Source: a virus. From it: 64,000 bases of DNA. The notes under the pieces are model-generated. The model was not told the origin of the DNA, did no database searches, and was given only the letters and a program-made list of their open reading frames with translations. Within the stretch, counting starts at the first letter, position 1. The number at the start of each line of letters is the position of its first letter. Both the position numbers and the translations under genes were made by a program. The stretch covers positions 84,929 to 148,928 of the IMG/VR virus record IMGVR_UViG_3300027754_003437; one strand, 5' to 3'. Positions 1 through 64,000 of the stretch are shown one piece after another.

Positions 1-204
1 CACATAGTGTTCATTCTTTGCGTCAAATATCACGCAATGTCCGCGATCTAAATGAGTTTGTATTGTGTTGTGATATGGCCCATACATGTCATAATAAAAT
101 ATAGTGTCTGCATCATATGTGCAATCAGGATCCCAATAATCCACAGGATAATCCACAGGCACGGCCGGTCGAAACCAATTCGGTGACTGATCCTGCAGAA
201 ACAT
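1..204 (-). CDS. Unknown protein, N-terminal part (cut by window edge)
   Basis: An open frame starts with ATG at 204 and runs without a stop to base 1 (68 codons seen). It begins 10 bases after the stop of the radical SAM gene to its right, so it is probably the next gene of the same operon. The visible part is rich in Tyr, Asp, Trp and Pro, with the short internal repeat VDYPVDY near residues 17-23. I do not recognise the family. Short spacing, the same strand and the absence of stops support a real gene. Confidence 0.55.
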   Translation of the reverse strand, partial: MFLQDQSPNWFRPAVPVDYPVDYWDPDCTYDADTIFYYDMYGPYHNTIQTHLDRGHCVIFDAKNEHYV

Positions 205-214
205 GTACACAATC

Positions 215-1429
215 TTACGCATGTTTTTGGTACTGCAACAAGTCAGCCAATTCTGGTGCTACTCGGCGCAGGTCTTGGTTGCGTTTGCGATCTAGGTCAG
301 CAATTTTCATGCGTGTCATAAAGCCGTCGGTTGATGCACCTGAATTCATAAAGTCCCGTATACGATCAAATTCCCCACGATAAATGGTATTCACTGAATC
401 CAAGTATTCGGTGATGGCTTGTTTGGCCACATCGGGCAAACAAGCAATTGAGAAATACCAGGCATCGTGCATCATGTTCCAGTACACAAAAGAGAAACTC
501 GCACGGTTGCGTTCCAGCCAAGTCGCAACGTTGCCAAGATAACGCACATTGAACACGTTGACTGTGGTACACACTTGCAGTTGAATATTGGGGTGTATTT
601 CCTTTAGATCTGTGAAACGATCTAGATTTTCACAAACCAGAGCCCACTCAGCATTGGAGCGTTGATATTCAAAACGCTCGCCCACATCATCTATTGAAAA
701 TGCTATTTCCACTGTTTTAAAATGCTTCCAAATTGACTCAGCCTGCTCAGGATATTGTGTGCCATTTGTGTTGTAGTGTATTTCTACTTGATGCGCTATA
801 CCGCGATCCACAATGCCTCGAAGCATGTCAAAGTGTTCTGCAATCATAAATGGCTCACCGCCAGTGAATTCAATATAGCGTATGTCATCGACCACTGAGT
901 CAATTTGATCCCAGAATTGAGGATTGTCCCTGGGCCAAGCACCAGCACGTAGCATTGTGTAAGCGTGTGACTTTTTCTGTTCGTCCCGGGGCAATTGTGC
1001 AATTTCTTCTGCGGCAAATTGGCTGCTGGACCATGACCCGCATATACGACATTTAAGATTACATATATTGCCTAATTTAAGGTCCAGAAACATCAGGGGT
1101 TTGGCATCTGCTGTGAATTCTGACCCAATGCCCATGTGCTTGAGTCTATCCAAGGTGTGCATTCTTTTGCTTGTGCGCCCCGAACGCTCTTCTGACCAAC
1201 ACTTGCGACATGTTTGTGGTTGTTCGCTGTCCAGGAATTGTTGGCGTAGATTGCGCATGTAATTTGAGTTTTGTATGTCCACAAAATTGGCAGTGCTTAA
1301 TTCAAACTTATTTCCTGCGTTGTCTACAATTTCGTCATCGGCCAGACAGCATGGACGCACTGTACCAATGGGTGAGGCTTCTAGGCTAATCCAAGGTAGT
1401 ACACAAAATTTATCTTGTGGTAATTTCAT
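215..1429 (-). CDS. N-twitch radical SAM protein (404 aa)
   Basis: Radical SAM enzymes bind a 4Fe-4S cluster and cleave S-adenosylmethionine to make a radical that modifies a substrate. The core CxxxCxxC motif is at C123, C127 and C130 (CNLKCRIC), and the SAM-binding GGEP-type motif (FTGGEP) is near residues 188-193. Before the core is an N-terminal twitch-like region with FCVLPW at residue 8, a CC pair at 27-28 and CxxC at 74-77, expected to hold an auxiliary Fe-S cluster. This arrangement is the N-twitch radical SAM type known from phages and bacteria. It is the last complete gene of the leftward operon before the window edge. Substrate unknown. Confidence 0.88.
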   Translation of the reverse strand: MKLPQDKFCVLPWISLEASPIGTVRPCCLADDEIVDNAGNKFELSTANFVDIQNSNYMRNLRQQFLDSEQPQTCRKCWSEERSGRTSKRMHTLDRLKHMGIGSEFTADAKPLMFLDLKLGNICNLKCRICGSWSSSQFAAEEIAQLPRDEQKKSHAYTMLRAGAWPRDNPQFWDQIDSVVDDIRYIEFTGGEPFMIAEHFDMLRGIVDRGIAHQVEIHYNTNGTQYPEQAESIWKHFKTVEIAFSIDDVGERFEYQRSNAEWALVCENLDRFTDLKEIHPNIQLQVCTTVNVFNVRYLGNVATWLERNRASFSFVYWNMMHDAWYFSIACLPDVAKQAITEYLDSVNTIYRGEFDRIRDFMNSGASTDGFMTRMKIADLDRKRNQDLRRVAPELADLLQYQKHA

Positions 1430-1508
1430 TTAATGATCCATGTAATCGTTGTGCCCATTGTCCGTGACACACAGCACTATGGCTACAACCCAGTGCCAAT
1501 GCTGTCAT
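1410..1508 (-). CDS. Possible 32-aa peptide between two radical SAM genes
   Basis: An ATG at 1508 overlaps the TGA of the upstream radical SAM gene as ATGA, the usual coupled start in this operon. The frame runs 32 codons and stops at 1410, inside the start of the next radical SAM gene. The peptide begins MTALALGCSHSAVCHGQW. That resembles the N-terminus of SGNH/GDSL-type proteins (LxLGCSHT), so it may be a remnant of such a gene. A small Cys/His peptide between two radical SAM genes could also be a modified-peptide precursor. Without it, 75 bases between these two genes would be empty, unusual here. It may be spurious. Confidence 0.3.
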   Translation of the reverse strand: MTALALGCSHSAVCHGQWAQRLHGSLNEITTR

Positions 1509-3187
1509 TTTAATGCTGCCAATTCAGGCAATGCGTCTGCCCACGATTCATTTCTGATTCCATCAAGTTGATTGGTCTTTTCCCAGAACTTGTCAATTAA
1601 ATGGCTGTTGTCTGTTGCGTTCATAAAGGTAATGGCCGATTCAAACCCTTGTGTGGCACGCTGTAGCGGATCCCGGTCGCTCATCCAACTCAGGTGCTTG
1701 CGATATTTTTCTTCCAGTCGTTGTTTGTATTCCTGCGGTGCAATATCTATTCTATAGTACGGGGGATCTTGCAAGATATTTACATTGAGATCCTGGGCAC
1801 GAATCAACCCGGCAGCCACCCATTCGCGATGAAAATCTGGCAGGTGCCAAGCATTCATTATGCTCAAGGTAGGGCTAATATAAAAATCCACCCCAGGACA
1901 TATTGCAATCATCTCGTGACGGTTTTTTACCACATCATACCAGCGGGTACCTTTGCGTATGTATTCAGCGGGCAGTCCCATGCCATCTAGACTGGCGCCA
2001 ACAGATACTGATTTGAACTGTTTCCAATATTCAAATACACTGCGTCCTTTTAAATCTGTGTGGGTAAAGTTGGTGTTATACACCAACCGTACATGGAACA
2101 TTTTGCGTCGCACCAGTTCGTCTAAGATGCGATAATGCTCTTCCATCAACAATGGTTCCCCGCCGGCAAAGTAAATCTGCTCCACGTGCTCAATGTGTTC
2201 TACCAATTGATCCCATGCGTCTATTTCGAATCTTCCAGCATAGTTTAGTACCTTGTTGTGTTTTTTCCATTCAGGACCTGCCAATTGGGCTTGATCTTTG
2301 TACCAACTTGAACTAAAGATGTGGCCACAACTGCGACAACTTAAATTACATAGATTACTAAATCGAATGTCCCAGTAAGTCAATTCAAATTCATCCAATG
2401 TACCATCCGGCTGTGTGTTGTGAGTTTTGTTTATATGGTGTCCAAAGTGTTTGTTGGCACTGATACGTCCACTCATGAATCCCACTTCCTCTTGCTCGTA
2501 ACAACGATTACAAGCATGTACTGGAGTGCTATTCAGCATGTTTCTGCGGATCTCGCGTAGGGGCTCCTGATTCCATATTTCTTTTATGGTGTGCTGGCGC
2601 ATGTCCCCCATCGGGAACTGCATGTCTGCTGAACAACAAGGATATGCTTTGCCATTGGGGTAGGCGTGGAAATGAATCCAAGGCAGCATACAAAATGTTT
2701 TGCTTTTGGTCAGTAGATCCTGGTCAACTTGAGTCAACTGAGCCAGATCTATTTTCAATGGTTCTTGGGAATTATATGCGTTGCGCACGATCTTTTTTGT
2801 TATGTCTTGGGCATACACAACAATTTCAATTGGCACACGGTCACTGCTGATCCTATCAAACGATTTGCTGTATGCTTCGGGCAAGGTAGCATCTGTGGTT
2901 AACAATATAACAAAAAAATTGCTGATATCAATTTCGTTTAGACGTCTTTGCACTTGTTCTAGCAGTTGTCCAACCAAACTGTAGTTGTCTGAGTAAACGT
3001 CACCACGAGTGAGTGTGAGCAGTATGCGTTGGTTATTTTCAAACACCGGCTGATGCACAGAACCAAATACTGTTCGTAGCCAGGCTTTTTTATCAAAGTC
3101 AGACAAGTCATGCCATTGGTCTAGATCAATGACTGACACTATGTCATATTGTTGTTTTAATCTGTTTATCTCGTGTGCTAGTATCAT
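1505..3187 (-). CDS. N-twitch radical SAM protein with extra N-terminal domain (560 aa)
   Basis: I place the start at the ATG at 3187, which overlaps the stop of the upstream gene as ATGA; an in-frame ATG five codons earlier is possible. Residues 1-160 form an alpha/beta-looking domain absent from the other radical SAM proteins here and not recognised; it may recognise a substrate or partner. The twitch-like region follows, with FCMLPW at C166, a CC pair at 184-185 and CxxC at 226-229. The radical SAM motif CNLSCRSC is at C280, C284 and C287, and FAGGEP is near 340-345. It probably belongs to the same family as the neighbouring 404-aa protein. Confidence 0.87.
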   Translation of the reverse strand: MILAHEINRLKQQYDIVSVIDLDQWHDLSDFDKKAWLRTVFGSVHQPVFENNQRILLTLTRGDVYSDNYSLVGQLLEQVQRRLNEIDISNFFVILLTTDATLPEAYSKSFDRISSDRVPIEIVVYAQDITKKIVRNAYNSQEPLKIDLAQLTQVDQDLLTKSKTFCMLPWIHFHAYPNGKAYPCCSADMQFPMGDMRQHTIKEIWNQEPLREIRRNMLNSTPVHACNRCYEQEEVGFMSGRISANKHFGHHINKTHNTQPDGTLDEFELTYWDIRFSNLCNLSCRSCGHIFSSSWYKDQAQLAGPEWKKHNKVLNYAGRFEIDAWDQLVEHIEHVEQIYFAGGEPLLMEEHYRILDELVRRKMFHVRLVYNTNFTHTDLKGRSVFEYWKQFKSVSVGASLDGMGLPAEYIRKGTRWYDVVKNRHEMIAICPGVDFYISPTLSIMNAWHLPDFHREWVAAGLIRAQDLNVNILQDPPYYRIDIAPQEYKQRLEEKYRKHLSWMSDRDPLQRATQGFESAITFMNATDNSHLIDKFWEKTNQLDGIRNESWADALPELAALK

Positions 3188-4515
3188 AATGCGTTGTACC
3201 ATTCTTTTAATTCGGGAAATGCTGTGTCAAAGTCTTTTGATCTACGTTGATCATACTGTGAATAAAACTGTCGAAAATCATTTAATAGTTTGGGGCGATC
3301 AAATGCTTCTGAATGCGGGGTCTTGACCACATCCAAGTAATCTATTAATCGTTGTGTGTGATTGACTTCGTGTTCGTGTATGACGTCACTGTCAGACCAA
3401 TGCGCCAGCCATGTGACCAAGCGTTGTCTATATACTTGGCGCTGGGCGTCGGGTAGAATCAATGGTGATTGAAATGACGGAAAGCGTAAGATATTTAGTG
3501 TGAAACTTATAGCATCCTTTCCGTATTCCATTTTCCAATTCATTATGCACTCTAACAACTGATCCAGTGTGCTCAGGCACAGTGCATTAATGGTACACAT
3601 AACGTGTATGCCCCGGAACTGCCCCGAATCTAACAAGCGTTCTACATTGTTGGCCCAGTCGTCCCAGATCAGGCCGTCACGTATATACTCTGCTTGAGTG
3701 GAGATTGCCTCATTGCTTGTGTATAAGTCGATGGCCATGCCATGTGTACTGGCAAGTAATCGATCAATGTCAACTTCGGTGCCCAGATTACTATTGATAG
3801 CCAAGCGTGTGCTACTCTTGCCCTGATTATCTCGAAACCAATCAATGAGTCGCCAGGTATGGGCAGACATAAGGGGCTCTCCTCCGGTAATTCTAAGTTC
3901 CTGAAGGGTATGATGTAGATCTGTTTCCCACCAAGCAAAAAATGCGTCAATATAAGGATTAGCCTCTGTGATCCTAAACAGTTGTGCATTATCGTGAGTA
4001 TGAGTAAAGTGGTTGCGACCGTCACTGACAAGATCATTGTAGGGTCCATTTGTACGTATGTCCTTGACCCAAGTTGTGCTAAAAGCAGGATTACAATAGG
4101 AGCAAGCAAACTGACAAGTACGATCAAAAGCAATTTCCAGTGTGCGGAGATTGACGTCGGTATCGGGTGCAGTATTAAATGCTTCATTCAAGGCCTCTAT
4201 GGGGTATATCTTACTTTTGTACACACGGTCTGACACAGCGTCCAATCCCATGTCTTCGATCTTCCAACAATACTCACAACCTGCAGGACGTTCGCCCGCA
4301 AGCATTTTACGACGATCCTCTTTCTTTTGATCAGTGTTGTGCAGTAGCCTAGGGTTGGAACGTACTCGATCCGGGTCCACCAAATGGGCTGGCGGGTGAT
4401 GGCAACTGGTAGTCTGCCCTGATCCTAACCAAATGGTTGCGTTGTACCATTTCGCCGCACAGAAACTGGCTGAGAGAGGGTCTAATACTGTGTGTTTAAA
4501 TTCTAGATCATTCAT
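3184..4515 (-). CDS. N-twitch radical SAM protein (443 aa)
   Basis: The core cluster motif CQFACSYC is at C134, C138 and C141, followed by an ITGGEPLM motif. N-terminal cysteines at 19, 38, 80 and 83 (the last two in CEYCW) mark the twitch-like region, here with SCHHPP replacing the CC pair. It is a paralogue of the radical SAM gene at 6704-8083: both share the CxxxW segment, the HxP motif, NPY(I/V)xAFxAWW and TGGEPLM in the same order. It overlaps the upstream gene by 8 bases and the downstream one by 4, so it is translated within the operon. The substrate is unknown; glycosyltransferase-like genes flank the pair. Confidence 0.87.
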   Translation of the reverse strand: MNDLEFKHTVLDPLSASFCAAKWYNATIWLGSGQTTSCHHPPAHLVDPDRVRSNPRLLHNTDQKKEDRRKMLAGERPAGCEYCWKIEDMGLDAVSDRVYKSKIYPIEALNEAFNTAPDTDVNLRTLEIAFDRTCQFACSYCNPAFSTTWVKDIRTNGPYNDLVSDGRNHFTHTHDNAQLFRITEANPYIDAFFAWWETDLHHTLQELRITGGEPLMSAHTWRLIDWFRDNQGKSSTRLAINSNLGTEVDIDRLLASTHGMAIDLYTSNEAISTQAEYIRDGLIWDDWANNVERLLDSGQFRGIHVMCTINALCLSTLDQLLECIMNWKMEYGKDAISFTLNILRFPSFQSPLILPDAQRQVYRQRLVTWLAHWSDSDVIHEHEVNHTQRLIDYLDVVKTPHSEAFDRPKLLNDFRQFYSQYDQRRSKDFDTAFPELKEWYNAL

Positions 4516-5605
4516 TGAATAAGTTACTAACTATGTGGTTTTGTTCATCAGCCCATTCATACCAACGTTGTCTATTATGCAACAAGTCCGGTAGCATGCG
4601 GTTGTACATATCTAGTAGTTCAGTTGGGCTGGCTGTACTCAGTTGTTTTATTGCCGCAATCAATGCAGTGTGTAGTGTGTCATTGGGATCTATTGTGGGA
4701 TCAGGACGAAGTTTCAGTCCCGGAAAATAATGATCAAACATACGAAATCCATTGTGTTCCCAGAATTCGTAATGTTGTGTTTGTCCGTTGATCAAGAAAG
4801 GTCGCAGGCCAATAATGGGTTTAAAATCAATTTGATTTATAAATTGATTTCGAGGATTGTTACTGGTGCCACCTACTATGTGCAAGAAATGATGTTGCCA
4901 ATAATGCATATTGTGCAAACTAAAAAGGTCGTGTGGGATGTCGTGTGGGGTAGCGGCTGAGCTTTCAGGGTACCAGTGTCCGTATTTTACATAGTCCTGA
5001 TTTTTCTCTCCAATGGAGAAATAAAGATCCTTGTCCGGCCCTGTATCCCCGTCGAAAGATCTTCCCAGGGTCACTACTCCAAGATCCTTTAGATTGTGTT
5101 CGATTAACTTTTTTACAAATGCCAATCTATGTGGGTAAGGTTTGCGATTGTAACTGATAAACAAGTACTTGGGATCAGTCAATACTAATTCTTGTGTTTG
5201 ATATATTTCAAAATGATCTCTGCACACAATAGCAAAAAAGTTAAAGTAAATGGTTGTGCTGTCTGCAGGCGCCCAGATGGGGCTGGGGGTGTCAAAGTTG
5301 CCCAGGAAGTATGTGTGTTTGATCGCCAGGCGTTGGATTAGTTCCAGTACCACTGGTTCGTGATGCTGTGAAAAGTAATCCACAGTGGACACCACAAACA
5401 AGTTGTCAAACTGTTCTCCTGCTGTGAGTATTTGTTGCAGTTCCGCATCCTCGCTGGGCGGCAAGCGCCAGGTGGTATTGAACAGCAGATTGCGTTGCGT
5501 GGGGAAAGTCTGATCAATCTGTTGCTGAATACCGCGAAGTATTGACTGTTCGTAACTGCCATAAACCCATTGTTCAGGAAAGGAATTAATTATACTTGTG
5601 ATCAT
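4508..5605 (-). CDS. Exostosin/GT-B-like protein, putative glycosyltransferase (365 aa)
   Basis: The middle carries KYLFISYNRKPYPHR (residues 146-160), the FxxxNRxPxxHR segment that marks a group of GT-B or exostosin-like proteins common in aquatic phages and bacteria. The C-terminal half has a DFKPIIGLRPF segment near residue 265 and then a GFRMFDHYFP-like segment, matching the KPI...HPF...GF pattern of the same group. It shares this organisation with the neighbour at 5602-6720. Glycosyl transfer is inferred from this family resemblance, not from clear catalytic residues. It starts by an ATGA overlap with the upstream gene and lies between radical SAM genes. Confidence 0.55.
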   Translation of the reverse strand: MITSIINSFPEQWVYGSYEQSILRGIQQQIDQTFPTQRNLLFNTTWRLPPSEDAELQQILTAGEQFDNLFVVSTVDYFSQHHEPVVLELIQRLAIKHTYFLGNFDTPSPIWAPADSTTIYFNFFAIVCRDHFEIYQTQELVLTDPKYLFISYNRKPYPHRLAFVKKLIEHNLKDLGVVTLGRSFDGDTGPDKDLYFSIGEKNQDYVKYGHWYPESSAATPHDIPHDLFSLHNMHYWQHHFLHIVGGTSNNPRNQFINQIDFKPIIGLRPFLINGQTQHYEFWEHNGFRMFDHYFPGLKLRPDPTIDPNDTLHTALIAAIKQLSTASPTELLDMYNRMLPDLLHNRQRWYEWADEQNHIVSNLFNE

Positions 5606-6720
5606 TTGAGGTTGAATGTGCGGTCCACAAAGTCCAGGAACTGCTGGGGGAATTCAGCGCGAATTTTAGGGCCAAGGTCGGCCATATGCTGTTGATTATA
5701 CTTACTTATTTGTTCCGCCGCAACCAGGAATTTTGCCAGGTCTTGTTGACATAGATCTTGTACCACCGCTACAATTCTATCTAGTCTGTCTTGATTGTTG
5801 TCCATTAGATCAAATGATTCGTCTATTAGATGACTGTAGGTTTGGAATCCTTGTTTTTTTAAGTCCCGATAAAAACCACAATTGGCCACTGCTATCCAGG
5901 GATGGCCCATGGCAATGGGTTTGTATATCTTTTCACTGCGCAAACTGTATGGATAATCGCATACTGTTTCTGTTACCAAACTAAAATAGGTATCAACATA
6001 AGGTTCAGCCTGTATGTAGATTTCTCCCCAATGGTCATTAAATAATTCTGCCTTGACAAAGGAGTTTTGGTGTGCCATATCCAAGCCCACACGAAATTGG
6101 TCAACTTCATATTTTGCGGGCAACAACTGTATTTTTGAAGGTCTGGACAACAGATCAGTTTGGTATGTGTGATGGTACACTGGTGCAATGTCTAGATTGG
6201 TCCACAATGCCTGATCTAACAATGTACGCAGACTTTCAATCATGTATTTTCTGTGCGGGCGTGTGCGGCCATTTAAAAACAAGAACTTGTAGGGTTTATG
6301 TAGTTTGGCATATATTTCATCTACTCTGGCACATTGATCACGATTTTCTTTGTACTCATATGGTTTGCACAAATAACTGTCGTAGAACAAGTGCGGTAGG
6401 TCAGATTCCATGTCACCACAGCCTACCAGGGCCATTTTGTTCTGTTTTAATAAATCTATTAGACCCAGGCGTTCACATTGATGTTTCAATGTACTAGATC
6501 CTTCTGTAGGGTTGGCCAACACAGGATAAAAGAAACCAGTACTGGCCAATTCTTTAATCTTCACATGGTGCTGATTGAATGCTTGACGACTTATCACTGT
6601 GACAGAGCCTGCTTGCGGCTCATGCTGATCAAAATCCCAAAATGTATTGTCACAAAACTGTGCTATCTGTGGATATATTTCACAGAAAGTATCGCATATG
6701 AGTTTATGTGTTTTTGGCAT
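5602..6720 (-). CDS. Exostosin/GT10-like protein, putative glycosyltransferase (372 aa)
   Basis: I choose the ATG at 6720 (MPKTHKL), which overlaps the upstream radical SAM gene by 17 bases; the open frame extends further but would overlap it by almost 200. Residues 149-157 read LNGRTRPHR and residues 262-276 contain SEKIYKPIAMGHPWI followed by a GFQTY segment. SEKxxKP...HPxI is the donor-site signature of GT10 fucosyltransferase-like and exostosin-like GT-B enzymes. A nucleotide-sugar transferase is therefore likely, with unknown sugar and acceptor. It resembles the 365-aa downstream neighbour in layout, which suggests an old duplication. Confidence 0.62.
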   Translation of the reverse strand: MPKTHKLICDTFCEIYPQIAQFCDNTFWDFDQHEPQAGSVTVISRQAFNQHHVKIKELASTGFFYPVLANPTEGSSTLKHQCERLGLIDLLKQNKMALVGCGDMESDLPHLFYDSYLCKPYEYKENRDQCARVDEIYAKLHKPYKFLFLNGRTRPHRKYMIESLRTLLDQALWTNLDIAPVYHHTYQTDLLSRPSKIQLLPAKYEVDQFRVGLDMAHQNSFVKAELFNDHWGEIYIQAEPYVDTYFSLVTETVCDYPYSLRSEKIYKPIAMGHPWIAVANCGFYRDLKKQGFQTYSHLIDESFDLMDNNQDRLDRIVAVVQDLCQQDLAKFLVAAEQISKYNQQHMADLGPKIRAEFPQQFLDFVDRTFNLK

Positions 6721-8083
6721 GATACTCACATTCGGCCCACCAGGCACGCATTTCAGGAAATGTTGCCAAGAAGTCTGTGCCTCGGCGGCAATCATGTTCC
6801 GCAAAGAAACGATAAAAATCTGCACGAGCCACAGAATGATCTTGTGCCTGCGCACTACGCATCCAGGCAATGTCTCTATCCAGGCGTGCCACTTCATAGT
6901 CTTTGAATCCGTGATAGGGATTGGTGTCTGTGATTAAATTTTGACTCATCCAGTCTCGAACACTTTCTAGTCGCTGTGCATATGATTCAGGCAAGGTCTG
7001 TAGGCTTTGCCAGGCAGGCTGTCTAAGCACAGGTGTATCAAACCACACACGCTGATATGTTGTGCTATGTTTCCGACGTAGTTCCAGTATGCCCTCCAGC
7101 AGTTGTTGCAGACTGCTCACTGACAGATTGTTCATTGTGATAATAAACGTTAGACTGTTGTAGGAGGGCACTTGAGTCAAGTATTGATCCACACGTGACC
7201 ACACTAGATCAAACGTCATACCGTGTCGCATGTACTCTGCTTGAGCACCCCAGCCATCTAAACTCACATACTGCATGAAATGTTCTATGCGGCCATCACA
7301 AATGGTTTTGACAGCGGTCAGATACTTTTGAAACAACACTTCATCTACTGAGAAGTTTGATGTAACGTTCAAGTGCAGTTTCTTTGACGGATTTTCAATC
7401 ACATGGTCAAACACTCTGTATGTGTTCTTGTCCATTAGCGGTTCACCACCGGTCATTCTAAAGTGTTCCAGTGTGGGATATAGTTGGGGCCACCAGGCCC
7501 AAAATGCTTCTACATAAGGGTTATGCTCTCGGGCAGGAATAATGCGCCTATTCCCGGTAAAATGGTCCAGACTGTTGTGCGGAGTACTGGTAGCATAAGG
7601 CCCCATTCTCTGTGCTTCATCGTGCCAACTGCTACTAAATTGAGGACTACAATAACTACACTTGAGATTGCAAGCGTGATTAAAATTAACTTCAACATAA
7701 CTAGGGATAATATCATCTTCGGCTCCTGTCGAATTTTTTATTTGTTCAAAGTCCATGGCGGCCCAGGGTTCGCCCGAACGATAGTGTCGATCACTCAATT
7801 TGCCCCGATCTTCCATGTTCCAGCAATAGGAGCATTCTTGTGGCCGCTCATTGCGCAACATTATTTGTCTCTGTTGTTTTTTGTGCTCGGTATTGTGTAG
7901 AGCACTGGGATTGAGTTTGACTGCTTCGGGGTCTATGGCATGTAGCGGTGGATGGTAGCAGGAATTGTTGAGTCCTGTAGGCAAGTGCAGGCTGACTTGT
8001 TTCCATTTGGCCAAACATAGTGCAGGACCCAGTTTGTCTTTCATTTGCTCTGCTGAGCCCATGAACACACTCTTGTTATCCAT
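6704..8083 (-). CDS. N-twitch radical SAM protein (459 aa)
   Basis: The radical SAM motif CNLKCSYC is at C138, C142 and C145, with MTGGEPLM downstream. The twitch-like N-terminus has cysteines at 23, 42, 84 and 87 (CSYCW). It is the closer paralogue of the 443-aa protein at 3184-4515, sharing cysteine spacing, the NPYVEAFWAWW segment and the C-terminal RRGTDFLATFPE-like ending. Its start overlaps the stop of the glycosyltransferase gene upstream by one base (TAATG). Its position between glycosyltransferase genes suggests that radical chemistry and glycosylation act in one pathway; the substrate cannot be read from the sequence. Confidence 0.88.
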   Translation of the reverse strand: MDNKSVFMGSAEQMKDKLGPALCLAKWKQVSLHLPTGLNNSCYHPPLHAIDPEAVKLNPSALHNTEHKKQQRQIMLRNERPQECSYCWNMEDRGKLSDRHYRSGEPWAAMDFEQIKNSTGAEDDIIPSYVEVNFNHACNLKCSYCSPQFSSSWHDEAQRMGPYATSTPHNSLDHFTGNRRIIPAREHNPYVEAFWAWWPQLYPTLEHFRMTGGEPLMDKNTYRVFDHVIENPSKKLHLNVTSNFSVDEVLFQKYLTAVKTICDGRIEHFMQYVSLDGWGAQAEYMRHGMTFDLVWSRVDQYLTQVPSYNSLTFIITMNNLSVSSLQQLLEGILELRRKHSTTYQRVWFDTPVLRQPAWQSLQTLPESYAQRLESVRDWMSQNLITDTNPYHGFKDYEVARLDRDIAWMRSAQAQDHSVARADFYRFFAEHDCRRGTDFLATFPEMRAWWAECEYHAKNT

Positions 8084-9009
8084 TACCAGCCCTCTTGTTG
8101 ACGAATAATGTCTATTTCTCTAGTCATGATGCCACGGTTTGTAAAGTTTGATCGATAGTGATGCTTGAAGAATTGGCTTTGTTCTGCTTCCAGCATGGCC
8201 AAGGGCAGGTCTAGTGTGGTCCCTAATTCTTCTGCCACACGGTTGGCCAGCAAGCGCGGATCACTATCCTTTACTGTGTCCCACAGTTCACGTAGTCGTT
8301 CAAAGTCCTGTACCATTATGTAATCCACATTGGTCAGCATGGTCATATATGTGCCCATACGACTTCCTGCAATGCACCACATGCCATTTTCCACATCTGC
8401 ACCCACGTTGTGCCAAATAGTCAAATTATCTAGGTTGCGTTGATGCACACGTTGTTTGAAGTCTTGTATAGTGGGTTTGGAACCTTGATTCAAACACATC
8501 TTTACACCTTCACGAAAGCCGGCACGCCAGGCATGGAATGGGCTTTGGTTGGGATAAGTTGTGCTGTAGCAGTCATGCATGGCCCAGTACAAGGGATCAA
8601 AACAAAACTCTACCACAGTTTCATCGCGTCCGTCTGTATTCTCGTGTGTGCGCATGTTCATCACATGTTCTCGAGTCCATGAACTCAGGCCACCATTGCC
8701 ATACATGAGTCCGTTCACATGATTACGAGCCCGCCACCGGAACACAGCCCGCTCATGGTCTGATGTGGCAAAATCAAGTGTTTGATTAAAAAACGCCGGA
8801 TCGGGGATATTGTCTCCATCCACAAGGATAAATCTTTCGGTGTCACTTGCCAGGGCCGCGGCTTTGTGTGCCGCATCGCTTCCCAGTACACCATCGACCC
8901 TACGGGCCCAAGGCACCATGTTTTTAATTCGGATCCAATATTGTTCTTTTTCGGGTTCGTCATATGATAGGTAGATGCAGTCTAGGTCTGCAATGTCAAT
9001 AGGATTCAT
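8083..9009 (-). CDS. GT-A-like glycosyltransferase (308 aa)
   Basis: The N-terminal half reads RVDGVLGSDAAHKAAA (residues 37-52), then FILVDGDNIPD with the DxD metal site at D64 and D66. This is the layout of a GT-A glycosyltransferase-like family seen in large DNA viruses and phages, where DxD holds the divalent metal of a sugar nucleotide. The C-terminal half has many conserved-looking Trp and His residues but no recognised motif. It starts 14 bases before the end of the upstream gene and ends one base into the radical SAM start. Sugar and acceptor are unknown. Confidence 0.65.
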   Translation of the reverse strand: MNPIDIADLDCIYLSYDEPEKEQYWIRIKNMVPWARRVDGVLGSDAAHKAAALASDTERFILVDGDNIPDPAFFNQTLDFATSDHERAVFRWRARNHVNGLMYGNGGLSSWTREHVMNMRTHENTDGRDETVVEFCFDPLYWAMHDCYSTTYPNQSPFHAWRAGFREGVKMCLNQGSKPTIQDFKQRVHQRNLDNLTIWHNVGADVENGMWCIAGSRMGTYMTMLTNVDYIMVQDFERLRELWDTVKDSDPRLLANRVAEELGTTLDLPLAMLEAEQSQFFKHHYRSNFTNRGIMTREIDIIRQQEGW

Positions 9010-9328
9010 GTGTTTTCATACTCCATCTTTGGTAAGGCTCTGTTGCAGGCACTACTATGGCCACGTTGTCGGGATGGCAAGCAGTTCCTGTATCTGTAGG
9101 TGTAAGTCTGCGCACAGCAGATTTTAATTCAATCAGTTGACCCGCTTGCACTCGAACATTCATGGGTGCCCGAGCATAAGTTTCAGCATCAACATCAATG
9201 TATGTACCAGGTAAATCTTCCATGCTGTAGGTTATTGGCTCACCTGATTCGTCGTGGTACAAGCGCCATGACACTGATTGTGGTTCAGGCATGGCATGCA
9301 AGATTGCCCAGAATTCTTCAGCGTTCAT
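8996..9328 (-). CDS. Unknown 110-aa protein in the glycosyltransferase operon
   Basis: The start is placed at the ATG at 9328 (MNAEEFWAILHAM), overlapping the preceding gene by 11 bases; an upstream start would extend the overlap. The protein looks like a compact mixed alpha/beta fold without signal peptide or membrane segment. It has the segment SWRLYHDESGEPITYS near residues 20-35 and a Val-rich beta ending. I recall similar small proteins near glycosyltransferase genes in aquatic phages but cannot name a family. Tight coupling on both sides supports a real gene. Confidence 0.6.
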   Translation of the reverse strand: MNAEEFWAILHAMPEPQSVSWRLYHDESGEPITYSMEDLPGTYIDVDAETYARAPMNVRVQAGQLIELKSAVRRLTPTDTGTACHPDNVAIVVPATEPYQRWSMKTHESY

Positions 9329-10103
9329 GGTGCCAATTCTTAACGTTGTAATGAAATGCACCACGTTGCACGACAGTGTTTACTCGCAGTTCATAATCGC
9401 GGTATTCACAAATCAATTCGTCCACCCAAGGATCTCGCTTGGCGGCAATAATATGACGTTTCATGTGTATGATAGTGGGGTAACTGGCAAAAGGCATGGT
9501 ACATGTTTCAGGTCCCTGGATCATGGCCGCAATGGCATATACCACATCCGTCGACGGTGACTGTTCGGGAAATTTTAACATGGCACGATACTGCGGCCAG
9601 TTTTCAAATATGTTGCGTACAGTCACAAAGAACTCCTGTGCTGTTTTACTCAAGCGCCAGTAGGTAATTGCATTGTAAACATCTGGCAAATGGTTGGCAT
9701 CAAACACTTGACGATAGTGTCTAGACTTGGCTCGCTGATCTTTCCAGTCTCTACAGCCTGTTGATACCACTACATCACGATGACGTAACATGGTCCACCA
9801 GTGATCAACAGGGCTGGTGATCAACATGTCTGCCTCTAGTTTGATTGTTTCACGGAATGGTGTAGCGTTGAACACTTGCCAGTCATTGGCATAAGGGTTA
9901 GCCGTATCAATGGGAAACGGAAACTTGCGAACGTAATCGAACAAATGATCAGGCTCACGGTCTTCATTGGTCAACAAACAAATTTTTGCATCAGGGTGCC
10001 AGTACTTGATGGTCTTGGCCAGAGTTTCACTGCAATTCACATAGTCTGTGTCTTGAGTATTAGTTGCTACTATTAGGTAGCCTTTTTCCTCAACAGGTTT
10101 CAA
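9318..10103 (-). CDS. GT8-like glycosyltransferase (261 aa), TTG start
   Basis: The protein starts with a GYLIVATNTQDTDYV strand, then CLLTNE, and has the acidic motif LEADML (E90, D92) where GT8 enzymes have DxD. GT8 (glycogenin/galactinol synthase type) enzymes transfer a sugar from a nucleotide donor and retain its configuration. No ATG is available at the right place: the frame opens with TTG at 10103, 6 bases after GGAGA, which makes TTG the likely start. It overlaps the upstream paralogue-like gene by 14 bases. The Glu in the DxD position could change metal binding. Confidence 0.62.
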   Translation of the reverse strand: MKPVEEKGYLIVATNTQDTDYVNCSETLAKTIKYWHPDAKICLLTNEDREPDHLFDYVRKFPFPIDTANPYANDWQVFNATPFRETIKLEADMLITSPVDHWWTMLRHRDVVVSTGCRDWKDQRAKSRHYRQVFDANHLPDVYNAITYWRLSKTAQEFFVTVRNIFENWPQYRAMLKFPEQSPSTDVVYAIAAMIQGPETCTMPFASYPTIIHMKRHIIAAKRDPWVDELICEYRDYELRVNTVVQRGAFHYNVKNWHHER

Positions 10104-10896
10104 TTATTTTCTCCAAATGTTGTTTACCCATGGCATGAAAGTCTTGATTGCGTACGGTGGTCCAACGTGGGCGCTTGTGTTGGTCTATATAATCTATTCT
10201 GTAGCAATCTTTGCTGGTTCTAGTCACAGTATGTTCAGGGGTGACACTGGCTAGATCCCAAGGCACACTTTTATATTCCAATGTTTGTCCATTTACAATA
10301 TTGAGTGCTATGCTTAGTGCATGATCATTGCGATAGGTAGAACTGGCGATTCGATACAGATCTTTATAGTGCCGCCAGTTGGCTCGAATCATTCGCATGC
10401 AGTCAAATATCAATTGAGCATGAGTGCTCTTCCGAAACATCATTACTGTGGCCCATGACATGGGCATATTGTATTCACCGTAGTGATTTAATCCTACAAA
10501 ATTATCAACTCCAGTAATGTCATAAGCATGATCATGTGCCAAGAACTCTTGATTGCTATCGAGTAAGATCTTTAACTGATCACTGGCCACCACATAGTCA
10601 GCGTCCAGTACTAGGGTTTGATCCCAAGGAGAAAGAGTATAGGCATCAGTTCTACCTGCGTTGTGCCACGTAACAGTTGCCTGATAATCCTCAAACCAAC
10701 GTGTTCCTCCCGATTCAGGTGCGGCGCTGATGACTTGATCAAAGCCCCGAAGTCGCGGATCCTCGGGCCGGGTATCAGTGACCACGGCGGTAGGTATGTT
10801 GAGGTGCCTACGAATGTTTCTAGCACTCCACTCAGCCATAGCAACGTAGTCGGTCGATTCATTGTCAAAAGCAAATATCAGTGCGCCTGTGGTCAT
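10090..10896 (-). CDS. GT8-like glycosyltransferase (268 aa)
   Basis: The N-terminus ALIFAFDNESTDYVAMA resembles the first strand and nucleotide loop of GT8-like enzymes. LVLDADYVV (D98, D100) is a canonical DxD motif preceded by a hydrophobic strand. A C-terminal HAMGK-like segment may correspond to the HxxGxxKPW motif of GT8 enzymes, but only partly. The start forms an ATGA overlap with the small gene upstream. With the neighbouring 261-aa protein it gives two GT8-like enzymes in tandem, probably adding successive sugars. Confidence 0.68.
   Translation of the reverse strand: MTTGALIFAFDNESTDYVAMAEWSARNIRRHLNIPTAVVTDTRPEDPRLRGFDQVISAAPESGGTRWFEDYQATVTWHNAGRTDAYTLSPWDQTLVLDADYVVASDQLKILLDSNQEFLAHDHAYDITGVDNFVGLNHYGEYNMPMSWATVMMFRKSTHAQLIFDCMRMIRANWRHYKDLYRIASSTYRNDHALSIALNIVNGQTLEYKSVPWDLASVTPEHTVTRTSKDCYRIDYIDQHKRPRWTTVRNQDFHAMGKQHLEKIIETC
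10110..10114 (-). promoter_or_regulatory. Ribosome binding site supporting a TTG start
   Basis: GGAGA lies 6 bases before the TTG at 10103, inside the end of the upstream gene. It decides the start of the downstream GT8-like gene, which has no suitable ATG. Confidence 0.6.
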
Positions 10897-11201
10897 CGGT
10901 TACGGTTGAGATTTTCATGTTCTACCCGCCAGGCATTCATTTGCTCTTGCCAGCGAGCATGTGATAGAGCAAACAATTCGGGAACATTTACTTTTACCGG
11001 AGTTTCGTATAGGTCCAGTAACACAACATCCTTGTCCTGGGCACAGGCCAACAACACACATTGCAGTTCAGGTCCGGCACGCCACATTCCGCCTGCATGG
11101 GCAAACAACATTCGGGCCTCGTATTTTTCTTTTAGGGTGCGCCTAGCGGTGGCGTGATCGAATCTAGCCCGTGCATGGGCCACAAGTTTTTCAGTTTCCA
11201 T
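10893..11201 (-). CDS. Unknown 102-aa protein, first gene of the radical SAM/glycosyltransferase operon
   Basis: I use the ATG at 11201 (METEKLVAHARARF); a TTG five codons earlier is possible. The N-terminal half is a charged helix rich in Arg and Lys (ARRTLKEKYEARMLFAH), and the C-terminal part has a beta segment VVLLDLYETPVKVNVPELF and a Trp-containing helix. I do not recognise the family, although small proteins of this look occur near tail-fibre genes in T4-like phages. It directly follows the terminator at 11221-11242, so it should be the first gene of the operon. Confidence 0.6.
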   Translation of the reverse strand: METEKLVAHARARFDHATARRTLKEKYEARMLFAHAGGMWRAGPELQCVLLACAQDKDVVLLDLYETPVKVNVPELFALSHARWQEQMNAWRVEHENLNRNR

Positions 11202-11207
11202 AGATTT

Positions 11208-11213
11208 ATTATA
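11208..11213 (-). promoter_or_regulatory. Possible promoter -10 element (TATAAT)
   Basis: TATAAT on the minus strand lies between the terminator hairpin and the first ATG (11201) of the leftward operon. No good -35 is visible at 16-18 bases. The overlapping string TAATAAATC also resembles the late-promoter sites of this window with one mismatch. The ATG is only 6 bases downstream, so the transcript would be nearly leaderless. Confidence 0.35.
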
Positions 11214-11220
11214 CAAGAAA

Positions 11221-11242
11221 AAGAGGTAGAAGTCTACCTCTT
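11221..11242 (-). terminator. Rho-independent terminator
   Basis: A perfect 10-bp stem (AAGAGGTAGA with TCTACCTCTT) with a very short loop is followed, on the minus strand, by a T-rich tail. It lies just after the stop of the 336-aa structural gene and before the next operon, so it should end the tail-fibre transcript. Confidence 0.8.
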
Positions 11243-11260
11243 GAGCAGGAGTTTAACCGA

Positions 11261-12271
11261 TTAGGCTACTGAAGCGGCAATAGCCGGAGTACCCCAAGTA
11301 TTAGTCAATGATGCTGTGCTTGGTGGAATGTAAGTGACCAAGGTAGTTGGTGCTGAGCCCACAATTGTGGTTGAGGGACTGGCAGTTCCTGTACCGCCTG
11401 AAATATCAGCAGTGGTACCTGCACCCGATGACCCATCACTTACCCAGGTTGTGACCAAGGTCAACACTGTGGAACTTGTGGCTGTGGCTGTGGTACGAAT
11501 GTACTCTCCCGAATACGGAGCGGTTGCGTTGTTTAATTGGAATATGGTTGCAGGAGTGCCAGTAAGATTGTACCAGCCTGTTGTGGTGGCAAGAGTGGTT
11601 TGTGTTCCACCTGTGCCGCTGAGACGTGTGGTTCCTGTGTAACTTTGACCTGCAATGGTCTGGGCCGCTGAATTCACACGACCAGTAAGGTTGATTGTGC
11701 CGCACTGTCCAGCAAAAGTGTTCCAATCTGGATCTGAGTCGGTTCCTGTGGAACTCTTGCCATACTTGATACGCACAATGCCGCCTGCATTCCAAAAATA
11801 ACGTGCTTGGTCAGCCGTCGGAAATGTCACAGTGTGTGTAAACGTAATGGTCCAGGCTGCCTGCGCTGCACCAGTGGCTGTGGTTTTGCTTGTGGTGCCC
11901 GAGAATGTTCCGTATTCAGTTCCCGAGGCCGCGGCGTTGCCACGATTGGTCGTGACACTGGTCAGGTCGGCATTGAGTGCTGCCAAAATGCCAATTGTTT
12001 GCCCTGAAGTGGGTGCTGATCTTGCGGTGAGTGTGGTTGAGGTTTGTGTTCCTGCTGTGGCCAAGTTGTTGACCAGGCTGGCCCATTGTGTAGCTGTGAC
12101 TGTACTGGCGGCTGAGGGATTTGCCACTGCTGTTTGTCCCCAACCTTTGTCGGTGGCGCCAACTCCCCAGATGTCATTTAAGTTGGCCCCGGCTGTGCCG
12201 CCACTGGCAGTGGGTCCAACAAAACCATTATAGTCTGCCGCTTGTATTAGTCCTGCACTTGAATATGTCAT
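11261..12271 (-). CDS. Putative tail or fibre structural protein (336 aa)
   Basis: This low-complexity protein is rich in Thr, Ala, Gly and Ser, typical of phage fibre or decoration proteins. It begins MTYSSAGLIQAADYN, a type of N-terminus seen in structural proteins of aquatic T4-like phages, and contains a beta-rich middle with FPTADQARYFWNAGG near residue 155. A ribosome site AAGGA precedes the ATG. It is the last gene of the tail block, after the 649-aa fibre, and is followed by a strong terminator. The exact role, for example adhesin, whisker or collar, is not clear. Confidence 0.6.
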   Translation of the reverse strand: MTYSSAGLIQAADYNGFVGPTASGGTAGANLNDIWGVGATDKGWGQTAVANPSAASTVTATQWASLVNNLATAGTQTSTTLTARSAPTSGQTIGILAALNADLTSVTTNRGNAAASGTEYGTFSGTTSKTTATGAAQAAWTITFTHTVTFPTADQARYFWNAGGIVRIKYGKSSTGTDSDPDWNTFAGQCGTINLTGRVNSAAQTIAGQSYTGTTRLSGTGGTQTTLATTTGWYNLTGTPATIFQLNNATAPYSGEYIRTTATATSSTVLTLVTTWVSDGSSGAGTTADISGGTGTASPSTTIVGSAPTTLVTYIPPSTASLTNTWGTPAIAASVA

Positions 12272-12284
12272 TTTCTTTTCCTTG

Positions 12285-14234
12285 TTAGTTCTTGATGGTC
12301 ACAATTGCTTCAATTGTACCTGATTCTGGGGTGGTCTTGTCGACCAGGCTTCGTCCAATTACGTTGAATGCAGTGGCTTCTCCGGGCTGGGCCGCTCTAG
12401 CAATGCCCGCTCCTGCCGAAACCAATCTGTCACCTTTGCGCACTGTACCGATTACTTTGACTGGCACACGTCCGGTCATTGCAACTGGAGGATGTGTGTC
12501 GTTTTCGCCGGCTCCACCGTTCATCAGGTATGCCGCTCTAGTACTTATCACGCCAAACACATTTTCGCTTAATTCTTCAAGAGATCTAGTGATTTCTGCT
12601 GATCCGCCCAGTTCAACTACTGTGCCTGCTTCTAGAACTTCATCTGCGGCAAAACGTTCTGCAACGTCAGCATACAGTGCTGTGGTTGCTGTGGCAAACA
12701 CTTGGTTAAAATAACTGCTGGAACTTCCAATATTACCTACAGCATTAGTACCAGTATGAGTGATAGTATTTACGCTTAAAATACCTGCGGTGCCCGAAGT
12801 TATCAAGTTGCCGCCTGTCACGTTGCCACTGGCCGAGAGCGTGGTGGCATTGACTCTGTCGGTAAATGCCTGATTAAAGTATTGAGCACTTGATCCAATG
12901 TTACCCACAGCATTTGTGCCGCTGTGTGCGAGACTGACCACGTTGGCAGAGTTGATGTATATTGTGGTTGTGTCAAATACTGCCACGGCTGTGCTGTTTA
13001 CACCAATCGTTACGTTTCCATCCGATGCGGCAACTCTTACATTGGAGTTGCCGTTTTGAATTTGTGTTACACTGACTGCGGCGCTTAGACCAGTAAGTTG
13101 CGAACCGTTACCAAAAAGGTAACCCCCGGCTATATTACCAGTGGTAATAATACTGTTACTTGCTACGCTGGCTACCGTGACTTGGCCACCTGCACTTATA
13201 ATGCCGCCAGTTAAGATGTTGCCGCCGGTTATGTTGGCAGTGGCACTGACGATACCAGCAGTTAATATATTACCGTGTATGGCATTACCAGTTGAACTCA
13301 TCACACCAACAGTTAAGACATTACCACCGGTAACGTTGGCTGCTGATGTAATTGTTGATGTAGCACTTACTAACCCACTGGTTAGAATGTTGCCACCTGT
13401 GATGTTACCAGTTGTGCTCACTGCGCCGCCTGCTGGAGGGATCACGTTGCCAATAAAGTTAGCACCTGTTACGTTACCAGTGGCAGATACTTGTCCAGCG
13501 GTCAAAATGTTACCACCAGTTACGTTACCACTCACTGTGGTGTAGCCAGTAATATTGGCTCCAGTGCCTGTGAATGTGGCCACTGTATTACTACTAGCAG
13601 TAGTGATAGTTACATTGCCAGCACCAATCAAGTTACCACTCATGTTGGTACCTGTGTCGTTGCTCATGGTCACGCCCTTGAACACTGTGGGGAACAAGGT
13701 GCTTACAGGCGCAGCCGCAGTGAATGTAGCGTTGGCATTATAAATTGCCACTCGTATGTTACCTGAGTATATTGAAGTTATATACTGTGTTGTGTTACCA
13801 GAGTCAGGAATTGCTTCGGGAATTGCACCTGCAAGGCCTGTTGAACTTGAATAGGCCGGACCCACTACCAAAAATGCAGATCCAGTCCAAACTTTCAGTT
13901 GTTGGTTGGTAGTATCATACCAAAGATCGCCAGTTACATTTGAGGCCGGCGCTGTGCCGCTGGCAGTTGCGGCTGAAATTGTTTTAAACGTTGTACCGTT
14001 ATAAACTTTGAGTAAACTGTTGGTTTTATCCCACCAAAGTTGTCCAGTAAGTGGTGCAACTGGCGCAGTGGGATTTGAAAAGTTTTCCAACATCTGGATA
14101 AAGTTTTCATCCAAGAATTCACCGTATCCAGCATAATTTTTACCTACCAAAGTCACACTACTGGAGGTGTTGATGGTGCCATCTGCTACAGTAGCAAAGA
14201 TATTTCCGTCAGTAAGATTAATTGTATATGCCAT
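12285..14234 (-). CDS. Tail fibre-like structural protein (649 aa)
   Basis: The N-terminal 130 residues contain two similar LWWDKTNSLLKVYNG / LWYDTTNQQLKVWTG segments, a module common in fibre and structural proteins of aquatic T4-like phages. The middle (about residues 230-365) is a series of repeats of the type GNVTGGNILTAGxVSATGN, likely a trimeric beta-structured shaft. The C-terminus, from YADVAERFAADEVLEAGTVV to the end, matches a domain found at the ends of cyanophage fibres, with MTGRVPVKV and GDRLVSAGAGIA segments. A perfect late promoter lies 19 bases upstream. It probably contacts the host surface. Confidence 0.75.
   Translation of the reverse strand: MAYTINLTDGNIFATVADGTINTSSSVTLVGKNYAGYGEFLDENFIQMLENFSNPTAPVAPLTGQLWWDKTNSLLKVYNGTTFKTISAATASGTAPASNVTGDLWYDTTNQQLKVWTGSAFLVVGPAYSSSTGLAGAIPEAIPDSGNTTQYITSIYSGNIRVAIYNANATFTAAAPVSTLFPTVFKGVTMSNDTGTNMSGNLIGAGNVTITTASSNTVATFTGTGANITGYTTVSGNVTGGNILTAGQVSATGNVTGANFIGNVIPPAGGAVSTTGNITGGNILTSGLVSATSTITSAANVTGGNVLTVGVMSSTGNAIHGNILTAGIVSATANITGGNILTGGIISAGGQVTVASVASNSIITTGNIAGGYLFGNGSQLTGLSAAVSVTQIQNGNSNVRVAASDGNVTIGVNSTAVAVFDTTTIYINSANVVSLAHSGTNAVGNIGSSAQYFNQAFTDRVNATTLSASGNVTGGNLITSGTAGILSVNTITHTGTNAVGNIGSSSSYFNQVFATATTALYADVAERFAADEVLEAGTVVELGGSAEITRSLEELSENVFGVISTRAAYLMNGGAGENDTHPPVAMTGRVPVKVIGTVRKGDRLVSAGAGIARAAQPGEATAFNVIGRSLVDKTTPESGTIEAIVTIKN
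13150..13545 (-). repeat. Gly/Asn/Thr repeat array in tail fibre
   Basis: Successive copies of a roughly 17-20 residue unit of the form TGGNILTxGxVSATGNx are encoded here (at least six recognisable copies, diverged in DNA). The pattern suits a beta-helical or triple-beta shaft. The repetitive codon pattern also creates long spurious open frames on the opposite strand. Confidence 0.65.
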
Positions 14235-14252
14235 TTCGGTTACCTGTTCCTA

Positions 14253-14260
14253 TATTTATA
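14253..14260 (-). promoter_or_regulatory. T4-type late promoter TATAAATA
   Basis: A perfect TATAAATA on the minus strand lies 19 bases before the ATG of the 649-aa fibre gene, overlapping the stop region of the 201-aa gene. It is the consensus -10 sequence for gp55-dependent late transcription in T4, and a gp55 gene is present at 43584. Confidence 0.75.
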
Positions 14261-14861
14261 CAGCATTGATGTTGCTCAATGTCTGTATTCTCAGCGTGTA
14301 ATCGATTTGAATTTGTCGATTCAAGCTCTTTTGTACCGGGTGAAAAATCACGTGGGTAATCAGGCGCAGGTTGTCAGTGGCGCCATTCCAAGTTTTAAGC
14401 CCTAGTTCATCAAACACGAACTCACCATTGTAGTTGGTTGAGTTGTCAAATGCTTGTTGCTCTGCAGGCTCACCGTAATCCAACAAACAGGTCACTAAGA
14501 TATCAGTGTAAAGATTTCCTGCTGTGTGTAGTACGGTCATTTTGTTGTTTTCAGGGTCTGTGTCAGCGGCTGAATTATCGTCAACTACCTTTTGATATGT
14601 TTGGTTGTATAAGTCAGCATTCTGTCCTGTGGTGTTTGGGGGCAAATATGTAATAACTCCTGTGGGGTCTACTGAACTGCCGCCATTGCCAAATGCCATT
14701 TGATAGATATAGCCTACGTTACGGTCTGCTAGACTCTGAGCCATTGCTACTGAAATGTTTTCGTAGTGAATAGCGTTGTGATCATTATAGAATATTTCAC
14801 CGCTTGCAGGGTCATAGATCTTGACATGCCCTGATATTTTGGCTAGTCCTGACTCAATCAT
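14256..14861 (-). CDS. Conserved baseplate or fibre-associated structural protein (201 aa)
   Basis: The N-terminus reads SGHVKIYDPASGEIFYND, then HNAIHYENISVAMAQSLA and YQMAFGNGG, a combination I associate with structural proteins of T4-like phages of aquatic bacteria. The rest is beta-rich and ends QIDYTLRIQTL. No signal or membrane segment is seen. It starts by ATGA overlap with the 49-aa gene, whose C-terminal half resembles this N-terminus. By position, between the giant gp7-region protein and the fibre, it may join the fibre to the baseplate, the T4 gp8-gp10 slot; that assignment is inference. Confidence 0.6.
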   Translation of the reverse strand: MIESGLAKISGHVKIYDPASGEIFYNDHNAIHYENISVAMAQSLADRNVGYIYQMAFGNGGSSVDPTGVITYLPPNTTGQNADLYNQTYQKVVDDNSAADTDPENNKMTVLHTAGNLYTDILVTCLLDYGEPAEQQAFDNSTNYNGEFVFDELGLKTWNGATDNLRLITHVIFHPVQKSLNRQIQIDYTLRIQTLSNINAV

Positions 14862-15007
14862 GCTCGCCCCTCCACATAAGTCTTTTGCGTCGTTGGATCA
14901 AACACTCTAAAGTATCCTTGCACGTTGACGGTGCCGGTTTCGTTGGGTTTGCCGGGCTTTTGCTCATTTTTCTGCTCAACTTGTTGATTTTGCTGTGTGT
15001 TTGACAT
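14858..15007 (-). CDS. Small 49-aa protein resembling the N-terminus of its neighbour
   Basis: An ATG at 15007 opens a 49-codon frame whose TGA overlaps the next start as ATGA. The first 25 residues are a Gln/Asn/Lys-rich, probably disordered stretch (MSNTQQNQQVEQKNEQKPGK). The second half, VNVQGYFRVFDPTTQKTYVE, resembles the start of the downstream 201-aa protein (GHVKIYDPASGEIFYND). This suggests a duplicated or split N-terminal module. A late-promoter-like GGTAAATA lies 7 bases before the ATG. The gene fills an otherwise empty 165-base gap. Confidence 0.6.
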   Translation of the reverse strand: MSNTQQNQQVEQKNEQKPGKPNETGTVNVQGYFRVFDPTTQKTYVEGRA

Positions 15008-15014
15008 GGTCTTT

Positions 15015-15022
15015 TATTTACC
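15015..15022 (-). promoter_or_regulatory. Late-promoter-like site GGTAAATA
   Basis: GGTAAATA lies 7 bases before the ATG of the 49-aa gene. It shares the TAAATA core of the T4 late -10 but lacks the first TA; the same GGTAAATA recurs before two other genes in this window. Confidence 0.45.
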
Positions 15023-15026
15023 TTGT

Positions 15027-18000
15027 TTATAACCCACGCAAGAACCTTGCGGCTTGTGTTTGGGTGTCTTGTAGCGCAATTCCATCGCTGGCAGTGCCGT
15101 CACCGGGTGCGTACCAAGTAACGCCCTGGCGCACTAAAATTGTTACTTCTACGCCTGCGGCAGGCGGTAGTAGTGGTGGGAAGACGTTGGTGTCTACAAT
15201 GAATTCCACAGCCAATGGATCATAGTCTGTTACAAAATAACGATAGCGACTTTCAGCGGTGGTATCGCTGTAGGCATACTGACGTTGCCCACCAACATAA
15301 ACTTCAATTGCCGGAGTTTCACTGCTAGAATCCAGAAAGTCCTCAAATAATATACTGGGTGCATAGAATGTTGTGGTGCTGTCATCTCCTGTACTAGTAT
15401 CGCTCACAATGTAGTCTTGGAATTGTGAGGGCAACAAGTTGCCGCGACCTGTGTCATATATGTCAGTACCAGCACTGTGATCTGCGGCGGCAGTGCCAGC
15501 GGTTCCACGCATGAGTCCTGAAATGACATTTGCCACTATGTCCCTTGCACGATACATCACACGCTCGCCATCAATTGTGACCACACCAAAAATTCCTGTC
15601 TTACGCACAGGGTCAAGATCAGGTTCGCTCAATTGACCAGCGTTTGTGACATAAGCAATACTAGCAGTGCTTGATAAATCTTGTGCTAGGGTTGTGGTAG
15701 TTGCTTCAGTAATTCTGTAAGTTGCTTGTACTCCACGCATGTCTTGGAATATGCGGAATGCCATAGCATCTGGCACCACACTATTGGTATATTCTTCAAT
15801 GACCATAATATCAGTTGTGCCAATTACGCCACCAGAGTATATTAAATAATCACCTTCCACAGTATAATCAATACCTTCAAACAGTCTATTACCATTTAGT
15901 GTGGCCCACAATCTGCTGGCTTCATTTAGGCTTCTTTCTAGATAGAAATTATTAACAGATATAGTGGTCCCTACAGAATAATCATATGATCCTGGGGTAT
16001 CGCTCACTGAGGCGGCATCATAAACTGTGGTGTCATAACCTTCAGTAAGCGTTAGGCCTTCTGTAACCGGGCCTTGAAACACCAGAGTCAACGGCCATTG
16101 TTGCGACGTATCATTCCAGGTAGTCACTGCAAACACGTCATTCAAGTTTACTGTGGCGCTGATTTGCGCTTGGTTTCCAACAATCGCATAGTCTGCCTGA
16201 GTGTTCACAGCAATCAAAATTCTTGCGCCGCTGGGTGGAGGGGTAAAGAACACAACCTGACGACCTGGTGTGTTGTTGCCGGTCCAAGCAGTCACAGCAT
16301 AGTTGCCCTGAGTGGACCCAACGTTTTGAACCTGTAAAATATTATCTATCCAAACATTAACATCACTATTGGCATTGATTGCTGATTGACTGTAGTTGCC
16401 GCGTTGTGGTAACCCAAAACTCACACTAGAGTCGTCGCCAATCCATTCAATTCCTGCCGGCGGCCGCAATCTCAATCCGTTACGAGTGATTACAGCATTG
16501 GCTGAATTTGAACCTTGCACACTGTTGGTTAATACTATGATCTTGTTTGATACCATGTTGGCATCGGCCACTTGATATTGAACCTGTGGGGTACTCCATG
16601 AGTATGCAGTGGATGCTTGCCCTGTTCCTGATCCAGCGCCTGTGGCTACAAAACTCACACCCACGGTACCTGATGCGGCACCAATAGCAGTCCAGTTGGT
16701 TGTTCCAACCGTGGTAATTGTATAGGACTTGCCTATTACAAAATATCCTGCATCTACAGTGTTGGTTCCAAATATCACCATGGCAATGCCATCTGTAGCA
16801 CCATAGTCGGTACCAAAGTCTACTAGACTTTCTAGTGTAGGAACAAATGCAAACCAATACAGCACGTTGGTGATGTTTATACCAACTGGCACATTTTGCA
16901 AGGCGCGATAGTAGATGCCACTATTATTCACAATATCAAGTTTGCCGTAACTATCTAGTATATTCCAATTTGCGCTGTCAACATACGGTTGCCAGGTCAC
17001 GCTGTCAACATTTTCACCATTTACAAATACCGCAATGCTGACAATTTCTGCTGTGTTAACTGGAACTACCACTGTCTCACCAATATCGCCGCCGATGTAA
17101 TTGGCACGGTACAACTGACTGCCACCCCCCAATTCAAACACATTGATCTGGAACTGATCTCCAGATGTCAAGGTCAGTAAAGAAACTGTTTGGTTGATCC
17201 AGTCAACAGTATAATCAATGTCAAGTGCAAGGTCTAAGCCAGTGGTGATATTGCTGATCAGGACCTGTACAGGATGTTCTACTGTGCCTGCCCAACTGTA
17301 CGCTGTTTCAATGGCAGGGTCGTATGTGTAGCGAATTATGCTCCATTGGAATCCGTGGCCGTCTCTGTTCCAGTCTGCGCCTGGACGAGTATAAACACGG
17401 AAATCAAGAGTGTCAAATTCTGCGCCATTGATCAATTCTTCAGGAGAGTGTCCTTCATACAAGCCAATGAACTGGCCGCCATCAACATTGATATCTGTGG
17501 GCAGTTCTCCCAGTGTGGTATCTGTAAATTCACTAGAGTATGTGGCATCTATGCTCAGTGGATCGCGCAAGAAGTAGTCGCCGTAAACTTGTACACCAGG
17601 ATAGTCAACCCCATCGATTAACAAAGGCAATTCTAGTCCTGGCTGATTAACGCCGGGCACATAATAGCCCATGGTACGGTCTACGCCAGTTAGTGTTCTT
17701 GCTGGAACCACAGTCCAGTCTTCAAGATTAAATTCTGGACCAACCACTGCGGTAGAATCTGTGGGTGTGGCCGACCACACACGATCATCATACCGTACCA
17801 GCATGCCAGACAAATAAGTACCATTTGGACTCCAGGTCAACACATCACTAAAATATTGGAAACGATCATATTTGATCACCGTGCGGAAACTGCGCACAAG
17901 ATCATTGGTCATTATGGCATACGCTCTGGCCTCAGTGCCATTGCCACCGTCAAATGTGATTGTAGGGGTTTGACCGTATCCTGATCCTGCATTGGTAACA

Positions 18001-21000
18001 TTCACAGCAACTACCCGCCCCAGACTGCTGATCACCGCTGTGGCTTCTGCTGGTTCGGTTGCGTCGCCTGTGATAATAACCACAGGTGGTTCTGTGTATC
18101 CTGACCCGCCATCAATGATTTCCACACTGTCTAATATCAACAAATAATTGCTGTACCATTGATTGTATGGCCAAGTTGACCACAGCGTACTGGTTGCAGG
18201 CAAATCACTTTGTGTATTGGTTGGTGAATTAAATGCATTGCCGTGATTGTACGGCAACAAGATTGGGCTTGTAAATTTGGCTATTTCCAACGTTGTGTTG
18301 TAATAGGCCGGCAAATCAAAGTCAGTTAAATCGCCAAAGAACTCATCGGCGCCGGTGTACTTCAAATTAAATTCACGGATACTGACATGATATGGTTTGA
18401 CTTCTTGAATATAGTCACTCACAAATTCTTGATTGTCAATGATGTAATTCTGATATGGGATCAATTGGCGAATTCTGTGATCTACATCAATCAAACTGGT
18501 CTTGACCAGCCATTCAGGTGCAGAGAATTCGCTCAACACAAAGTTAAACATCAAGACCAAGGCCTTGTTGCGTTGTATTGCAAGATCATCAATCAACAAT
18601 TCTTCGTTGATGGCTTGAATAATTTTTCTTGTTTCAATCACAGGCTCTTGGTCAAAATATTGTGCATCAAATACTTCAACATCAAAGCCAAAACGTCCCA
18701 GGGCATAGTCATATAGTTCTGCAGAGAATTCAATGGTGCCATCTTGCAGTGCAACTCGTTCAAACCCAAGATCGGTTAGCAAATAAATTTCAAACTTGCC
18801 TTGTGCATTGGCAGTGACTTTAACACTACTACCAACCGGTAATATTAATGTAGTCAATGCGGAGTATGTGGCTACTTCGGCCACAACTTTGGTACTGGCA
18901 TTATATCCTGGACGGTACCAGTTGATATAACTCCAATAGTCAGGTGTGTTGTATCCTTGCACTTGAGTCAATTTTAAAACTCTTGTGTTGGCCTGCGTGT
19001 CGCTTAGTTCAACGGTGTAGACCGTCCACAGTCCATTGTTGCTACTGTCTGTGGTCACAAGATATTTGTAACCCAATGGTATTGACCCGCTGGTGTTGGA
19101 CCAGAACGGTGTTTGGAATCCTAGTATTTCTAAATTGGCCACCTGTAGGTTCCAATTGGTCACAGAGACGCTGTCTACTATTTCAGTTTGTGGAGGGATA
19201 GGTGCGCTACTGTTGAGTAGATTGAATGATCTACTTTCACTGATTGGATATTGTGCCAATACTGTGTTTGCACGTTTTAAATAGTTTTTCAATGCCGCAA
19301 AACGATTCACAAACATACTTTGTCGTGGACGGAATTGTACACCATAACGTTCTGCTGGGTTCAAATTAGGATCAGGAACTTTGTTACCAAATGTATCTAC
19401 CCCGCACAAACTGTCTTGAAGTTTACGATACAGGCTGTCACTCAAGAAGCCATCGGCACGATCTTGTGGAATCAGTTCATACTCAACGTGTACATTGTCA
19501 TTTGTGTATTCTCGATCGTACTCAATGTTGATAATAGTATCGCTGGCTTCAATATAGTCAGCACTGTTGTACAGAGCAACGGTGCTGGCATTGATTGGTG
19601 CTAGATAAGCAATACCACTAGCTCTGGGATCAGCAATGTAAGATGCAACTGTGCTGGCTGGTAAAGTTTTGCCCAGTTGTGTTGCAGTTACCGTGATACC
19701 TCTCACCCAGAAATAGTAATAGGTAGCAAAGGTTCCGTCTTGTGACAGATTGGTATTCACAGTATAAGATGCTGTGTTCAACGGAGTTCCTTCACCGGTG
19801 TAGGCGGAAGGAGGCGTTGTGCTTTGTATCCACTGATACACATCAACTTCGCTGCCTGGGAACAATTGTGCCCAACGTCGAGAAGCATACACAACACTGT
19901 CTTGATTGGGATCAATAAATCTTACTGTACTGATGTCCCACCAAATTTCTCCCACGTGATCTGCAAACCATGTTGTGCCTTTGAGGTTGGACGGGCCTGT
20001 GTTGTAAGCGGCAGGATCCACTGCACCGACATAATCGATATTGGCACGTGCCGCGCCCAATATCTTGCCTTGCAGTGGGTTGATGAAGTCCAAGAACTGT
20101 GTTCTGGCGCTGGTGATTCTATCGTAAAAGAACACACTGTTCAACAGTCGAATATCAACAGTGGGCTGTTCAATCTCTGCCACTGACCATGCTGGAGAAC
20201 CAGTTGGGTTTTCAAAAACAAACACAGCACCAAAATTGGCGGTGCTATCTCCGCTGTCGTTCTTGGGTGCGCCAGCCATGAGCACACCCGAAGTGTAATT
20301 TACTGCGGCGCCAAATGTGTCATATGATTGGACTTGACTGTTGTTGATTTGTTGTCCAAATACAAATTTGCCTGGGTTAGTAACAGTCAGTGTACTGCTT
20401 GGCAAATAATCAAAAGTATAAATTGCACCACTTTGTACAATCACAGAGAAGAATATGGTACTGCCAGCATCAAAATAAGTTGTGCCATCATCAAATATAG
20501 TTTCAAGGTACAGCGTACCTCGTGGTGCGCCAACAACCAAGTTGATAGCATTGTCGTTGACACTGATGGCACTACCAAATGCCGCATACTCCACAGGATA
20601 TGGACTGGTAATCAACTGTGTCCAAGCAAATGTATCAAAGCCCAAAGTTGTAAATGCCGTGCCCACACTACCAGGTGCTACTTGTACCTTGTTGAACGGT
20701 GCGGCTGCCGCAGAATTTTTAACATTGATTGTTAGGTATCCAGCGGTACTGACTGTGGCCAACACGTTTGGAACTGTAGAATTGATTGCGTTGGCCAGGC
20801 TTGCCACAGTGGTACCAGTCAGTACCACATCCATGTTGTTGACTCTAATGGTGTTGCCAACAGTGAATGTGGGATTGGCCACTGTGGCAGTGATTGTGCC
20901 ATAAACTCGGCTTTGGTTTACAAAACGTTCAACCACACCACCTTTAAAAATCTGTTGGCTGCTTTGTGGTTCTCCCACATATAGACTGCAATTGTTGTCG

Positions 21001-24000
21001 CAAATTTCTACTGCTTGCCCAAAGTTTGAAAAGTTAGCCACGGTATTTTGCGAAACTGTTTGTAATAAATTAAATTGATTGGTCTCAATTTCAACTACAT
21101 CGCCTACCTTGAGGTCACCCAAGATAGTAATTGTGTTTCCACTTACTGTGAAAGAGTTAGGTGCATCAATCACGCTGTCAGTTTGATTGATGTAGAATTC
21201 ATTGTTGACAATCACGCTCACAGGCGCAGTTGGTGCAGATCCTAGTACTGTGAAATTGGTGCTGGAAGAATTGCTATTGCAAATGAATCTTTGTACATTA
21301 CGGTCAAACACATAAACTTGTCCGGCTTCCACGTTGCCATCAATTGTGATATAAGGAGTTCCCACCAGGACCTGGCGACCATCTGTAGTACATGAAATGC
21401 TGTGACCAAAGCGATCAGAAGCACCAAGTCCAGCCACAGTAAGAGTATTTGTATATTCAAAGTAACCGTTGGCTCTTACGATTATGATATCACTACTGAT
21501 ATATGATCCGGTAAATGTCACTGTTGTGCCTGCAAATGTGTAATCAATATTGGGTCGCAACAACGCTCCATTAACTTCAATACTGAATGAGTATATGTTT
21601 GTGGCTGTGAACAGTCCGGGCAAAGATGATGATGTTCCAGCAAGATTGTACGTTGCAGCCGAGTAGGGAATTTGAAAACTGTTATAACGTGCAAATTCAA
21701 TCAATAATTGGGCAACAGCTGTGCCTGTGCCTGAACCTGCCCCGGTAGCGACGAATTCAACCCCCACAGTGTTTGAACTTGCGCCAATTGCTGTGAAGTC
21801 GGTGGTACCCAAAGTTAAAATTGTGTATGTGGCACCTGGTACAAAACTGCCTGCTATAGTATTTCCTGGTGCAGATGCAAAAGTAACTGTGCCGAAACTG
21901 CCACTGATTGTGTAGTCAGTTCCGACTGTTTGTATTTGTCCATTCAAGGTAACTTTGAGTTGGTAGTCGTTGTTGATTTGTATGGTATCATTGATAGTGT
22001 ATGCTGTGGTCACTCCGTCGGCGATCGTTTTGATAACTTGATTCTGCCAATCAACATAGCCATATGCATGTACGCTGTTTAGTCCTGGTGCGCCAATGTA
22101 CATCCAACGCTCGTCTAGACTCATGGCCACACTGTAACCAAATTCTCCTGCACCAGTTAATAATGTACCGTATGCCGCAGGTTGTGTGAGCAATTGCCAT
22201 TGCCCAAAAGGAATAGATCCCGGAACTCCCAGTGTCGGGTCGCGATAGATCACACAAGCATAGCCGTTGTTGGCTTGGCTGCCAGATCCCAAACTAGCAC
22301 TAGCACCGGCCACTGCCCAGGATTGATTGCCAAAGTCTATGGCATTACCGTATCCACGCACACCTGTTGCATCTAGTGTGAGTATTGCATCGCCTGTGCC
22401 TAACGGACTTACAGGTGTGTACTGATCGCTGTAACTCTTGACGTATACATATATTGCGCCTTTTGAAGTACCTGTGTAAAATCCATAGTTTGGACTACCC
22501 ACAAATGCGGCCAATTTGTTTCTGGCCTGTGCCACGCTGGCACCGTATTGTTCTCCAGCATCTAGCAGTACTGGATTTAGTGCAACAATGCTTGAGAACA
22601 CATCATTCTTTTGCAACACTTCCCACAAGCCGTCACCGTTGTCGTCGACCCAAACTTTGGCGCCTGGCAAGATATTTAGAGCATAAGGCAAACTGTCAAC
22701 ATCACTGGCCTGAGCCACTCGCATGGTCTGCAATGTGAATCCAATTCCTGTGCCATTGGCCACTGCACGATTGCTGGTAAATGCAAATGCAATGTTTACT
22801 GTGTCCAGATTGGGAACACTGAGTACCTGATATACTCCATTGATTTCACTGTCAAAGAATTTGATGATCAGTTTATCACCGGTTGTCAGGCCGTGTTGAT
22901 CATTAAAAATCACACGACTTGTACCGTTCAGGTTGTCACAAACGTGTTGAATTTGTCCTGGTACTGCTTGCGCACGATAAATGTTCCAATCGTAATCGTT
23001 GATCTTGGCAACCCAGATACTGGTACCTACCTGAATTGAATCAATATTTGCTGCCAGACTTTCTGTGTTTGTTATGTCGAACACTGTGATATCAGTATCG
23101 TCAAGACTCACATAACCTGCTGTGGGTAACCCGATATCTGTGGGCAATTCAGTAGTGGTTGGAAGAATGTCTGTACTGGTCAGTTTGTAACTACTACGCC
23201 ACACATCGGTCAAGTATATTTGTTGGTCTGCGGCACTTGCTTGTTGTGGCACAACCACTTGTACCAGGCTAGGATTTGCACTCAACAACGCACGGTTCAA
23301 ACGCAATTCAACAAAACTACGATTGGCATTGGCACCATATGTCGCACGTTGTACTGCCCAGTTTTCATAGATTGTGTAGTCAGCGGCTTCTTTACCTAGG
23401 TTGGCAGACTTGAACAAGTCTGTGGCCAGTCTAGTACCTTTGGTGCCTAGGAATTGTCTATAAACATTGACCTGACTCACATCGTCAAGATTCAACGCAG
23501 CCAGGTACTGACGTGGTTTGAATCCAATCAAGCCATAAGATAACAAATCATTGTCTGTTTCAATGTTGGCAGCATTGATGTTGTAACTGTTGGCCAGTTG
23601 GTCGGCTTTGTTGGCCAGGTTGGGTAACAATCCAAGTTCAATTTGTGTGTAGTCGCTTTGTGTCCAAGTATTGAAGTCAAACTTTACACTGGGTTGCACA
23701 ATGGTCAGGGCCGACCAGTATACGTTTTTATACTTGACAATTTCGCCCTTGCTATAAGTTCTTAATCCTGTCCACTCTTGAACATTGTCTTGATTTAAAA
23801 TAAATCCAGGAGTATCTACACTTCCGTTCCAGTCGCTGGTGGTCACTGCCACCAGTGTCAATCTACTTTGTCTTGCTCCAGTGACTGGATTATAAATCAA
23901 ATCTCCAAACACGCTCTTGTTGTTCAGTACCATCATGTGTTCGTAGTTGGTAAATCTCAAATTGATATAACTGATGCTTTGTGTGGTCAGTGGCTGAATA

Positions 24001-27000
24001 GTGAATGTATTTCCCAGGCGAACAACATTTAATGAACGTGTGGGTATTTCGTTTGAATTTTGATCCAGTAATAAGTTTTCGCTAGTTTCGGTCACAATGC
24101 TGTCGACCACTGCACCTGGTCGAGTAACAGTCAGCCCTCCAGCCAATGGATTCAAATTGATAATGGCATTTGTGCCCCAGCCTTGTTGGCTCCAGTACAA
24201 GAATTCCGTGACCATTCTTGGCCAGTCTAGTGTGTAACCATTGGCTCTGTCGGTAAATGTTAGTCCTTGGGTTTCCAACAGTTTGCCGTAACTCAGCAAG
24301 AAATCACTCACTGCGGTTTCATTCACAAACACAAATCCATACGGAACCTGTGTCACATTGTCTGAATAAAAAGTTGGTACAAGCACAGTGATACCGCCGG
24401 CGCTGTATTCTTGCAGTTTGCCCACTGCTTGGCTTTGTAGTATTTCAAAATACGGTTGTGTTGTGCCATAACCAAATACAGCGTATCCGCCACCGTCAAC
24501 TTTTTGCACAGCCACACTGCTGTATCGTATCTGATCAAACGGCTGATTTTTGTACAACAAGATGTTGTAACTTTCGTCTGGAATCGTCAGCGTTGTGTTG
24601 GTACTGTTGGGACTAGACTTCTCAGTAACCAATTTGACATATTGTTTGTCTGAGTAACTGGCCATTCTATAGCATAATCTAACATCCAATGCCGCAAGAT
24701 CCGCAGTCAAAAGATCGGTTGAGTTGATACCTGTTTGTCTATTGTAATCTACAATCCAGTTAATGTAACTGGCTTTGCTGACGTCGTTGCCATACACTTC
24801 AATACCATTGGCATCCAATCTATACCGTTGATTATAGAGATATTGATTGTAGTCAGTATCGAACTTGTACAAATCACGATCGGCAAACAACGCAAAGAAC
24901 TCGGCCGGACGAGTAACTGCCAACACATGCATTACCGAGAAAGGATATGAACTGGAATTCCACCATGACGCTTCAACTGGGCCACCGTCGCCAATGGCCC
25001 AACTCTTTTGATATCTGGCGCTGACATTTTGATTCAATGGCACGCCGCCCACAACACTGTTTTGTGGGCTCAGCAACTCGCCTTCACCGCCTGTGGGTAT
25101 GACCGATGTCAACCCCGGTCTTGCGTAATTAGGCTTGTAATAAGGCACAACAGGATCTGCCACAAGGCCGGCTTCCAAGTCGTCCCACAACACCAAGTTG
25201 TCTGCGGTATACGGCGCTGGACCATAACGATCTTGCCACCAGGTGGGTTCAATTTCTAAGCCCAACATTTCCCAGGGTGTGTACTCGGGCTGTTGAGTAT
25301 CATAGAAGTAGCGATAGATACCGCGCCATGCGCCTAGTAAATTTTCGTTGTTGAGGCGGTTGGTAGTGCCACTATAGTTCCAGGTAAACTCATTGGTGGC
25401 ACTAAATGTTTGTTCTTTGTAATTTAGTTTGTTCCATCCGCAGTAACTCAACAAGTCCTCGGCAAAGATATTGTTAATTTCTTCAAAGGTATATCCTGTG
25501 TCACGGAACTGTCCGGGCAATACATTTTCTATTGTGAGAGGTACAGGGTTGCCATCTTGTTTGATATTGTTGTAGATTCTTGTTTCAAATTCTAGCAACA
25601 CTTGGTCTCGTATGTCTCCAAACACCGGAGTTTCACTGCCGTCGTGTCCGATAATAAATTCGCCTGTGCCATTCGAAGTTACCAGTGTTGTTATCTCTGG
25701 TTCATATTTTGGATACAGGCCCATTTTACTAGGAGTATTGGGTACAAAATTTCCATAGGTGGCACTGTATTCATTGATTGTGACTGTGTCGCCAACTGCG
25801 AGAGTCGCTGATATTGTTAGTCTTGGGCCGTCGGTGGCCACAACATATTCTAGATCTCTGGTCAATATCTCATCATTTAGATATACACAAAGTCCAAGGT
25901 AGTTGGCTGATGTGTAGTTGTACACTTGTACAGTATCAAATGTGGCTCTAGTGGTTAGACCCACAGTGTAGGTATTGCTATAACTTGTGACGCCTTGTGG
26001 GATCATGTCACTCCAGTAGAAAGGTTGAGTTTCTAATTTGCCCAGGGTGATATCTTGTATGGCTTGATCGAGAATTGTGGCAGTGGTTTTAAAAGCAATG
26101 TTGTTTTGAGTCAACACTGCATCCAGCATTTGCGCTTTGAATTTAGTATACTCACGGCTATTATATTGCAAAGATGCAAATATATTGTAACTGGGACTAC
26201 GCATGAAGTAGCCAGCCAGGGTCAACGGTGCGCTTTGTTGTAGAATTTCAAGGCCGTACGGAACAATATTGCCAAGGTCACGACTGTTGTTTGATCCGTT
26301 GATTGGTCCGGTCAAGTCCAATAAGTTTTCACAAATGGTTTCGTAATGAGTACGAATAGTACCTAATGTAAATGCAGGGCTGTTTGCATTGAGAGGATTA
26401 CTTTGTAAATTATCTGGCACCTGATAAAAACCTACTGTGCTGGTTTGATCGCTCAATGCCAATACTTCAATAATATCTGTAGGCAAGTAGGTGTTAGTCA
26501 GTGTAATAACTGTACTGTTTGTGCCAACAGTATAGGTATACGTGCTGGGATCAATAAACACACTGCCAACATAGATTTTTATCACAGGAACTGCAATTAC
26601 AGTTTGTGATGTCACTGCAATATCAAGTTTGAGACTCTGTCCTGTGTAAGTAAATTTAAACTGTTGATAGATTTGTTGTTCAACTACCGCAGTTTGCCAA
26701 CCAATTAACTTGTAATAAGTTACGCGATCTTCATACTCTCTTGCGGCGCCCGAACTGATAGGAGTTGCTGTGCTGACATTGTCAATTGTATAAGTGAATG
26801 TGTCAACGTACAGGTTGTTGTCAAACAGAATATCACCAACGTTGTTGATGTTAAGGTATTGTAAAGGAAATTGCAAAACGGTATCAAGTATGGTTGTGTC
26901 GCCCACAGCATAACTGAACAATTTTGAGCCCACAAAGTCACTGGATTGATACTTGACTCGATCGCCAAAACTCACACCATCTATATCGTATACGTTGTAT

Positions 27001-29216
27001 AACGGTGCCTGTTGTACACTGATTTTTTGTTGTGCTTCAATCCAGGCAGTTCCATCAAACCAGAATGTTAGTCCGGCAATGGTGTCACCATCTATACACA
27101 CAGTGGACTCATCTAGTTGAACTGCACCATCAGTGGCTTCGGTCAACACAATAATTGGTTGTGTAATCAACGGAGGCACAGTGTCAGGCGTTGCAAAACT
27201 TACTACATAAATTTTATCACGTACATTTAAATCTTCGTCTGCGGCAAAAATAACTCGTGAGCCTTCTACCAGGGTATAACCGTCAGTTGTGTAACCAGTA
27301 GATCCCTCCACATTTGAAAACGCATCAGTTTCAGTAAAGTCAATGATATCCACCGGTGCTTTACCACGGGTTCCCATGTTCCATAGTCGTATGCCTGGAC
27401 GAAATTGTATGATTGGTCTCTTGGCACGGAAATTGTTGTCAATGTCTGCGGCTGTGTTATTATATGTGGCTGTGGCATTGATCACATCGATATGAAACCA
27501 ACGATTGCTTCTTGTCCAGGCATTTAGATCCTTGCTGGCGCGACTGATGGTTAGATAATCTATATCTGCTGGCTCCACAGCAATGGTACTGTCAGTATAA
27601 TCAGTTGCATAACTTTCGTACACTGCAAAATTTTCAACAGGCAACAATTCAATTGCAGTACCTACTCCACTTACATAATATTCATGATTGCTAACCGCAA
27701 TTGCATTCATAGTACCTGTGCCAGTTTGTAGTGTCACTGCTGGACCATTGGGTACTGCACTCACAGTAAATTTCAGTCCGTTGACCGCAATGGATCTCAC
27801 ATAGTAAGTTGTGCCTGGTTCGAGACCTCCAAGGGTTGTGGCTAAAAACACAACTCCTTGCCCAACATACAAGTAGGTTGCATTGTAATAAGTGATATAG
27901 TTTGTGCCGGCTTCTGTAGCAGTACATTGGAAAGTGCTTGTGCCTGATCCATAACTAGCAGGCACAACATCTCCAGTGAATCGTACTTTGAGACCATTGG
28001 TAAACGCTACTCCATTGGGACTGGTGTATGTTTCTTGACCAATGATACTGTCAACATCGAGCGTGCTACTGTTGCCCGGCTCAACCAAAAGAATACGACC
28101 AAAAATTTCTGAATTGGTTCCAGACTGATAGTACAATGTATCTTGTACCGCACTCAACAATGGAATACTGCGAATAACGCCAGCCGGATCTTTGTACCAT
28201 TGAGTATTACTGTAAACTGTGCCGTAACTGGTGATCCATTTTTCCAGGCTGTTGATTGTTGCAATTTCTGCCAGTTGTAGGTAAACCACACTGTCAACAG
28301 TGACATAGGTAATTTGATATTTTTGTGTGAGTGCAGGGTTGTCAATAAAAATCAACGTGCGATTGTTTAAATTGGTTACACCATCGATGCCGCCTGTTGC
28401 AACAACAAAATCAATCAATGGTTGTCCGTTAATATCATTGTAAGCCAATTCAGTTACCAAATCAATGGTGCCAATACTGGTTAGATTGTAATAAAAACTT
28501 TGTGCATCCTTTAGTGGAGCATTAAAAATCACAGTACCTGATGTTTCACCGTTGTTGGCCACTCCGTAAACATCTCTACTGCTAATGTTTGGAGTGGCAG
28601 GTATTGTACCTGATATACCTGGTGCTGACTGTATCCAAAATTCATCTGATACTTGGAACGTGTAACTGCCGCCACGCACCAATTCAATCACAGGATTGTT
28701 GCCATTGACGCCTGAAAAATTGTAAGCACTGTTGTTGGTGGTTACTACAAAATTGTCTGTGGTGGAAATACCAGCAGATGCCACATCAACTGCGGCTAGA
28801 CCGCCAGGAATCCAATAGTATTGGCTGAAATTTATAAATGCATCAAAATCAACAAACGGATCCCAGGTATAATATTCACTTGAATATAATCTGTCTGGGC
28901 GGCCACCGTTGCCGCCTTGGAAACTTACTGCATCATTCAATCCAGGATAGGTAATGGCATTTTTGATAGTATCAGTATCAGGCACCAGACTGACCACGCC
29001 TGGCTCAAGTTGATAGTCTGCCCGTGTTTTTGTGGGTTCAACCACATACTTGTCGTTGGGGTTTACACCTGGGCCAACTGTACGACCAATAAAACCTTGT
29101 GTTTTTCTAAAGTTAGGCTCTTGGATCAGTTGATCAAGAGTGGCGGCCAAAAATTGTTTGTTGGCATCGGTCTGAAAAATTTCAGGAAGAAAATCTACGC
29201 TACGTGTGTTGGCCAT
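15027..29216 (-). CDS. Giant baseplate/tail-fibre protein (4729 aa), gp7-region
   Basis: It lies directly after gp6, whose stop it overlaps by one base, in the slot of T4 gp7-gp10, but is over four times the size of T4 gp7 (about 1030 aa). Residues 1-150 are probably the attachment domain. Seven FG-GAP-like units lie between residues 2220 and 3005, for example FGYSVAMSLDERWMYIGAPG, the number in an integrin-type seven-bladed propeller. Two copies of a TYTIxTxGTTxxTAIGA module occur near residues 2470 and 4180, and GSGY...GSGYGQTP beta repeats near 3700-3765. A segment near 3500 with EFVSDYIQEVKPYH recalls cyanophage baseplate proteins. It may combine wedge and long-fibre roles. Confidence 0.75.
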   Translation of the reverse strand: MANTRSVDFLPEIFQTDANKQFLAATLDQLIQEPNFRKTQGFIGRTVGPGVNPNDKYVVEPTKTRADYQLEPGVVSLVPDTDTIKNAITYPGLNDAVSFQGGNGGRPDRLYSSEYYTWDPFVDFDAFINFSQYYWIPGGLAAVDVASAGISTTDNFVVTTNNSAYNFSGVNGNNPVIELVRGGSYTFQVSDEFWIQSAPGISGTIPATPNISSRDVYGVANNGETSGTVIFNAPLKDAQSFYYNLTSIGTIDLVTELAYNDINGQPLIDFVVATGGIDGVTNLNNRTLIFIDNPALTQKYQITYVTVDSVVYLQLAEIATINSLEKWITSYGTVYSNTQWYKDPAGVIRSIPLLSAVQDTLYYQSGTNSEIFGRILLVEPGNSSTLDVDSIIGQETYTSPNGVAFTNGLKVRFTGDVVPASYGSGTSTFQCTATEAGTNYITYYNATYLYVGQGVVFLATTLGGLEPGTTYYVRSIAVNGLKFTVSAVPNGPAVTLQTGTGTMNAIAVSNHEYYVSGVGTAIELLPVENFAVYESYATDYTDSTIAVEPADIDYLTISRASKDLNAWTRSNRWFHIDVINATATYNNTAADIDNNFRAKRPIIQFRPGIRLWNMGTRGKAPVDIIDFTETDAFSNVEGSTGYTTDGYTLVEGSRVIFAADEDLNVRDKIYVVSFATPDTVPPLITQPIIVLTEATDGAVQLDESTVCIDGDTIAGLTFWFDGTAWIEAQQKISVQQAPLYNVYDIDGVSFGDRVKYQSSDFVGSKLFSYAVGDTTILDTVLQFPLQYLNINNVGDILFDNNLYVDTFTYTIDNVSTATPISSGAAREYEDRVTYYKLIGWQTAVVEQQIYQQFKFTYTGQSLKLDIAVTSQTVIAVPVIKIYVGSVFIDPSTYTYTVGTNSTVITLTNTYLPTDIIEVLALSDQTSTVGFYQVPDNLQSNPLNANSPAFTLGTIRTHYETICENLLDLTGPINGSNNSRDLGNIVPYGLEILQQSAPLTLAGYFMRSPSYNIFASLQYNSREYTKFKAQMLDAVLTQNNIAFKTTATILDQAIQDITLGKLETQPFYWSDMIPQGVTSYSNTYTVGLTTRATFDTVQVYNYTSANYLGLCVYLNDEILTRDLEYVVATDGPRLTISATLAVGDTVTINEYSATYGNFVPNTPSKMGLYPKYEPEITTLVTSNGTGEFIIGHDGSETPVFGDIRDQVLLEFETRIYNNIKQDGNPVPLTIENVLPGQFRDTGYTFEEINNIFAEDLLSYCGWNKLNYKEQTFSATNEFTWNYSGTTNRLNNENLLGAWRGIYRYFYDTQQPEYTPWEMLGLEIEPTWWQDRYGPAPYTADNLVLWDDLEAGLVADPVVPYYKPNYARPGLTSVIPTGGEGELLSPQNSVVGGVPLNQNVSARYQKSWAIGDGGPVEASWWNSSSYPFSVMHVLAVTRPAEFFALFADRDLYKFDTDYNQYLYNQRYRLDANGIEVYGNDVSKASYINWIVDYNRQTGINSTDLLTADLAALDVRLCYRMASYSDKQYVKLVTEKSSPNSTNTTLTIPDESYNILLYKNQPFDQIRYSSVAVQKVDGGGYAVFGYGTTQPYFEILQSQAVGKLQEYSAGGITVLVPTFYSDNVTQVPYGFVFVNETAVSDFLLSYGKLLETQGLTFTDRANGYTLDWPRMVTEFLYWSQQGWGTNAIINLNPLAGGLTVTRPGAVVDSIVTETSENLLLDQNSNEIPTRSLNVVRLGNTFTIQPLTTQSISYINLRFTNYEHMMVLNNKSVFGDLIYNPVTGARQSRLTLVAVTTSDWNGSVDTPGFILNQDNVQEWTGLRTYSKGEIVKYKNVYWSALTIVQPSVKFDFNTWTQSDYTQIELGLLPNLANKADQLANSYNINAANIETDNDLLSYGLIGFKPRQYLAALNLDDVSQVNVYRQFLGTKGTRLATDLFKSANLGKEAADYTIYENWAVQRATYGANANRSFVELRLNRALLSANPSLVQVVVPQQASAADQQIYLTDVWRSSYKLTSTDILPTTTELPTDIGLPTAGYVSLDDTDITVFDITNTESLAANIDSIQVGTSIWVAKINDYDWNIYRAQAVPGQIQHVCDNLNGTSRVIFNDQHGLTTGDKLIIKFFDSEINGVYQVLSVPNLDTVNIAFAFTSNRAVANGTGIGFTLQTMRVAQASDVDSLPYALNILPGAKVWVDDNGDGLWEVLQKNDVFSSIVALNPVLLDAGEQYGASVAQARNKLAAFVGSPNYGFYTGTSKGAIYVYVKSYSDQYTPVSPLGTGDAILTLDATGVRGYGNAIDFGNQSWAVAGASASLGSGSQANNGYACVIYRDPTLGVPGSIPFGQWQLLTQPAAYGTLLTGAGEFGYSVAMSLDERWMYIGAPGLNSVHAYGYVDWQNQVIKTIADGVTTAYTINDTIQINNDYQLKVTLNGQIQTVGTDYTISGSFGTVTFASAPGNTIAGSFVPGATYTILTLGTTDFTAIGASSNTVGVEFVATGAGSGTGTAVAQLLIEFARYNSFQIPYSAATYNLAGTSSSLPGLFTATNIYSFSIEVNGALLRPNIDYTFAGTTVTFTGSYISSDIIIVRANGYFEYTNTLTVAGLGASDRFGHSISCTTDGRQVLVGTPYITIDGNVEAGQVYVFDRNVQRFICNSNSSSTNFTVLGSAPTAPVSVIVNNEFYINQTDSVIDAPNSFTVSGNTITILGDLKVGDVVEIETNQFNLLQTVSQNTVANFSNFGQAVEICDNNCSLYVGEPQSSQQIFKGGVVERFVNQSRVYGTITATVANPTFTVGNTIRVNNMDVVLTGTTVASLANAINSTVPNVLATVSTAGYLTINVKNSAAAAPFNKVQVAPGSVGTAFTTLGFDTFAWTQLITSPYPVEYAAFGSAISVNDNAINLVVGAPRGTLYLETIFDDGTTYFDAGSTIFFSVIVQSGAIYTFDYLPSSTLTVTNPGKFVFGQQINNSQVQSYDTFGAAVNYTSGVLMAGAPKNDSGDSTANFGAVFVFENPTGSPAWSVAEIEQPTVDIRLLNSVFFYDRITSARTQFLDFINPLQGKILGAARANIDYVGAVDPAAYNTGPSNLKGTTWFADHVGEIWWDISTVRFIDPNQDSVVYASRRWAQLFPGSEVDVYQWIQSTTPPSAYTGEGTPLNTASYTVNTNLSQDGTFATYYYFWVRGITVTATQLGKTLPASTVASYIADPRASGIAYLAPINASTVALYNSADYIEASDTIINIEYDREYTNDNVHVEYELIPQDRADGFLSDSLYRKLQDSLCGVDTFGNKVPDPNLNPAERYGVQFRPRQSMFVNRFAALKNYLKRANTVLAQYPISESRSFNLLNSSAPIPPQTEIVDSVSVTNWNLQVANLEILGFQTPFWSNTSGSIPLGYKYLVTTDSSNNGLWTVYTVELSDTQANTRVLKLTQVQGYNTPDYWSYINWYRPGYNASTKVVAEVATYSALTTLILPVGSSVKVTANAQGKFEIYLLTDLGFERVALQDGTIEFSAELYDYALGRFGFDVEVFDAQYFDQEPVIETRKIIQAINEELLIDDLAIQRNKALVLMFNFVLSEFSAPEWLVKTSLIDVDHRIRQLIPYQNYIIDNQEFVSDYIQEVKPYHVSIREFNLKYTGADEFFGDLTDFDLPAYYNTTLEIAKFTSPILLPYNHGNAFNSPTNTQSDLPATSTLWSTWPYNQWYSNYLLILDSVEIIDGGSGYTEPPVVIITGDATEPAEATAVISSLGRVVAVNVTNAGSGYGQTPTITFDGGNGTEARAYAIMTNDLVRSFRTVIKYDRFQYFSDVLTWSPNGTYLSGMLVRYDDRVWSATPTDSTAVVGPEFNLEDWTVVPARTLTGVDRTMGYYVPGVNQPGLELPLLIDGVDYPGVQVYGDYFLRDPLSIDATYSSEFTDTTLGELPTDINVDGGQFIGLYEGHSPEELINGAEFDTLDFRVYTRPGADWNRDGHGFQWSIIRYTYDPAIETAYSWAGTVEHPVQVLISNITTGLDLALDIDYTVDWINQTVSLLTLTSGDQFQINVFELGGGSQLYRANYIGGDIGETVVVPVNTAEIVSIAVFVNGENVDSVTWQPYVDSANWNILDSYGKLDIVNNSGIYYRALQNVPVGINITNVLYWFAFVPTLESLVDFGTDYGATDGIAMVIFGTNTVDAGYFVIGKSYTITTVGTTNWTAIGAASGTVGVSFVATGAGSGTGQASTAYSWSTPQVQYQVADANMVSNKIIVLTNSVQGSNSANAVITRNGLRLRPPAGIEWIGDDSSVSFGLPQRGNYSQSAINANSDVNVWIDNILQVQNVGSTQGNYAVTAWTGNNTPGRQVVFFTPPPSGARILIAVNTQADYAIVGNQAQISATVNLNDVFAVTTWNDTSQQWPLTLVFQGPVTEGLTLTEGYDTTVYDAASVSDTPGSYDYSVGTTISVNNFYLERSLNEASRLWATLNGNRLFEGIDYTVEGDYLIYSGGVIGTTDIMVIEEYTNSVVPDAMAFRIFQDMRGVQATYRITEATTTTLAQDLSSTASIAYVTNAGQLSEPDLDPVRKTGIFGVVTIDGERVMYRARDIVANVISGLMRGTAGTAAADHSAGTDIYDTGRGNLLPSQFQDYIVSDTSTGDDSTTTFYAPSILFEDFLDSSSETPAIEVYVGGQRQYAYSDTTAESRYRYFVTDYDPLAVEFIVDTNVFPPLLPPAAGVEVTILVRQGVTWYAPGDGTASDGIALQDTQTQAARFLRGL
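20210..22560 (-). repeat. Seven FG-GAP-like units (putative beta-propeller)
   Basis: Seven segments of the form (F/Y)G.(A/S)(V/I)......(V/I)G(A/S/T/E)P or near variants, most followed by a G(A/Q/G)(V/I)(Y/F) strand, start near residues 2223, 2286, 2359, 2598, 2728, 2880 and 2966 of the giant protein. Examples are FGHSISCTTDGRQVLVGTPY and FGAAVNYTSGVLMAGAPKND. FG-GAP repeats form the blades of integrin alpha propellers. Unit 2 is weaker (VAGAS). Insertions separate units 3 and 4. Confidence 0.6.
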
Positions 29217-32200
29217 TAAATTACTCCGCTACCAGGTGCGGTACGTAAGTTAGTACTGGTCAATGCTTCAATAACTTCAATGTTGTTGATTGTGGCACCA
29301 TTTACAAATATTTCATTTGGTGCTGAACGAATCTCGTATAGATCGCCAAAGTACTTTTGGCTGTTGAGTGGTACCAAAACCACTGAACTAACAATTGTTC
29401 CAAGTTCTCTGTGTAGGTATGCGGCAAGTTCTGAGAAGTAGAAGGTGTCCCCAAAGTTCCACTTGTCAATTGAAAAGTATGTGTTCATTGCAGTAACTAC
29501 ACTGCTTTTGATTTCACTGGTACTAGCAGTTGATCCTTGTGCCCGAATCACTTTGATTGTGGCACGTAATTCTTGTGCGGCTTTTTGGCCAAACAAGGGT
29601 TTGAATATCACTGAATTTAAAATAATATTGTCACTCAACATTTTGTAATTTTGTAGGCCTTGGTATTCAGTTGACAACTCATCAATAGTGGGCACATCAG
29701 GTTCTACTACAGTACCTGTTGTATCACGAATCCAGTTTTGATAAGCAGTATAATAACTCAATGTAACAACATACAAGTCAATGATGTTGGTTGTGCCTGG
29801 GTCAATACGTGAAGTCAAAGGTGCGTTGTGACGATATTGGAAATACAATGCTTGACGACCAGTTCTGGCAATCCATTCATCAGTGACGTCAACCAAGGTT
29901 CTTGTTCCTATGTAATTCACTGACAACTGATAGAAAGCCTCTTGCTCGTAGGCATAAAATACTTGGCCCGGAGTCCAAGCACTTTTTTGCAATTCAATCT
30001 CGTCAAGGGTGCCATAGTCACTGGTCACCACACCTGGCTCTACCAACAGGTAGCGTTGCAGGTTATCAAAGTCCACAGTCTTTTGGAGATAGATATATTT
30101 TTGTGTGGAGTTTACAGTTGGTGCAACAATCTCACTAAAGAAGTCTGGATTATCAGGCACACCATCATTGTCACTGTCTCGATATCCTACCAGGACCTGG
30201 AAGTCATCAACATAGCCGTCGCTCTCTACAGGCTGTCCAATAATGGTCATGTAGATATCACCAGACAAGTGATCTGTGGAATCTGGCTGAGTATTCACTG
30301 CCAGCACATTGATAAAGTCTTTGATCACTGTGCCTGTGCGGCTGTCATAAATTTGTCCACCATCATAGTAGAAGAATCGTGTTTGTAACACTGATCCAAA
30401 TGAGTATGCAAGTCCACGAAAGGTCACTGTATAGTTTTGATTTTGTACAACAAATTGTATCAACCAGGATGCATCCTGATTAGTGCCTGATGTGTTGCCG
30501 GCATACGCCTGACTCCAGGTCGAATCCTGTGCTAGGTTGGTGCTGGTAATTAGATACCAAGTATTAGGTGTGCCAGTAATGTCGCCGTTGTTGTCATACC
30601 CCAAGCCAAAATTTCGATTCAACAAAATTTGTTCGGCAATACTTTGTTCTATACTCACCGGTAAGTCAGTGACAAATAACGGAATAATAGTGTCAACCAG
30701 TGCGCCTGTGGGCACAAAATTATTGAGTGCCACAGGGCCTGCACCAGAAGGCAAGTTGCCAAGGCCGTTGTTGTAGCCCGACCCTTCAATACTGATTGGG
30801 CTGGCCCAAATTTCCAATGTCTGATCTGTTGAAGTTGGTGTACCCTGTTGTAACTTGTTGTTTTTATCAAAATAGTAACCAGTGGGCGGTACAAACTTAA
30901 TCAAGCTTCCCACAGCCACATATTTGAATGCTGTGGTTGTGGTTGTGCCTACCGGAATAGGTGAGCCCGTGGGCCAGGCAGTTGAATAAACTGCATTTTT
31001 AAAGTATCCAGTAGTTTCGTTAGCCAGTGTAGTACTTTGTGTCCAACTTGCGTCAGTGACCCAGGTTGTGCCGCCATATGTGGGCAATGAAGTGTCTGTG
31101 ACTCTTGGGAAGTTTTCATAATAAAACTGGCGCATGGTGTTTGCACCAATGGCCGGCTGAACTTGATTGGTAGTGAAATCAGCAATCTCATTGCGATTGG
31201 TCCAGGAGAACAAGATAGTGGGAAGAATGTTTTGTTCCCACAAGCCGCCGTCGCTGCCAAAACTGTTGGTGCTGGAATACTTGCCTGTGTTGTCAACCAA
31301 GTCAAGGTAACGACTTGTGCCAATTGATGCACGATTTAGGGCCTTGCTTTTGACAATTGAGTTGTATTGTGTGTATGGAAAGAGGTTGTAATCTTCTCCG
31401 TTGACCATACGGTCTTGTGTGTAATAGCGGGCAGGAGCACGTTGTTTGATAGCATCAATAGTTTCACGTGCTTGACTGTTTGAAACAGGTTGAGTAATGC
31501 CACAAGTGAATGTCAGTGTTTCAAGATTGCCAGCACGACTGATATAACTGATTGGAATTTGTACGGCCTGCATTTCTGCAGGATTAATGATGTATTGTAA
31601 ACCGTTTGATGCACGAACATAAGCACGGAATGTGCCTACTGGAATTTCTGAGAACACACCATCGCCAAACACCATGGTAATTTGGTCGTTGGTTCTTGAT
31701 GTAACAGTATAGATAGGACGAAGGGTGGTGCCCACTTGCTCGGCACCAGCAGAGTAAATGTTTTCAGTATATGCCCATTCGCGATTGATGTTGCCCACGT
31801 TGTCTAACTGGAACAACCAACGATCTTCATTGTTGACGCCTTCAATGTTGATGTTTACAGTACGGTTGCTGACTTTTTCAGCCAAGTTAAAGTCTTGGTT
31901 CTGTAACACGCCTTGTTTGAACATAAAGAAGTAACCAGTGTTGGCTGATTGAAATCCCAGGCTGTCGTTACGGAACAAGATGTTGAATGGTTGATTGGCC
32001 TGTGGCGGCGGCTCGTACACGTAAGTTTCGCCTACTGATGTGGATGTCATGGCTTCAAATGGCATGTTCACACCGTCTACTGTGGCAGTATACGGTACCA
32101 CTGGCAAATATCCCGGCACTAGATTGATACCATACTCGCTGGTAACTACACCTAATATAGTTTGTTTGTTGCCAGGTCGTCCGACTTTTTGTGTATCAAC

Positions 32201-32692
32201 CAAACTGGCATTGATAACTGTGGTGAATTGTTCTTGCCAGTCTGGATTGGTTTGGTCAGCCCAGTTGATTGTGAAATTTGCTAAATTTACGCCTTGGTAG
32301 TCCACAACGTTTTCTGTTGTGGTAACTGAAAATACTTTGAGTAGCCCTTGTGCGGCAACGTTGCGTTTGGCAGTGTAACTGACCAAGTTGGCCAGGCGTA
32401 CCACTGAATCACGACGTTCTGCCGTGTCCATGTAGTTTTCTCTAGTGTTTAGATCTGTACGGAAGGCCAGTGCCTGTCCCATGAACGCAATAACGTCTAA
32501 TAGAGCAATGTATTCTGACGATTCAATGTAGTCATTGAATGTTTCTGGGTAGTACAAACGCAGGTAATCAACAAAACTTTTGCGCAGAGTTTCAAAATCA
32601 TAACTTTGAAAATCGGCTTCGCGATAGGTTTGATAGATTTGTTTCCAATCTTCTACGCCAAATATCGCTGTTTGTCTAGTTGTTTTTGCCAT
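29216..32692 (-). CDS. 6: Baseplate wedge protein gp6 (1158 aa)
   Basis: gp6 forms the inner ring of the T4 baseplate wedge and has a gpJ-like domain conserved in contractile tails. The N-terminus, with YREADFQSYDFETLRKSF, YIESSEYIALLDVIAFMGQA and the RTDLNTRENYMDTAERRDSV segment, is the conserved start of gp6 in T4-like phages. The gpJ-like core follows with TIDAIKQRAPARYYTQDRMV and GEDYNLFPYTQYNSIVKSKA. At 1158 residues it is much longer than T4 gp6 (660), with insertions in the C-terminal half. A CATAAATA late site lies 19 bases upstream, and gp25 is next to it. Confidence 0.88.
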   Translation of the reverse strand: MAKTTRQTAIFGVEDWKQIYQTYREADFQSYDFETLRKSFVDYLRLYYPETFNDYIESSEYIALLDVIAFMGQALAFRTDLNTRENYMDTAERRDSVVRLANLVSYTAKRNVAAQGLLKVFSVTTTENVVDYQGVNLANFTINWADQTNPDWQEQFTTVINASLVDTQKVGRPGNKQTILGVVTSEYGINLVPGYLPVVPYTATVDGVNMPFEAMTSTSVGETYVYEPPPQANQPFNILFRNDSLGFQSANTGYFFMFKQGVLQNQDFNLAEKVSNRTVNINIEGVNNEDRWLFQLDNVGNINREWAYTENIYSAGAEQVGTTLRPIYTVTSRTNDQITMVFGDGVFSEIPVGTFRAYVRASNGLQYIINPAEMQAVQIPISYISRAGNLETLTFTCGITQPVSNSQARETIDAIKQRAPARYYTQDRMVNGEDYNLFPYTQYNSIVKSKALNRASIGTSRYLDLVDNTGKYSSTNSFGSDGGLWEQNILPTILFSWTNRNEIADFTTNQVQPAIGANTMRQFYYENFPRVTDTSLPTYGGTTWVTDASWTQSTTLANETTGYFKNAVYSTAWPTGSPIPVGTTTTTAFKYVAVGSLIKFVPPTGYYFDKNNKLQQGTPTSTDQTLEIWASPISIEGSGYNNGLGNLPSGAGPVALNNFVPTGALVDTIIPLFVTDLPVSIEQSIAEQILLNRNFGLGYDNNGDITGTPNTWYLITSTNLAQDSTWSQAYAGNTSGTNQDASWLIQFVVQNQNYTVTFRGLAYSFGSVLQTRFFYYDGGQIYDSRTGTVIKDFINVLAVNTQPDSTDHLSGDIYMTIIGQPVESDGYVDDFQVLVGYRDSDNDGVPDNPDFFSEIVAPTVNSTQKYIYLQKTVDFDNLQRYLLVEPGVVTSDYGTLDEIELQKSAWTPGQVFYAYEQEAFYQLSVNYIGTRTLVDVTDEWIARTGRQALYFQYRHNAPLTSRIDPGTTNIIDLYVVTLSYYTAYQNWIRDTTGTVVEPDVPTIDELSTEYQGLQNYKMLSDNIILNSVIFKPLFGQKAAQELRATIKVIRAQGSTASTSEIKSSVVTAMNTYFSIDKWNFGDTFYFSELAAYLHRELGTIVSSVVLVPLNSQKYFGDLYEIRSAPNEIFVNGATINNIEVIEALTSTNLRTAPGSGVI

Positions 32693-32711
32693 TGTACTGA
32701 GCCTCTTCTTT

Positions 32712-32719
32712 TATTTATG
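32712..32719 (-). promoter_or_regulatory. Late promoter-like site CATAAATA
   Basis: CATAAATA, one base from the T4 late consensus, lies 19 bases before the gp6 ATG in the short gap after gp25. Confidence 0.6.
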
Positions 32720-32739
32720 GAAGTTAAAAACCGCTCAGT

Positions 32740-33117
32740 TTATACGTATGATGCTGAACGTTGTTCTAAATTAAAGAAAATACTCAGCCTTTGTGCTTCT
32801 GTGCTAGGCACCACTGCCAGTTGAATTTCAAGTAGTATGCCATTCTCTTGTGGATATACCTGTGTGTCACTGATGTAGATTCTTGGATCGCCGCCGGCCA
32901 CTCGTTGAATCTCTGTCACTATGTTGGTTTGCAAGTCTTCCAATTGATTCTCAAACAAGAAGTCCCACAAGGTAGTTCCGTACGCGGGGCGACCGGGCAG
33001 TTGCCCTTGACGTATATTAAATGCGTTTAGCAGGTCGCGTTTGATCAACTCAAAGTCCGTGAGAGTGAACTTTTTGTATTGTTTTTGTGTGTTGAATCCA
33101 ATGAATGTTTGTGCCAT
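32740..33117 (-). CDS. 25: Baseplate wedge protein gp25 (125 aa)
   Basis: gp25 is a small, highly conserved wedge protein that initiates sheath contraction; the family is called gp25-like or lysozyme-like although it has no known lysozyme activity. The sequence shows the family pattern: an N-terminal FIGFNTQKQYKKFTLTD, GQLPGRPAYGTTLWDFLFEN in the middle with the EPR/NPxYGxxLxxLLFE-type core, and a beta-strand end GILLEIQLAV. Length matches the family (T4 gp25, 132 aa). It lies between the 621-aa gene and gp6, as in many T4-like aquatic phages. Confidence 0.9.
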   Translation of the reverse strand: MAQTFIGFNTQKQYKKFTLTDFELIKRDLLNAFNIRQGQLPGRPAYGTTLWDFLFENQLEDLQTNIVTEIQRVAGGDPRIYISDTQVYPQENGILLEIQLAVVPSTEAQRLSIFFNLEQRSASYV

Positions 33118-33121
33118 GTGG

Positions 33122-33129
33122 TATTTATG
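33122..33129 (-). promoter_or_regulatory. Late promoter-like site CATAAATA close to gp25 start
   Basis: CATAAATA ends only 4 bases before the gp25 ATG. With T4 spacing, transcription would begin within the start codon, so either the message is leaderless, initiation is displaced, or the site serves gp6 or is fortuitous. Confidence 0.4.
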
Positions 33130-33134
33130 GGTGC

Positions 33135-35000
33135 TTATTCGTTGGCGCCGCGCCCTTCAATCTTGAGACTCAATGCATACAATCTTTGTTTTTGTTGAGT
33201 TGATAATGCCAATGTGGCTTGAACTTTTGCGGCAATGGCATCAACTGAGAATTCTGTACTTTTTATTGTGGCCTGTTCACTGGCGGGCAGAGTAGCGAAC
33301 GAGTCAACTATTGCTGTAACTAAAGGAAGACCATTGATGTTGTAGTAGTTTCGGATGGCATCACGTTCAGAGTTGAGCGCATCATACTGCGCCTGTGTGA
33401 TGGTCTGTTGATTCTCCAAGGCTGCAAATTTTGAATCCAGCGCGGCCAACTTTTGTCCAGTGGGATTGAGGTAATTGTTGAAATATGCTGTGGCTCGATC
33501 TATGTATTCTTGTGCTGTGCCTGTACTGGCCTTGGCTGTGTAACTAGGCACAGGGATTTTTGGATCACCTACTACTCTGGTGCTGGCAGCATCCAGTGTG
33601 GCTCGATTCACTGTGTCTATCTTGGGCACAGGAATATCTTGTTGTTTGAATGCTGTGGGTATCTTGGTGTTAACCAAGTTTACTGCGAACGCACTGTCGC
33701 GCACAGAACTTGAAAAGGCTGCTTGTATTGAGCCTGTGGCATCGCCTGGAATAGGTAAACCTTTTGCAAATGCTTCTGCGTTGGGTAGACTTTTGGCGGC
33801 ATTCAGTGCCATGCCGGCAATGCCCTGACTGGATAAGTTTTGCACAGGCACCCCTACTGCACCCAGTCCTGCCACACCTTTGGTCATAAGGTCTTGCTGT
33901 ATTTGACTTTGTTTGCCGGCATTGCCTAACAAATCACCCACACCTTTGATGCCATCTTTCCCGGTCCAGGCTGCCGGACTCTTGACCACATTGGCAAATA
34001 AACTAGCACCCTTGGCTGCCAAGGCTGCCACGCCAGGTTTGACATAGCCTGCGGTCTCTAGCTGTTTTAGGTCAAATCCAAATGATCCAAGTCCCTTACT
34101 GTTGCTGACAGCATCAGCGGCCTGTCCCACTAGATTCTTTGCCTGTGCCAACACACCATTTACTTCTGGTATGCTCATGGGACCAATGCCACTCACAGCA
34201 CCGGCACCAGTGATACTGCTGGCCACTTTTGTGAAGTCAGCAGTGTTGATAGGGTTAGTTACAGGAAAGCCAGTTATGGTTTTGTTTATAGTTTGAATAG
34301 AGGAAACCGCTGTGGATCCTTGTATCACTGCCGCACTTACCAAAGGGTTGCCTGCTCCTGCGGCACCGGGTATCTTTGATAATGCACCGGATATGGCCGA
34401 GACCGCGGGACCTACTGCGGCAGTTAATCCTGCGGCAATGCCTGCTAGTGATCCTCCGAGTGCTCCGCCTGCACCACCAAGAGAGGTACTAATAGATCCT
34501 AATGGTACAGTGCTTCCCACACTGCCAAGTGCACCAGCCAGGCTGCCTTGTGCTTGTTGCAGGGCGGATTGGGCACTTGCAAGGCCGTCGGCTGCTTGTG
34601 AAGCCGCAGATAAACTTTCGCCTGGTTTGAATCCTGTTAGACTTCCGGTGTCTGCTTGTTTTTTGAAGATTGCAAATGCCTGTTCTCGAGTGAGCCCCGG
34701 GGGTCCTTTGAGCGAGAACGTGGACGATGTACCTTGAGCAGTTGTTTGAGTTAGATTTGAGGATGCCGGTGCCTGTGTTCCAGAAGTGTCTTCAGGTGGT
34801 CTTGGGTATCCAAGGCTTGTGAGGCTGGGTAACCCTCGACGCAGACGTTCAGCATTGGTTCTATCCCAAATTATATAATCGTTACCTGTATATGTCAAGT
34901 CTGAATCGGCAGTGCGAGAAAAAAGGTTGGTATTGATACCTGCACCAAGAGCGGTTGCAGAACTATTGAGTTGATTGAGATCAAATGTAAATTCAGCCAT
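33135..35000 (-). CDS. Structural protein between gp5 and gp25 (621 aa), function unknown
   Basis: Residues 1-120 contain an ordered-looking N-terminus with YIIWDRTNAERLRRGLPSL and GLTREQAFAIFKKQADTGSL. Residues 130-330 are very rich in Gly, Ala and Ser (low-complexity, possibly hydrophobic helices such as AGGALGGSLAGIAAGLTAA). The C-terminus is helical and charged (YIDRATAYFNNYLNPTGQKL, then IKSTEFSVDAIAAKVQATLA). No enzyme motif is visible. It is sandwiched without gaps between baseplate genes, so it is most likely a baseplate hub or assembly protein; the Ala/Gly-rich segment would suit a membrane-contacting or disordered linker. Confidence 0.6.
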   Translation of the reverse strand: MAEFTFDLNQLNSSATALGAGINTNLFSRTADSDLTYTGNDYIIWDRTNAERLRRGLPSLTSLGYPRPPEDTSGTQAPASSNLTQTTAQGTSSTFSLKGPPGLTREQAFAIFKKQADTGSLTGFKPGESLSAASQAADGLASAQSALQQAQGSLAGALGSVGSTVPLGSISTSLGGAGGALGGSLAGIAAGLTAAVGPAVSAISGALSKIPGAAGAGNPLVSAAVIQGSTAVSSIQTINKTITGFPVTNPINTADFTKVASSITGAGAVSGIGPMSIPEVNGVLAQAKNLVGQAADAVSNSKGLGSFGFDLKQLETAGYVKPGVAALAAKGASLFANVVKSPAAWTGKDGIKGVGDLLGNAGKQSQIQQDLMTKGVAGLGAVGVPVQNLSSQGIAGMALNAAKSLPNAEAFAKGLPIPGDATGSIQAAFSSSVRDSAFAVNLVNTKIPTAFKQQDIPVPKIDTVNRATLDAASTRVVGDPKIPVPSYTAKASTGTAQEYIDRATAYFNNYLNPTGQKLAALDSKFAALENQQTITQAQYDALNSERDAIRNYYNINGLPLVTAIVDSFATLPASEQATIKSTEFSVDAIAAKVQATLALSTQQKQRLYALSLKIEGRGANE

Positions 35001-35001
35001 G

Positions 35002-36525
35002 TTATTGCGCCTGTATTTCTATACCAGGAGGTACTGGTACTGCGCCTGGTGGCGGTGAGGGTTTACCCTCTTCAAATGCAATTTCAACATCCACACCTTT
35101 GTTATGATAAGGATAAGGTTCGTGCGTAGGCGCACGGCTCACGGTGCTCTCAAGTCCTTCAGGTTTGACTATCCAACCCTTGCTGGTATCCCATTCAGTA
35201 TCATCCAACAAGGTTGTGGTCAATGGTTGTGGATTAGAGACCGTGCCGGCGGCAGGACCGTTGAGATCAATACCACCTGCTTGTAAAGCCAGCGCAGATC
35301 CTGCACCCCAAGACCCTGATGTGCTGTTTAATGTAAGTGTGCCATCTGCTTTGACTCCAATGGTGCCTTTGCTATACAAAGTAATATCATCTTGTGCCTG
35401 CACACTCAAGAATGTATTTGTTTCTAACTGCATATCTTCCATGCTTTTCATTTTTAAATAACGACCAGCAAACATGTTGATGTCACGATCAGCATGCAGG
35501 TTTATATCACCCTTGGTACGAATGTTTACTGAGTTTGTGGCATACACATCCACTGTGCCTTCTACTCCAAATTCAATCCAAGTTTGTCCATTGGCATGAA
35601 CAATATAGAAAAAGTTTCCAGTATCACTCATGGTGATTTGATGGCCTTTTGAGGTGCGTAATCTCAGCAGGGCATTGTTGCCTTCGGTATCACCATCATC
35701 CATCACAAAGCTATGGCCGCCCACACGTCCAATGACTTTGGCATCACCTGGTTTGATTTCGCCGGCATTGAGTTTGGCATTGATATCGTTGGGTTTCATG
35801 CCGCCCTGATAAATGGCTGTGCCAGGGGTACTGATTCCAAACACAGCACTGGGGGTCTCTCGTTGACTGCTGGAGTTGATTGTGCCGCGTTCGTTGTCGG
35901 TTATAAGACCTTGTTGAAGCAATGCTTGAGCCACAACACTTTGCACAGGTTTTATGCCGTCAAAAAATCTTGGATTGTTAAACAGTTCATCGTTGTTGAT
36001 GTTGATTTCTGCCACAGGCAAACGTGAAGCATTGGCAAAATATGATTCTTGATTTTGATTCTGTACTTCTGCTTGTGATTTAGCCACTGAGCCAATGGCC
36101 GGAACCATGCGCCCTGTGCCTTGTTCAGGAGCAACGCCAATGTAATAACCTTGGCTGCGGTCACCATTTACAAAAATGCAAATTACAGTGACTCCCACAT
36201 CTGGCGGAGTAAACCACATGCCATAACTGTTGGGGGTGCCAGGGTAACCACCATTGTCCTGGGTTTGACCATTGGTGGCAGTTGTTGGCGTGTTGCCATA
36301 AAAAGGCGGCATATAACTCACTGTGGTCCACTTGGCATCGTTTTTCATGCCGTCTTCCCCGCCGTCTGCAAATGCTTCAATGTACACCTGTAGTCGGCCG
36401 CTACGAGTCGGGTCTACGGCGCTCATGACCACACCAGTAAATGGACCAAACTCCGAAGGTACACCTCCGCGGTCTAGTTTATAGTTACCAGGACGGCCTT
36501 TGCTACGCTGTACATTATCTACCAT
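35002..36525 (-). CDS. 5: Baseplate spike protein gp5 (507 aa), no lysozyme domain seen
   Basis: gp5 forms the central spike of the T4 baseplate. An OB-fold-like N-terminus is seen as FGPFTGVVMSAVDPTRSGRL (residues 26-45). The C-terminal part (about 320-400) has the short repeats of a triple beta-helix, such as VNIRTKGDINLHADRDINMF and LQAGGIDL, as in gp5 and VgrG proteins. T4 gp5 (575 aa) carries a T4-lysozyme domain between these two parts; I see no lysozyme-like segment here. A QITMSDTGNFFYIVHANGQT segment precedes the helix. It follows the 1145-aa hub-like gene with a 9-base gap. Confidence 0.83.
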   Translation of the reverse strand: MVDNVQRSKGRPGNYKLDRGGVPSEFGPFTGVVMSAVDPTRSGRLQVYIEAFADGGEDGMKNDAKWTTVSYMPPFYGNTPTTATNGQTQDNGGYPGTPNSYGMWFTPPDVGVTVICIFVNGDRSQGYYIGVAPEQGTGRMVPAIGSVAKSQAEVQNQNQESYFANASRLPVAEININNDELFNNPRFFDGIKPVQSVVAQALLQQGLITDNERGTINSSSQRETPSAVFGISTPGTAIYQGGMKPNDINAKLNAGEIKPGDAKVIGRVGGHSFVMDDGDTEGNNALLRLRTSKGHQITMSDTGNFFYIVHANGQTWIEFGVEGTVDVYATNSVNIRTKGDINLHADRDINMFAGRYLKMKSMEDMQLETNTFLSVQAQDDITLYSKGTIGVKADGTLTLNSTSGSWGAGSALALQAGGIDLNGPAAGTVSNPQPLTTTLLDDTEWDTSKGWIVKPEGLESTVSRAPTHEPYPYHNKGVDVEIAFEEGKPSPPPGAVPVPPGIEIQAQ

Positions 36526-36534
36526 GTGTGTCCT

Positions 36535-39500
36535 TTAATCATCAGTTTTGTTTATTGGATTTATAGCGGGATTAGTGGTGCTAGTCGGTCCGACTGGTGA
36601 TTGACTACCGCGTCCTTGATTGCCACGGGCGGCAGCGGCCGCATTAGCCCTTGCTATTACACCAGTTAGTTTAGGTGGTCCACTATTGGTTGTCTCAGTT
36701 GACGCAATAGTTCCGCCGGTACCGTCTGTGGGCGGTCTTGGTGCCCCTGCTGGCAATACCCGACTGCCGTTGTTAACACTTTGTTGAGAACCATTATTAT
36801 TATCCCAACCACTTGCTCCGTTTGAATCAAACGGGGGCAGTTTACCTTGCGTACTTGCGACTGCCGCCTGTTTATCCCAACTATTTCCCCCGGTTCCCGA
36901 ATCAAAAGCGCCAAAGTTGCCGGTGCGTAATGACGCTTGTTTGTCCCAACTATTTCCCCCGGTTCCTGAATCAAAAGCACCAAAGTTGGTATTTGCATTG
37001 TTACGACCACCGGTGCCGGCACGCTTGGTATCTGGGCTGGCATTGGCTGTGGATGCCGCTGCCGCAGGATTGGCAGAGTTCTTGCCAGACGGTATTGGAA
37101 ACATATACAACGTTCCTTCCAGTGCTTGTTCAAAACTGCCGCCCTTGAATTCACTTGTAACCTTGGTGGCAATGTACACACGACTCTGCAGAGGCTTTTT
37201 GTCAGGGCCAGTTCGTTTTGCATAAGGATCTGCCAGGCCAGTACTGAGATCATAATCTTCTGGACGTTGCCATAACATTTCAAACATGATGTCTTGACTG
37301 TCAAAACTTATGGATCCGTCTGCTTCAAATCCTGTTCTGGCCGCAGGGTATACTGTGCTGGCAGTGACCGGTCTGAATTGACTGCCTTGCATGATCCAAG
37401 CAGGATCTCCAATAATTCGTACCTTGGCGGCAGCAAGGTCACTGGGACTGTACAATAGATCAGCGGCATTGGCATTGGGTTCAAGTTCTTTGCCTTCGGC
37501 ACCAAAACTACTTTCTCCGCTTCTTGGACTATAAACATACTTCACTAGGTCTGCCATACTACTGGTAAATCTTTTGCCCTGTTGATTTCTCATGCTTGTG
37601 CCAGGGCCGTTGCCACTCAACGTGGCTGTAAACATTGTGTTGAGTGTTTCTTGATAATCTTTGACCGCGGTATTTTGTCCAGTGAACCAGAAAGGATAAC
37701 TTTTGTGTATGCCGGAAAATTTGGTAGCGGGAAAGTATTGACTGTTGAGATTTTTTACTAGAAACGGGCTCACAGTATATTTAATTTTGTAAGCATAGTC
37801 ATTTCGATTGCTGTCAAAGTCCTTGCGTTCACAACTCATGCTGATGGTAAACCAGGTGACATTTCTAGTTGTTTGTTGATTGAGTGTTTGTTCACCGTCA
37901 GCGTCTACTACCACTAGTTTTTGTTTGCCAATATAACTTGAATTTCTAATAACCAGTTCAATCACTTGCAAGATTTGTTGACCGGCTGTGATACTGAAAT
38001 TACGATTTTCATAATCAACTGAAATGGTGTTTTGATTTAATGCTTTTGTATCTGTAGTTGGTGGCTTTGCATTTGGTGTTCGTCTATGATCTTTTTTGAC
38101 ATTGGGAAGTTGTATTTTGGCGGCACTGATGTCAGCGGCGCTGGCCAGGCCTGGTATGCCAACAAATTCAATTGAGTATTCATCGGCTATCAAATAGTTT
38201 CCAGATTCAACTTGTTCTTTTTGAAAGTCATTCATGGCAGCCATCAAGCCCTCGGTGATTGTTTTCTTGGGACTGGGTGCCGCAGTAGCAGTAGGCGGAG
38301 GTTTGTATGAGGAACCGCTGCCGGGTGCGGCCTGAGCCGCTCTCAATCGATCTTGGTCTGTTTGTGCTTGATTATCCCAACCGCTTCCTGACCCGGTATC
38401 AAAGGGAATATTAAAACTGGTAGATTTGCCTGGATCAGCATTGGGTGCTGTGCCTGTTGAGTACTTGGCATTTCCTCCCAGCAATCCTCCCACAGTGCTA
38501 TCCACCAGTTGCACATCATATGGTATGGTTCCGCGACTGGAGCCGCCGCCAATGTTTTGCCCAATAGGAGCGGCTTCAAATTCATATGCGACTGTTTTTG
38601 TGCCAATGGTCCAGTTGACCTTGGCAATTATGAAAGGTATAAATTTTTCTACCACAGCCGCAGGGTCGCTAGTGTTCACAGGAGAATCTAGGCCGCCTTT
38701 GATAGGGTATACAATATTGCCACTTTCGTCGTAGCCGTAAAAACGCAGGACCATGAGATATGTTGCGGCAGTGTAGTTTATCTTGCCAGTGCTTTCTTTA
38801 GGTTCAAAGTTGGCCACCGCTTCGTACAAGCGATCCAACAGTGTGATGCCTTGAGGTTCCACAACTGTGAATTTGAGAGTACTGGCAAGATGTGCGGCAC
38901 CTGTGCCTTTGCCCATGCACTGAGTTTCTAATGTAACTGAGTCAATAAAAAAATCGTTTGTGAAGAATGGACTACGATTGGCTGATGGGTATGCAGGTGC
39001 GGCAGTTCCATAAAACCCGCCTTCTTGTGCATCAGCATCGCCGCCACTGCTGCCTGTGGGGAATGGAGGTCTAATGACACCGTCACTGACTCCTGCACCG
39101 CCCGATTGAAACAGCAAGTTGTATCCATCAATTTTTTTATCTTTGCTGTTCATCAATTTTGAATACTGAGCCTTGTTCATCAAATATACCGATGCTGACC
39201 AAGCATAATTGTTGTAGCGATCTAGAATATTAGGCTGTGGCGTAACCTGTATGGGATCGGCCTGGGCCGCATTTAGATTGGTTTGCTTGGTATTAGTACT
39301 GTTGTTTGCGGCATCATCTCTAGTGGGTGTGCCTGGTTCTGTGGTCAAATCAACGCCACCAGGTATGCCACCGGGATCATACAACTCACCTGTTTCAGGA
39401 TTTTTTCTAAGATTAGATAGTGTGCCATCTTCGGCTCTGACGTTGATGCCTTGTGTGTATGGACCTGTGGCCTGTGTTTGTTCCGTGGTTCTTGTTGGTG

Positions 39501-39972
39501 CATCAGTGCCGGTGGTACCACCAGTGTCAGATGTGACTGGAACATCAGCATTGGTTGGAGTGGTGGTAGCGGGTGGAGCAACTATGCGACCGCCTGCTTT
39601 GACTTGGGCAGCCGCTGGTTTAGTAGGACCTTGAGGACCATCTTCGCTGGCAGATTGACTGGCAGTAGCAGGCGGTGGCGGTTGCGTTGGAGATGCGTTT
39701 GCTTGTTGCGCTTCAGCTCCTTCAATTTGCCGGCGTAGTACGGCCGCTTCGTCTTGATATTGAGTTTGCAAAGATGCAATTTGGGTATTAATTGCATCTT
39801 CCTGGGCTCGTAAAACTGCCGCACCTTCTCTATCTCCGCCAGCAAACAACCTTCGTCGTTGTTCTTGTATGCTGTCTTGTTCTCGTGCTAGTGCCGCCAC
39901 CTTGTCAAGGTTAGCGTCTATCAAACGTTCTAAGTTAGATAATCTAGCCTGTAGTTCTGCCACGGTAGCCAT
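36535..39972 (-). CDS. Baseplate hub-like structural protein (1145 aa)
   Basis: The first 110 residues are predicted coiled coil (heptad-like LQARLSNLERLIDANLDKVA, then AVLRRQIEGAEAQ), followed by a Pro/Thr/Gly-rich linker to about 245. The ordered part, about 250-1000, has SPFFTNDFFIDSVTLETQCM, then VEKFIPFIIAKVNWTIGTKT, and near 995 RVYIATKVTSEFKGGSFEQA. The tail has FD(S/T)G(T/S)G..W motifs and ends in a Gly/Asn-rich stretch. Position immediately before gp5 suggests the gp27-like hub that carries the spike, but I cannot show homology to gp27. A structural protein of the baseplate is safe; the hub role is inferred. Confidence 0.6.
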   Translation of the reverse strand: MATVAELQARLSNLERLIDANLDKVAALAREQDSIQEQRRRLFAGGDREGAAVLRAQEDAINTQIASLQTQYQDEAAVLRRQIEGAEAQQANASPTQPPPPATASQSASEDGPQGPTKPAAAQVKAGGRIVAPPATTTPTNADVPVTSDTGGTTGTDAPTRTTEQTQATGPYTQGINVRAEDGTLSNLRKNPETGELYDPGGIPGGVDLTTEPGTPTRDDAANNSTNTKQTNLNAAQADPIQVTPQPNILDRYNNYAWSASVYLMNKAQYSKLMNSKDKKIDGYNLLFQSGGAGVSDGVIRPPFPTGSSGGDADAQEGGFYGTAAPAYPSANRSPFFTNDFFIDSVTLETQCMGKGTGAAHLASTLKFTVVEPQGITLLDRLYEAVANFEPKESTGKINYTAATYLMVLRFYGYDESGNIVYPIKGGLDSPVNTSDPAAVVEKFIPFIIAKVNWTIGTKTVAYEFEAAPIGQNIGGGSSRGTIPYDVQLVDSTVGGLLGGNAKYSTGTAPNADPGKSTSFNIPFDTGSGSGWDNQAQTDQDRLRAAQAAPGSGSSYKPPPTATAAPSPKKTITEGLMAAMNDFQKEQVESGNYLIADEYSIEFVGIPGLASAADISAAKIQLPNVKKDHRRTPNAKPPTTDTKALNQNTISVDYENRNFSITAGQQILQVIELVIRNSSYIGKQKLVVVDADGEQTLNQQTTRNVTWFTISMSCERKDFDSNRNDYAYKIKYTVSPFLVKNLNSQYFPATKFSGIHKSYPFWFTGQNTAVKDYQETLNTMFTATLSGNGPGTSMRNQQGKRFTSSMADLVKYVYSPRSGESSFGAEGKELEPNANAADLLYSPSDLAAAKVRIIGDPAWIMQGSQFRPVTASTVYPAARTGFEADGSISFDSQDIMFEMLWQRPEDYDLSTGLADPYAKRTGPDKKPLQSRVYIATKVTSEFKGGSFEQALEGTLYMFPIPSGKNSANPAAAASTANASPDTKRAGTGGRNNANTNFGAFDSGTGGNSWDKQASLRTGNFGAFDSGTGGNSWDKQAAVASTQGKLPPFDSNGASGWDNNNGSQQSVNNGSRVLPAGAPRPPTDGTGGTIASTETTNSGPPKLTGVIARANAAAAARGNQGRGSQSPVGPTSTTNPAINPINKTDD
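36866..36990 (-). repeat. Tandem 69-bp repeat encoding FGAFDSGTGGNSWDKQA
   Basis: Two nearly identical copies with a 69-base period encode a 23-residue unit containing FGAFDSGTGGNSWDKQA. Two more distant copies, PPFDSNGASGWDNNN just downstream and IPFDTGSGSGWDNQAQ near residue 525, show the shared core FD.G..G..WD, which looks like a binding motif. Confidence 0.75.
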
Positions 39973-39975
39973 AGG

Positions 39976-40275
39976 TTAGAATCCCAAGGCTGTTTTCAGC
40001 GTGGTAATTTTTGGCAAGTAGATCAATGTACCAACAGCAAAGTCCATGGGTGGTGCTTGCAAGGTGTTGGGGTTGCGTTGATAGAACACCCACCATAGAC
40101 CAGCGTTGCCATACAAGTCAAATGCCAGCAGGTCTGGTCTATACTGATAGGTGGTGTTGATAGTAAATGTCAGGTCGTCATTTTCCTTGGGTATGGGTCT
40201 ATTGACCATGGTTTCAAGAAAGAACTGACTGTAGCCAGTTTGATAGTAAGGACTGGTTGCGTCGTATTGTGCCAT
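39976..40275 (-). CDS. 53: Baseplate wedge protein gp53 (99 aa)
   Basis: The protein contains YRPDLLAFDLYGNAGLWWVF followed by QRNPNTLQAPPMDFAVGTLI, the GP53 family signature in which a LysM-like segment binds the baseplate wedge. The length is about half that of T4 gp53 (196 aa) and fits short versions in marine T4-like phages. It is in the expected neighbourhood, next to gp5. It starts by a one-base overlap with the end of the 1064-aa gene. Confidence 0.82.
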   Translation of the reverse strand: MAQYDATSPYYQTGYSQFFLETMVNRPIPKENDDLTFTINTTYQYRPDLLAFDLYGNAGLWWVFYQRNPNTLQAPPMDFAVGTLIYLPKITTLKTALGF

Positions 40276-43200
40276 TACCAGAACCCTCCTTTGAGTAGGT
40301 CACCGTTGGCAAAGCCTGCTAGGCTGAACTGTTTGCTGATTTGAGCACGAGTTTGTGCAGGTATTAGTGTGATATCAATTTCCATTTTGGTTGGTACATA
40401 ACTGGATGGCACAAGATTTTGAACACTGCCTGCTACTGAGTTAGGGGACGGGGGTGGCGCCTGTGCACCTTTTGTCAACAAGGCATTGGCCAATCTAGTC
40501 AACCCAGATAGTGATCCACCGGCTGGTAAACTGGCCCCAGATGGGTTGTAGCGATTGTTCAAATTCAGACCAAAGTTGTTGGGATTGGTTGTTCTTATGT
40601 AGTCCACGTCGTTGGGCAAGGTGTAATTAAACGAACTGATCACCACCGGATGATCAGAGAATTGATAGCCTCCAAATCCATTTAACAAACATATAGGAGG
40701 AGGTGTACCACGTTCAGGGTCTTGGCCGTAGAACATTTTGGTTGCTGATCTAAAGAAATGTATCACTGCCAGCAAGTAGTTGGCTTCTGTAGTGTTCTGT
40801 GCTGTGAACGTGCCACGAATTTGTATGTCTCCCACTCTTGAGTTCTTGTAGAACAGTCCACGATAGTTTGAATGCACTAGATCATACTGTTCATAGTTGG
40901 CTGAATAAGTTGTGGTAATGTTTGGTGTGTAAGGAAATATCACGCCATCTGTACCCGAGCCGGCCTTGAGAGGTGCTAGTATACCTGGATCATTGGCATT
41001 GTACAAGTACTGTGCTTTTGGGCCAAGACTAAGTCTCACACGCCAGTCGGTGTTGCCTGGTTGTTTGTAACGTGCTTGAATTGTGGACTGTTGTTTGGCT
41101 CGTCGCACTATTGCGGCAGATTGTGCCGCTTCTTCAGACACAGCATCGTTGGCACCTTGAAAAAGATTTTGCGACGCAATTTGTTCAGCATCACTGGTAT
41201 AACCAGTTGACAACGGATCAACTGCGTCTGGTGGATAACTTGTGGGTTGTACCGCCTCAATAGGCATGCCAAATTGATCAACTGGATTGCCACTACTGTC
41301 AACAAAGCCGCCCGAACCTTCTGGATCTGGCTTTACATCAAACCCTTCTCCGCCGGTGCCTGGATCAACCAGTGCAGCCGATTGGGTTAGATTATCACCG
41401 GTGGGTATTAATGATCCATTGGCATCAACAGGCTGACCATCTCCGTTGACAAATCCACCAAAGCCATCGGGAAATACATTGCCAAATCCTTCACCACTAT
41501 TGTTTACATCGACTAGTGCGGCTGATTCAGTAACATTATCACCAGTGGGTATCAATGATCCATTGGCATCAACGGGTTGACCATCTCCGTTGACAAATCC
41601 ACCAAAGCCATCGGGAAATACATTGCCAAATCCTTCACCACTATTGTTTACATCGACTGGTGGAGGAAATTCAACAAAATTTTCTGATGCCAACTGATCT
41701 CTTTGATCTTGCTGAAACGCTTCTTGTACTGCAAGTTCATTGTCGGTCAGTGGATCAACATCTAAATTAGTATCAGCAGGTTGTTGGTTGGCTAAATTTT
41801 GTTCTGCTTCTAATCTTGAGGTTTCAAATGGATCCTCGTTGGTGTTAAAATCTTGTGCCTGGCCTACTGCAATTCTGTCTCGTGTGGCAATTTGTTCAGC
41901 GTCCGTGACAAAATCAGGCTGTAGGCCAGGATCCACTAGAGCTGCCACCTGGCCTGGACCTTGTCCGCTGTCAGGATTGCCGCCACCGGCTGCATATCCA
42001 TCAGCATTGGCTTCAATTACTAGTTCTTGTTCTGCTGTGTTGTCGTTGGCCAATCGAATATAATTTTCTTGACTGGCATTGTTGGCTTCTAGTTCTGCTC
42101 TACGTGCATCACTAATATTAGCATCTGCTAGTTCAGCATTGTTTTCAGCAATGATTTGTTCAGCGTTAGAGATGCCAACTTCGTTCCTGGCAATGGCTCC
42201 GTTTGCCGCATCAATATTCTTGAGATTGGTATTGTTTGTACCTGGGTACAGTGCCGCGGCATCTGCGGCTGTTTGTTGATCCTGTGCTGTGCGTTGGTCG
42301 GCAGTTAATGTTCCTGTGCCGTTGTAAAAAGCATCTGCTTGATCAGCATCGAGTGTGGTTCCGGAATAGGTTGTGGGTGGCACTCCTGCAATGGGCATGC
42401 CGACGGAATCAACTGGATCGCCTTGAGCATTCACAAAACCACCATTGCCGTCAGGCGTACCAAGTCCAAATCCTTCACCACCATTGTTTGTATCCACTGC
42501 GGTGTTGGACGTAGGAGGTCCAGTCACAGGTGCCACTAGAGCGGCTGTTCCTGAGCCAGTGGTTGCGGCTGTTGTTGACGCTGTGGGTTTTGCGCCAAAC
42601 AAACCGCCCACAGTAGCAGAGAAGTTGGTAAACAGTGAACTCAAACCCGATCCGCCGCCGGTACCGCCGCCTAGCAGTCCACCAAACAGTCCTTTGATTG
42701 TGCCCAGGGCATTATCTATACTGGGCAAGCCTGTGTTTAGATTACCGAACCCAAAGCCGCTGGTGGCAATGAGTGTGGAATCTGGCAGTTGTGGTATGCC
42801 TAGTCTGGCACGAATGTACGGATCTGTGGGATCTGCCCCGCCAAGATCTTGTAATTGCGTTGGTGTTAATCCATAGTATGGATTATTAACTGGACTAGAA
42901 TATGTTGTGGGTGGTACTCCTGCAATGGGCATGCCGTTTGAATCAACCGGATCGCCTTGTGCGTTGACAAAGCCACCGTTGCCATCAGATGTGCCTAGAC
43001 CAAATCCTTCGCCACCATTGTTTGTATCAACTGCGGCTTTTGATGTTGCTGGCCCAACGCCAGCATAGTATGGCTGACCGTTTTCTTGATTGATCTTAAA
43101 GCCAGGCATTAAATTGCCGTCATCGTCATACTGCGGGAATTGACTGGGATCACTTGCTGGTTGTACTGGAGTATCCTTTGTACTCGGACCTACTCCAGCA

Positions 43201-43469
43201 TAGTATGGCTGATTGTTTTCTTCATTGATTTTAAAACCAGGTTGTAAGTTGCCTTCGTTGTCGTAGGCCGGGAATTGACTGGGATCACTTGCTGGTCGTA
43301 CTGCTGAGTCTTTTGCGGCAGTTTGATACACAGTTTTTTTAGTATTGGTAGTGGTATTCGGTACTGTGTTGGTCGTAGGAGGTTTAGGAGGGTTTGCTAC
43401 CACTGTAGTTGTTCCGCCGTCAGATTCCGGGGCAGTTCCACCAGCAGAATTTATTAAATATGGATCCAT
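40275..43469 (-). CDS. Repeat-rich baseplate or tail-tube-associated protein (1064 aa)
   Basis: The ordered part is the last 250 residues: WRVRLSLGPKAQYLYNANDP, then VIFPYTPNITTTYSANYEQY, GDIQIRGTFTAQNTTEANYL and VISSFNYTLPNDVDYIRT. I recognise this as a conserved structural domain of T4-like aquatic phages, possibly the tube-initiator or cap slot (gp48/gp54), without proof. The first 800 residues are acidic, Asn/Gly/Asp-rich and repetitive: two ASDPSQFP...GVGP units near 56-142 and five copies of VD.NN.GEGF...GGFV... at about 147, 325, 605, 653 and 701. It is first in the leftward structural operon, behind a GGTAAATA site. Confidence 0.6.
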   Translation of the reverse strand: MDPYLINSAGGTAPESDGGTTTVVANPPKPPTTNTVPNTTTNTKKTVYQTAAKDSAVRPASDPSQFPAYDNEGNLQPGFKINEENNQPYYAGVGPSTKDTPVQPASDPSQFPQYDDDGNLMPGFKINQENGQPYYAGVGPATSKAAVDTNNGGEGFGLGTSDGNGGFVNAQGDPVDSNGMPIAGVPPTTYSSPVNNPYYGLTPTQLQDLGGADPTDPYIRARLGIPQLPDSTLIATSGFGFGNLNTGLPSIDNALGTIKGLFGGLLGGGTGGGSGLSSLFTNFSATVGGLFGAKPTASTTAATTGSGTAALVAPVTGPPTSNTAVDTNNGGEGFGLGTPDGNGGFVNAQGDPVDSVGMPIAGVPPTTYSGTTLDADQADAFYNGTGTLTADQRTAQDQQTAADAAALYPGTNNTNLKNIDAANGAIARNEVGISNAEQIIAENNAELADANISDARRAELEANNASQENYIRLANDNTAEQELVIEANADGYAAGGGNPDSGQGPGQVAALVDPGLQPDFVTDAEQIATRDRIAVGQAQDFNTNEDPFETSRLEAEQNLANQQPADTNLDVDPLTDNELAVQEAFQQDQRDQLASENFVEFPPPVDVNNSGEGFGNVFPDGFGGFVNGDGQPVDANGSLIPTGDNVTESAALVDVNNSGEGFGNVFPDGFGGFVNGDGQPVDANGSLIPTGDNLTQSAALVDPGTGGEGFDVKPDPEGSGGFVDSSGNPVDQFGMPIEAVQPTSYPPDAVDPLSTGYTSDAEQIASQNLFQGANDAVSEEAAQSAAIVRRAKQQSTIQARYKQPGNTDWRVRLSLGPKAQYLYNANDPGILAPLKAGSGTDGVIFPYTPNITTTYSANYEQYDLVHSNYRGLFYKNSRVGDIQIRGTFTAQNTTEANYLLAVIHFFRSATKMFYGQDPERGTPPPICLLNGFGGYQFSDHPVVISSFNYTLPNDVDYIRTTNPNNFGLNLNNRYNPSGASLPAGGSLSGLTRLANALLTKGAQAPPPSPNSVAGSVQNLVPSSYVPTKMEIDITLIPAQTRAQISKQFSLAGFANGDLLKGGFW
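41370..41657 (-). repeat. Two near-identical 144-bp tandem repeats (48-residue unit)
   Basis: Two units start at residues 605 and 653 of the 1064-aa protein and differ at only a few positions. Each begins VDVNNSGEGFGNVFPDGF and carries FVNGDGQPVDANGSLIPTGD. A diverged third unit (VDPGTGGEGF) follows, and two older relatives (VDTNNGGEGFGLGT) occur near residues 147 and 325. High DNA identity suggests recent duplication. Confidence 0.85.
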
Positions 43470-43487
43470 TTGAGTATTCCTATATGT

Positions 43488-43495
43488 TATTTACC
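43488..43495 (-). promoter_or_regulatory. Late-promoter-like site for the leftward structural operon (GGTAAATA)
   Basis: GGTAAATA lies 18 bases before the ATG at 43469, at the head of the 32-kb leftward block. A TAGGA ribosome site follows at suitable distance. The same string AAATAACAT follows the core in the site before gene 68. Confidence 0.5.
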
Positions 43496-43527
43496 CATTT
43501 CTAAAACGGCGTATTTTAACAAACAGG

Positions 43528-43555
43528 TTGACAAGTGTTGTAAATGTGCTACAAT
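43528..43555 (+). promoter_or_regulatory. Sigma70-like promoter for gp55 operon
   Basis: TTGACA at 43528-43533 and TACAAT at 43550-43555 with a 16-base spacer form a good host-type promoter. It is followed by AGGAG (43567-43571) and the gp55 ATG. AATAAATA overlaps the -10, so a late-type site may also be present. Host-type control suits gp55, which must be made before late transcription. Confidence 0.7.
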
Positions 43556-43583
43556 AAATACATAACAGGAGACACAGTCACTC

Positions 43584-44480
43584 ATGACTTTATTACCCAA
43601 GGCGGCACCTCGTGTCAATTATCTCAACAACAGAGATATTTTAAAAGAAATTCACCTCAGTAAAAACAACTACTGCTGGTATCAAGACCGAGCAATGGAT
43701 CATCAATTTGATATTATTTTGCCTAGTATAGACAAGATCAACCAACGTACTATAGCAGAAGCTAGGCGCAACCGAGCAGATCGTTTAAAGCGAGAAGGTA
43801 CTATTGTAGACCCTAAAAAGATACCCAACACAGAAATTGTGTTCCGTATCACTTGCTGGGAACACATACCCCGGGCGCCTAAAAAAGTAACCAAAGCCGA
43901 AGCCAAAAAGCGCAAGTTAGAAGAAATACTAGATCTAGATGATGCCACCGAGGATGATCCGTTGGCAGACATTGTGGATGTGCCTGTGTTGGACATGAAT
44001 CACGTGCGTGTGAACTTTCCCCCGTTTGAGCACTATCGCATAGACGATGAAAAGAGACCATTCATTGTGGGCCGTAGTCACTGGCGGGGAGATTTGGTCT
44101 CAGGTGAGTTTTCCAAGGACCATGGAGACATGACCAAAAAACTAGCCCTGATGTTTATGAAATTATGCGAAAGATATGCTACAAGGAGTAACTGGCGTGG
44201 ATACACCTACAACGAAGAAATGCGGGGGCAAGCCTTGCTACAACTCAGTCAAATCGGATTGCAATTTGACGAATCAAAATCGCAGAACCCTTTTGCGTAT
44301 TATACTGCCGCTATCACTAATAGTTTCACTCGTATCTTGAACATTGAAAAGAAAAATCAAAACATCCGTGACGACATTTTGGAGATGAACGGACTCAATC
44401 CTTCATGGACTAGACAGAACTCTGGCAAACATTCAATGGCCGCCATGTCCGGACCGGTTGTAAGTAGCCTGGATGAGTAG
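43584..44480 (+). CDS. 55: Late-transcription sigma factor gp55 (298 aa)
   Basis: gp55 is the T4 sigma factor that directs host RNA polymerase to TATAAATA late promoters together with the sliding clamp and gp33. The C-terminal half has SNWRGYTYNEEMRGQALLQL and NPFAYYTAAITNSFTRILNI, then LEMNGLNPSWTRQN, the conserved region of gp55 in T4-like phages. The N-terminal half, with a Lys/Arg/Glu-rich stretch and an acidic DLDDATEDDPLADI segment, is extra: T4 gp55 is about 185 aa. The following gene is gp47, the T4 neighbourhood. It has its own sigma70-like promoter. Confidence 0.87.
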   Translation: MTLLPKAAPRVNYLNNRDILKEIHLSKNNYCWYQDRAMDHQFDIILPSIDKINQRTIAEARRNRADRLKREGTIVDPKKIPNTEIVFRITCWEHIPRAPKKVTKAEAKKRKLEEILDLDDATEDDPLADIVDVPVLDMNHVRVNFPPFEHYRIDDEKRPFIVGRSHWRGDLVSGEFSKDHGDMTKKLALMFMKLCERYATRSNWRGYTYNEEMRGQALLQLSQIGLQFDESKSQNPFAYYTAAITNSFTRILNIEKKNQNIRDDILEMNGLNPSWTRQNSGKHSMAAMSGPVVSSLDE

Positions 44481-44492
44481 TATACTAGTAGG

Positions 44493-45509
44493 ATGACAAA
44501 TCTATTTCGTAAAGCCGCGGTCTTCACAGACATTCACTTTGGCTTGAAAAGTAACAGCACTCAACACAACGAGGACTGCCTAAATTTTGTCAAGTGGGCC
44601 ACTGCCAAGGCCCGGGCTGAAGGCTGTGAGACCTGCATGTTCCTGGGCGACTGGCACAACAACCGTGCCAGCCTAAACATTGTCACGCTGAACTACAGCC
44701 TACAAGCACTGGAGCACATGAATGATAATTTTGAAAACGTGTATTTCATTCCTGGTAATCATGATTTGTATTATCGAGACAAGCGCGACATACAAAGTGT
44801 GGAATGGGCAAAGCATCTCCCTAATGTACAGATATGTAACGATTGGTTTAGCCGTGGTGATGTTGTCATTGCTCCTTGGCTTGTAGCCGATGATCACAAG
44901 CGTATTCCTAAACTAAAGGGCAAGTACATGTTTGGGCACTTTGAATTGCCTGGATATCTAATGAATGCCATGGTGGAGATGCCAGATCACGGTGAAGTAC
45001 GCAGAGAAGACTTCGGAAACTTTGAACATGTGTTTACTGGACACTTTCACAAACGACAGACCAAAAAAAACATCACCTACATTGGCAATTGCTTTCCGCA
45101 CAACTATGCCGATGCCGGCGACGACGATCGTGGCATGATGATTCTGGAATGGGGCAAAGAGCCAGAGTTTCATGCCTGGCCCGATCAACCAAGATATCGT
45201 GTGCTGGGCCTGGCCAGCATTATCGACAACGCACCCAAATTATTAGCAACCGGCATGCATGTTCGAGTGCAGTTAGACATTGAAATTTCATACGAAGAAG
45301 CCAACTTCATCAAAGAAAAGTATATCAAAGAATATGGCCTGAGAGAGATGGCTTTGATACCCAACAAGAACAGTTCAGTAGACACAGACATGGCGCCGGG
45401 CGAAGTCAAGTTTGAATCAGTGGATCAAATTGTCACAGATCAGATTACCAATATTGAGTCAGAATTCTACGACAACAAATTACTGTTGAAGATTTATCAG
45501 ACTTTATGA
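44493..45509 (+). CDS. 47: Recombination nuclease subunit gp47 (338 aa, Mre11/SbcD-like)
   Basis: gp47 is the calcineurin-type phosphoesterase partner of gp46; the complex resects DNA ends to start recombination and recombination-dependent replication. All metal-binding motifs are visible: FTDIHFG (D13, H15), FLGDWHNNR, FIPGNHD, GHFE and FTGHFHKRQ. Length matches T4 gp47 (339 aa). It follows gp55 by 12 bases. Its stop overlaps the start of a radical SAM gene as ATGA, so that gene sits between gp47 and gp46, which are close neighbours in T4. Confidence 0.93.
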   Translation: MTNLFRKAAVFTDIHFGLKSNSTQHNEDCLNFVKWATAKARAEGCETCMFLGDWHNNRASLNIVTLNYSLQALEHMNDNFENVYFIPGNHDLYYRDKRDIQSVEWAKHLPNVQICNDWFSRGDVVIAPWLVADDHKRIPKLKGKYMFGHFELPGYLMNAMVEMPDHGEVRREDFGNFEHVFTGHFHKRQTKKNITYIGNCFPHNYADAGDDDRGMMILEWGKEPEFHAWPDQPRYRVLGLASIIDNAPKLLATGMHVRVQLDIEISYEEANFIKEKYIKEYGLREMALIPNKNSSVDTDMAPGEVKFESVDQIVTDQITNIESEFYDNKLLLKIYQTL

Positions 45510-46387
45510 TCTTATCAGATACCACATGGTTACAAGTAGAAAACTCAACCAAGTGCAATGCTTGGTGTCCTGGGTGCGGTCGTAATCAAGGTGGGTACAA
45601 ACTTACTCCTGATCTGGTAGTCGAAGACCTGGCCACAGAAAGATTCGAAGAAGTTTTAAAAAAACTTCCCAACTTAGAAACTATACAATTTAGCGGTACC
45701 TACGGAGATACCATGGCTGCTAATAATGTGTTAGAGCACATTGATCTAGCAATAAGGTACGCAGGCAAAATTCAAATTCACACACATGGCGGCATACGTT
45801 CCACTCAATGGTGGACTGACTTAGGAACTCTACTAAAAGATTTGAATCACGATGTGTGGTTTTGTTTAGATGGACTCAAAGGAGTGCATGAAATATATCG
45901 TCAGGGCACAGACTTTGACAAAACCGTTGCCAATGCACAAGCGTTTATTTCTGCTGGCGGTTATGCCACATGGCAGTTTATTCCATGGGCACACAACGAA
46001 CATCAAATAAAAGATTGTATGAGATTAAGTCAGCAGATGGGTTTTAAAAAATTTAAATTTGTAACCAGTGTACGGGAAACTATAAGTGCCCGTCACTGGC
46101 AAACTGGACAACCAATAGAATTTCGACCATGGAGCAGAAGCAATATTACTAATACATATCATTTAAATCCCAAACGCGATAGTATTAGATTGTCTGATTG
46201 CAGACATCTAACAAAAAAAACTGTGTATCTAAACGCCAACGGAAAAATAAGTTCTTGCTGTTATCTAAATGTGCATCGGACTGCTGACGCAGATGTATTA
46301 CCCGATATCGAGAGCGAGATTCTCTCTCAAGCCCATCCATTGTGCTTGACCAATTGCGGCAATGGTGTTAAACTGGTTCATCAATGA
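45506..46387 (+). CDS. Radical SAM/SPASM-like protein between gp47 and gp46 (293 aa)
   Basis: CNAWCPGC at C17, C21 and C24 is the radical SAM cluster motif. In place of GGEP the protein has FSGTYGDT (YGD at 66-68). A SPASM-like C-terminus has cysteines 232, 251, 252, 280 and 284 around VYLNANGKISSCCYLN and CLTNCG, which should bind an auxiliary Fe-S cluster. ATGA overlaps at both ends couple it to gp47 and gp46. Relatives with the same C(x)YGD pattern occur at 48131 and 50002. The substrate is unknown. Confidence 0.85.
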   Translation: MILSDTTWLQVENSTKCNAWCPGCGRNQGGYKLTPDLVVEDLATERFEEVLKKLPNLETIQFSGTYGDTMAANNVLEHIDLAIRYAGKIQIHTHGGIRSTQWWTDLGTLLKDLNHDVWFCLDGLKGVHEIYRQGTDFDKTVANAQAFISAGGYATWQFIPWAHNEHQIKDCMRLSQQMGFKKFKFVTSVRETISARHWQTGQPIEFRPWSRSNITNTYHLNPKRDSIRLSDCRHLTKKTVYLNANGKISSCCYLNVHRTADADVLPDIESEILSQAHPLCLTNCGNGVKLVHQ

Positions 46388-48147
46388 TTCAAATTAAAAA
46401 TTTAACTGTTAAAAACTTCATGAGTGTGGGTGCGGCCACTCAAGGCATCGACTTTGACCGTAGTGATCTCACGCTTGTGCTGGGCGAGAATTTGGACTTG
46501 GGCGGCGACGGCTCACGCAACGGCACAGGCAAGACCACAATCATCAATGCTCTAAGTTATGCCTTGTATGGACAAGCACTGAGTAACATCCGCAAAGACA
46601 ATCTGGTAAACAAGACCAATGGCAAGAACATGTTGGTCAGTTTGGACTTTGCAGTCAATGCACAAGAGTACAGAATTGAACGTGGACGCAAACCCAATGT
46701 GCTACGTTTCTATATCAACAACGAACACAAGGCCGCTGAAGACGAAGCACAAGGCGACAGTCGTGAAACACAAGATGCCATTGAGCGTGTGATGAACATG
46801 AGTCATGACATGTTCCGACATGTGCTGGCCTTGAACACTTATACAGAACCTTTCTTAAGTTTGAAGGCCAATGATCAGCGAACTATCATTGAGCAGTTGC
46901 TGGGTATTACCTTGTTGAGTGAACGTGCTGATGCAATCAAAGAACTCAATCGCCAGACCAAAGATGCTATTCAGGCAGAAGAGTTTCGTATCCGTGCTGT
47001 GCAAGAAGCCAACAAACGCATTGAAGAACAAATTGAAAGTCTGCGCAAGCGCCAACGTCTTTGGACAGCCAAACGTGACGAAGATGTGGGCAAACTACAA
47101 CAGGCCATTGCGGATCTTGAACACATTGACATTGATGCTGAAGTACAGGCACACAGAGATCTAGAAGCATTTCATGTGAAGAAAAAAGCCCTAGACGATG
47201 CCAGTCGTTACATTCGTCAAATTGATTCTGATGATGCCAAACTAAATCGACTGCTAGACAAACTCAAAACAGAAATTGAGGCCCTGGATGCTCACCGGTG
47301 TCACTCATGCGGTCAGGACTTGCACGATGACAAGCAGGACGAGTTGAAACAGACCAAGCAGGCCTTGGTACAAGAAACAGCACTACAACTCCTGGCCAAT
47401 GACACACAACGCCAAGGGCATGAAGATACCGTTATCCAGATTGGTACATTAGGCACAGCACCCATGGTGTTTTACGATTCGCTTGAGCAAGCATTGAATC
47501 ATCGTAATACTGTGGAAACCCTACGCAAAGATTTGACCTCACGATCTGCTGATGCAGATCCTTACGAAGAACAAATTGCAGACATGCAAGGACAGGCCTT
47601 GCAAGTTGTGTCATATGACACACTGAACGAACTTACTCGTTTGCAAGATCACCAGGACTTCTTGCTCAAACTGTTGACATCAAAAGACAGTTTTGTACGC
47701 AAGAAGATCATTGATCAAAACTTGAGTTATCTAAACGCCCGTCTCACACACTATTTGGATCGTATTGGCTTGCCACACACTGTGAAGTTTCAAAACGATT
47801 TGACTGTGAGCATTGAAGAACTGGGTCGTGAATTAGATTTTGATAATTTGAGTCGTGGTGAACGTAACAGATTGATACTAAGTATGAGTTGGGCGTTCCG
47901 TGATGTTTGGGAAAGTTTGTACTCACCAATCAACTTGCTGTTCATTGATGAACTGATTGACAACGGGCTAGACACACAAGGTGTAGAGAACGCACTGGCT
48001 TTGTTGAAAAAGATGAGCAGAGAGCGTCACAAGTCAATCTGGCTTGTTTCACACAGAGATGAACTGGCTGGACGTGTGGAGAACATTCTCAAGGTAATCA
48101 AAGAGAACGGTTTCACTAGTTATAACACGGATGTTGAACTTGCGTGA
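46384..48147 (+). CDS. 46: Recombination ATPase subunit gp46 (587 aa, Rad50/SbcC-like)
   Basis: gp46 is the SMC-like ATPase that works with gp47. Walker A is GSRNGTGKT (residues 43-51). A long central coiled coil leads to a zinc hook CHSCG (C306, C309) and back. The C-terminus has the ABC signature LSRGERNRLILSMSW and a Walker B LLFIDELIDNGLD. Length is close to T4 gp46 (560 aa). Its start overlaps the inserted radical SAM gene as ATGA and its stop overlaps the next radical SAM gene by 17 bases. Confidence 0.94.
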   Translation: MIQIKNLTVKNFMSVGAATQGIDFDRSDLTLVLGENLDLGGDGSRNGTGKTTIINALSYALYGQALSNIRKDNLVNKTNGKNMLVSLDFAVNAQEYRIERGRKPNVLRFYINNEHKAAEDEAQGDSRETQDAIERVMNMSHDMFRHVLALNTYTEPFLSLKANDQRTIIEQLLGITLLSERADAIKELNRQTKDAIQAEEFRIRAVQEANKRIEEQIESLRKRQRLWTAKRDEDVGKLQQAIADLEHIDIDAEVQAHRDLEAFHVKKKALDDASRYIRQIDSDDAKLNRLLDKLKTEIEALDAHRCHSCGQDLHDDKQDELKQTKQALVQETALQLLANDTQRQGHEDTVIQIGTLGTAPMVFYDSLEQALNHRNTVETLRKDLTSRSADADPYEEQIADMQGQALQVVSYDTLNELTRLQDHQDFLLKLLTSKDSFVRKKIIDQNLSYLNARLTHYLDRIGLPHTVKFQNDLTVSIEELGRELDFDNLSRGERNRLILSMSWAFRDVWESLYSPINLLFIDELIDNGLDTQGVENALALLKKMSRERHKSIWLVSHRDELAGRVENILKVIKENGFTSYNTDVELA

Positions 48148-48985
48148 TGTAAAAGTATTACACCTAGAACCCACAGACGTGTGCCAAGCGGCATGTGCGT
48201 TGTGTGCTAGAGAAACTGACAAAAACTTTAGAAAAGATCGTCAGCATCATCTCGCTATGAATCAAATACTACGAGTGTTTGGCAAAGAAAAAATTCAACA
48301 ACTAGACAAAATGTTCATGTGTGGCAATTATGGTGATCCTGCCGCTGGTAAGCATACCTTAGATATCTTTCAAGAATTTAGAAAGATTAATCCCAACATT
48401 GTGCTAGGCATGAATACCAATGGTGGTATGCAAACTACATTTTGGTGGCACGAACTAGCAAAAATATTAAATCAGCCACAGGACTATGTGGTATTTTCAA
48501 TTGATGGCCTAGAGTCCACCAATGCTACATACCGTCAAAATGTAGTTTGGAACAAACTAATGAGCAATGCTCGATCGTTTGTGGAAGCAGGCGGTTCTGC
48601 ACATTGGGACATGTTGGTATATCGCCACAATCAACACGAGGTTGATGCTTGTGAACAACTGGCCAGAGATTTAGGATTCTCTTGGTTCCGAGCCAAAGTT
48701 TCAAAACGTGGATTTACTGAATCGCTACAGTTTCCCACAGGATGGCAATCAATAGAAAAGCAGGCCACTGGTATCAGTTGTCATGCGTTACGAGAGCAAA
48801 GTGTTTACATAGATGCACAAGGCCGTCTCGGACCTTGCTGTTGGTTGGGCGCAAGACAATTAGATTTTGTTACAGATGTAGATACTATTCCCACACAGGA
48901 TCCTGTGTGCTTGTCTGCATGTGGGCAAACTGCCTTGGGCACAGCATTTGATCAACAGTGGCAAAGAGAGGTAGCATTATGTTAG
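48131..48985 (+). CDS. Radical SAM/SPASM-like protein (284 aa)
   Basis: The cluster motif CQAACALC is at C18, C22 and C25, and the GGEP position holds MCGNYGDP (YGDP at 67-70). The SPASM-like end has C217, C236, C237, C260 and C264 in the same order as the 293-aa protein (VYIDAQGRLGPCCW, CLSACG). The middle has VVFSIDGLESTNATYRQN, shared in type with the 572-aa protein (FNIDGLETTNWLYRRN). It overlaps gp46 by 17 bases. It is therefore a paralogue of the genes on either side of it. Confidence 0.86.
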   Translation: MLNLRDVKVLHLEPTDVCQAACALCARETDKNFRKDRQHHLAMNQILRVFGKEKIQQLDKMFMCGNYGDPAAGKHTLDIFQEFRKINPNIVLGMNTNGGMQTTFWWHELAKILNQPQDYVVFSIDGLESTNATYRQNVVWNKLMSNARSFVEAGGSAHWDMLVYRHNQHEVDACEQLARDLGFSWFRAKVSKRGFTESLQFPTGWQSIEKQATGISCHALREQSVYIDAQGRLGPCCWLGARQLDFVTDVDTIPTQDPVCLSACGQTALGTAFDQQWQREVALC

Positions 48986-49019
48986 TTGATGCTATATATA
49001 ATATTGTTGTTTGACTTTG

Positions 49020-50012
49020 ATGAATCAATTTACTAAAATTACTCCAACAGAACATTACTTTTTAGTAAGTTGGATCCAACACATCCGATGCAATTATGAT
49101 TGCATGTATTGCCCTGAGAATAGACATAATGATTATTCACCGTTGCCCGATTTTGATACCATGTGTCAACATTGGAAACAAGTTTTTGAAAAAACTAAAC
49201 ATCGTAATCTACCTTACGGCATTAGTTTCAGCGGTGGCGAAGCAACAATAAACAAAGATTTTATTTCATTCATTGAATGGTTATCTGTCAACTACGGTCA
49301 AAATATTGCCAAAATAGGAATTACAACCAATGGCAGCGCATCCATATCATACTATCTGAGACTGTTTGATAAACTTACATTTATCAGTGTAAGCACACAT
49401 TCTGAACACATGTCCAATGACTTTTTAAACAAAATAAAAATTTTGAATACCTACGCAAAAGAACATAACAAAACTGCATTTGTAAATGTCATGCAAGAAT
49501 ACTGGGCAACAGAACAAATTAAAAAAATAGTCGATTTTTGTAAAAAACATGACATTCCATACTCAATTAGCAAAATTAACTATAACTTACCCGGAAGTCG
49601 TACGTGGCCAATTTTTAAAATTGACAAACAATACAAAGACCGCCGAGATTTAGAACTCACACAAGAGTTGATAAATTATAGCAACCAAGAAATAGATCCG
49701 TTTGTAGATCTCAAAGACAACAAATATTACAATATCAAGATAACATCAATAGATAACTCAACCAACTTGATATTTGCATCCAGTTTACGATATTTAAATT
49801 TACATCATTTTAAGGGATGGAAATGTCATGCTGGACTTGACAGAATTTTTATAGCACCCGATACTTCAGTTTACAGTGCCGAATGTGAAAATGATTTCAT
49901 GGGAAAACTTGATGACAACTCATTCAAACTGTTTGACGGTCCGCAAGTGTGCAAACGGGAAACCTGCACTAACAATCCCGATGATCTTCAGGTGACAAAA
50001 TATGCTGTCTAA
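49020..50012 (+). CDS. Radical SAM protein of a different subfamily (330 aa)
   Basis: The ATG at 49020 is used; a TTG three codons earlier is possible. The cluster motif CNYDCMYC is at C24, C28 and C31, and the SAM motif is FSGGEAT (GGEA at 72-75), closer to the canonical form than in the adjacent genes. The C-terminal end has cysteines at 269, 289, 311 and 316 and an AECENDFMGKL segment, a SPASM-like auxiliary cluster. The gene is A/T-rich and Lys/Asn-rich compared with its neighbours, which suggests separate acquisition. It overlaps the next gene by 11 bases. Confidence 0.85.
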   Translation: MNQFTKITPTEHYFLVSWIQHIRCNYDCMYCPENRHNDYSPLPDFDTMCQHWKQVFEKTKHRNLPYGISFSGGEATINKDFISFIEWLSVNYGQNIAKIGITTNGSASISYYLRLFDKLTFISVSTHSEHMSNDFLNKIKILNTYAKEHNKTAFVNVMQEYWATEQIKKIVDFCKKHDIPYSISKINYNLPGSRTWPIFKIDKQYKDRRDLELTQELINYSNQEIDPFVDLKDNKYYNIKITSIDNSTNLIFASSLRYLNLHHFKGWKCHAGLDRIFIAPDTSVYSAECENDFMGKLDDNSFKLFDGPQVCKRETCTNNPDDLQVTKYAV

Positions 50013-51720
50013 CATTTGGTCATATCTTTCAATTGATGAATATCAAATTGAAGTGACCACTTACTGTAATGCCGCATGTCCTCAATGTCCTCGCAACAAC
50101 AACGGGTCAGGTGTCAATCCATACCTGACTCTGGAGCACTTGCCCAGAGCAGTGATTGATTCTGCTTTTGATAGTGAGTTGTGCAATCGTCTTCGACAAG
50201 TGTTCTTTTGTGGCAGTTACGGTGATCCCATAATGCATCCAGAGTTCCTGGATATCTTGAGAGACTTTAGACGCAAGTGTCCCACTCTCTGGTTGTATGT
50301 TCATACCAATGGCGGTGCCCACAATACAGAATACTGGCAAGAGATGGCCAAAATCATTGGTGGCTACGGTCAAGTTGACTTCAACATCGATGGTCTTGAA
50401 ACTACCAATTGGCTCTACAGAAGAAACACAGACTTCAACAAAATCATTGCCAATGCCACTGCATATATCAATGCTGGTGGCCGTGCTGTTTGGAACTTTA
50501 TTGTGTTTGAACACAATCAAGATCAAGTTGAACAAGCACAAGAACTAAGCAAAAAAATTGGGTTTCGAGATTTTAAATCACGTGCTACTGGTAGATTTTT
50601 AAATCATCAAACCATGGACACATTTAATGAGTGGCCTGTTCAAACAAAATCTGGACAAGTTGAATATGTGTTAACTCCTACCACATTAGACAAATACAAG
50701 AATCGAAGCATTGAGATATTGCCCAATCTCAAATCACAATACTCAGACATGCAAGAGTATTTTGCCAATACAGAAATATGTTGCGATTCTTTGGCAGGTA
50801 GTAAGGTAGCAATCAATGCCAGTGGACTTGTGTTACCTTGTAATATGTTAAATCACAATCTAACTGATGCTAGATTTCGTGATCAATCAGTATTGCCTTG
50901 CAGTAACAATCTCAGTGCTGTCGATGGTAAAAATCAAGTGCAAGAGTTTGTTGATCGGCACGGCGCTGATAACTTGAACATTCATCATCGATCACTAGAG
51001 CAAGTGTTTGCCAACTCTTTTTGGGTAGACCTTGCAGACAGTTGGAAGTATAATACATTTCCTGAACGAATGTTTGAATGCGCAATGACTTGCGGTAAAC
51101 AATTTACCAAGGTATGGGATCAAACCAAGATGACAAACACATTTTTTATCACTGGCGGCAATCGAGGACTAGGACAACATCTCAAAGAAAAATTCAACGG
51201 TACCAGCATCAGCCGAGCACAAGGCTACGATATCACAAAACATGTCAAAGAAATTGCTGAAATAAGTTTGGACTTTGATGTGTTCGTCAACAATGCATTT
51301 GACGGGCCGCCACAAGAAGACTGGGCAAACTTTGCGCAAGCACAGGTGTACATGGCTGTGTACGATGCCTGGAAAGCAGCCGGCAAAACAGGACATATTT
51401 TTAACATTGGTTCAACTGGTAGCAAAAGCATTGTTGCTCCTGAGCCTAGATTTGAAACCTACAGAGTCAGCAAGGCCGCACTTGAACACGCCAGCCGACA
51501 AGGCACACAGGCATTCAAACAAAACATTGTGCCATTCAAAACTACATTAATCACTCTTGACAGGCTTGACACAGAACTCAGTCGTGGCCGCCCAAACTGG
51601 ACTGGCAACGGCATCAATCTAACTGATATCAGCAATTTTATACAATACGCTACCACAGTGAGTAAAAACACAGTGGTAGAAGAGGCAACTTTTTACGTCA
51701 ATTTCGATCATAAGGCATAA
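50002..51720 (+). CDS. Radical SAM/SPASM fused to a short-chain dehydrogenase (572 aa)
   Basis: Residues 1-370 are a radical SAM/SPASM enzyme: CNAACPQC at C22, C26 and C29, CGSYGDP at 70-76, FNIDGLETTNWLYRRN, and a cysteine-rich end with CC at 260-261, C280, C360 and C364. Residues 377-572 are a short-chain dehydrogenase-like Rossmann domain: FFITGGNRGLG (TGxxxGxG at 384-391), VNNAF (429-433), a candidate catalytic Ser in FNIGSTGS and YRVSK with Y487 and K491. It would use NAD(P). No stop separates them; an internal ATG at codon 377 could also give a separate dehydrogenase. The fusion suggests radical oxidation followed by reduction, or epimerisation, of one substrate. Confidence 0.86.
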   Translation: MLSNIWSYLSIDEYQIEVTTYCNAACPQCPRNNNGSGVNPYLTLEHLPRAVIDSAFDSELCNRLRQVFFCGSYGDPIMHPEFLDILRDFRRKCPTLWLYVHTNGGAHNTEYWQEMAKIIGGYGQVDFNIDGLETTNWLYRRNTDFNKIIANATAYINAGGRAVWNFIVFEHNQDQVEQAQELSKKIGFRDFKSRATGRFLNHQTMDTFNEWPVQTKSGQVEYVLTPTTLDKYKNRSIEILPNLKSQYSDMQEYFANTEICCDSLAGSKVAINASGLVLPCNMLNHNLTDARFRDQSVLPCSNNLSAVDGKNQVQEFVDRHGADNLNIHHRSLEQVFANSFWVDLADSWKYNTFPERMFECAMTCGKQFTKVWDQTKMTNTFFITGGNRGLGQHLKEKFNGTSISRAQGYDITKHVKEIAEISLDFDVFVNNAFDGPPQEDWANFAQAQVYMAVYDAWKAAGKTGHIFNIGSTGSKSIVAPEPRFETYRVSKAALEHASRQGTQAFKQNIVPFKTTLITLDRLDTELSRGRPNWTGNGINLTDISNFIQYATTVSKNTVVEEATFYVNFDHKA

Positions 51721-51751
51721 CTATAACGCAAGGATAAATCGCACACAACAT

Positions 51752-52180
51752 ATGACATGGCTATATCAAGATACCCCAATTGAGACGTTGCCCGAAGAGT
51801 GTGTTGGATTTGTTTACTTGATCACAAATAATCTCACTGGACGCAAGTACATAGGCAAAAAATTAGCAAAATTTAGCAAGACAACCACAAAAACAGTCAA
51901 ACTCAAAAACGGCACAAAGAAGCGGAAAAAGATACGCTCCAAGATCGATAGTGATTGGAGAGAGTACTACGGGTCAAGCCCAGAATTAACCGCAGACGTA
52001 ATCAAACTAGGCACCGAAAACTTCACCAGAGAAATACTTTACTATTGTAACTCCAAGTCAGAATGCTCATACATTGAGGCTAGAGAACAATTTTCAAGAA
52101 GAGTATTAGAGTCAAAAGATTATTACAACGGCCATATTCAAGTTCGTGTGCATGGCTCACACATCATAAACAAAATTTAA
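51752..52180 (+). CDS. GIY-YIG endonuclease-like protein (142 aa)
   Basis: The GIY-YIG core is VGFVYLITNNLTGRKYIGKK (residues 18-37), with a basic loop of Lys-rich sequence, then SDWREYYGSS and later CNSKSECSYIEAREQF, which should hold the catalytic Glu. I recognise it as a free-standing GIY-YIG protein common in T4-like aquatic phages. Its role may be homing, or repair-like nicking; target unknown. It ends before a 463-base region full of hairpins and is the last gene of the rightward gp55-gp46 operon. Confidence 0.8.
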   Translation: MTWLYQDTPIETLPEECVGFVYLITNNLTGRKYIGKKLAKFSKTTTKTVKLKNGTKKRKKIRSKIDSDWREYYGSSPELTADVIKLGTENFTREILYYCNSKSECSYIEAREQFSRRVLESKDYYNGHIQVRVHGSHIINKI

Positions 52181-52184
52181 CAGG

Positions 52185-52430
52185 CAGCGATCATGACAAC
52201 GTGGTGAGTGTATTGGCTCACCCCCATTGCAGAACGGTGGAATACCCGGTCTAGACTTGGGCGTCAAAGGCAAATTGCTAACTTAAGGCAACAAATGGTT
52301 TGGGCTCTGTGAAGAAGATACACCCCATGCTCATAGGACTTGGATCTATATCGGGTTACTAGGGTTCCGTTGATATGTGAATCTTGAGTAGGGGGTACCG
52401 GTCAACCGCCTCCGTTGTGCTTTTAAAAAA
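52185..52430 (+). ncRNA. Candidate structured RNA
   Basis: This non-coding stretch contains several stems: GGTGAG with CTCACC (52203-52222), CCC-GTCTAGAC-GGG (about 52245-52260), TTGC with GCAA, and GGGGG with CCTCC around a CGGTCAACCG hairpin (about 52391-52413). A TTTTAAAAAA tract follows. No good reading frame, tRNA or known RNA family is apparent to me. The strand is assumed from the upstream gene. It could be a processed 3' end, a small RNA or a homing-nuclease target region. Confidence 0.35.
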
Positions 52431-52517
52431 GATAATTTCGCAAGAAGTTGTACTTTTAAAAAGTATAAATCTCATTAGTATAGATGACTGCTGTCACTCG
52501 GATGATGCGCTCTCATT

Positions 52518-52537
52518 TTCACCGTGCATACGGTGAA
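52518..52537. other. Inverted repeat (7-bp stem) in non-coding region
   Basis: TTCACCG and CGGTGAA flank a six-base loop. The stretch from 52431 to 52593 holds this hairpin and a near-palindrome around 52449-52466, but no gene I can support. A TATAAATC string at 52465-52472 resembles a late promoter with one mismatch. Confidence 0.5.
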
Positions 52538-52593
52538 TTATGACCACATAATCTGGATGATACTTAATTCAAATAATTAAAAGAAAACAATCA

Positions 52594-52637
52594 GTTGTTG
52601 AGCGATAGCGAGAACAACAGACTTACGTAGTAAGTCT
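52594..52637 (-). terminator. Double hairpin terminator between convergent genes
   Basis: Two adjacent stems, AGACTTAC with GTAAGTCT (52619-52637) and GTTGTT with AACAAC (52594-52618), lie just after the stop of the minus-strand 111-aa gene. Reading leftward, the second is followed by a T-rich run. Reading rightward, the first is followed by TTTC, so it may act both ways between the convergent operons. Confidence 0.6.
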
Positions 52638-52643
52638 TTCAAG

Positions 52644-52979
52644 TCATAGATTAGTATCTGGAAAATCCCTAAACAATGCGTGTTGAATATTACCTGAGAC
52701 AAATTGATTAAACGATTTATGCTTAGTTTCGAGTTCTCCTTCAAGCGGTGCAACTCGTTTGAATGCTTCATCCATCTGAGCCATACCTGTGAACTCCATT
52801 AAAATCATAAATTCGGGCATGTCTGCAATGCTACGAAATCCCATCTTGCATCTAGTAATTCTGTACGACTCCATCTTGCCTTCATTGATCAAATGATCAA
52901 AGAAACTTTTCATTCCCGTGACCCAGTCCAAGTCTGATATGTCGCCTTCTTTATCTGCCCAAATTGTATATAAATCCAT
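52644..52979 (-). CDS. Unknown small protein, DUF6614-like (111 aa)
   Basis: The sequence looks like a dimeric ferredoxin-like alpha/beta fold: MDLYTIWADKEG, a helix with FFDHLINEGKMESYRI, a strand TRCKMGFR, MPEFMILMEF and a final helix. I associate the pattern of a Glu-Ser-(Y/W)-R strand after a helix with the uncharacterised DUF6614 family, but this is from memory. No catalytic residues are evident. It is the last of three coupled accessory genes downstream of gp26 and ends at the double-hairpin terminator. Confidence 0.6.
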   Translation of the reverse strand: MDLYTIWADKEGDISDLDWVTGMKSFFDHLINEGKMESYRITRCKMGFRSIADMPEFMILMEFTGMAQMDEAFKRVAPLEGELETKHKSFNQFVSGNIQHALFRDFPDTNL

Positions 52980-52982
52980 GTG

Positions 52983-53417
52983 TTACTCCAGTGGTCCTAG
53001 TATTTCAAATCCTTGTATTTGGGATTTGTACAGGTGTGCTTGCTCAAGGTACAGGTACTTAAAACCGCGTTCCCGATAGATAGCACACTCTGTTTTCATT
53101 GTTTCAATTCCCAATCTCAATCGAGGATTGTTGTAGTTCCATGCAAATTGATCGCACAGAGCATTCTTGTCATCGTAGCGTCGAATTAAACTGAACGCAA
53201 CCAGTTTGTCTCCGTCATAGTATCCTATGACATCTGTTGCAGGATCAGTATAACGACTGTCAAAGATGGGCATTACACTGGCAAAGTGTTTGTACTTGCA
53301 GTAGTCTCTGTAGATTTGATTCAACTTAGCAACGTCTGGGTCACGTAAATATTCCCAGTTCACAGTTGGTTCGTAGTCAGTTAGACTCAAATCAATTCTG
53401 GCAAATTGATAGGTCAT
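52983..53417 (-). CDS. GNAT-like acetyltransferase (144 aa)
   Basis: The middle shows VIGYYDGDKLVAFSLIRRYD, the beta-strand pair typical of GNAT enzymes where the acceptor site lies, and then ECAIYRERGFKYLYLE, a helix-strand pattern like the end of GNAT or arginyltransferase-type folds. The acetyl-CoA pyrophosphate loop (Q/RxxGxG/A) is not clear, so it may be a divergent acyltransferase. It overlaps its neighbours by 4 bases upstream and is 3 bases from the next gene. Its target is unknown; modification of a phage or host protein is possible. Confidence 0.55.
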   Translation of the reverse strand: MTYQFARIDLSLTDYEPTVNWEYLRDPDVAKLNQIYRDYCKYKHFASVMPIFDSRYTDPATDVIGYYDGDKLVAFSLIRRYDDKNALCDQFAWNYNNPRLRLGIETMKTECAIYRERGFKYLYLEQAHLYKSQIQGFEILGPLE

Positions 53418-53914
53418 CTGGGATCCTGTCTATGACGGAACAAGCCTTGTAAGTATTCTTCTGGCCACCCATGATAGAATCCTTTGTCTGCCATCTGCCG
53501 GGCTTTAACGTTAAGATCACCCAGGCCTTGTATAAGTGCAAGTGCATAGGTACCTTGATTCATTGAGACTCCGTTTACAATTTCTGGATCGGCAGGATGA
53601 TCTTCCATGGCAATCAAGTCTCTGGGTATGAGTGTTTCTCGATTGGCAAGTTCTATGCTGTTGGCAAATAACTCACGTGACCATTCGGTAGGATCATACG
53701 CATAGATAACAACTTCGTATTTGTCCATACCGTATCTTGCTCGGTTTTTTAGATCATACAAGGGATCCACTCCAAGGAACACACCATAGGTACGTTTGAG
53801 TCTTGCACTTCGTGCAAATGGGCAAGGTGGAAATCCCCCCAAGGCCGGATGTGGAACTTCCACAAAGTTCTCAATCCAGTGTTCTATATCTTGCTTGACT
53901 TGTTCCAGTTCCAT
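53414..53914 (-). CDS. Unknown protein with HPALGGFPPCPFARSARL motif (166 aa)
   Basis: The N-terminus has VEVPHPALGGFPPCPFARSA (residues 18-37), a strikingly conserved-looking Pro/Cys/His segment that could bind a metal or active-site ligand. I recall this motif in uncharacterised proteins of aquatic bacteria and phages, without a known activity. The rest is mixed alpha/beta with a strand KYEVVIYAYDP and no membrane segment. It is coupled by a one-base overlap upstream and ATGA downstream with the GNAT-like gene, so the three small genes may act together. Confidence 0.55.
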   Translation of the reverse strand: MELEQVKQDIEHWIENFVEVPHPALGGFPPCPFARSARLKRTYGVFLGVDPLYDLKNRARYGMDKYEVVIYAYDPTEWSRELFANSIELANRETLIPRDLIAMEDHPADPEIVNGVSMNQGTYALALIQGLGDLNVKARQMADKGFYHGWPEEYLQGLFRHRQDPR

Positions 53915-54204
53915 TAGAAGAAATTCAATTTTGATTTTTGTGTGGTTTCAAGATTGCTTTTGATCAATTCTGCAATCAGTGTGCGCTCTTGATAACTCAT
54001 GTTCATTACATCTTCGTATGTGCTACCGCCTCGCATGTGCCAACTCATTTTGAAACAATTTGCTCTGACATCGTTTGCCTCCTCTTCCATGCGATCAATC
54101 ATGGCAGAAATTTCTTCAGTCGATAGGCTTAGGAGGCGACGGCGAAAAAAGCCGCTTGATCCAGGGTTAGTTCTTGCTTGTGAATATGACTGCAATTTGG
54201 ACAT
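53914..54204 (-). CDS. 51: Small baseplate-hub/assembly protein, gp51-like; possible frameshift product of gene 26
   Basis: The frame overlaps the end of gene 26 by 76 bases. Its C-terminal half, FKMSWHMRGGSTYEDVMNMS followed by YQERTLIAELIKSNLE, is the segment I associate with the small hub-assembly partner of gp26 in T4-like aquatic phages (T4 gp51 slot); the symbol is tentative. No ribosome site precedes the ATG at 54204. A -1 slip at the T-run 54144-54150 would join gene 26 (277 codons) to the last 76 codons of this frame, giving a 353-aa protein. ATG at 54102 is another possible start. Confidence 0.55.
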   Translation of the reverse strand: MSKLQSYSQARTNPGSSGFFRRRLLSLSTEEISAMIDRMEEEANDVRANCFKMSWHMRGGSTYEDVMNMSYQERTLIAELIKSNLETTQKSKLNFF

Positions 54205-54974
54205 GTGATATCTAAGGATTTGACATCAGCAGACATGCGCAATTCGATCACACGATCTCGAATTTCTTGATACAGTTTACGATCACAGTTGACCAAGAAA
54301 TCACGTATGAAATCAATTTCAGTTACCAAGGCATCTGGGGTGCGTATGCTGGCTATGTTGAACTTGAGTGTTTCGATTGTAAGTTCGGTTATGGTGTGCA
54401 TGAGTTCGTTGAGTTGTTTGATTTTTTCTTCGTCACTCAAGGTATCGTTGTTTTGAATCTGTTGCACAGCACGTTGTTGTTCATATTGCTTGGCACCTAT
54501 GGAATTTTGATTGCGATAGGTCACAGGCATGAGTGTTATTTCCAAATCACCATGCTGAATTGGAGTTGAGTAGTCAGGTTCTCTGATGCTGTCCAGTACC
54601 ATGCGTAAATCTACGCCAAAGTCGGACTCGGTTTTGCAAGCAGGACATATAGTACCAATTTCCATTTCATGGCCATAACTGGCAATTCTTATGGCGATCA
54701 GCACAGCATTCAAATCAATTCCGGGTATTTCCCAGGCATTTTTGATATTGGGCACACAACTGTGAATCACGTTGATCACTGCCTGTCCGCTGAATAATGC
54801 ATCAGGAGTACGATAGGTAATTTCGTCTATGGCAGTCATGGGATAAACTGGCAATTCTCGATTTTCAGGCATGGTCAATGCTGTGGCAGGCCAATGACGT
54901 CCGCCTGATGGCAAACTCAAATAAATGGAGGGTTGTCTAAAAAATTGTTTCAGCGGGTTTGCAGTTTGAGTCAT
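54129..54974 (-). CDS. 26: Baseplate hub protein gp26-like (281 aa)
   Basis: The N-terminus PLKQFFRQPSIYLSLPSGGR, then PENRELPVYPMTAIDEITYR and VIHSCVPNIKNAWEIPGIDL, is the conserved start of gp26-type hub proteins in T4-like aquatic phages. Two CxxC pairs (ICPACK near 109-114 and ITCPNCSH near 257-264) may form a zinc knuckle. In T4, gp26 (208 aa) takes part in hub assembly. The gene faces away from the tape-measure gene across a 41-base gap. Its end contains the slippery T-run described separately. Confidence 0.8.
   Translation of the reverse strand: MTQTANPLKQFFRQPSIYLSLPSGGRHWPATALTMPENRELPVYPMTAIDEITYRTPDALFSGQAVINVIHSCVPNIKNAWEIPGIDLNAVLIAIRIASYGHEMEIGTICPACKTESDFGVDLRMVLDSIREPDYSTPIQHGDLEITLMPVTYRNQNSIGAKQYEQQRAVQQIQNNDTLSDEEKIKQLNELMHTITELTIETLKFNIASIRTPDALVTEIDFIRDFLVNCDRKLYQEIRDRVIELRMSADVKSLDITCPNCSHIHKQELTLDQAAFFAVAS
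54144..54150 (-). other. Candidate -1 frameshift site (T TTT TTC)
   Basis: On the minus strand gene 26 reads GCG GCT TTT TTC GCC, so the heptamer T TTT TTC is in the correct phase for -1 slippage to TTT TTT. The zero-frame stop is four codons further; the -1 frame runs on into the 96-aa reading frame. Tail-assembly chaperones of many long-tailed phages use such a fusion. Confidence 0.55.
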
Positions 54975-54982
54975 ATTTCACC

Positions 54983-54990
54983 TATAAATA
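54983..54990 (+). promoter_or_regulatory. T4-type late promoter TATAAATA for tape measure
   Basis: A perfect TATAAATA on the plus strand, 25 bases before the ATG of the 934-aa tape-measure gene, in the divergent gap with gene 26. Confidence 0.8.
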
Positions 54991-55015
54991 TACAACTACT
55001 TATAGGCACTAAATC

Positions 55016-57820
55016 ATGGCGGACGCAAATCAGCAAGCACAAGAACTAGCCCAAACATTGGCCAAACTCACCGAAGAGATGGCTTTCTACGGACGGACCA
55101 CCGTTCAGTCTGAGCAGGCCAAAACAGACGCCAATATGAAGGCCAAATATGGCATCAACAACTTCTCAGCAGGTGTGGCACAGGCTAGCAATGCACTCAC
55201 AAGTCTAGGATCGGCACTGCTGGCCGGCGCCAAGTCCATGGCCGAAGGCAAAAAAGGTGCCGCTGCCATGAACGACGCACTGGGTGAATTGGCCACGGCA
55301 GCCACGGCAGCAGGTGCAGCCTTGGCCTTGATGATACCTGGCGGTATCATAGTCAAAGCCTTTGTTGCAGCCTTGACTCTGGGTGTGACAGCCATGATCA
55401 AGTTCAATCAAATGACTCTGGAGATGGTGGACAAACTGCACAAGGGTTACCAGGGTATGTACAAGGCCGGGGGCGCTGCCAGTGATGGCATGACCGGCCT
55501 GTTTGAAGATGCCAAGAAACTGGGCCTGAGCATGGGCGAACTGGATAGCTTTGTTCAGTTGGTAGCCGAAAACTCCAAAGACTTTGCCTTGTTTGCAGGA
55601 TCAGTTGGCGATGGTAGAAAACGCTTTGCAGAACTGGGTGCAGAACTTGACTCCAGCAGAGTTGGATTCTTTAATCTGGGCATGACCACCCAAGAGATCA
55701 ACTCAAGCATGGCCGGCTTTATCAAACTACAAAGCAGAGTTGGCCAGACACAAAACAAAACAACTCAAGAACTTGCTGAAAGCACCAAGAGATACATGCT
55801 TGAGCAAGATGCACTGACAAAATTGACAGGTCTGACTCGCAAAGAGCAAGAGGATGCTCGTGAAGAAATTCGCGCTCAGGAACGTTTTGCCGCCAAATTA
55901 GAAGAGTTAAGATCGCAGAACAAACACGCTGAGGCCAAGGAACTTGAAGACACTTATCTCATGATGAGAAGTCAAAACAAAAAAGCTGCTCAAGGTTTTG
56001 CTGACCTAAGCGTGGGCATGCTGGGTACAGAAGCAGCCATACAAGAATACAGAGTCAGCAATGGTAAAAGTTTAGAAGCGTCAGACCAGTTGTCAGCAGG
56101 TCTAATAAAATCGGCCGGGGCGGCGCAGATGATAGGCCGGGCACATGGCGAAACAGCAGATTCCATGCGATCATCTGCCATGTTGGGTCAATATGATAAC
56201 CTGTATGGTAGTTTTGCTGGCGACCTGGCACTAAAAGCCATGACCATGGGTGACGGCTTGGAAAAAGCCCGACTAAAAATTGATGAAGATCAAAAGAGGC
56301 AAGTGTCCGGAGCAGATGGATTGACCAAGAAGATGTCTGACTTTGTTCAGTCACAGATAAAAGCCAATGAACTCCTGGAACGTAGTATGTTGGACAATGC
56401 AGATAGAGCGATGAGCATGTCCAAGAGCATGCAAGAGGCATCCATGGCTGCTGCCAGTTCTTTGATGAAATTTGTTGAGAGAATAATGGAAGCCATCGAA
56501 GCACTGGGTGCGTTCTTGAAAAAATTAAATCCCAGTCAGAGCGCGGTGGCTACAGGCACTCAAGTAGCGGCAGCAGGCTATGGAGCTGTTAAAGGTGGTA
56601 CAATGGGATTCCAAGCCGGTAGTGCGCTCACGCTGGCTACTGGTGGTACTGGGGCACTTGCAATACCGATTCTTACAGCACTAGGTGCGCTTCTAGGCGG
56701 CGGCCTGGGATATTTTGGCAGTGGTGCTGCCATGGACGCTGTTGGCGCCCGAGCCGCAGGCGGACCAGTTGGTAAAGACACTCCTTATGTGGTGGGTGAA
56801 GAAGGGCCTGAAATTTTTGTGCCCAAAGCCGCAGGAGATATTGTGCCAAACAACAGACTTGGCGCAGGTGCTGCCATAGGTGACAACTTCTCCCAAGCCA
56901 TTGATGAGATGTACAAGGATGTAAAAAAACAAGAAAAAACACTTGATGTGGACACTGTACGTCAGAAAAAGTTTAGTGATTTGCAGAAACAATATTTTGA
57001 TATCTATGGTGGATTCATGAAAGATGTAATCGATCAAGTTGAAGATAATGATCCCAAGGATGAAAATTCAAATATAGGAAAAATGTTTAGTTCGATGTTT
57101 GGATCCATGAGTTCGCTGTCTACAGCCTTTCAAGCATCAACAAAAGGTAACATGGGTAGCGGTTCCGGACTACAAATGCCCAAGGCCACCAACATGATGG
57201 GCATGGGCGGTGGTCAGGGACTACAAGCAACATCACAGTCAGATTTAGCAAAGATGGGCTTGAATATCAAGTCAGGCGATGTACAGATTGGCGGTGCAGG
57301 TATCAGTCCCAAACTGATTGAAATGGCCAAAGCCATACAAGGCGGCGTTCCTGGGTTTGGTTATTTCTCGGCATTCAATGACAAGTTCCATCAAGAAAAA
57401 GCACCGTCTAGCAAACACACACAAGGACTGGCCGCTGACTTTACCACGGTCCGGGAACCTAGCGTAGAGGACGGAAAACAAATTACCAACTGGCTCAAAA
57501 GCATGGGTGCCAGTCTAGCCATAGACGAGTACCGCAACCCCAGTGCCAATGCTGTGGGCAAAGGACACTTCCACGTGGAGATTCCGGCATTTGAATACGG
57601 TGGTGATATACCTGCAGGCCAATTGGGCATTGCCGGAGAGAACGGCAAACCAGAAATAATTACTGGTCCAGCGTCAGTAACATCAAACAACGACATCATG
57701 GGTGCATTCAATTCCATGAATGGATTGTTAGCACAGTCGGTAGTCAAACTAGATGACCTGTTGAGAGCACAAAAAGACAACAACGATATCTCCAGCAAGA
57801 TGTTGCGTATGCAAACATAA
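55016..57820 (+). CDS. Tape-measure protein with M15-type peptidase domain (934 aa)
   Basis: The protein is long and helical, with a hydrophobic stretch near residues 90-130 (AAGAALALMIPGGIIVKAFV) and coiled coil around 270-320, as in tail tape measures. Near 575-620 it has AAGGPV and YVVGEEGPEIFVPKAAGDIV, a motif found in many tape-measure proteins. Residues 780-860 look like an M15 (VanY-type) zinc peptidase: SKHTQGLAADF with H801 and D808, and GHFHVEIP with H851/H853. It would cut peptidoglycan cross-links during DNA entry. It lies before the portal gene behind a perfect late promoter. The tape-measure role is inferred; T4 gp29 is not clearly related. Confidence 0.72.
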   Translation: MADANQQAQELAQTLAKLTEEMAFYGRTTVQSEQAKTDANMKAKYGINNFSAGVAQASNALTSLGSALLAGAKSMAEGKKGAAAMNDALGELATAATAAGAALALMIPGGIIVKAFVAALTLGVTAMIKFNQMTLEMVDKLHKGYQGMYKAGGAASDGMTGLFEDAKKLGLSMGELDSFVQLVAENSKDFALFAGSVGDGRKRFAELGAELDSSRVGFFNLGMTTQEINSSMAGFIKLQSRVGQTQNKTTQELAESTKRYMLEQDALTKLTGLTRKEQEDAREEIRAQERFAAKLEELRSQNKHAEAKELEDTYLMMRSQNKKAAQGFADLSVGMLGTEAAIQEYRVSNGKSLEASDQLSAGLIKSAGAAQMIGRAHGETADSMRSSAMLGQYDNLYGSFAGDLALKAMTMGDGLEKARLKIDEDQKRQVSGADGLTKKMSDFVQSQIKANELLERSMLDNADRAMSMSKSMQEASMAAASSLMKFVERIMEAIEALGAFLKKLNPSQSAVATGTQVAAAGYGAVKGGTMGFQAGSALTLATGGTGALAIPILTALGALLGGGLGYFGSGAAMDAVGARAAGGPVGKDTPYVVGEEGPEIFVPKAAGDIVPNNRLGAGAAIGDNFSQAIDEMYKDVKKQEKTLDVDTVRQKKFSDLQKQYFDIYGGFMKDVIDQVEDNDPKDENSNIGKMFSSMFGSMSSLSTAFQASTKGNMGSGSGLQMPKATNMMGMGGGQGLQATSQSDLAKMGLNIKSGDVQIGGAGISPKLIEMAKAIQGGVPGFGYFSAFNDKFHQEKAPSSKHTQGLAADFTTVREPSVEDGKQITNWLKSMGASLAIDEYRNPSANAVGKGHFHVEIPAFEYGGDIPAGQLGIAGENGKPEIITGPASVTSNNDIMGAFNSMNGLLAQSVVKLDDLLRAQKDNNDISSKMLRMQT

Positions 57821-57824
57821 TCAC

Positions 57825-57832
57825 GGTAAATA
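57825..57832 (+). promoter_or_regulatory. Late-promoter-like site GGTAAATA
   Basis: GGTAAATA lies 7 bases before the homing-nuclease ATG, the same string and distance as before the 49-aa gene at 15007. Confidence 0.4.
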
Positions 57833-57839
57833 AACTACT

Positions 57840-58349
57840 ATGGCAGATAATATTTTTTATGTTTATCAATATATCAATGAAGATGGGCAACCTTACTATA
57901 TTGGAAAAGGTTCGGGTAAACGTATTGATAGACCGCATACCAGCACATTATTGCCACCAAAAGAACGACGTGTTATTATAAAAGACGGATTATCAAACGA
58001 AGAAGCAAAACAACTTGAAGGCAATCTCATTACCAAATATAAGAGAAAACTTGATGGTGGCATTCTAGATAATATCAAAATAAATCAATGGGCTTGTGCA
58101 GTAGGGTGGAAACATTCTGAAGAAGCCAAAAGAAAAATTAGTGAGGGCAATCGTGGAAAGAAACGCACTCCTGAACAATGTAAAAACTATAAAGGCACAG
58201 TGACCGCTGAACATCGAGAAAAAGTTAGACAGGCTAATTTAGGACGTCCGTACGATCCAGTACGATCAGCAAAAATATCGGCTACTTTAAAACGTTATTT
58301 TGCAGAACGCAAAGAAAGTAAATTAATGCAGGAACAAAAGAATGGCTGA
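57840..58349 (+). CDS. GIY-YIG homing endonuclease with NUMOD-like tail (169 aa)
   Basis: The N-terminus FYVYQYINEDGQPYYIGKGS (residues 6-25) is a GIY-YIG core, and EEAKQLEGNLI holds the catalytic Glu region. The C-terminal half has two DNA-binding repeats of NUMOD3 type: HSEEAKRKISEGNRGKKRTP and TAEHREKVRQANLGRP. Such free-standing genes insert next to conserved phage genes and cut phages that lack them. It overlaps the portal start by 8 bases. The A/T-rich composition differs from the flanking structural genes, in line with recent invasion. Confidence 0.87.
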   Translation: MADNIFYVYQYINEDGQPYYIGKGSGKRIDRPHTSTLLPPKERRVIIKDGLSNEEAKQLEGNLITKYKRKLDGGILDNIKINQWACAVGWKHSEEAKRKISEGNRGKKRTPEQCKNYKGTVTAEHREKVRQANLGRPYDPVRSAKISATLKRYFAERKESKLMQEQKNG

Positions 58350-60135
58350 AAACGAAAAAACTAAAGGGTCGTGGCGAAAGTATTTCAAGGTTGCAGACAA
58401 CTCTGGAACAATGAGTCCTATATCAGGCTCAAATCAATTTGGTTTACCAAACTATCCTCGGAATGACGGCAACGGATCAGCGTCTGCTCAGGCAGACTTT
58501 GTGTTTCGCAACTATGCAAGCCGACTACCAGAAGTATACTCAGGCCACCCCAATCGTGTGGAACGCTACAACCAGTATGAAAACATGGACATGGATTCTG
58601 AAGTCAATGCCTGTTTGGACATCATTGCTGAGTTCTCCACACAACTGAGTGAAACCAACGGCACACCGTTTGACGTAAAATACAACGACAAGCCCACTGA
58701 TCATGAGATTGAAATTATCAAGAAGCAGATGCAACAGTGGGTCAAACTGAACAAACTAGACCAGCGTATCTTTAAACTGTTCCGCAACACCATCAAGTAT
58801 GGGGATCAAGTGTTTGTGCGTGATCCAGAAACATTTGAAATGTACTGGGTTGACATGAGCAAGATCATGCGTATCATTGTGAACGAATCAGAAGGCAAGC
58901 GCCCGGAACAATACGTTATTCGTGACATCAACCCCAACTTTCAAAACATGACTGTGGCAGCCAAGACCACCACAGACTACATGACCAATCCTGTGACAGG
59001 TACCATATCAGGCAGTTCAAACTACACCATGCCCAACGGCGGTGCTGGGGGCGGCGTGGGCAACAGCAGATTCATGCAGGCTATGAACGAAGCCACAATT
59101 GATGCCAAGCACGTGGTGCATTGCAGCCTGAACGAAGGACTGGATGTGTTTTGGCCGTTTGGCCGCAGTATACTGGAACAGATTTACAAGGTTTACAAAC
59201 AGAAAGAACTCTTAGAAGATGCTATTCTTATCTATCGTGTGAGCCGTGCGCCTGAGCGCAGAGTGTTCAAAATTGACGTGGGCAACATGCCCAGTCACCT
59301 GGCCATGCAGTTTGTGGAACGTGTGAAAAACGAAATGCATCAACGCCGAATCCCTACCATGACAGGTGGTGGACAAAACATGATGGATTCCAGTTATAAT
59401 CCGCTGTCAATCAACGAAGATTACTTCTTTCCCCAGGGACAAGACGGACGTGGCTCGTCAGTAGATGTACTGCAAGGCGGTGCAAATCTAGGCGAAATTG
59501 ACGATTTAAAATACTTCAACAACAAGATGGCACGTGGTTTACGTGTGCCATCAAGTTACTTGCCCACTGGACCTGACGACTCAGACCGTGCTTTGAGCGA
59601 CGGAAAAGTTGGCACAGCCTTGATACAAGAGTATAGATTCAACCAGTATTGTGAACGTTTACAGGCCTTGATTGCTCAGAAACTAGACGACGAATTCAAG
59701 ATGTTCTTGAAGTGGCGCGGGTTTAACATAGACTCGGGCCTGTTTAGCCTGGGCTTTAATGCACCTCAAAACTTTGCCAGTTACCGTCAAAGTGAACTGG
59801 ATAACACACGTATACAGGCGTTTATGCAGTTGGAACCACTGCCCTACATGTCAAAACGCTTCTTGCTCGAACGATTCTTGGGCCTGACCGAAGGCGAAAT
59901 CAAAGAAAACGAAGACATGTGGCGTGAAGAACGTGAAGATCCTGAACTTAAAGTTGCCGGCAGCGATCTACGTGCTGTGGGTATCAGTCCAGGCGCCATG
60001 CAAACAGACATTGAAACTGGCGAAGAAATTGCTCAAATGGAGCCAGCAGGTGTGGGCACACCTGAAGTTGGGTCTGCACCAGCAGGTCCTGTGGTACCCG
60101 GAGGCGTGGGTGGCGCAGGCGCCCCGGCAGCATAA
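58342..60135 (+). CDS. 20: Portal protein gp20 (597 aa)
   Basis: gp20 forms the dodecameric ring at the capsid vertex through which DNA is packaged. The sequence carries the conserved blocks YENMDMDSEVNACLDIIAEF, then FKLFRNTIKYGDQVFVRDPE, VHCSLNEGLDVFWPFGRSIL and RVSRAPERRVFKIDVGNMPS, found in gp20 of T4-like phages and used as a marker gene for them. T4 gp20 is 524 aa; the extra length is a Gly-rich insertion near 215-240 and a Pro/Ala/Gly-rich C-terminal tail. It is followed by the prohead core genes in T4 order. Confidence 0.95.
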   Translation: MAENEKTKGSWRKYFKVADNSGTMSPISGSNQFGLPNYPRNDGNGSASAQADFVFRNYASRLPEVYSGHPNRVERYNQYENMDMDSEVNACLDIIAEFSTQLSETNGTPFDVKYNDKPTDHEIEIIKKQMQQWVKLNKLDQRIFKLFRNTIKYGDQVFVRDPETFEMYWVDMSKIMRIIVNESEGKRPEQYVIRDINPNFQNMTVAAKTTTDYMTNPVTGTISGSSNYTMPNGGAGGGVGNSRFMQAMNEATIDAKHVVHCSLNEGLDVFWPFGRSILEQIYKVYKQKELLEDAILIYRVSRAPERRVFKIDVGNMPSHLAMQFVERVKNEMHQRRIPTMTGGGQNMMDSSYNPLSINEDYFFPQGQDGRGSSVDVLQGGANLGEIDDLKYFNNKMARGLRVPSSYLPTGPDDSDRALSDGKVGTALIQEYRFNQYCERLQALIAQKLDDEFKMFLKWRGFNIDSGLFSLGFNAPQNFASYRQSELDNTRIQAFMQLEPLPYMSKRFLLERFLGLTEGEIKENEDMWREEREDPELKVAGSDLRAVGISPGAMQTDIETGEEIAQMEPAGVGTPEVGSAPAGPVVPGGVGGAGAPAA

Positions 60136-60138
60136 ATA
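60131..60138 (+). promoter_or_regulatory. Late-promoter-like site CATAAATA at the portal stop
   Basis: CATAAATA includes the TAA stop of the portal gene and ends 5 bases before the ATG of gene 67. It may be functional (near-leaderless start) or a by-product of the stop codon context. Confidence 0.35.
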
Positions 60139-60143
60139 TTCAT

Positions 60144-60365
60144 ATGATACTACATGAATTTTGGCACAAAGATCCTGAAGCCTATCAGGACCTTGCACAA
60201 GACAACAGCCAAACACAACTGGGCGATCTGCGTAAAACGCATCTAACCTTGCGTCAGTTAAACAAACTGCGCCGGATGAATGATGTGCGCACAGTTGAAT
60301 ACAAGGAAAAACTCAAACTAGTGCGTCAGCAGTATGCACCTGCTCCTGAAGCACCGGCGATGTAA
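60144..60365 (+). CDS. 67: Prohead core protein gp67-like (73 aa)
   Basis: The position between portal and the acidic gp68-like gene is that of T4 gene 67, a small internal scaffold protein (80 aa). The sequence is a short charged helical protein with LRKTHLTLRQLNKLRRMNDV (residues 28-47) and EYKEKLKLVRQQY, a pattern I associate with the small protein that follows gp20 in aquatic T4-like phages. The N-terminus HEFWHKDPEAYQDL is Trp/His-containing. Assignment rests on position and helical character more than on close similarity to T4. Confidence 0.6.
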   Translation: MILHEFWHKDPEAYQDLAQDNSQTQLGDLRKTHLTLRQLNKLRRMNDVRTVEYKEKLKLVRQQYAPAPEAPAM

Positions 60366-60411
60366 TTTATCGCCATTTTGGCCCCATAAACCGCTAGTTT
60401 TTCTCCTAGTG

Positions 60412-60419
60412 TGTAAATA
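60412..60419 (+). promoter_or_regulatory. Late-promoter-like site TGTAAATA
   Basis: TGTAAATA lies 31 bases before the ATG of gene 68, in the 85-base gap after gene 67. A TAGGAG ribosome site follows near 60439. The flanking AAATAACAT is shared with the site at 43488. Confidence 0.45.
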
Positions 60420-60450
60420 ACATTACACTTTAACCTATAGGAGTTTCCTT

Positions 60451-61284
60451 ATGAACAGATTTGAACAATTGATCGAATACGTGATCAATGATGAAGACGC
60501 AAAAGCTCGCGAACTTTTCCATGACATCGTTGTGGCCAAGAGTCGTGAGATTTACGAAAACTTGATGCAAGAAGAAGCCGACGAGGACCTTGACGAGTCC
60601 GAAGAAGAAGAACTTGATGAAGATGCCATGGGCGGCGACGCCAGTGATGACTTGATCGACAACATCGAAGCCGATGAAGAGCAAGACATGAGCATGGAAG
60701 GCGAAGAATCAGACGCTGAGTTTGATGACGGCGCTGAAGAAGCCGGCGATGATCTTACTCATGACATCGAAGACATGCATGACGAAGGTGGTGGAGAGCC
60801 AGCATCTAAAGACGACATCCTCAACTTAGAAGACAAATTGGACCAGTTGATGGCCGAATTTGAAGACCTAATGGGCGGCGACGACATGGGTGATGGCGAC
60901 GGTTTTGGTCCAGAAGAAGGCGGCGACGCAATTGAAATGGACGACACAGGCGAAATGCAGCCAGGCATGATGGAAGCAATTTCATTGAAAGCCGCTCCAA
61001 AGCCAGTTACATCTGAAGAAGGTGGCGTTAACAAGAAGTCCACAGTGAGTGCAAATTCAGGTGCAAAAGGTCCAATTGGCAGCACAGTCAAGCCAGTACA
61101 CGCAGGTGGCGAAGGCGGTGGCAAGCATGATGCTCCGGGCGCTTACAGCAACCAGACTAAAGACTTGATCGGCAAAGTTGGTAATACACCAGCCCAAGGT
61201 TCACAAAAACCAAGCCCAGCAACCAAGCCACACTTGGCACAAGCAACAGGTGTTAACACAAAGAGCCCAGTTGCTCGCAGTTAA
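60451..61284 (+). CDS. 68: Prohead core protein gp68-like (277 aa)
   Basis: This is the T4 gene 68 slot. The first 45 residues, MNRFEQLIEYVINDEDAKAR with FHDIVVAKSREIYENLMQEE, form a helical segment typical of the family. Residues 45-150 are extremely acidic with runs of Asp and Glu, as in internal head core proteins that are removed or cleaved during maturation. The C-terminal 110 residues are basic and Gly/Lys/Pro-rich, repeating SANSGAKGP and KPVHAGGEGGGK-type segments, longer than in T4 (141 aa). A role in scaffold assembly is likely. Confidence 0.72.
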   Translation: MNRFEQLIEYVINDEDAKARELFHDIVVAKSREIYENLMQEEADEDLDESEEEELDEDAMGGDASDDLIDNIEADEEQDMSMEGEESDAEFDDGAEEAGDDLTHDIEDMHDEGGGEPASKDDILNLEDKLDQLMAEFEDLMGGDDMGDGDGFGPEEGGDAIEMDDTGEMQPGMMEAISLKAAPKPVTSEEGGVNKKSTVSANSGAKGPIGSTVKPVHAGGEGGGKHDAPGAYSNQTKDLIGKVGNTPAQGSQKPSPATKPHLAQATGVNTKSPVARS

Positions 61285-61287
61285 TAC

Positions 61288-61923
61288 ATGAAAACACTAA
61301 GAGAACAACTTACCTTTAATCAGGCCAACATCCAGGTTCTAGAAGAATCTGGACCGGATGGTCACGGTAAAAATCTCTATTTAAAAGGCATCTGTATTGA
61401 AGGCAACAAGCGCAATGCAAATGACCGCGTCTACCCCATGCATGAAATCAGCAAAGCAGTAAACACAATTAATGAGCAAATCAAAAGTGGTAACTCAGTG
61501 TTAGGTGAAGTGGATCATCCGGATGATTTGAAAATTAATCTAGACCGTGTGTGTCACAGCGTTGAAGGTATGTGGATGGAAGGCGATACCGGATGTGGAA
61601 AGTTAAAGATTTTACCAACCCCAATGGGCGAGTTGATCAAGACACTGTTAACATCAGGTATAAAACTTGGAGTTTCAAGTCGTGGCAGCGGCAACGTTGA
61701 CGACAGAACAGGACATGTAAGTGACTTCGAAATAGTCACTATAGATGTAGTTGCTCAACCCAGCGCACCCAATGCATACCCTAAAGCAATATATGAAAGT
61801 CTCATGAACATGAAGTACGGACATAGACTGTTAGAGGTAGCCAAGGAAGCAGGCGAAAACAACAAAGTGCAGAAGTATCTCAAGAATGAAGTTGTAAAAC
61901 TCATCAGAGAACTCAAGATCTAA
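61288..61923 (+). CDS. 21: Prohead protease gp21 (211 aa)
   Basis: gp21 is the serine protease (U9/herpes assemblin-like fold) that cleaves scaffold and capsid proteins before DNA packaging. Motifs: KGICIEGNKRNANDRVYP at residues 33-50, GEVDHPDD with the catalytic His at 77, and LGVSSRGSG with the catalytic Ser at 130 or 131, followed by FEIVTIDVVAQPSAP. Length equals T4 gp21 (212 aa). It lies between gp68-like and scaffold genes with only 3 and 13 bases of spacing. Confidence 0.95.
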   Translation: MKTLREQLTFNQANIQVLEESGPDGHGKNLYLKGICIEGNKRNANDRVYPMHEISKAVNTINEQIKSGNSVLGEVDHPDDLKINLDRVCHSVEGMWMEGDTGCGKLKILPTPMGELIKTLLTSGIKLGVSSRGSGNVDDRTGHVSDFEIVTIDVVAQPSAPNAYPKAIYESLMNMKYGHRLLEVAKEAGENNKVQKYLKNEVVKLIRELKI

Positions 61924-61936
61924 GGAGAATCTACTA

Positions 61937-63025
61937 ATGTTAGATGCAATCAAACCATTGCTAGATAGCGACCTGATCACCGAGGAAACTCGTACAGAGA
62001 TCACAGAAGCTTGGGAAGCCAAGTTAAGTGAGGCTCGTGAACAGGCTCGTGCAGAACTACGTGAAGAGTTCGCACAACGCTATGAGCATGACAAGACAGT
62101 GATGGTAGAGGCTTTGGATAAAATGGTAACAGAAGGTTTGGCCTCAGAAATTGCCCAGGTAGCCGCTGAAAAGCGCAACTTGAGTGAAGACCGTGTCCGT
62201 TTCCAACACAAGATCAAAGAGTCAGCACAGAAGTTTAACGGCTTCTTGGTGACCAAACTTGCAGAAGAAATTGGCGAATTGCGCAAAGACCGTCGGATGC
62301 ACACAGAAGGACTAGCAAAACTAGAAAACTTCATGGTGCATGCATTGGCTCGTGAAATTCAAGAGTTTGCCGCAGACAAACGTGACGTAGTGGAAACAAA
62401 AGTCCGCTTGGTCCGTGAAGCTCGTGCAAAACTTGAAACACTCAAAACACGTTTCGTAAAAGAAAGTGCAGAGAAAATGAGTCAGGCTGTTAGCCGTCAT
62501 CTAAAGACAGAACTTTCACAATTGCAAGAAGACATCCGAATTGCTCGCGAGAACAATTTTGGTCGTCGTATCTTTGAAGCATACGCAAGTGAATTTGGTG
62601 CTACTCACCTAAATGAGAAAGCAGAAGTTCGCAAGTTGTATAGTGCATTGTCACGCCGTGACAAGCAATTGGCGGAAGCCATCCGACTCGCACAACGAGC
62701 CAAAGTCGTTGTGGAGTCAAAAGAACGTGAAATACGTATAATCAAAGAATCCAATGAGCGCGAAAGCACCATGGAAATGTTGCTTGCACCTCTTAATAAA
62801 GAGAAGCAAGATGTTATGCGTAATTTGCTTGAAAGCGTACAGACAACCCGTTTGAAAAACGCATTCGAAAAGTATCTGCCAGCAGTATTGGAAGACCGCT
62901 CTGTAAAAGCCTCAAAAGTGATTACAGAAAACGTTTCAGTAGCAACTGGGGATAAATCTGTTCCAAGTGGTCAGCAGGAAGATCGCAGTAATGTGATCGA
63001 CTTAAAGCGCCTGGCAGGGTTATAA
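61937..63025 (+). CDS. 22: Major prohead scaffold protein gp22 (362 aa)
   Basis: The protein is almost entirely helical and charged, with LLDSDLITEETRTEITEAWE at the start and long Glu/Lys/Arg/Ala heptads such as AQVAAEKRNLSEDRVRFQHK. gp22 forms the core around which gp23 assembles and is then digested by gp21. The position between gp21 and gp23 and the length (T4 gp22, 269 aa, longer in aquatic relatives) agree. A strong AAGGAG ribosome site precedes the ATG by 9 bases. Several potential gp21 cleavage motifs of the (L/I)xE type occur. Confidence 0.92.
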   Translation: MLDAIKPLLDSDLITEETRTEITEAWEAKLSEAREQARAELREEFAQRYEHDKTVMVEALDKMVTEGLASEIAQVAAEKRNLSEDRVRFQHKIKESAQKFNGFLVTKLAEEIGELRKDRRMHTEGLAKLENFMVHALAREIQEFAADKRDVVETKVRLVREARAKLETLKTRFVKESAEKMSQAVSRHLKTELSQLQEDIRIARENNFGRRIFEAYASEFGATHLNEKAEVRKLYSALSRRDKQLAEAIRLAQRAKVVVESKEREIRIIKESNERESTMEMLLAPLNKEKQDVMRNLLESVQTTRLKNAFEKYLPAVLEDRSVKASKVITENVSVATGDKSVPSGQQEDRSNVIDLKRLAGL

Positions 63026-63032
63026 TTAAATA
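63025..63032 (+). promoter_or_regulatory. Late-promoter-like site ATTAAATA before gp23
   Basis: ATTAAATA overlaps the last base of the gp22 stop and lies 11 bases before the gp23 ATG, followed by AAGGAG. It fits the NNTAAATA pattern of this window; T4 gene 23 also has a late promoter. Confidence 0.4.
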
Positions 63033-63043
63033 AGGAGACTTAA

Positions 63044-64000
63044 ATGTCACAAGAACTATTAGAAAGCCGCTGGGGCGAGACCAAAGAAGCATTGCTCGAA
63101 GGTTTAAACGGCTCAAAGCGCAACAGCATGGGCGTTATCCTTGAGAATACACGCAAGTATTTGAAAGAAAACGCAAGTGCTGGTTCCACAGCATCTGGCA
63201 ACATCGCCACACTTAACCGTGTGATTCTGCCAGTTATCCGTCGTGTTATGCCAACCGTTATTGCTAACGAATTGGTAGGCGTTCAGCCAATGACTGGTCC
63301 AGTTGGTCAAATCCACACTTTGCGTGTTCGTTACGCACAGTCATTGACTGACACATCAGCAGCCGCCACAAGCGTGTCAGCTGGTCAAGAAGCATTGTCA
63401 CCATTCACGATTGCTCAGGCATATTCAACTGTGCCACAAGGTACAAGTACAGCCACAAACTATACTGGTAACAACACAGCCACCATGGAAGGTACAGGCG
63501 GTAAGCAAATTTCTGTGCAAATCTTGAAACAAGCCGTTGAAGCTCGCACACGTAAGTTGCAAGCACGTTGGACTTTTGAATCTGCACAAGATGCACAAGC
63601 CATGCACGGTATTGACGTTGAAGCAGAAATTATGGCTGCTTTGGCTCAAGAAATTACTGCTGAAATCGACCAAGAGATCTTGTTGTCCTTGCGTTCATTG
63701 GCAGCAACTGAGTTCACATACAACCAAGCAACCGTTTCAGGTACTGCTACATTCGTTGGTGACGAACACGCCGCTTTGGCTGTTTTGATCAATCGTGTTG
63801 CTAACTTGATCGCTCAGCGCACACGTCGTGGCGCTGGTAACTACGCTGTTGTTAGCTCGGCTGCATTGACAGTGTTGCAATCTGCAACTACTAGTGCTTT
63901 TGCACGTACCACAGAAGGTACTTTCGAAGCACCTACAAACACCAAGTTTGTTGGTACATTGAACGGCGCTATGCGTGTGTTCGTTGACTCCTATGCCGCT
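63044..64000 (+). CDS. 23: Major capsid protein gp23, N-terminal part (319 aa seen)
   Basis: The frame runs open to the right edge. Conserved gp23 blocks are present: NRVILPVIRRVMPTVIANEL, then VGVQPMTGPVGQIHTLRVRY, KARTRKLQARWTFE-type sequence (VEARTRKLQARWTFESAQDA), HGIDVEAEIMAALAQEITAE and IDQEILLSL. Residues 40-42 (LKE, in YLKENASAG) match the gp21 cleavage rule LxE or IxE, so the mature protein probably starts near residue 43; T4 gp23 is cut at residue 65. It is preceded by AAGGAG at 63032-63037. Confidence 0.96.
   Translation, partial: MSQELLESRWGETKEALLEGLNGSKRNSMGVILENTRKYLKENASAGSTASGNIATLNRVILPVIRRVMPTVIANELVGVQPMTGPVGQIHTLRVRYAQSLTDTSAAATSVSAGQEALSPFTIAQAYSTVPQGTSTATNYTGNNTATMEGTGGKQISVQILKQAVEARTRKLQARWTFESAQDAQAMHGIDVEAEIMAALAQEITAEIDQEILLSLRSLAATEFTYNQATVSGTATFVGDEHAALAVLINRVANLIAQRTRRGAGNYAVVSSAALTVLQSATTSAFARTTEGTFEAPTNTKFVGTLNGAMRVFVDSYAA

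What the first reader, a model, noticed from the sequence alone, without database searches (positions are those of the whole stretch)
50002..51720. Fusion of a radical SAM/SPASM enzyme with a short-chain dehydrogenase
One 572-codon frame holds both a complete radical SAM/SPASM half and a Rossmann half with TGxxxGxG and YxxxK. I know of no such fusion in phages. Combining radical oxidation with NAD(P)-dependent reduction suggests stepwise change at one carbon, for instance inversion or deoxygenation of a sugar or side chain. The dehydrogenase half is short (about 196 residues), so it may be minimal or partly degenerate.
Basis: partly seen in the sequence, partly recalled or inferred. Interest (0 to 1): 0.78.

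Follow-up and report, generated by a model that had tools for sequence, protein, structure and literature searches.

The report
Phage fusion of two redox enzymes
An uncultivated T4-like phage carries one protein that joins a radical-chemistry enzyme to a small NADPH-type reductase; the same two enzymes sit side by side in well over a hundred other phage sequences and in some predatory bacteria, which suggests (but does not prove) that they act in sequence on one molecule, probably a sugar.

Summary
The fusion is real. ORF 50002-51720 is open for 572 codons and recurs in >30 phage contigs from several lineages. Both halves are under strong purifying selection (dN/dS about 0.04-0.09), and the SDR catalytic and nucleotide-binding residues are invariant in 57 homologues, so the SDR half is minimal (196 aa), not decayed. 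One correction: the first half is a Twitch-type radical SAM enzyme (one four-Cys auxiliary cluster), not a full seven-Cys SPASM. The Rosetta-stone test is passed: searches with rSAM halves alone found the SDR directly downstream in 118 of 118 scorable close relatives: 28 fused, 90 separate. In every separate pair start and stop overlap as ATGA, so one inserted or deleted base toggles fused and separate forms; the window keeps that ATG at codon 377. Some fused lineages have lost the internal start, so there the single polypeptide must be the product. Homologous pairs occur in Bdellovibrionota genomes, once inside a polysaccharide cluster. Best explanation: the rSAM half makes a ketone on a sugar and the SDR half reduces it (deoxygenation or inversion), as AprD4/AprD3 do in apramycin synthesis. 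Substrate and chemistry are inferred, not shown. New variant of a known kind.

The parts
50002..51720 (+). Whole fused ORF, 572 aa: Twitch-type radical SAM enzyme + minimal short-chain dehydrogenase/reductase (SDR)
   Evidence: AlphaFold2 pLDDT 88.5, pTM 0.70
50047..50514 (+). Radical SAM core (PF04055 match, residues 16-171)
   Evidence: E 2.2e-9
50065..50088 (+). Radical SAM cluster motif C22-x3-C26-x2-C29 (CNAACPQC)
   Evidence: 100% conserved in 68 rows of alignment A1
50782..51093 (+). Twitch-type auxiliary cluster region: C261, C280 (GLVLPC), C360, C364 (CAMTC)
   Evidence: all four 100% conserved; no further conserved Cys in this region, so not a seven-Cys SPASM
51094..51150 (+). Junction: invariant KVWDQ tail of the rSAM half, then a short linker into SDR strand 1; no separate linker domain
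   Evidence: dip in model confidence at residues 361-380
51130..51133 (+). Relic (or residual) ATGA start/stop overlap: ATG = codon 377, the SDR start in the separate-gene form; here the TGA is out of frame
   Evidence: ATGA at the rSAM stop in 93/93 split pairs and 90/90; kept in the window
51130..51717 (+). SDR half, 196 aa, complete Rossmann core, about 45 residues shorter than typical SDRs
51151..51174 (+). Nucleotide-binding motif TGGNRGLG (TGxxxGxG)
   Evidence: T, first G, and G-L-G invariant in 57 homologues
51211..51216 (+). S-R after strand 2; invariant Arg, suggests NADP(H) preference
   Evidence: R29 invariant, S28 >=90%; NADP preference is from general SDR knowledge
51289..51300 (+). 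NNAF (classical NNAG position)
   Evidence: invariant
51412..51474 (+). Catalytic Ser471, Tyr487, Lys491 (YRVSK)
   Evidence: S95/Y111/K115 of the SDR invariant in 57 homologues
51752..52180 (+). Small GIY-YIG-like nuclease gene that follows the pair in 111 of 126 loci (context, not part of the enzyme)
   Evidence: homing endonuclease phrog_7363 1.3e-12; GIY-YIG motif read by eye; best PHROG match carries the name NAD synthetase
46384..48147 (+). T4 gp46-like (SbcC) gene, upstream boundary of the slot that holds the pair in most relatives (context)
   Evidence: (phrog_77 3.8e-98)

Best explanation
A two-step tailoring enzyme that works on one carbon region of a sugar (nucleotide sugar or glycan) during infection. 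Step 1: the Twitch-type radical SAM half uses a 5'-deoxyadenosyl radical to turn an alcohol or vicinal diol into a ketone, either by dehydrogenation with the auxiliary cluster taking the electron (as in BtrN) or by diol dehydration (as in AprD4). Step 2: the SDR half, with NADPH, reduces that ketone, giving an inverted or a deoxy sugar. Fusion, or strict ATGA translational coupling in the separate form, keeps the two activities close to 1:1 and close together, useful if the keto intermediate is labile. Shown: the fusion, intact cofactor and catalytic residues in both halves, obligate linkage of the two genes, toggling by one base. Inferred: sugar substrate, ketone intermediate, reductive direction, benefit of 1:1 supply. 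The likely purpose (changing a host surface glycan or a virion glycan) is a guess from context.
For: Obligate linkage: 33 fused and 93 split pairs; with rSAM halves alone as queries, 28 fused, 90 split, no close relative without the SDR. All split pairs overlap as ATGA, most with GGAGG just upstream. Purifying selection on both halves and invariant active sites. Structure: the rSAM half's best PDB match is BlsE, which acts on a sugar nucleoside (7vob, E 2.4e-10, TM 0.53); the SDR half matches classical SDRs, among them gluconate and polyol dehydrogenases. [quoted passage not shown] Context: a homologous overlapping pair (25%/28% identity) in a Bdellovibrionota genome lies beside a flippase, an NDP-sugar epimerase, two GT4 glycosyltransferases and a PhyH protein; another lies near a GT2 gene and several rSAM genes (L213); a distant rSAM relative in Pelagibacter phage Mosig stands in a cluster annotated with a UDP-Ara4N aminotransferase and a carbamoyltransferase. 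The phage has a second rSAM cluster with a protein whose homologue lies in the bacterial rSAM-SDR cluster L217 and weakly matches GT2.
Against: No substrate, product or cofactor has been measured. TM-scores about 0.5 to BlsE, SuiB, SkfB and MoaA are superfamily level only, so sugar and peptide substrates are not separated by fold. No AprD4-, BlsE- or BtrN-named family appears among the NCBIfam hits; the best is the tungsten-cofactor maturase TIGR04317 at 50 bits against a cut-off of 380. The SDR and rSAM trees disagree (6 against 2 changes of state) and one pair (L065) recombined at the junction, so SDRs are exchangeable between rSAMs, which argues against very tight co-adaptation. The Asn of the classical SDR tetrad is not evident.
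Confidence: 0.5

Rival explanations
1. Peptide or protein side-chain modification: the rSAM half acts like SuiB/SkfB-type maturases on a peptide or a phage structural protein, and the SDR reduces or oxidises the product.
For: SuiB and SkfB are among the next best structural matches of the rSAM half; dehydrogenases accompany the rSAM-made redox peptide mycofactocin in other bacteria (PMC5264612, title listed).
Against: No seven-Cys SPASM; no room for a precursor peptide gene beside the ORF: the upstream gene overlaps it and only 31 bases separate it from the next gene; bacterial pair in a polysaccharide cluster.
Confidence: 0.2
2. DNA or nucleotide hypermodification: the pair works on a modified base or nucleotide, as some phage rSAM enzymes do.
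For: Phage setting; in the marine fused lineage L029-L034 a Mom-like DNA modification gene and a nucleotidyltransferase/mannose-6-phosphate isomerase gene lie just upstream.
Against: Mom is limited to that lineage; a bacterial pair lies in a polysaccharide cluster. Hypermodification enzymes were not searched for.
Confidence: 0.1
3. The halves work in one pathway but on different molecules or steps; the fusion is a neutral one-base accident at the ATGA overlap.
For: The one-base toggle makes fusion easy; trees of the two halves disagree and a recombination point lies at the junction.
Against: Fused forms persist over deep lineages and some have lost the internal start; the SDR is next to the rSAM in all scorable close relatives.
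Confidence: 0.17
4. Artefact or decay: frameshift error, or a non-functional SDR remnant.
For: The SDR is short and below Pfam's cut-off.
Against: Same junction in many independent contigs; dN/dS 0.05-0.07 and invariant active site in the SDR half.
Confidence: 0.02

Closest known systems
AprD4 / AprD3 (apramycin C3'-deoxygenation; radical SAM diol dehydratase plus NADPH-dependent reductase; PMC5461906)
   Same: Two partners: a radical SAM enzyme and an NADPH-type reductase, serving one sugar position in sequence.
   Different: AprD4 and AprD3 are described as separate partner enzymes of antibiotic synthesis; here they are fused or ATGA-coupled, in phages, with a minimal 196-aa SDR. No family-level sequence match was seen; substrate unknown.
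BlsE (cytosylglucuronate decarboxylase, PDB 7vob; PMC3715490)
   Same: Best structural match of the rSAM half; a second cluster is proposed near its C-terminus; acts on a sugar nucleoside.
   Different: 16% identity, TM 0.53; CxxxCxMC and GGEP motifs there against CNAACPQC and GSYGDP here; a decarboxylase with no SDR partner mentioned in what I read.
Twitch radical SAM enzymes such as BtrN (dehydrogenase) and MoaA
   Same: Radical SAM core plus one auxiliary cluster in a C-terminal Twitch domain (here C261, GX4C280, C360x3C364).
   Different: No close sequence relation; MoaA is a structural match at rank 13; BtrN did not appear in the top 50. BtrN chemistry is from general knowledge.
Classical SDRs of the FabG/gluconate 5-dehydrogenase type
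   Same: TGxxxGxG, NNA, Ser, YxxxK, Rossmann fold, Arg after strand 2.
   Different: About 45 residues shorter; invariant blocks of its own (FDGPP.E.W..F.Q and RLDT.LSR.R..WTGNG); classical tetrad Asn not evident.
Radical SAM cassettes of pelagimyophages and other marine T4-like phages (PMC7029224, PMC5332604)
   Same: T4-like aquatic phages with many radical SAM genes and glycosyltransferases (12 rSAM genes in one TARA genome; 12 PF04055 hits here).
   Different: No rSAM-SDR pair or fusion is described in the passages I read.

Membership tests
Radical SAM superfamily | CxxxCxxC cluster motif in a partial TIM barrel | tested here: met
   PF04055 2.2e-9 above cut-off; C22/C26/C29 100% conserved; model and Foldseek
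SPASM subfamily | Seven-Cys C-terminal domain binding two auxiliary clusters; PF13186 match | tested here: not met
   No PF13186 match; only four conserved auxiliary Cys
Twitch subfamily | Shortened C-terminal domain with one auxiliary cluster | tested here: met
   C261-x18-C280 (GX4C) ... C360-x3-C364, all invariant; the cluster itself was not observed
Classical SDR | TGxxxGxG, NNAG-like, Ser, YxxxK and Rossmann fold | tested here: met
   Pfam score below gathering cut-off
Classical SDR | Catalytic tetrad Asn in helix alpha-4 | tested here: inconclusive
   phmmer alignment places a gap there; N67 or invariant Q70 may take the place
AprD4/AprD3-type deoxygenation pair | Radical SAM enzyme and NADPH reductase as partners | tested here: inconclusive
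   partnership of the two genes: 118/118 scorable relatives adjacent or fused; NADPH use is predicted only
AprD4/AprD3-type deoxygenation pair | Diol dehydration of a sugar followed by ketone reduction | not testable with these tools
   needs enzymology
AprD4/AprD3-type deoxygenation pair | Sequence membership of the AprD4 or AprD3 families | tested here: inconclusive
   no such family among NCBIfam hits; AprD4/AprD3 sequences were not at hand for a direct comparison
TIGR04317 tungsten-cofactor oxidoreductase maturase | score above the curated cut-off of 380 bits | tested here: not met
   50.2 bits
RiPP maturase system | Adjacent precursor peptide gene | tested here: not met
   upstream gene overlaps the ORF; 31-base gap to the next gene; distant precursors not searched
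Phage thymidine hypermodification | dedicated kinase and pyrophosphorylase genes in the genome | not tested
   no search made

The most novel reading that the evidence does not exclude
A single-polypeptide radical deoxygenase/epimerase that channels a keto sugar from a Twitch radical SAM site to an NADPH site, spread by phages and shared with predatory bacteria, whose fused and separate forms interconvert by one base at an ATGA overlap; the first radical SAM-SDR fusion assigned a sugar-editing role in viruses.
Probability: 0.35. Interest if true: 0.75.

Novelty: new variant of a known kind. Interest (0 to 1): 0.58.

Why it matters
Radical SAM genes are abundant but unexplained in aquatic T4-like phages. 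A radical SAM enzyme locked to a reductase narrows the chemistry sharply: the product of the first half should be something an NADPH reductase can reduce. That gives a concrete, testable entry to what these phages do with radical SAM enzymes, a candidate natural bifunctional catalyst for sugar deoxygenation or inversion, and a clean case of gene fusion and fission by one base at a start/stop overlap.

Tried and rejected
Sequencing or assembly frameshift: rejected by many independent contigs with the same junction. Degenerate SDR: rejected. Internal start as the only real product: not general, since some fused lineages have no start there; in the window it cannot be excluded that some free SDR is also made. 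Full SPASM: rejected. The cassette of a 500-aa radical SAM protein with a 171-aa protein between gp46 and the pair looked like a dedicated partner, but it is absent, inverted or replaced by other cassettes in many loci, so I did not include it in the mechanism; the 171-aa protein matches nothing in Pfam or PHROGs. Isolate phages: no SDR match at all and only weak rSAM matches. Plasmids: a 29% rSAM homologue in Nocardia farcinica pNF1 in what looks like a small-molecule cluster (two rSAMs, methyltransferases, phosphoketolase), without an SDR beside it. PDB sequence searches with the whole-protein profile and the rSAM half found no relative. No paper describing such a fusion was found. No BFVD hit listed convincingly spans both halves.

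Full report
Observation. The ORF at 50002-51720 is open and reads 572 residues. It lies in a 148,928-base IMG/VR virus record with T4-like genes around it: late sigma factor, gp47- and gp46-like nuclease subunits, baseplate hub, tape measure, portal, prohead protease and major capsid. Residues 16-171 match Radical_SAM (2.2e-9); the SDR half matches SDR models weakly, but its predicted structure is confidently a classical SDR fold.

Anatomy. In 117 aligned homologues (fused proteins and separate halves) the radical SAM motif C22/C26/C29, C70 and four further cysteines, C261, C280, C360 and C364, are invariant. The rSAM half ends in a KVWDQ conserved in all but a few distant relatives and passes through about ten variable residues into SDR strand 1. 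In the SDR half T8, G9, G13, L14, G15, R29, N54, N55, A56, S95, Y111 and K115 are invariant in 57 homologues, and the Rossmann core is complete; the roughly 45 residues missing against typical SDRs appear to be loop regions (inference from the element list and Foldseek lengths). An invariant Arg after strand 2 suggests NADP(H) (general SDR knowledge). The Asn of the classical tetrad is not evident. dN/dS is 0.04-0.085 for the rSAM half and 0.05-0.07 for the SDR half. The SDR half is therefore minimal and functional-looking, not degenerate.

Rosetta-stone test. Searches of IMG/VR with the whole protein and with the SDR half gave 126 distinct loci where both genes can be read: 33 fused, 93 separate. 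Because those queries contained the SDR, I repeated the search with rSAM halves alone. Among 120 loci, 28 were fused, 90 separate and directly adjacent, one was cut by the contig end, and one distant relative (30% identity, L255) had an SDR-like stretch further off. Some contigs occur in both searches. So in all 118 scorable close relatives the SDR follows the rSAM.

Junction. In every separate pair the rSAM stop and SDR start overlap as ATGA (93 of 93; 90 of 90), usually with a GGAGG in the tail VWDQGGSxR just upstream. Some separate pairs have VWDQTR or VWDQTK tails without that GGAGG. The window has VWDQTK-ATGA with one more base, so the TGA falls out of frame and translation runs on: fused and separate forms differ by one base. 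All window-type fused proteins keep the ATG. In deeper fused lineages it is GTG (L166, L167), GTT (L168, L170, L171) or gone (L186), so in the latter two groups the fused polypeptide must be the product. The rSAM tree places fused proteins in two or three clades. Rooting on a distant bacterial sequence is unsure, so I cannot say whether fusion or fission came first. The SDR tree disagrees with the rSAM tree, and in L065 the rSAM resembles one phage (mostly 84-98% DNA identity per 100 bases) and the SDR the window's clade, with the switch at the junction: the halves are exchanged by recombination yet stay together.

Surroundings. The pair sits between a gp46-like gene and a GIY-YIG-like nuclease in most relatives. 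The slot just upstream varies: often a 500-aa radical SAM protein with a 171-aa protein, in either orientation, or other cassettes. The phage itself has 12 PF04055 matches, in line with reports of T4-like marine viruses with many radical SAM genes (PMC5332604, PMC7029224).

Outside these phages. No isolate phage holds the SDR. One genome in GTDB matched strictly, a Bacteriovoracales MAG, with rSAM (44%) and SDR (46%) separated by about 500 bases. A profile search of 291 genomes of its phylum gave nine SDR matches, of which six have a radical SAM gene next to or very near the SDR (my reading of the ORF lists). In G098 the overlapping pair (25% and 28% identity to the window halves) lies beside a polysaccharide flippase, an NDP-sugar epimerase, two GT4 glycosyltransferases and a PhyH protein. 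In G236 it lies beside a GT2 gene and further rSAM genes, one of which has its own short SDR. Cluster L217 holds a homologue (31%, 4e-28), weakly GT2-like, of a protein from the window's other radical SAM cluster. Two phage SDRs that have no such rSAM beside them (L187, L193) carry Gly in place of the catalytic Ser (my alignment by eye); these are two related cases only.

Mechanism. Foldseek's best match for the rSAM half is BlsE, an enzyme acting on a sugar nucleoside, followed by peptide maturases and MoaA. These are superfamily-level similarities and do not fix the substrate. The closest working analogue is AprD4 with AprD3, a radical SAM diol dehydratase and its NADPH-dependent reductase that together remove a sugar hydroxyl (PMC5461906). 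I therefore propose that the rSAM half makes a ketone on a sugar, by dehydrogenation or diol dehydration, and the SDR half reduces it. Co-function is strongly supported (my estimate 0.9). A sugar substrate rests on context (about 0.6). Deoxygenation against inversion is undecided.

Verdict. A fused or coupled radical SAM-SDR system in phages is a new variant of a known kind of enzyme partnership.

Noticed in passing
45506-46387, 48131-48985, 49011-50012: Three further radical SAM genes lie directly upstream, one of them between the gp47- and gp46-like nuclease genes; with the fused gene this makes four radical SAM genes in a recombination-gene slot.
   Followed up: partly
215-10896 (minus strand): Second cluster with four radical SAM genes (two with SPASM matches) and glycosyltransferase-like proteins without Pfam matches; the protein at 8083-9009 has a 31% homologue inside a bacterial rSAM-SDR cluster (L217).
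   Followed up: partly
L038:2994-4496, L124:2407-2922 and relatives: A mobile-looking two-gene cassette (500-aa radical SAM protein plus 171-aa protein of unknown family) occurs in about 70 loci upstream of the pair, sometimes inverted or duplicated.
   Followed up: partly
15027-29216: A 4729-residue ORF on the minus strand, a giant protein of a T4-like phage.
   Followed up: no
L187:4986-5576, L193:5001-5582: SDRs of this family with no cognate rSAM beside them; both have Gly in place of the catalytic Ser and YNANK instead of YRVSK. In L193 the SDR sits alone between gp46 and the GIY-YIG-like gene.
   Followed up: partly
L255:3013-5448: A distant relative of the rSAM half is fused to a second, SPASM-like radical SAM domain (811 aa); an SDR-like frame starts further downstream.
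   Followed up: no
L029-L034, upstream of the fused gene: This marine fused lineage has a Mom-like DNA modification gene and a nucleotidyltransferase/mannose-6-phosphate isomerase fusion just upstream.
   Followed up: no
L218:14034-17057 (Nocardia farcinica pNF1): A 29% rSAM homologue over the whole rSAM half lies in a plasmid cluster with a second rSAM, two methyltransferases, phosphoketolase and nucleoside hydrolase, without an SDR beside it.
   Followed up: partly
L196:2754-5938: In another phage-like contig a different rSAM and short SDR overlap by about 26 bases and are followed by a cupin-like gene and two genes that look like glycosyltransferases by eye.
   Followed up: no
L156:5675-5995: In the Bacteriovoracales MAG a 106-aa ORF between rSAM and SDR repeats a stretch of the rSAM C-terminal tail (WLDQNLEK), as if part of the tail had been duplicated.
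   Followed up: no
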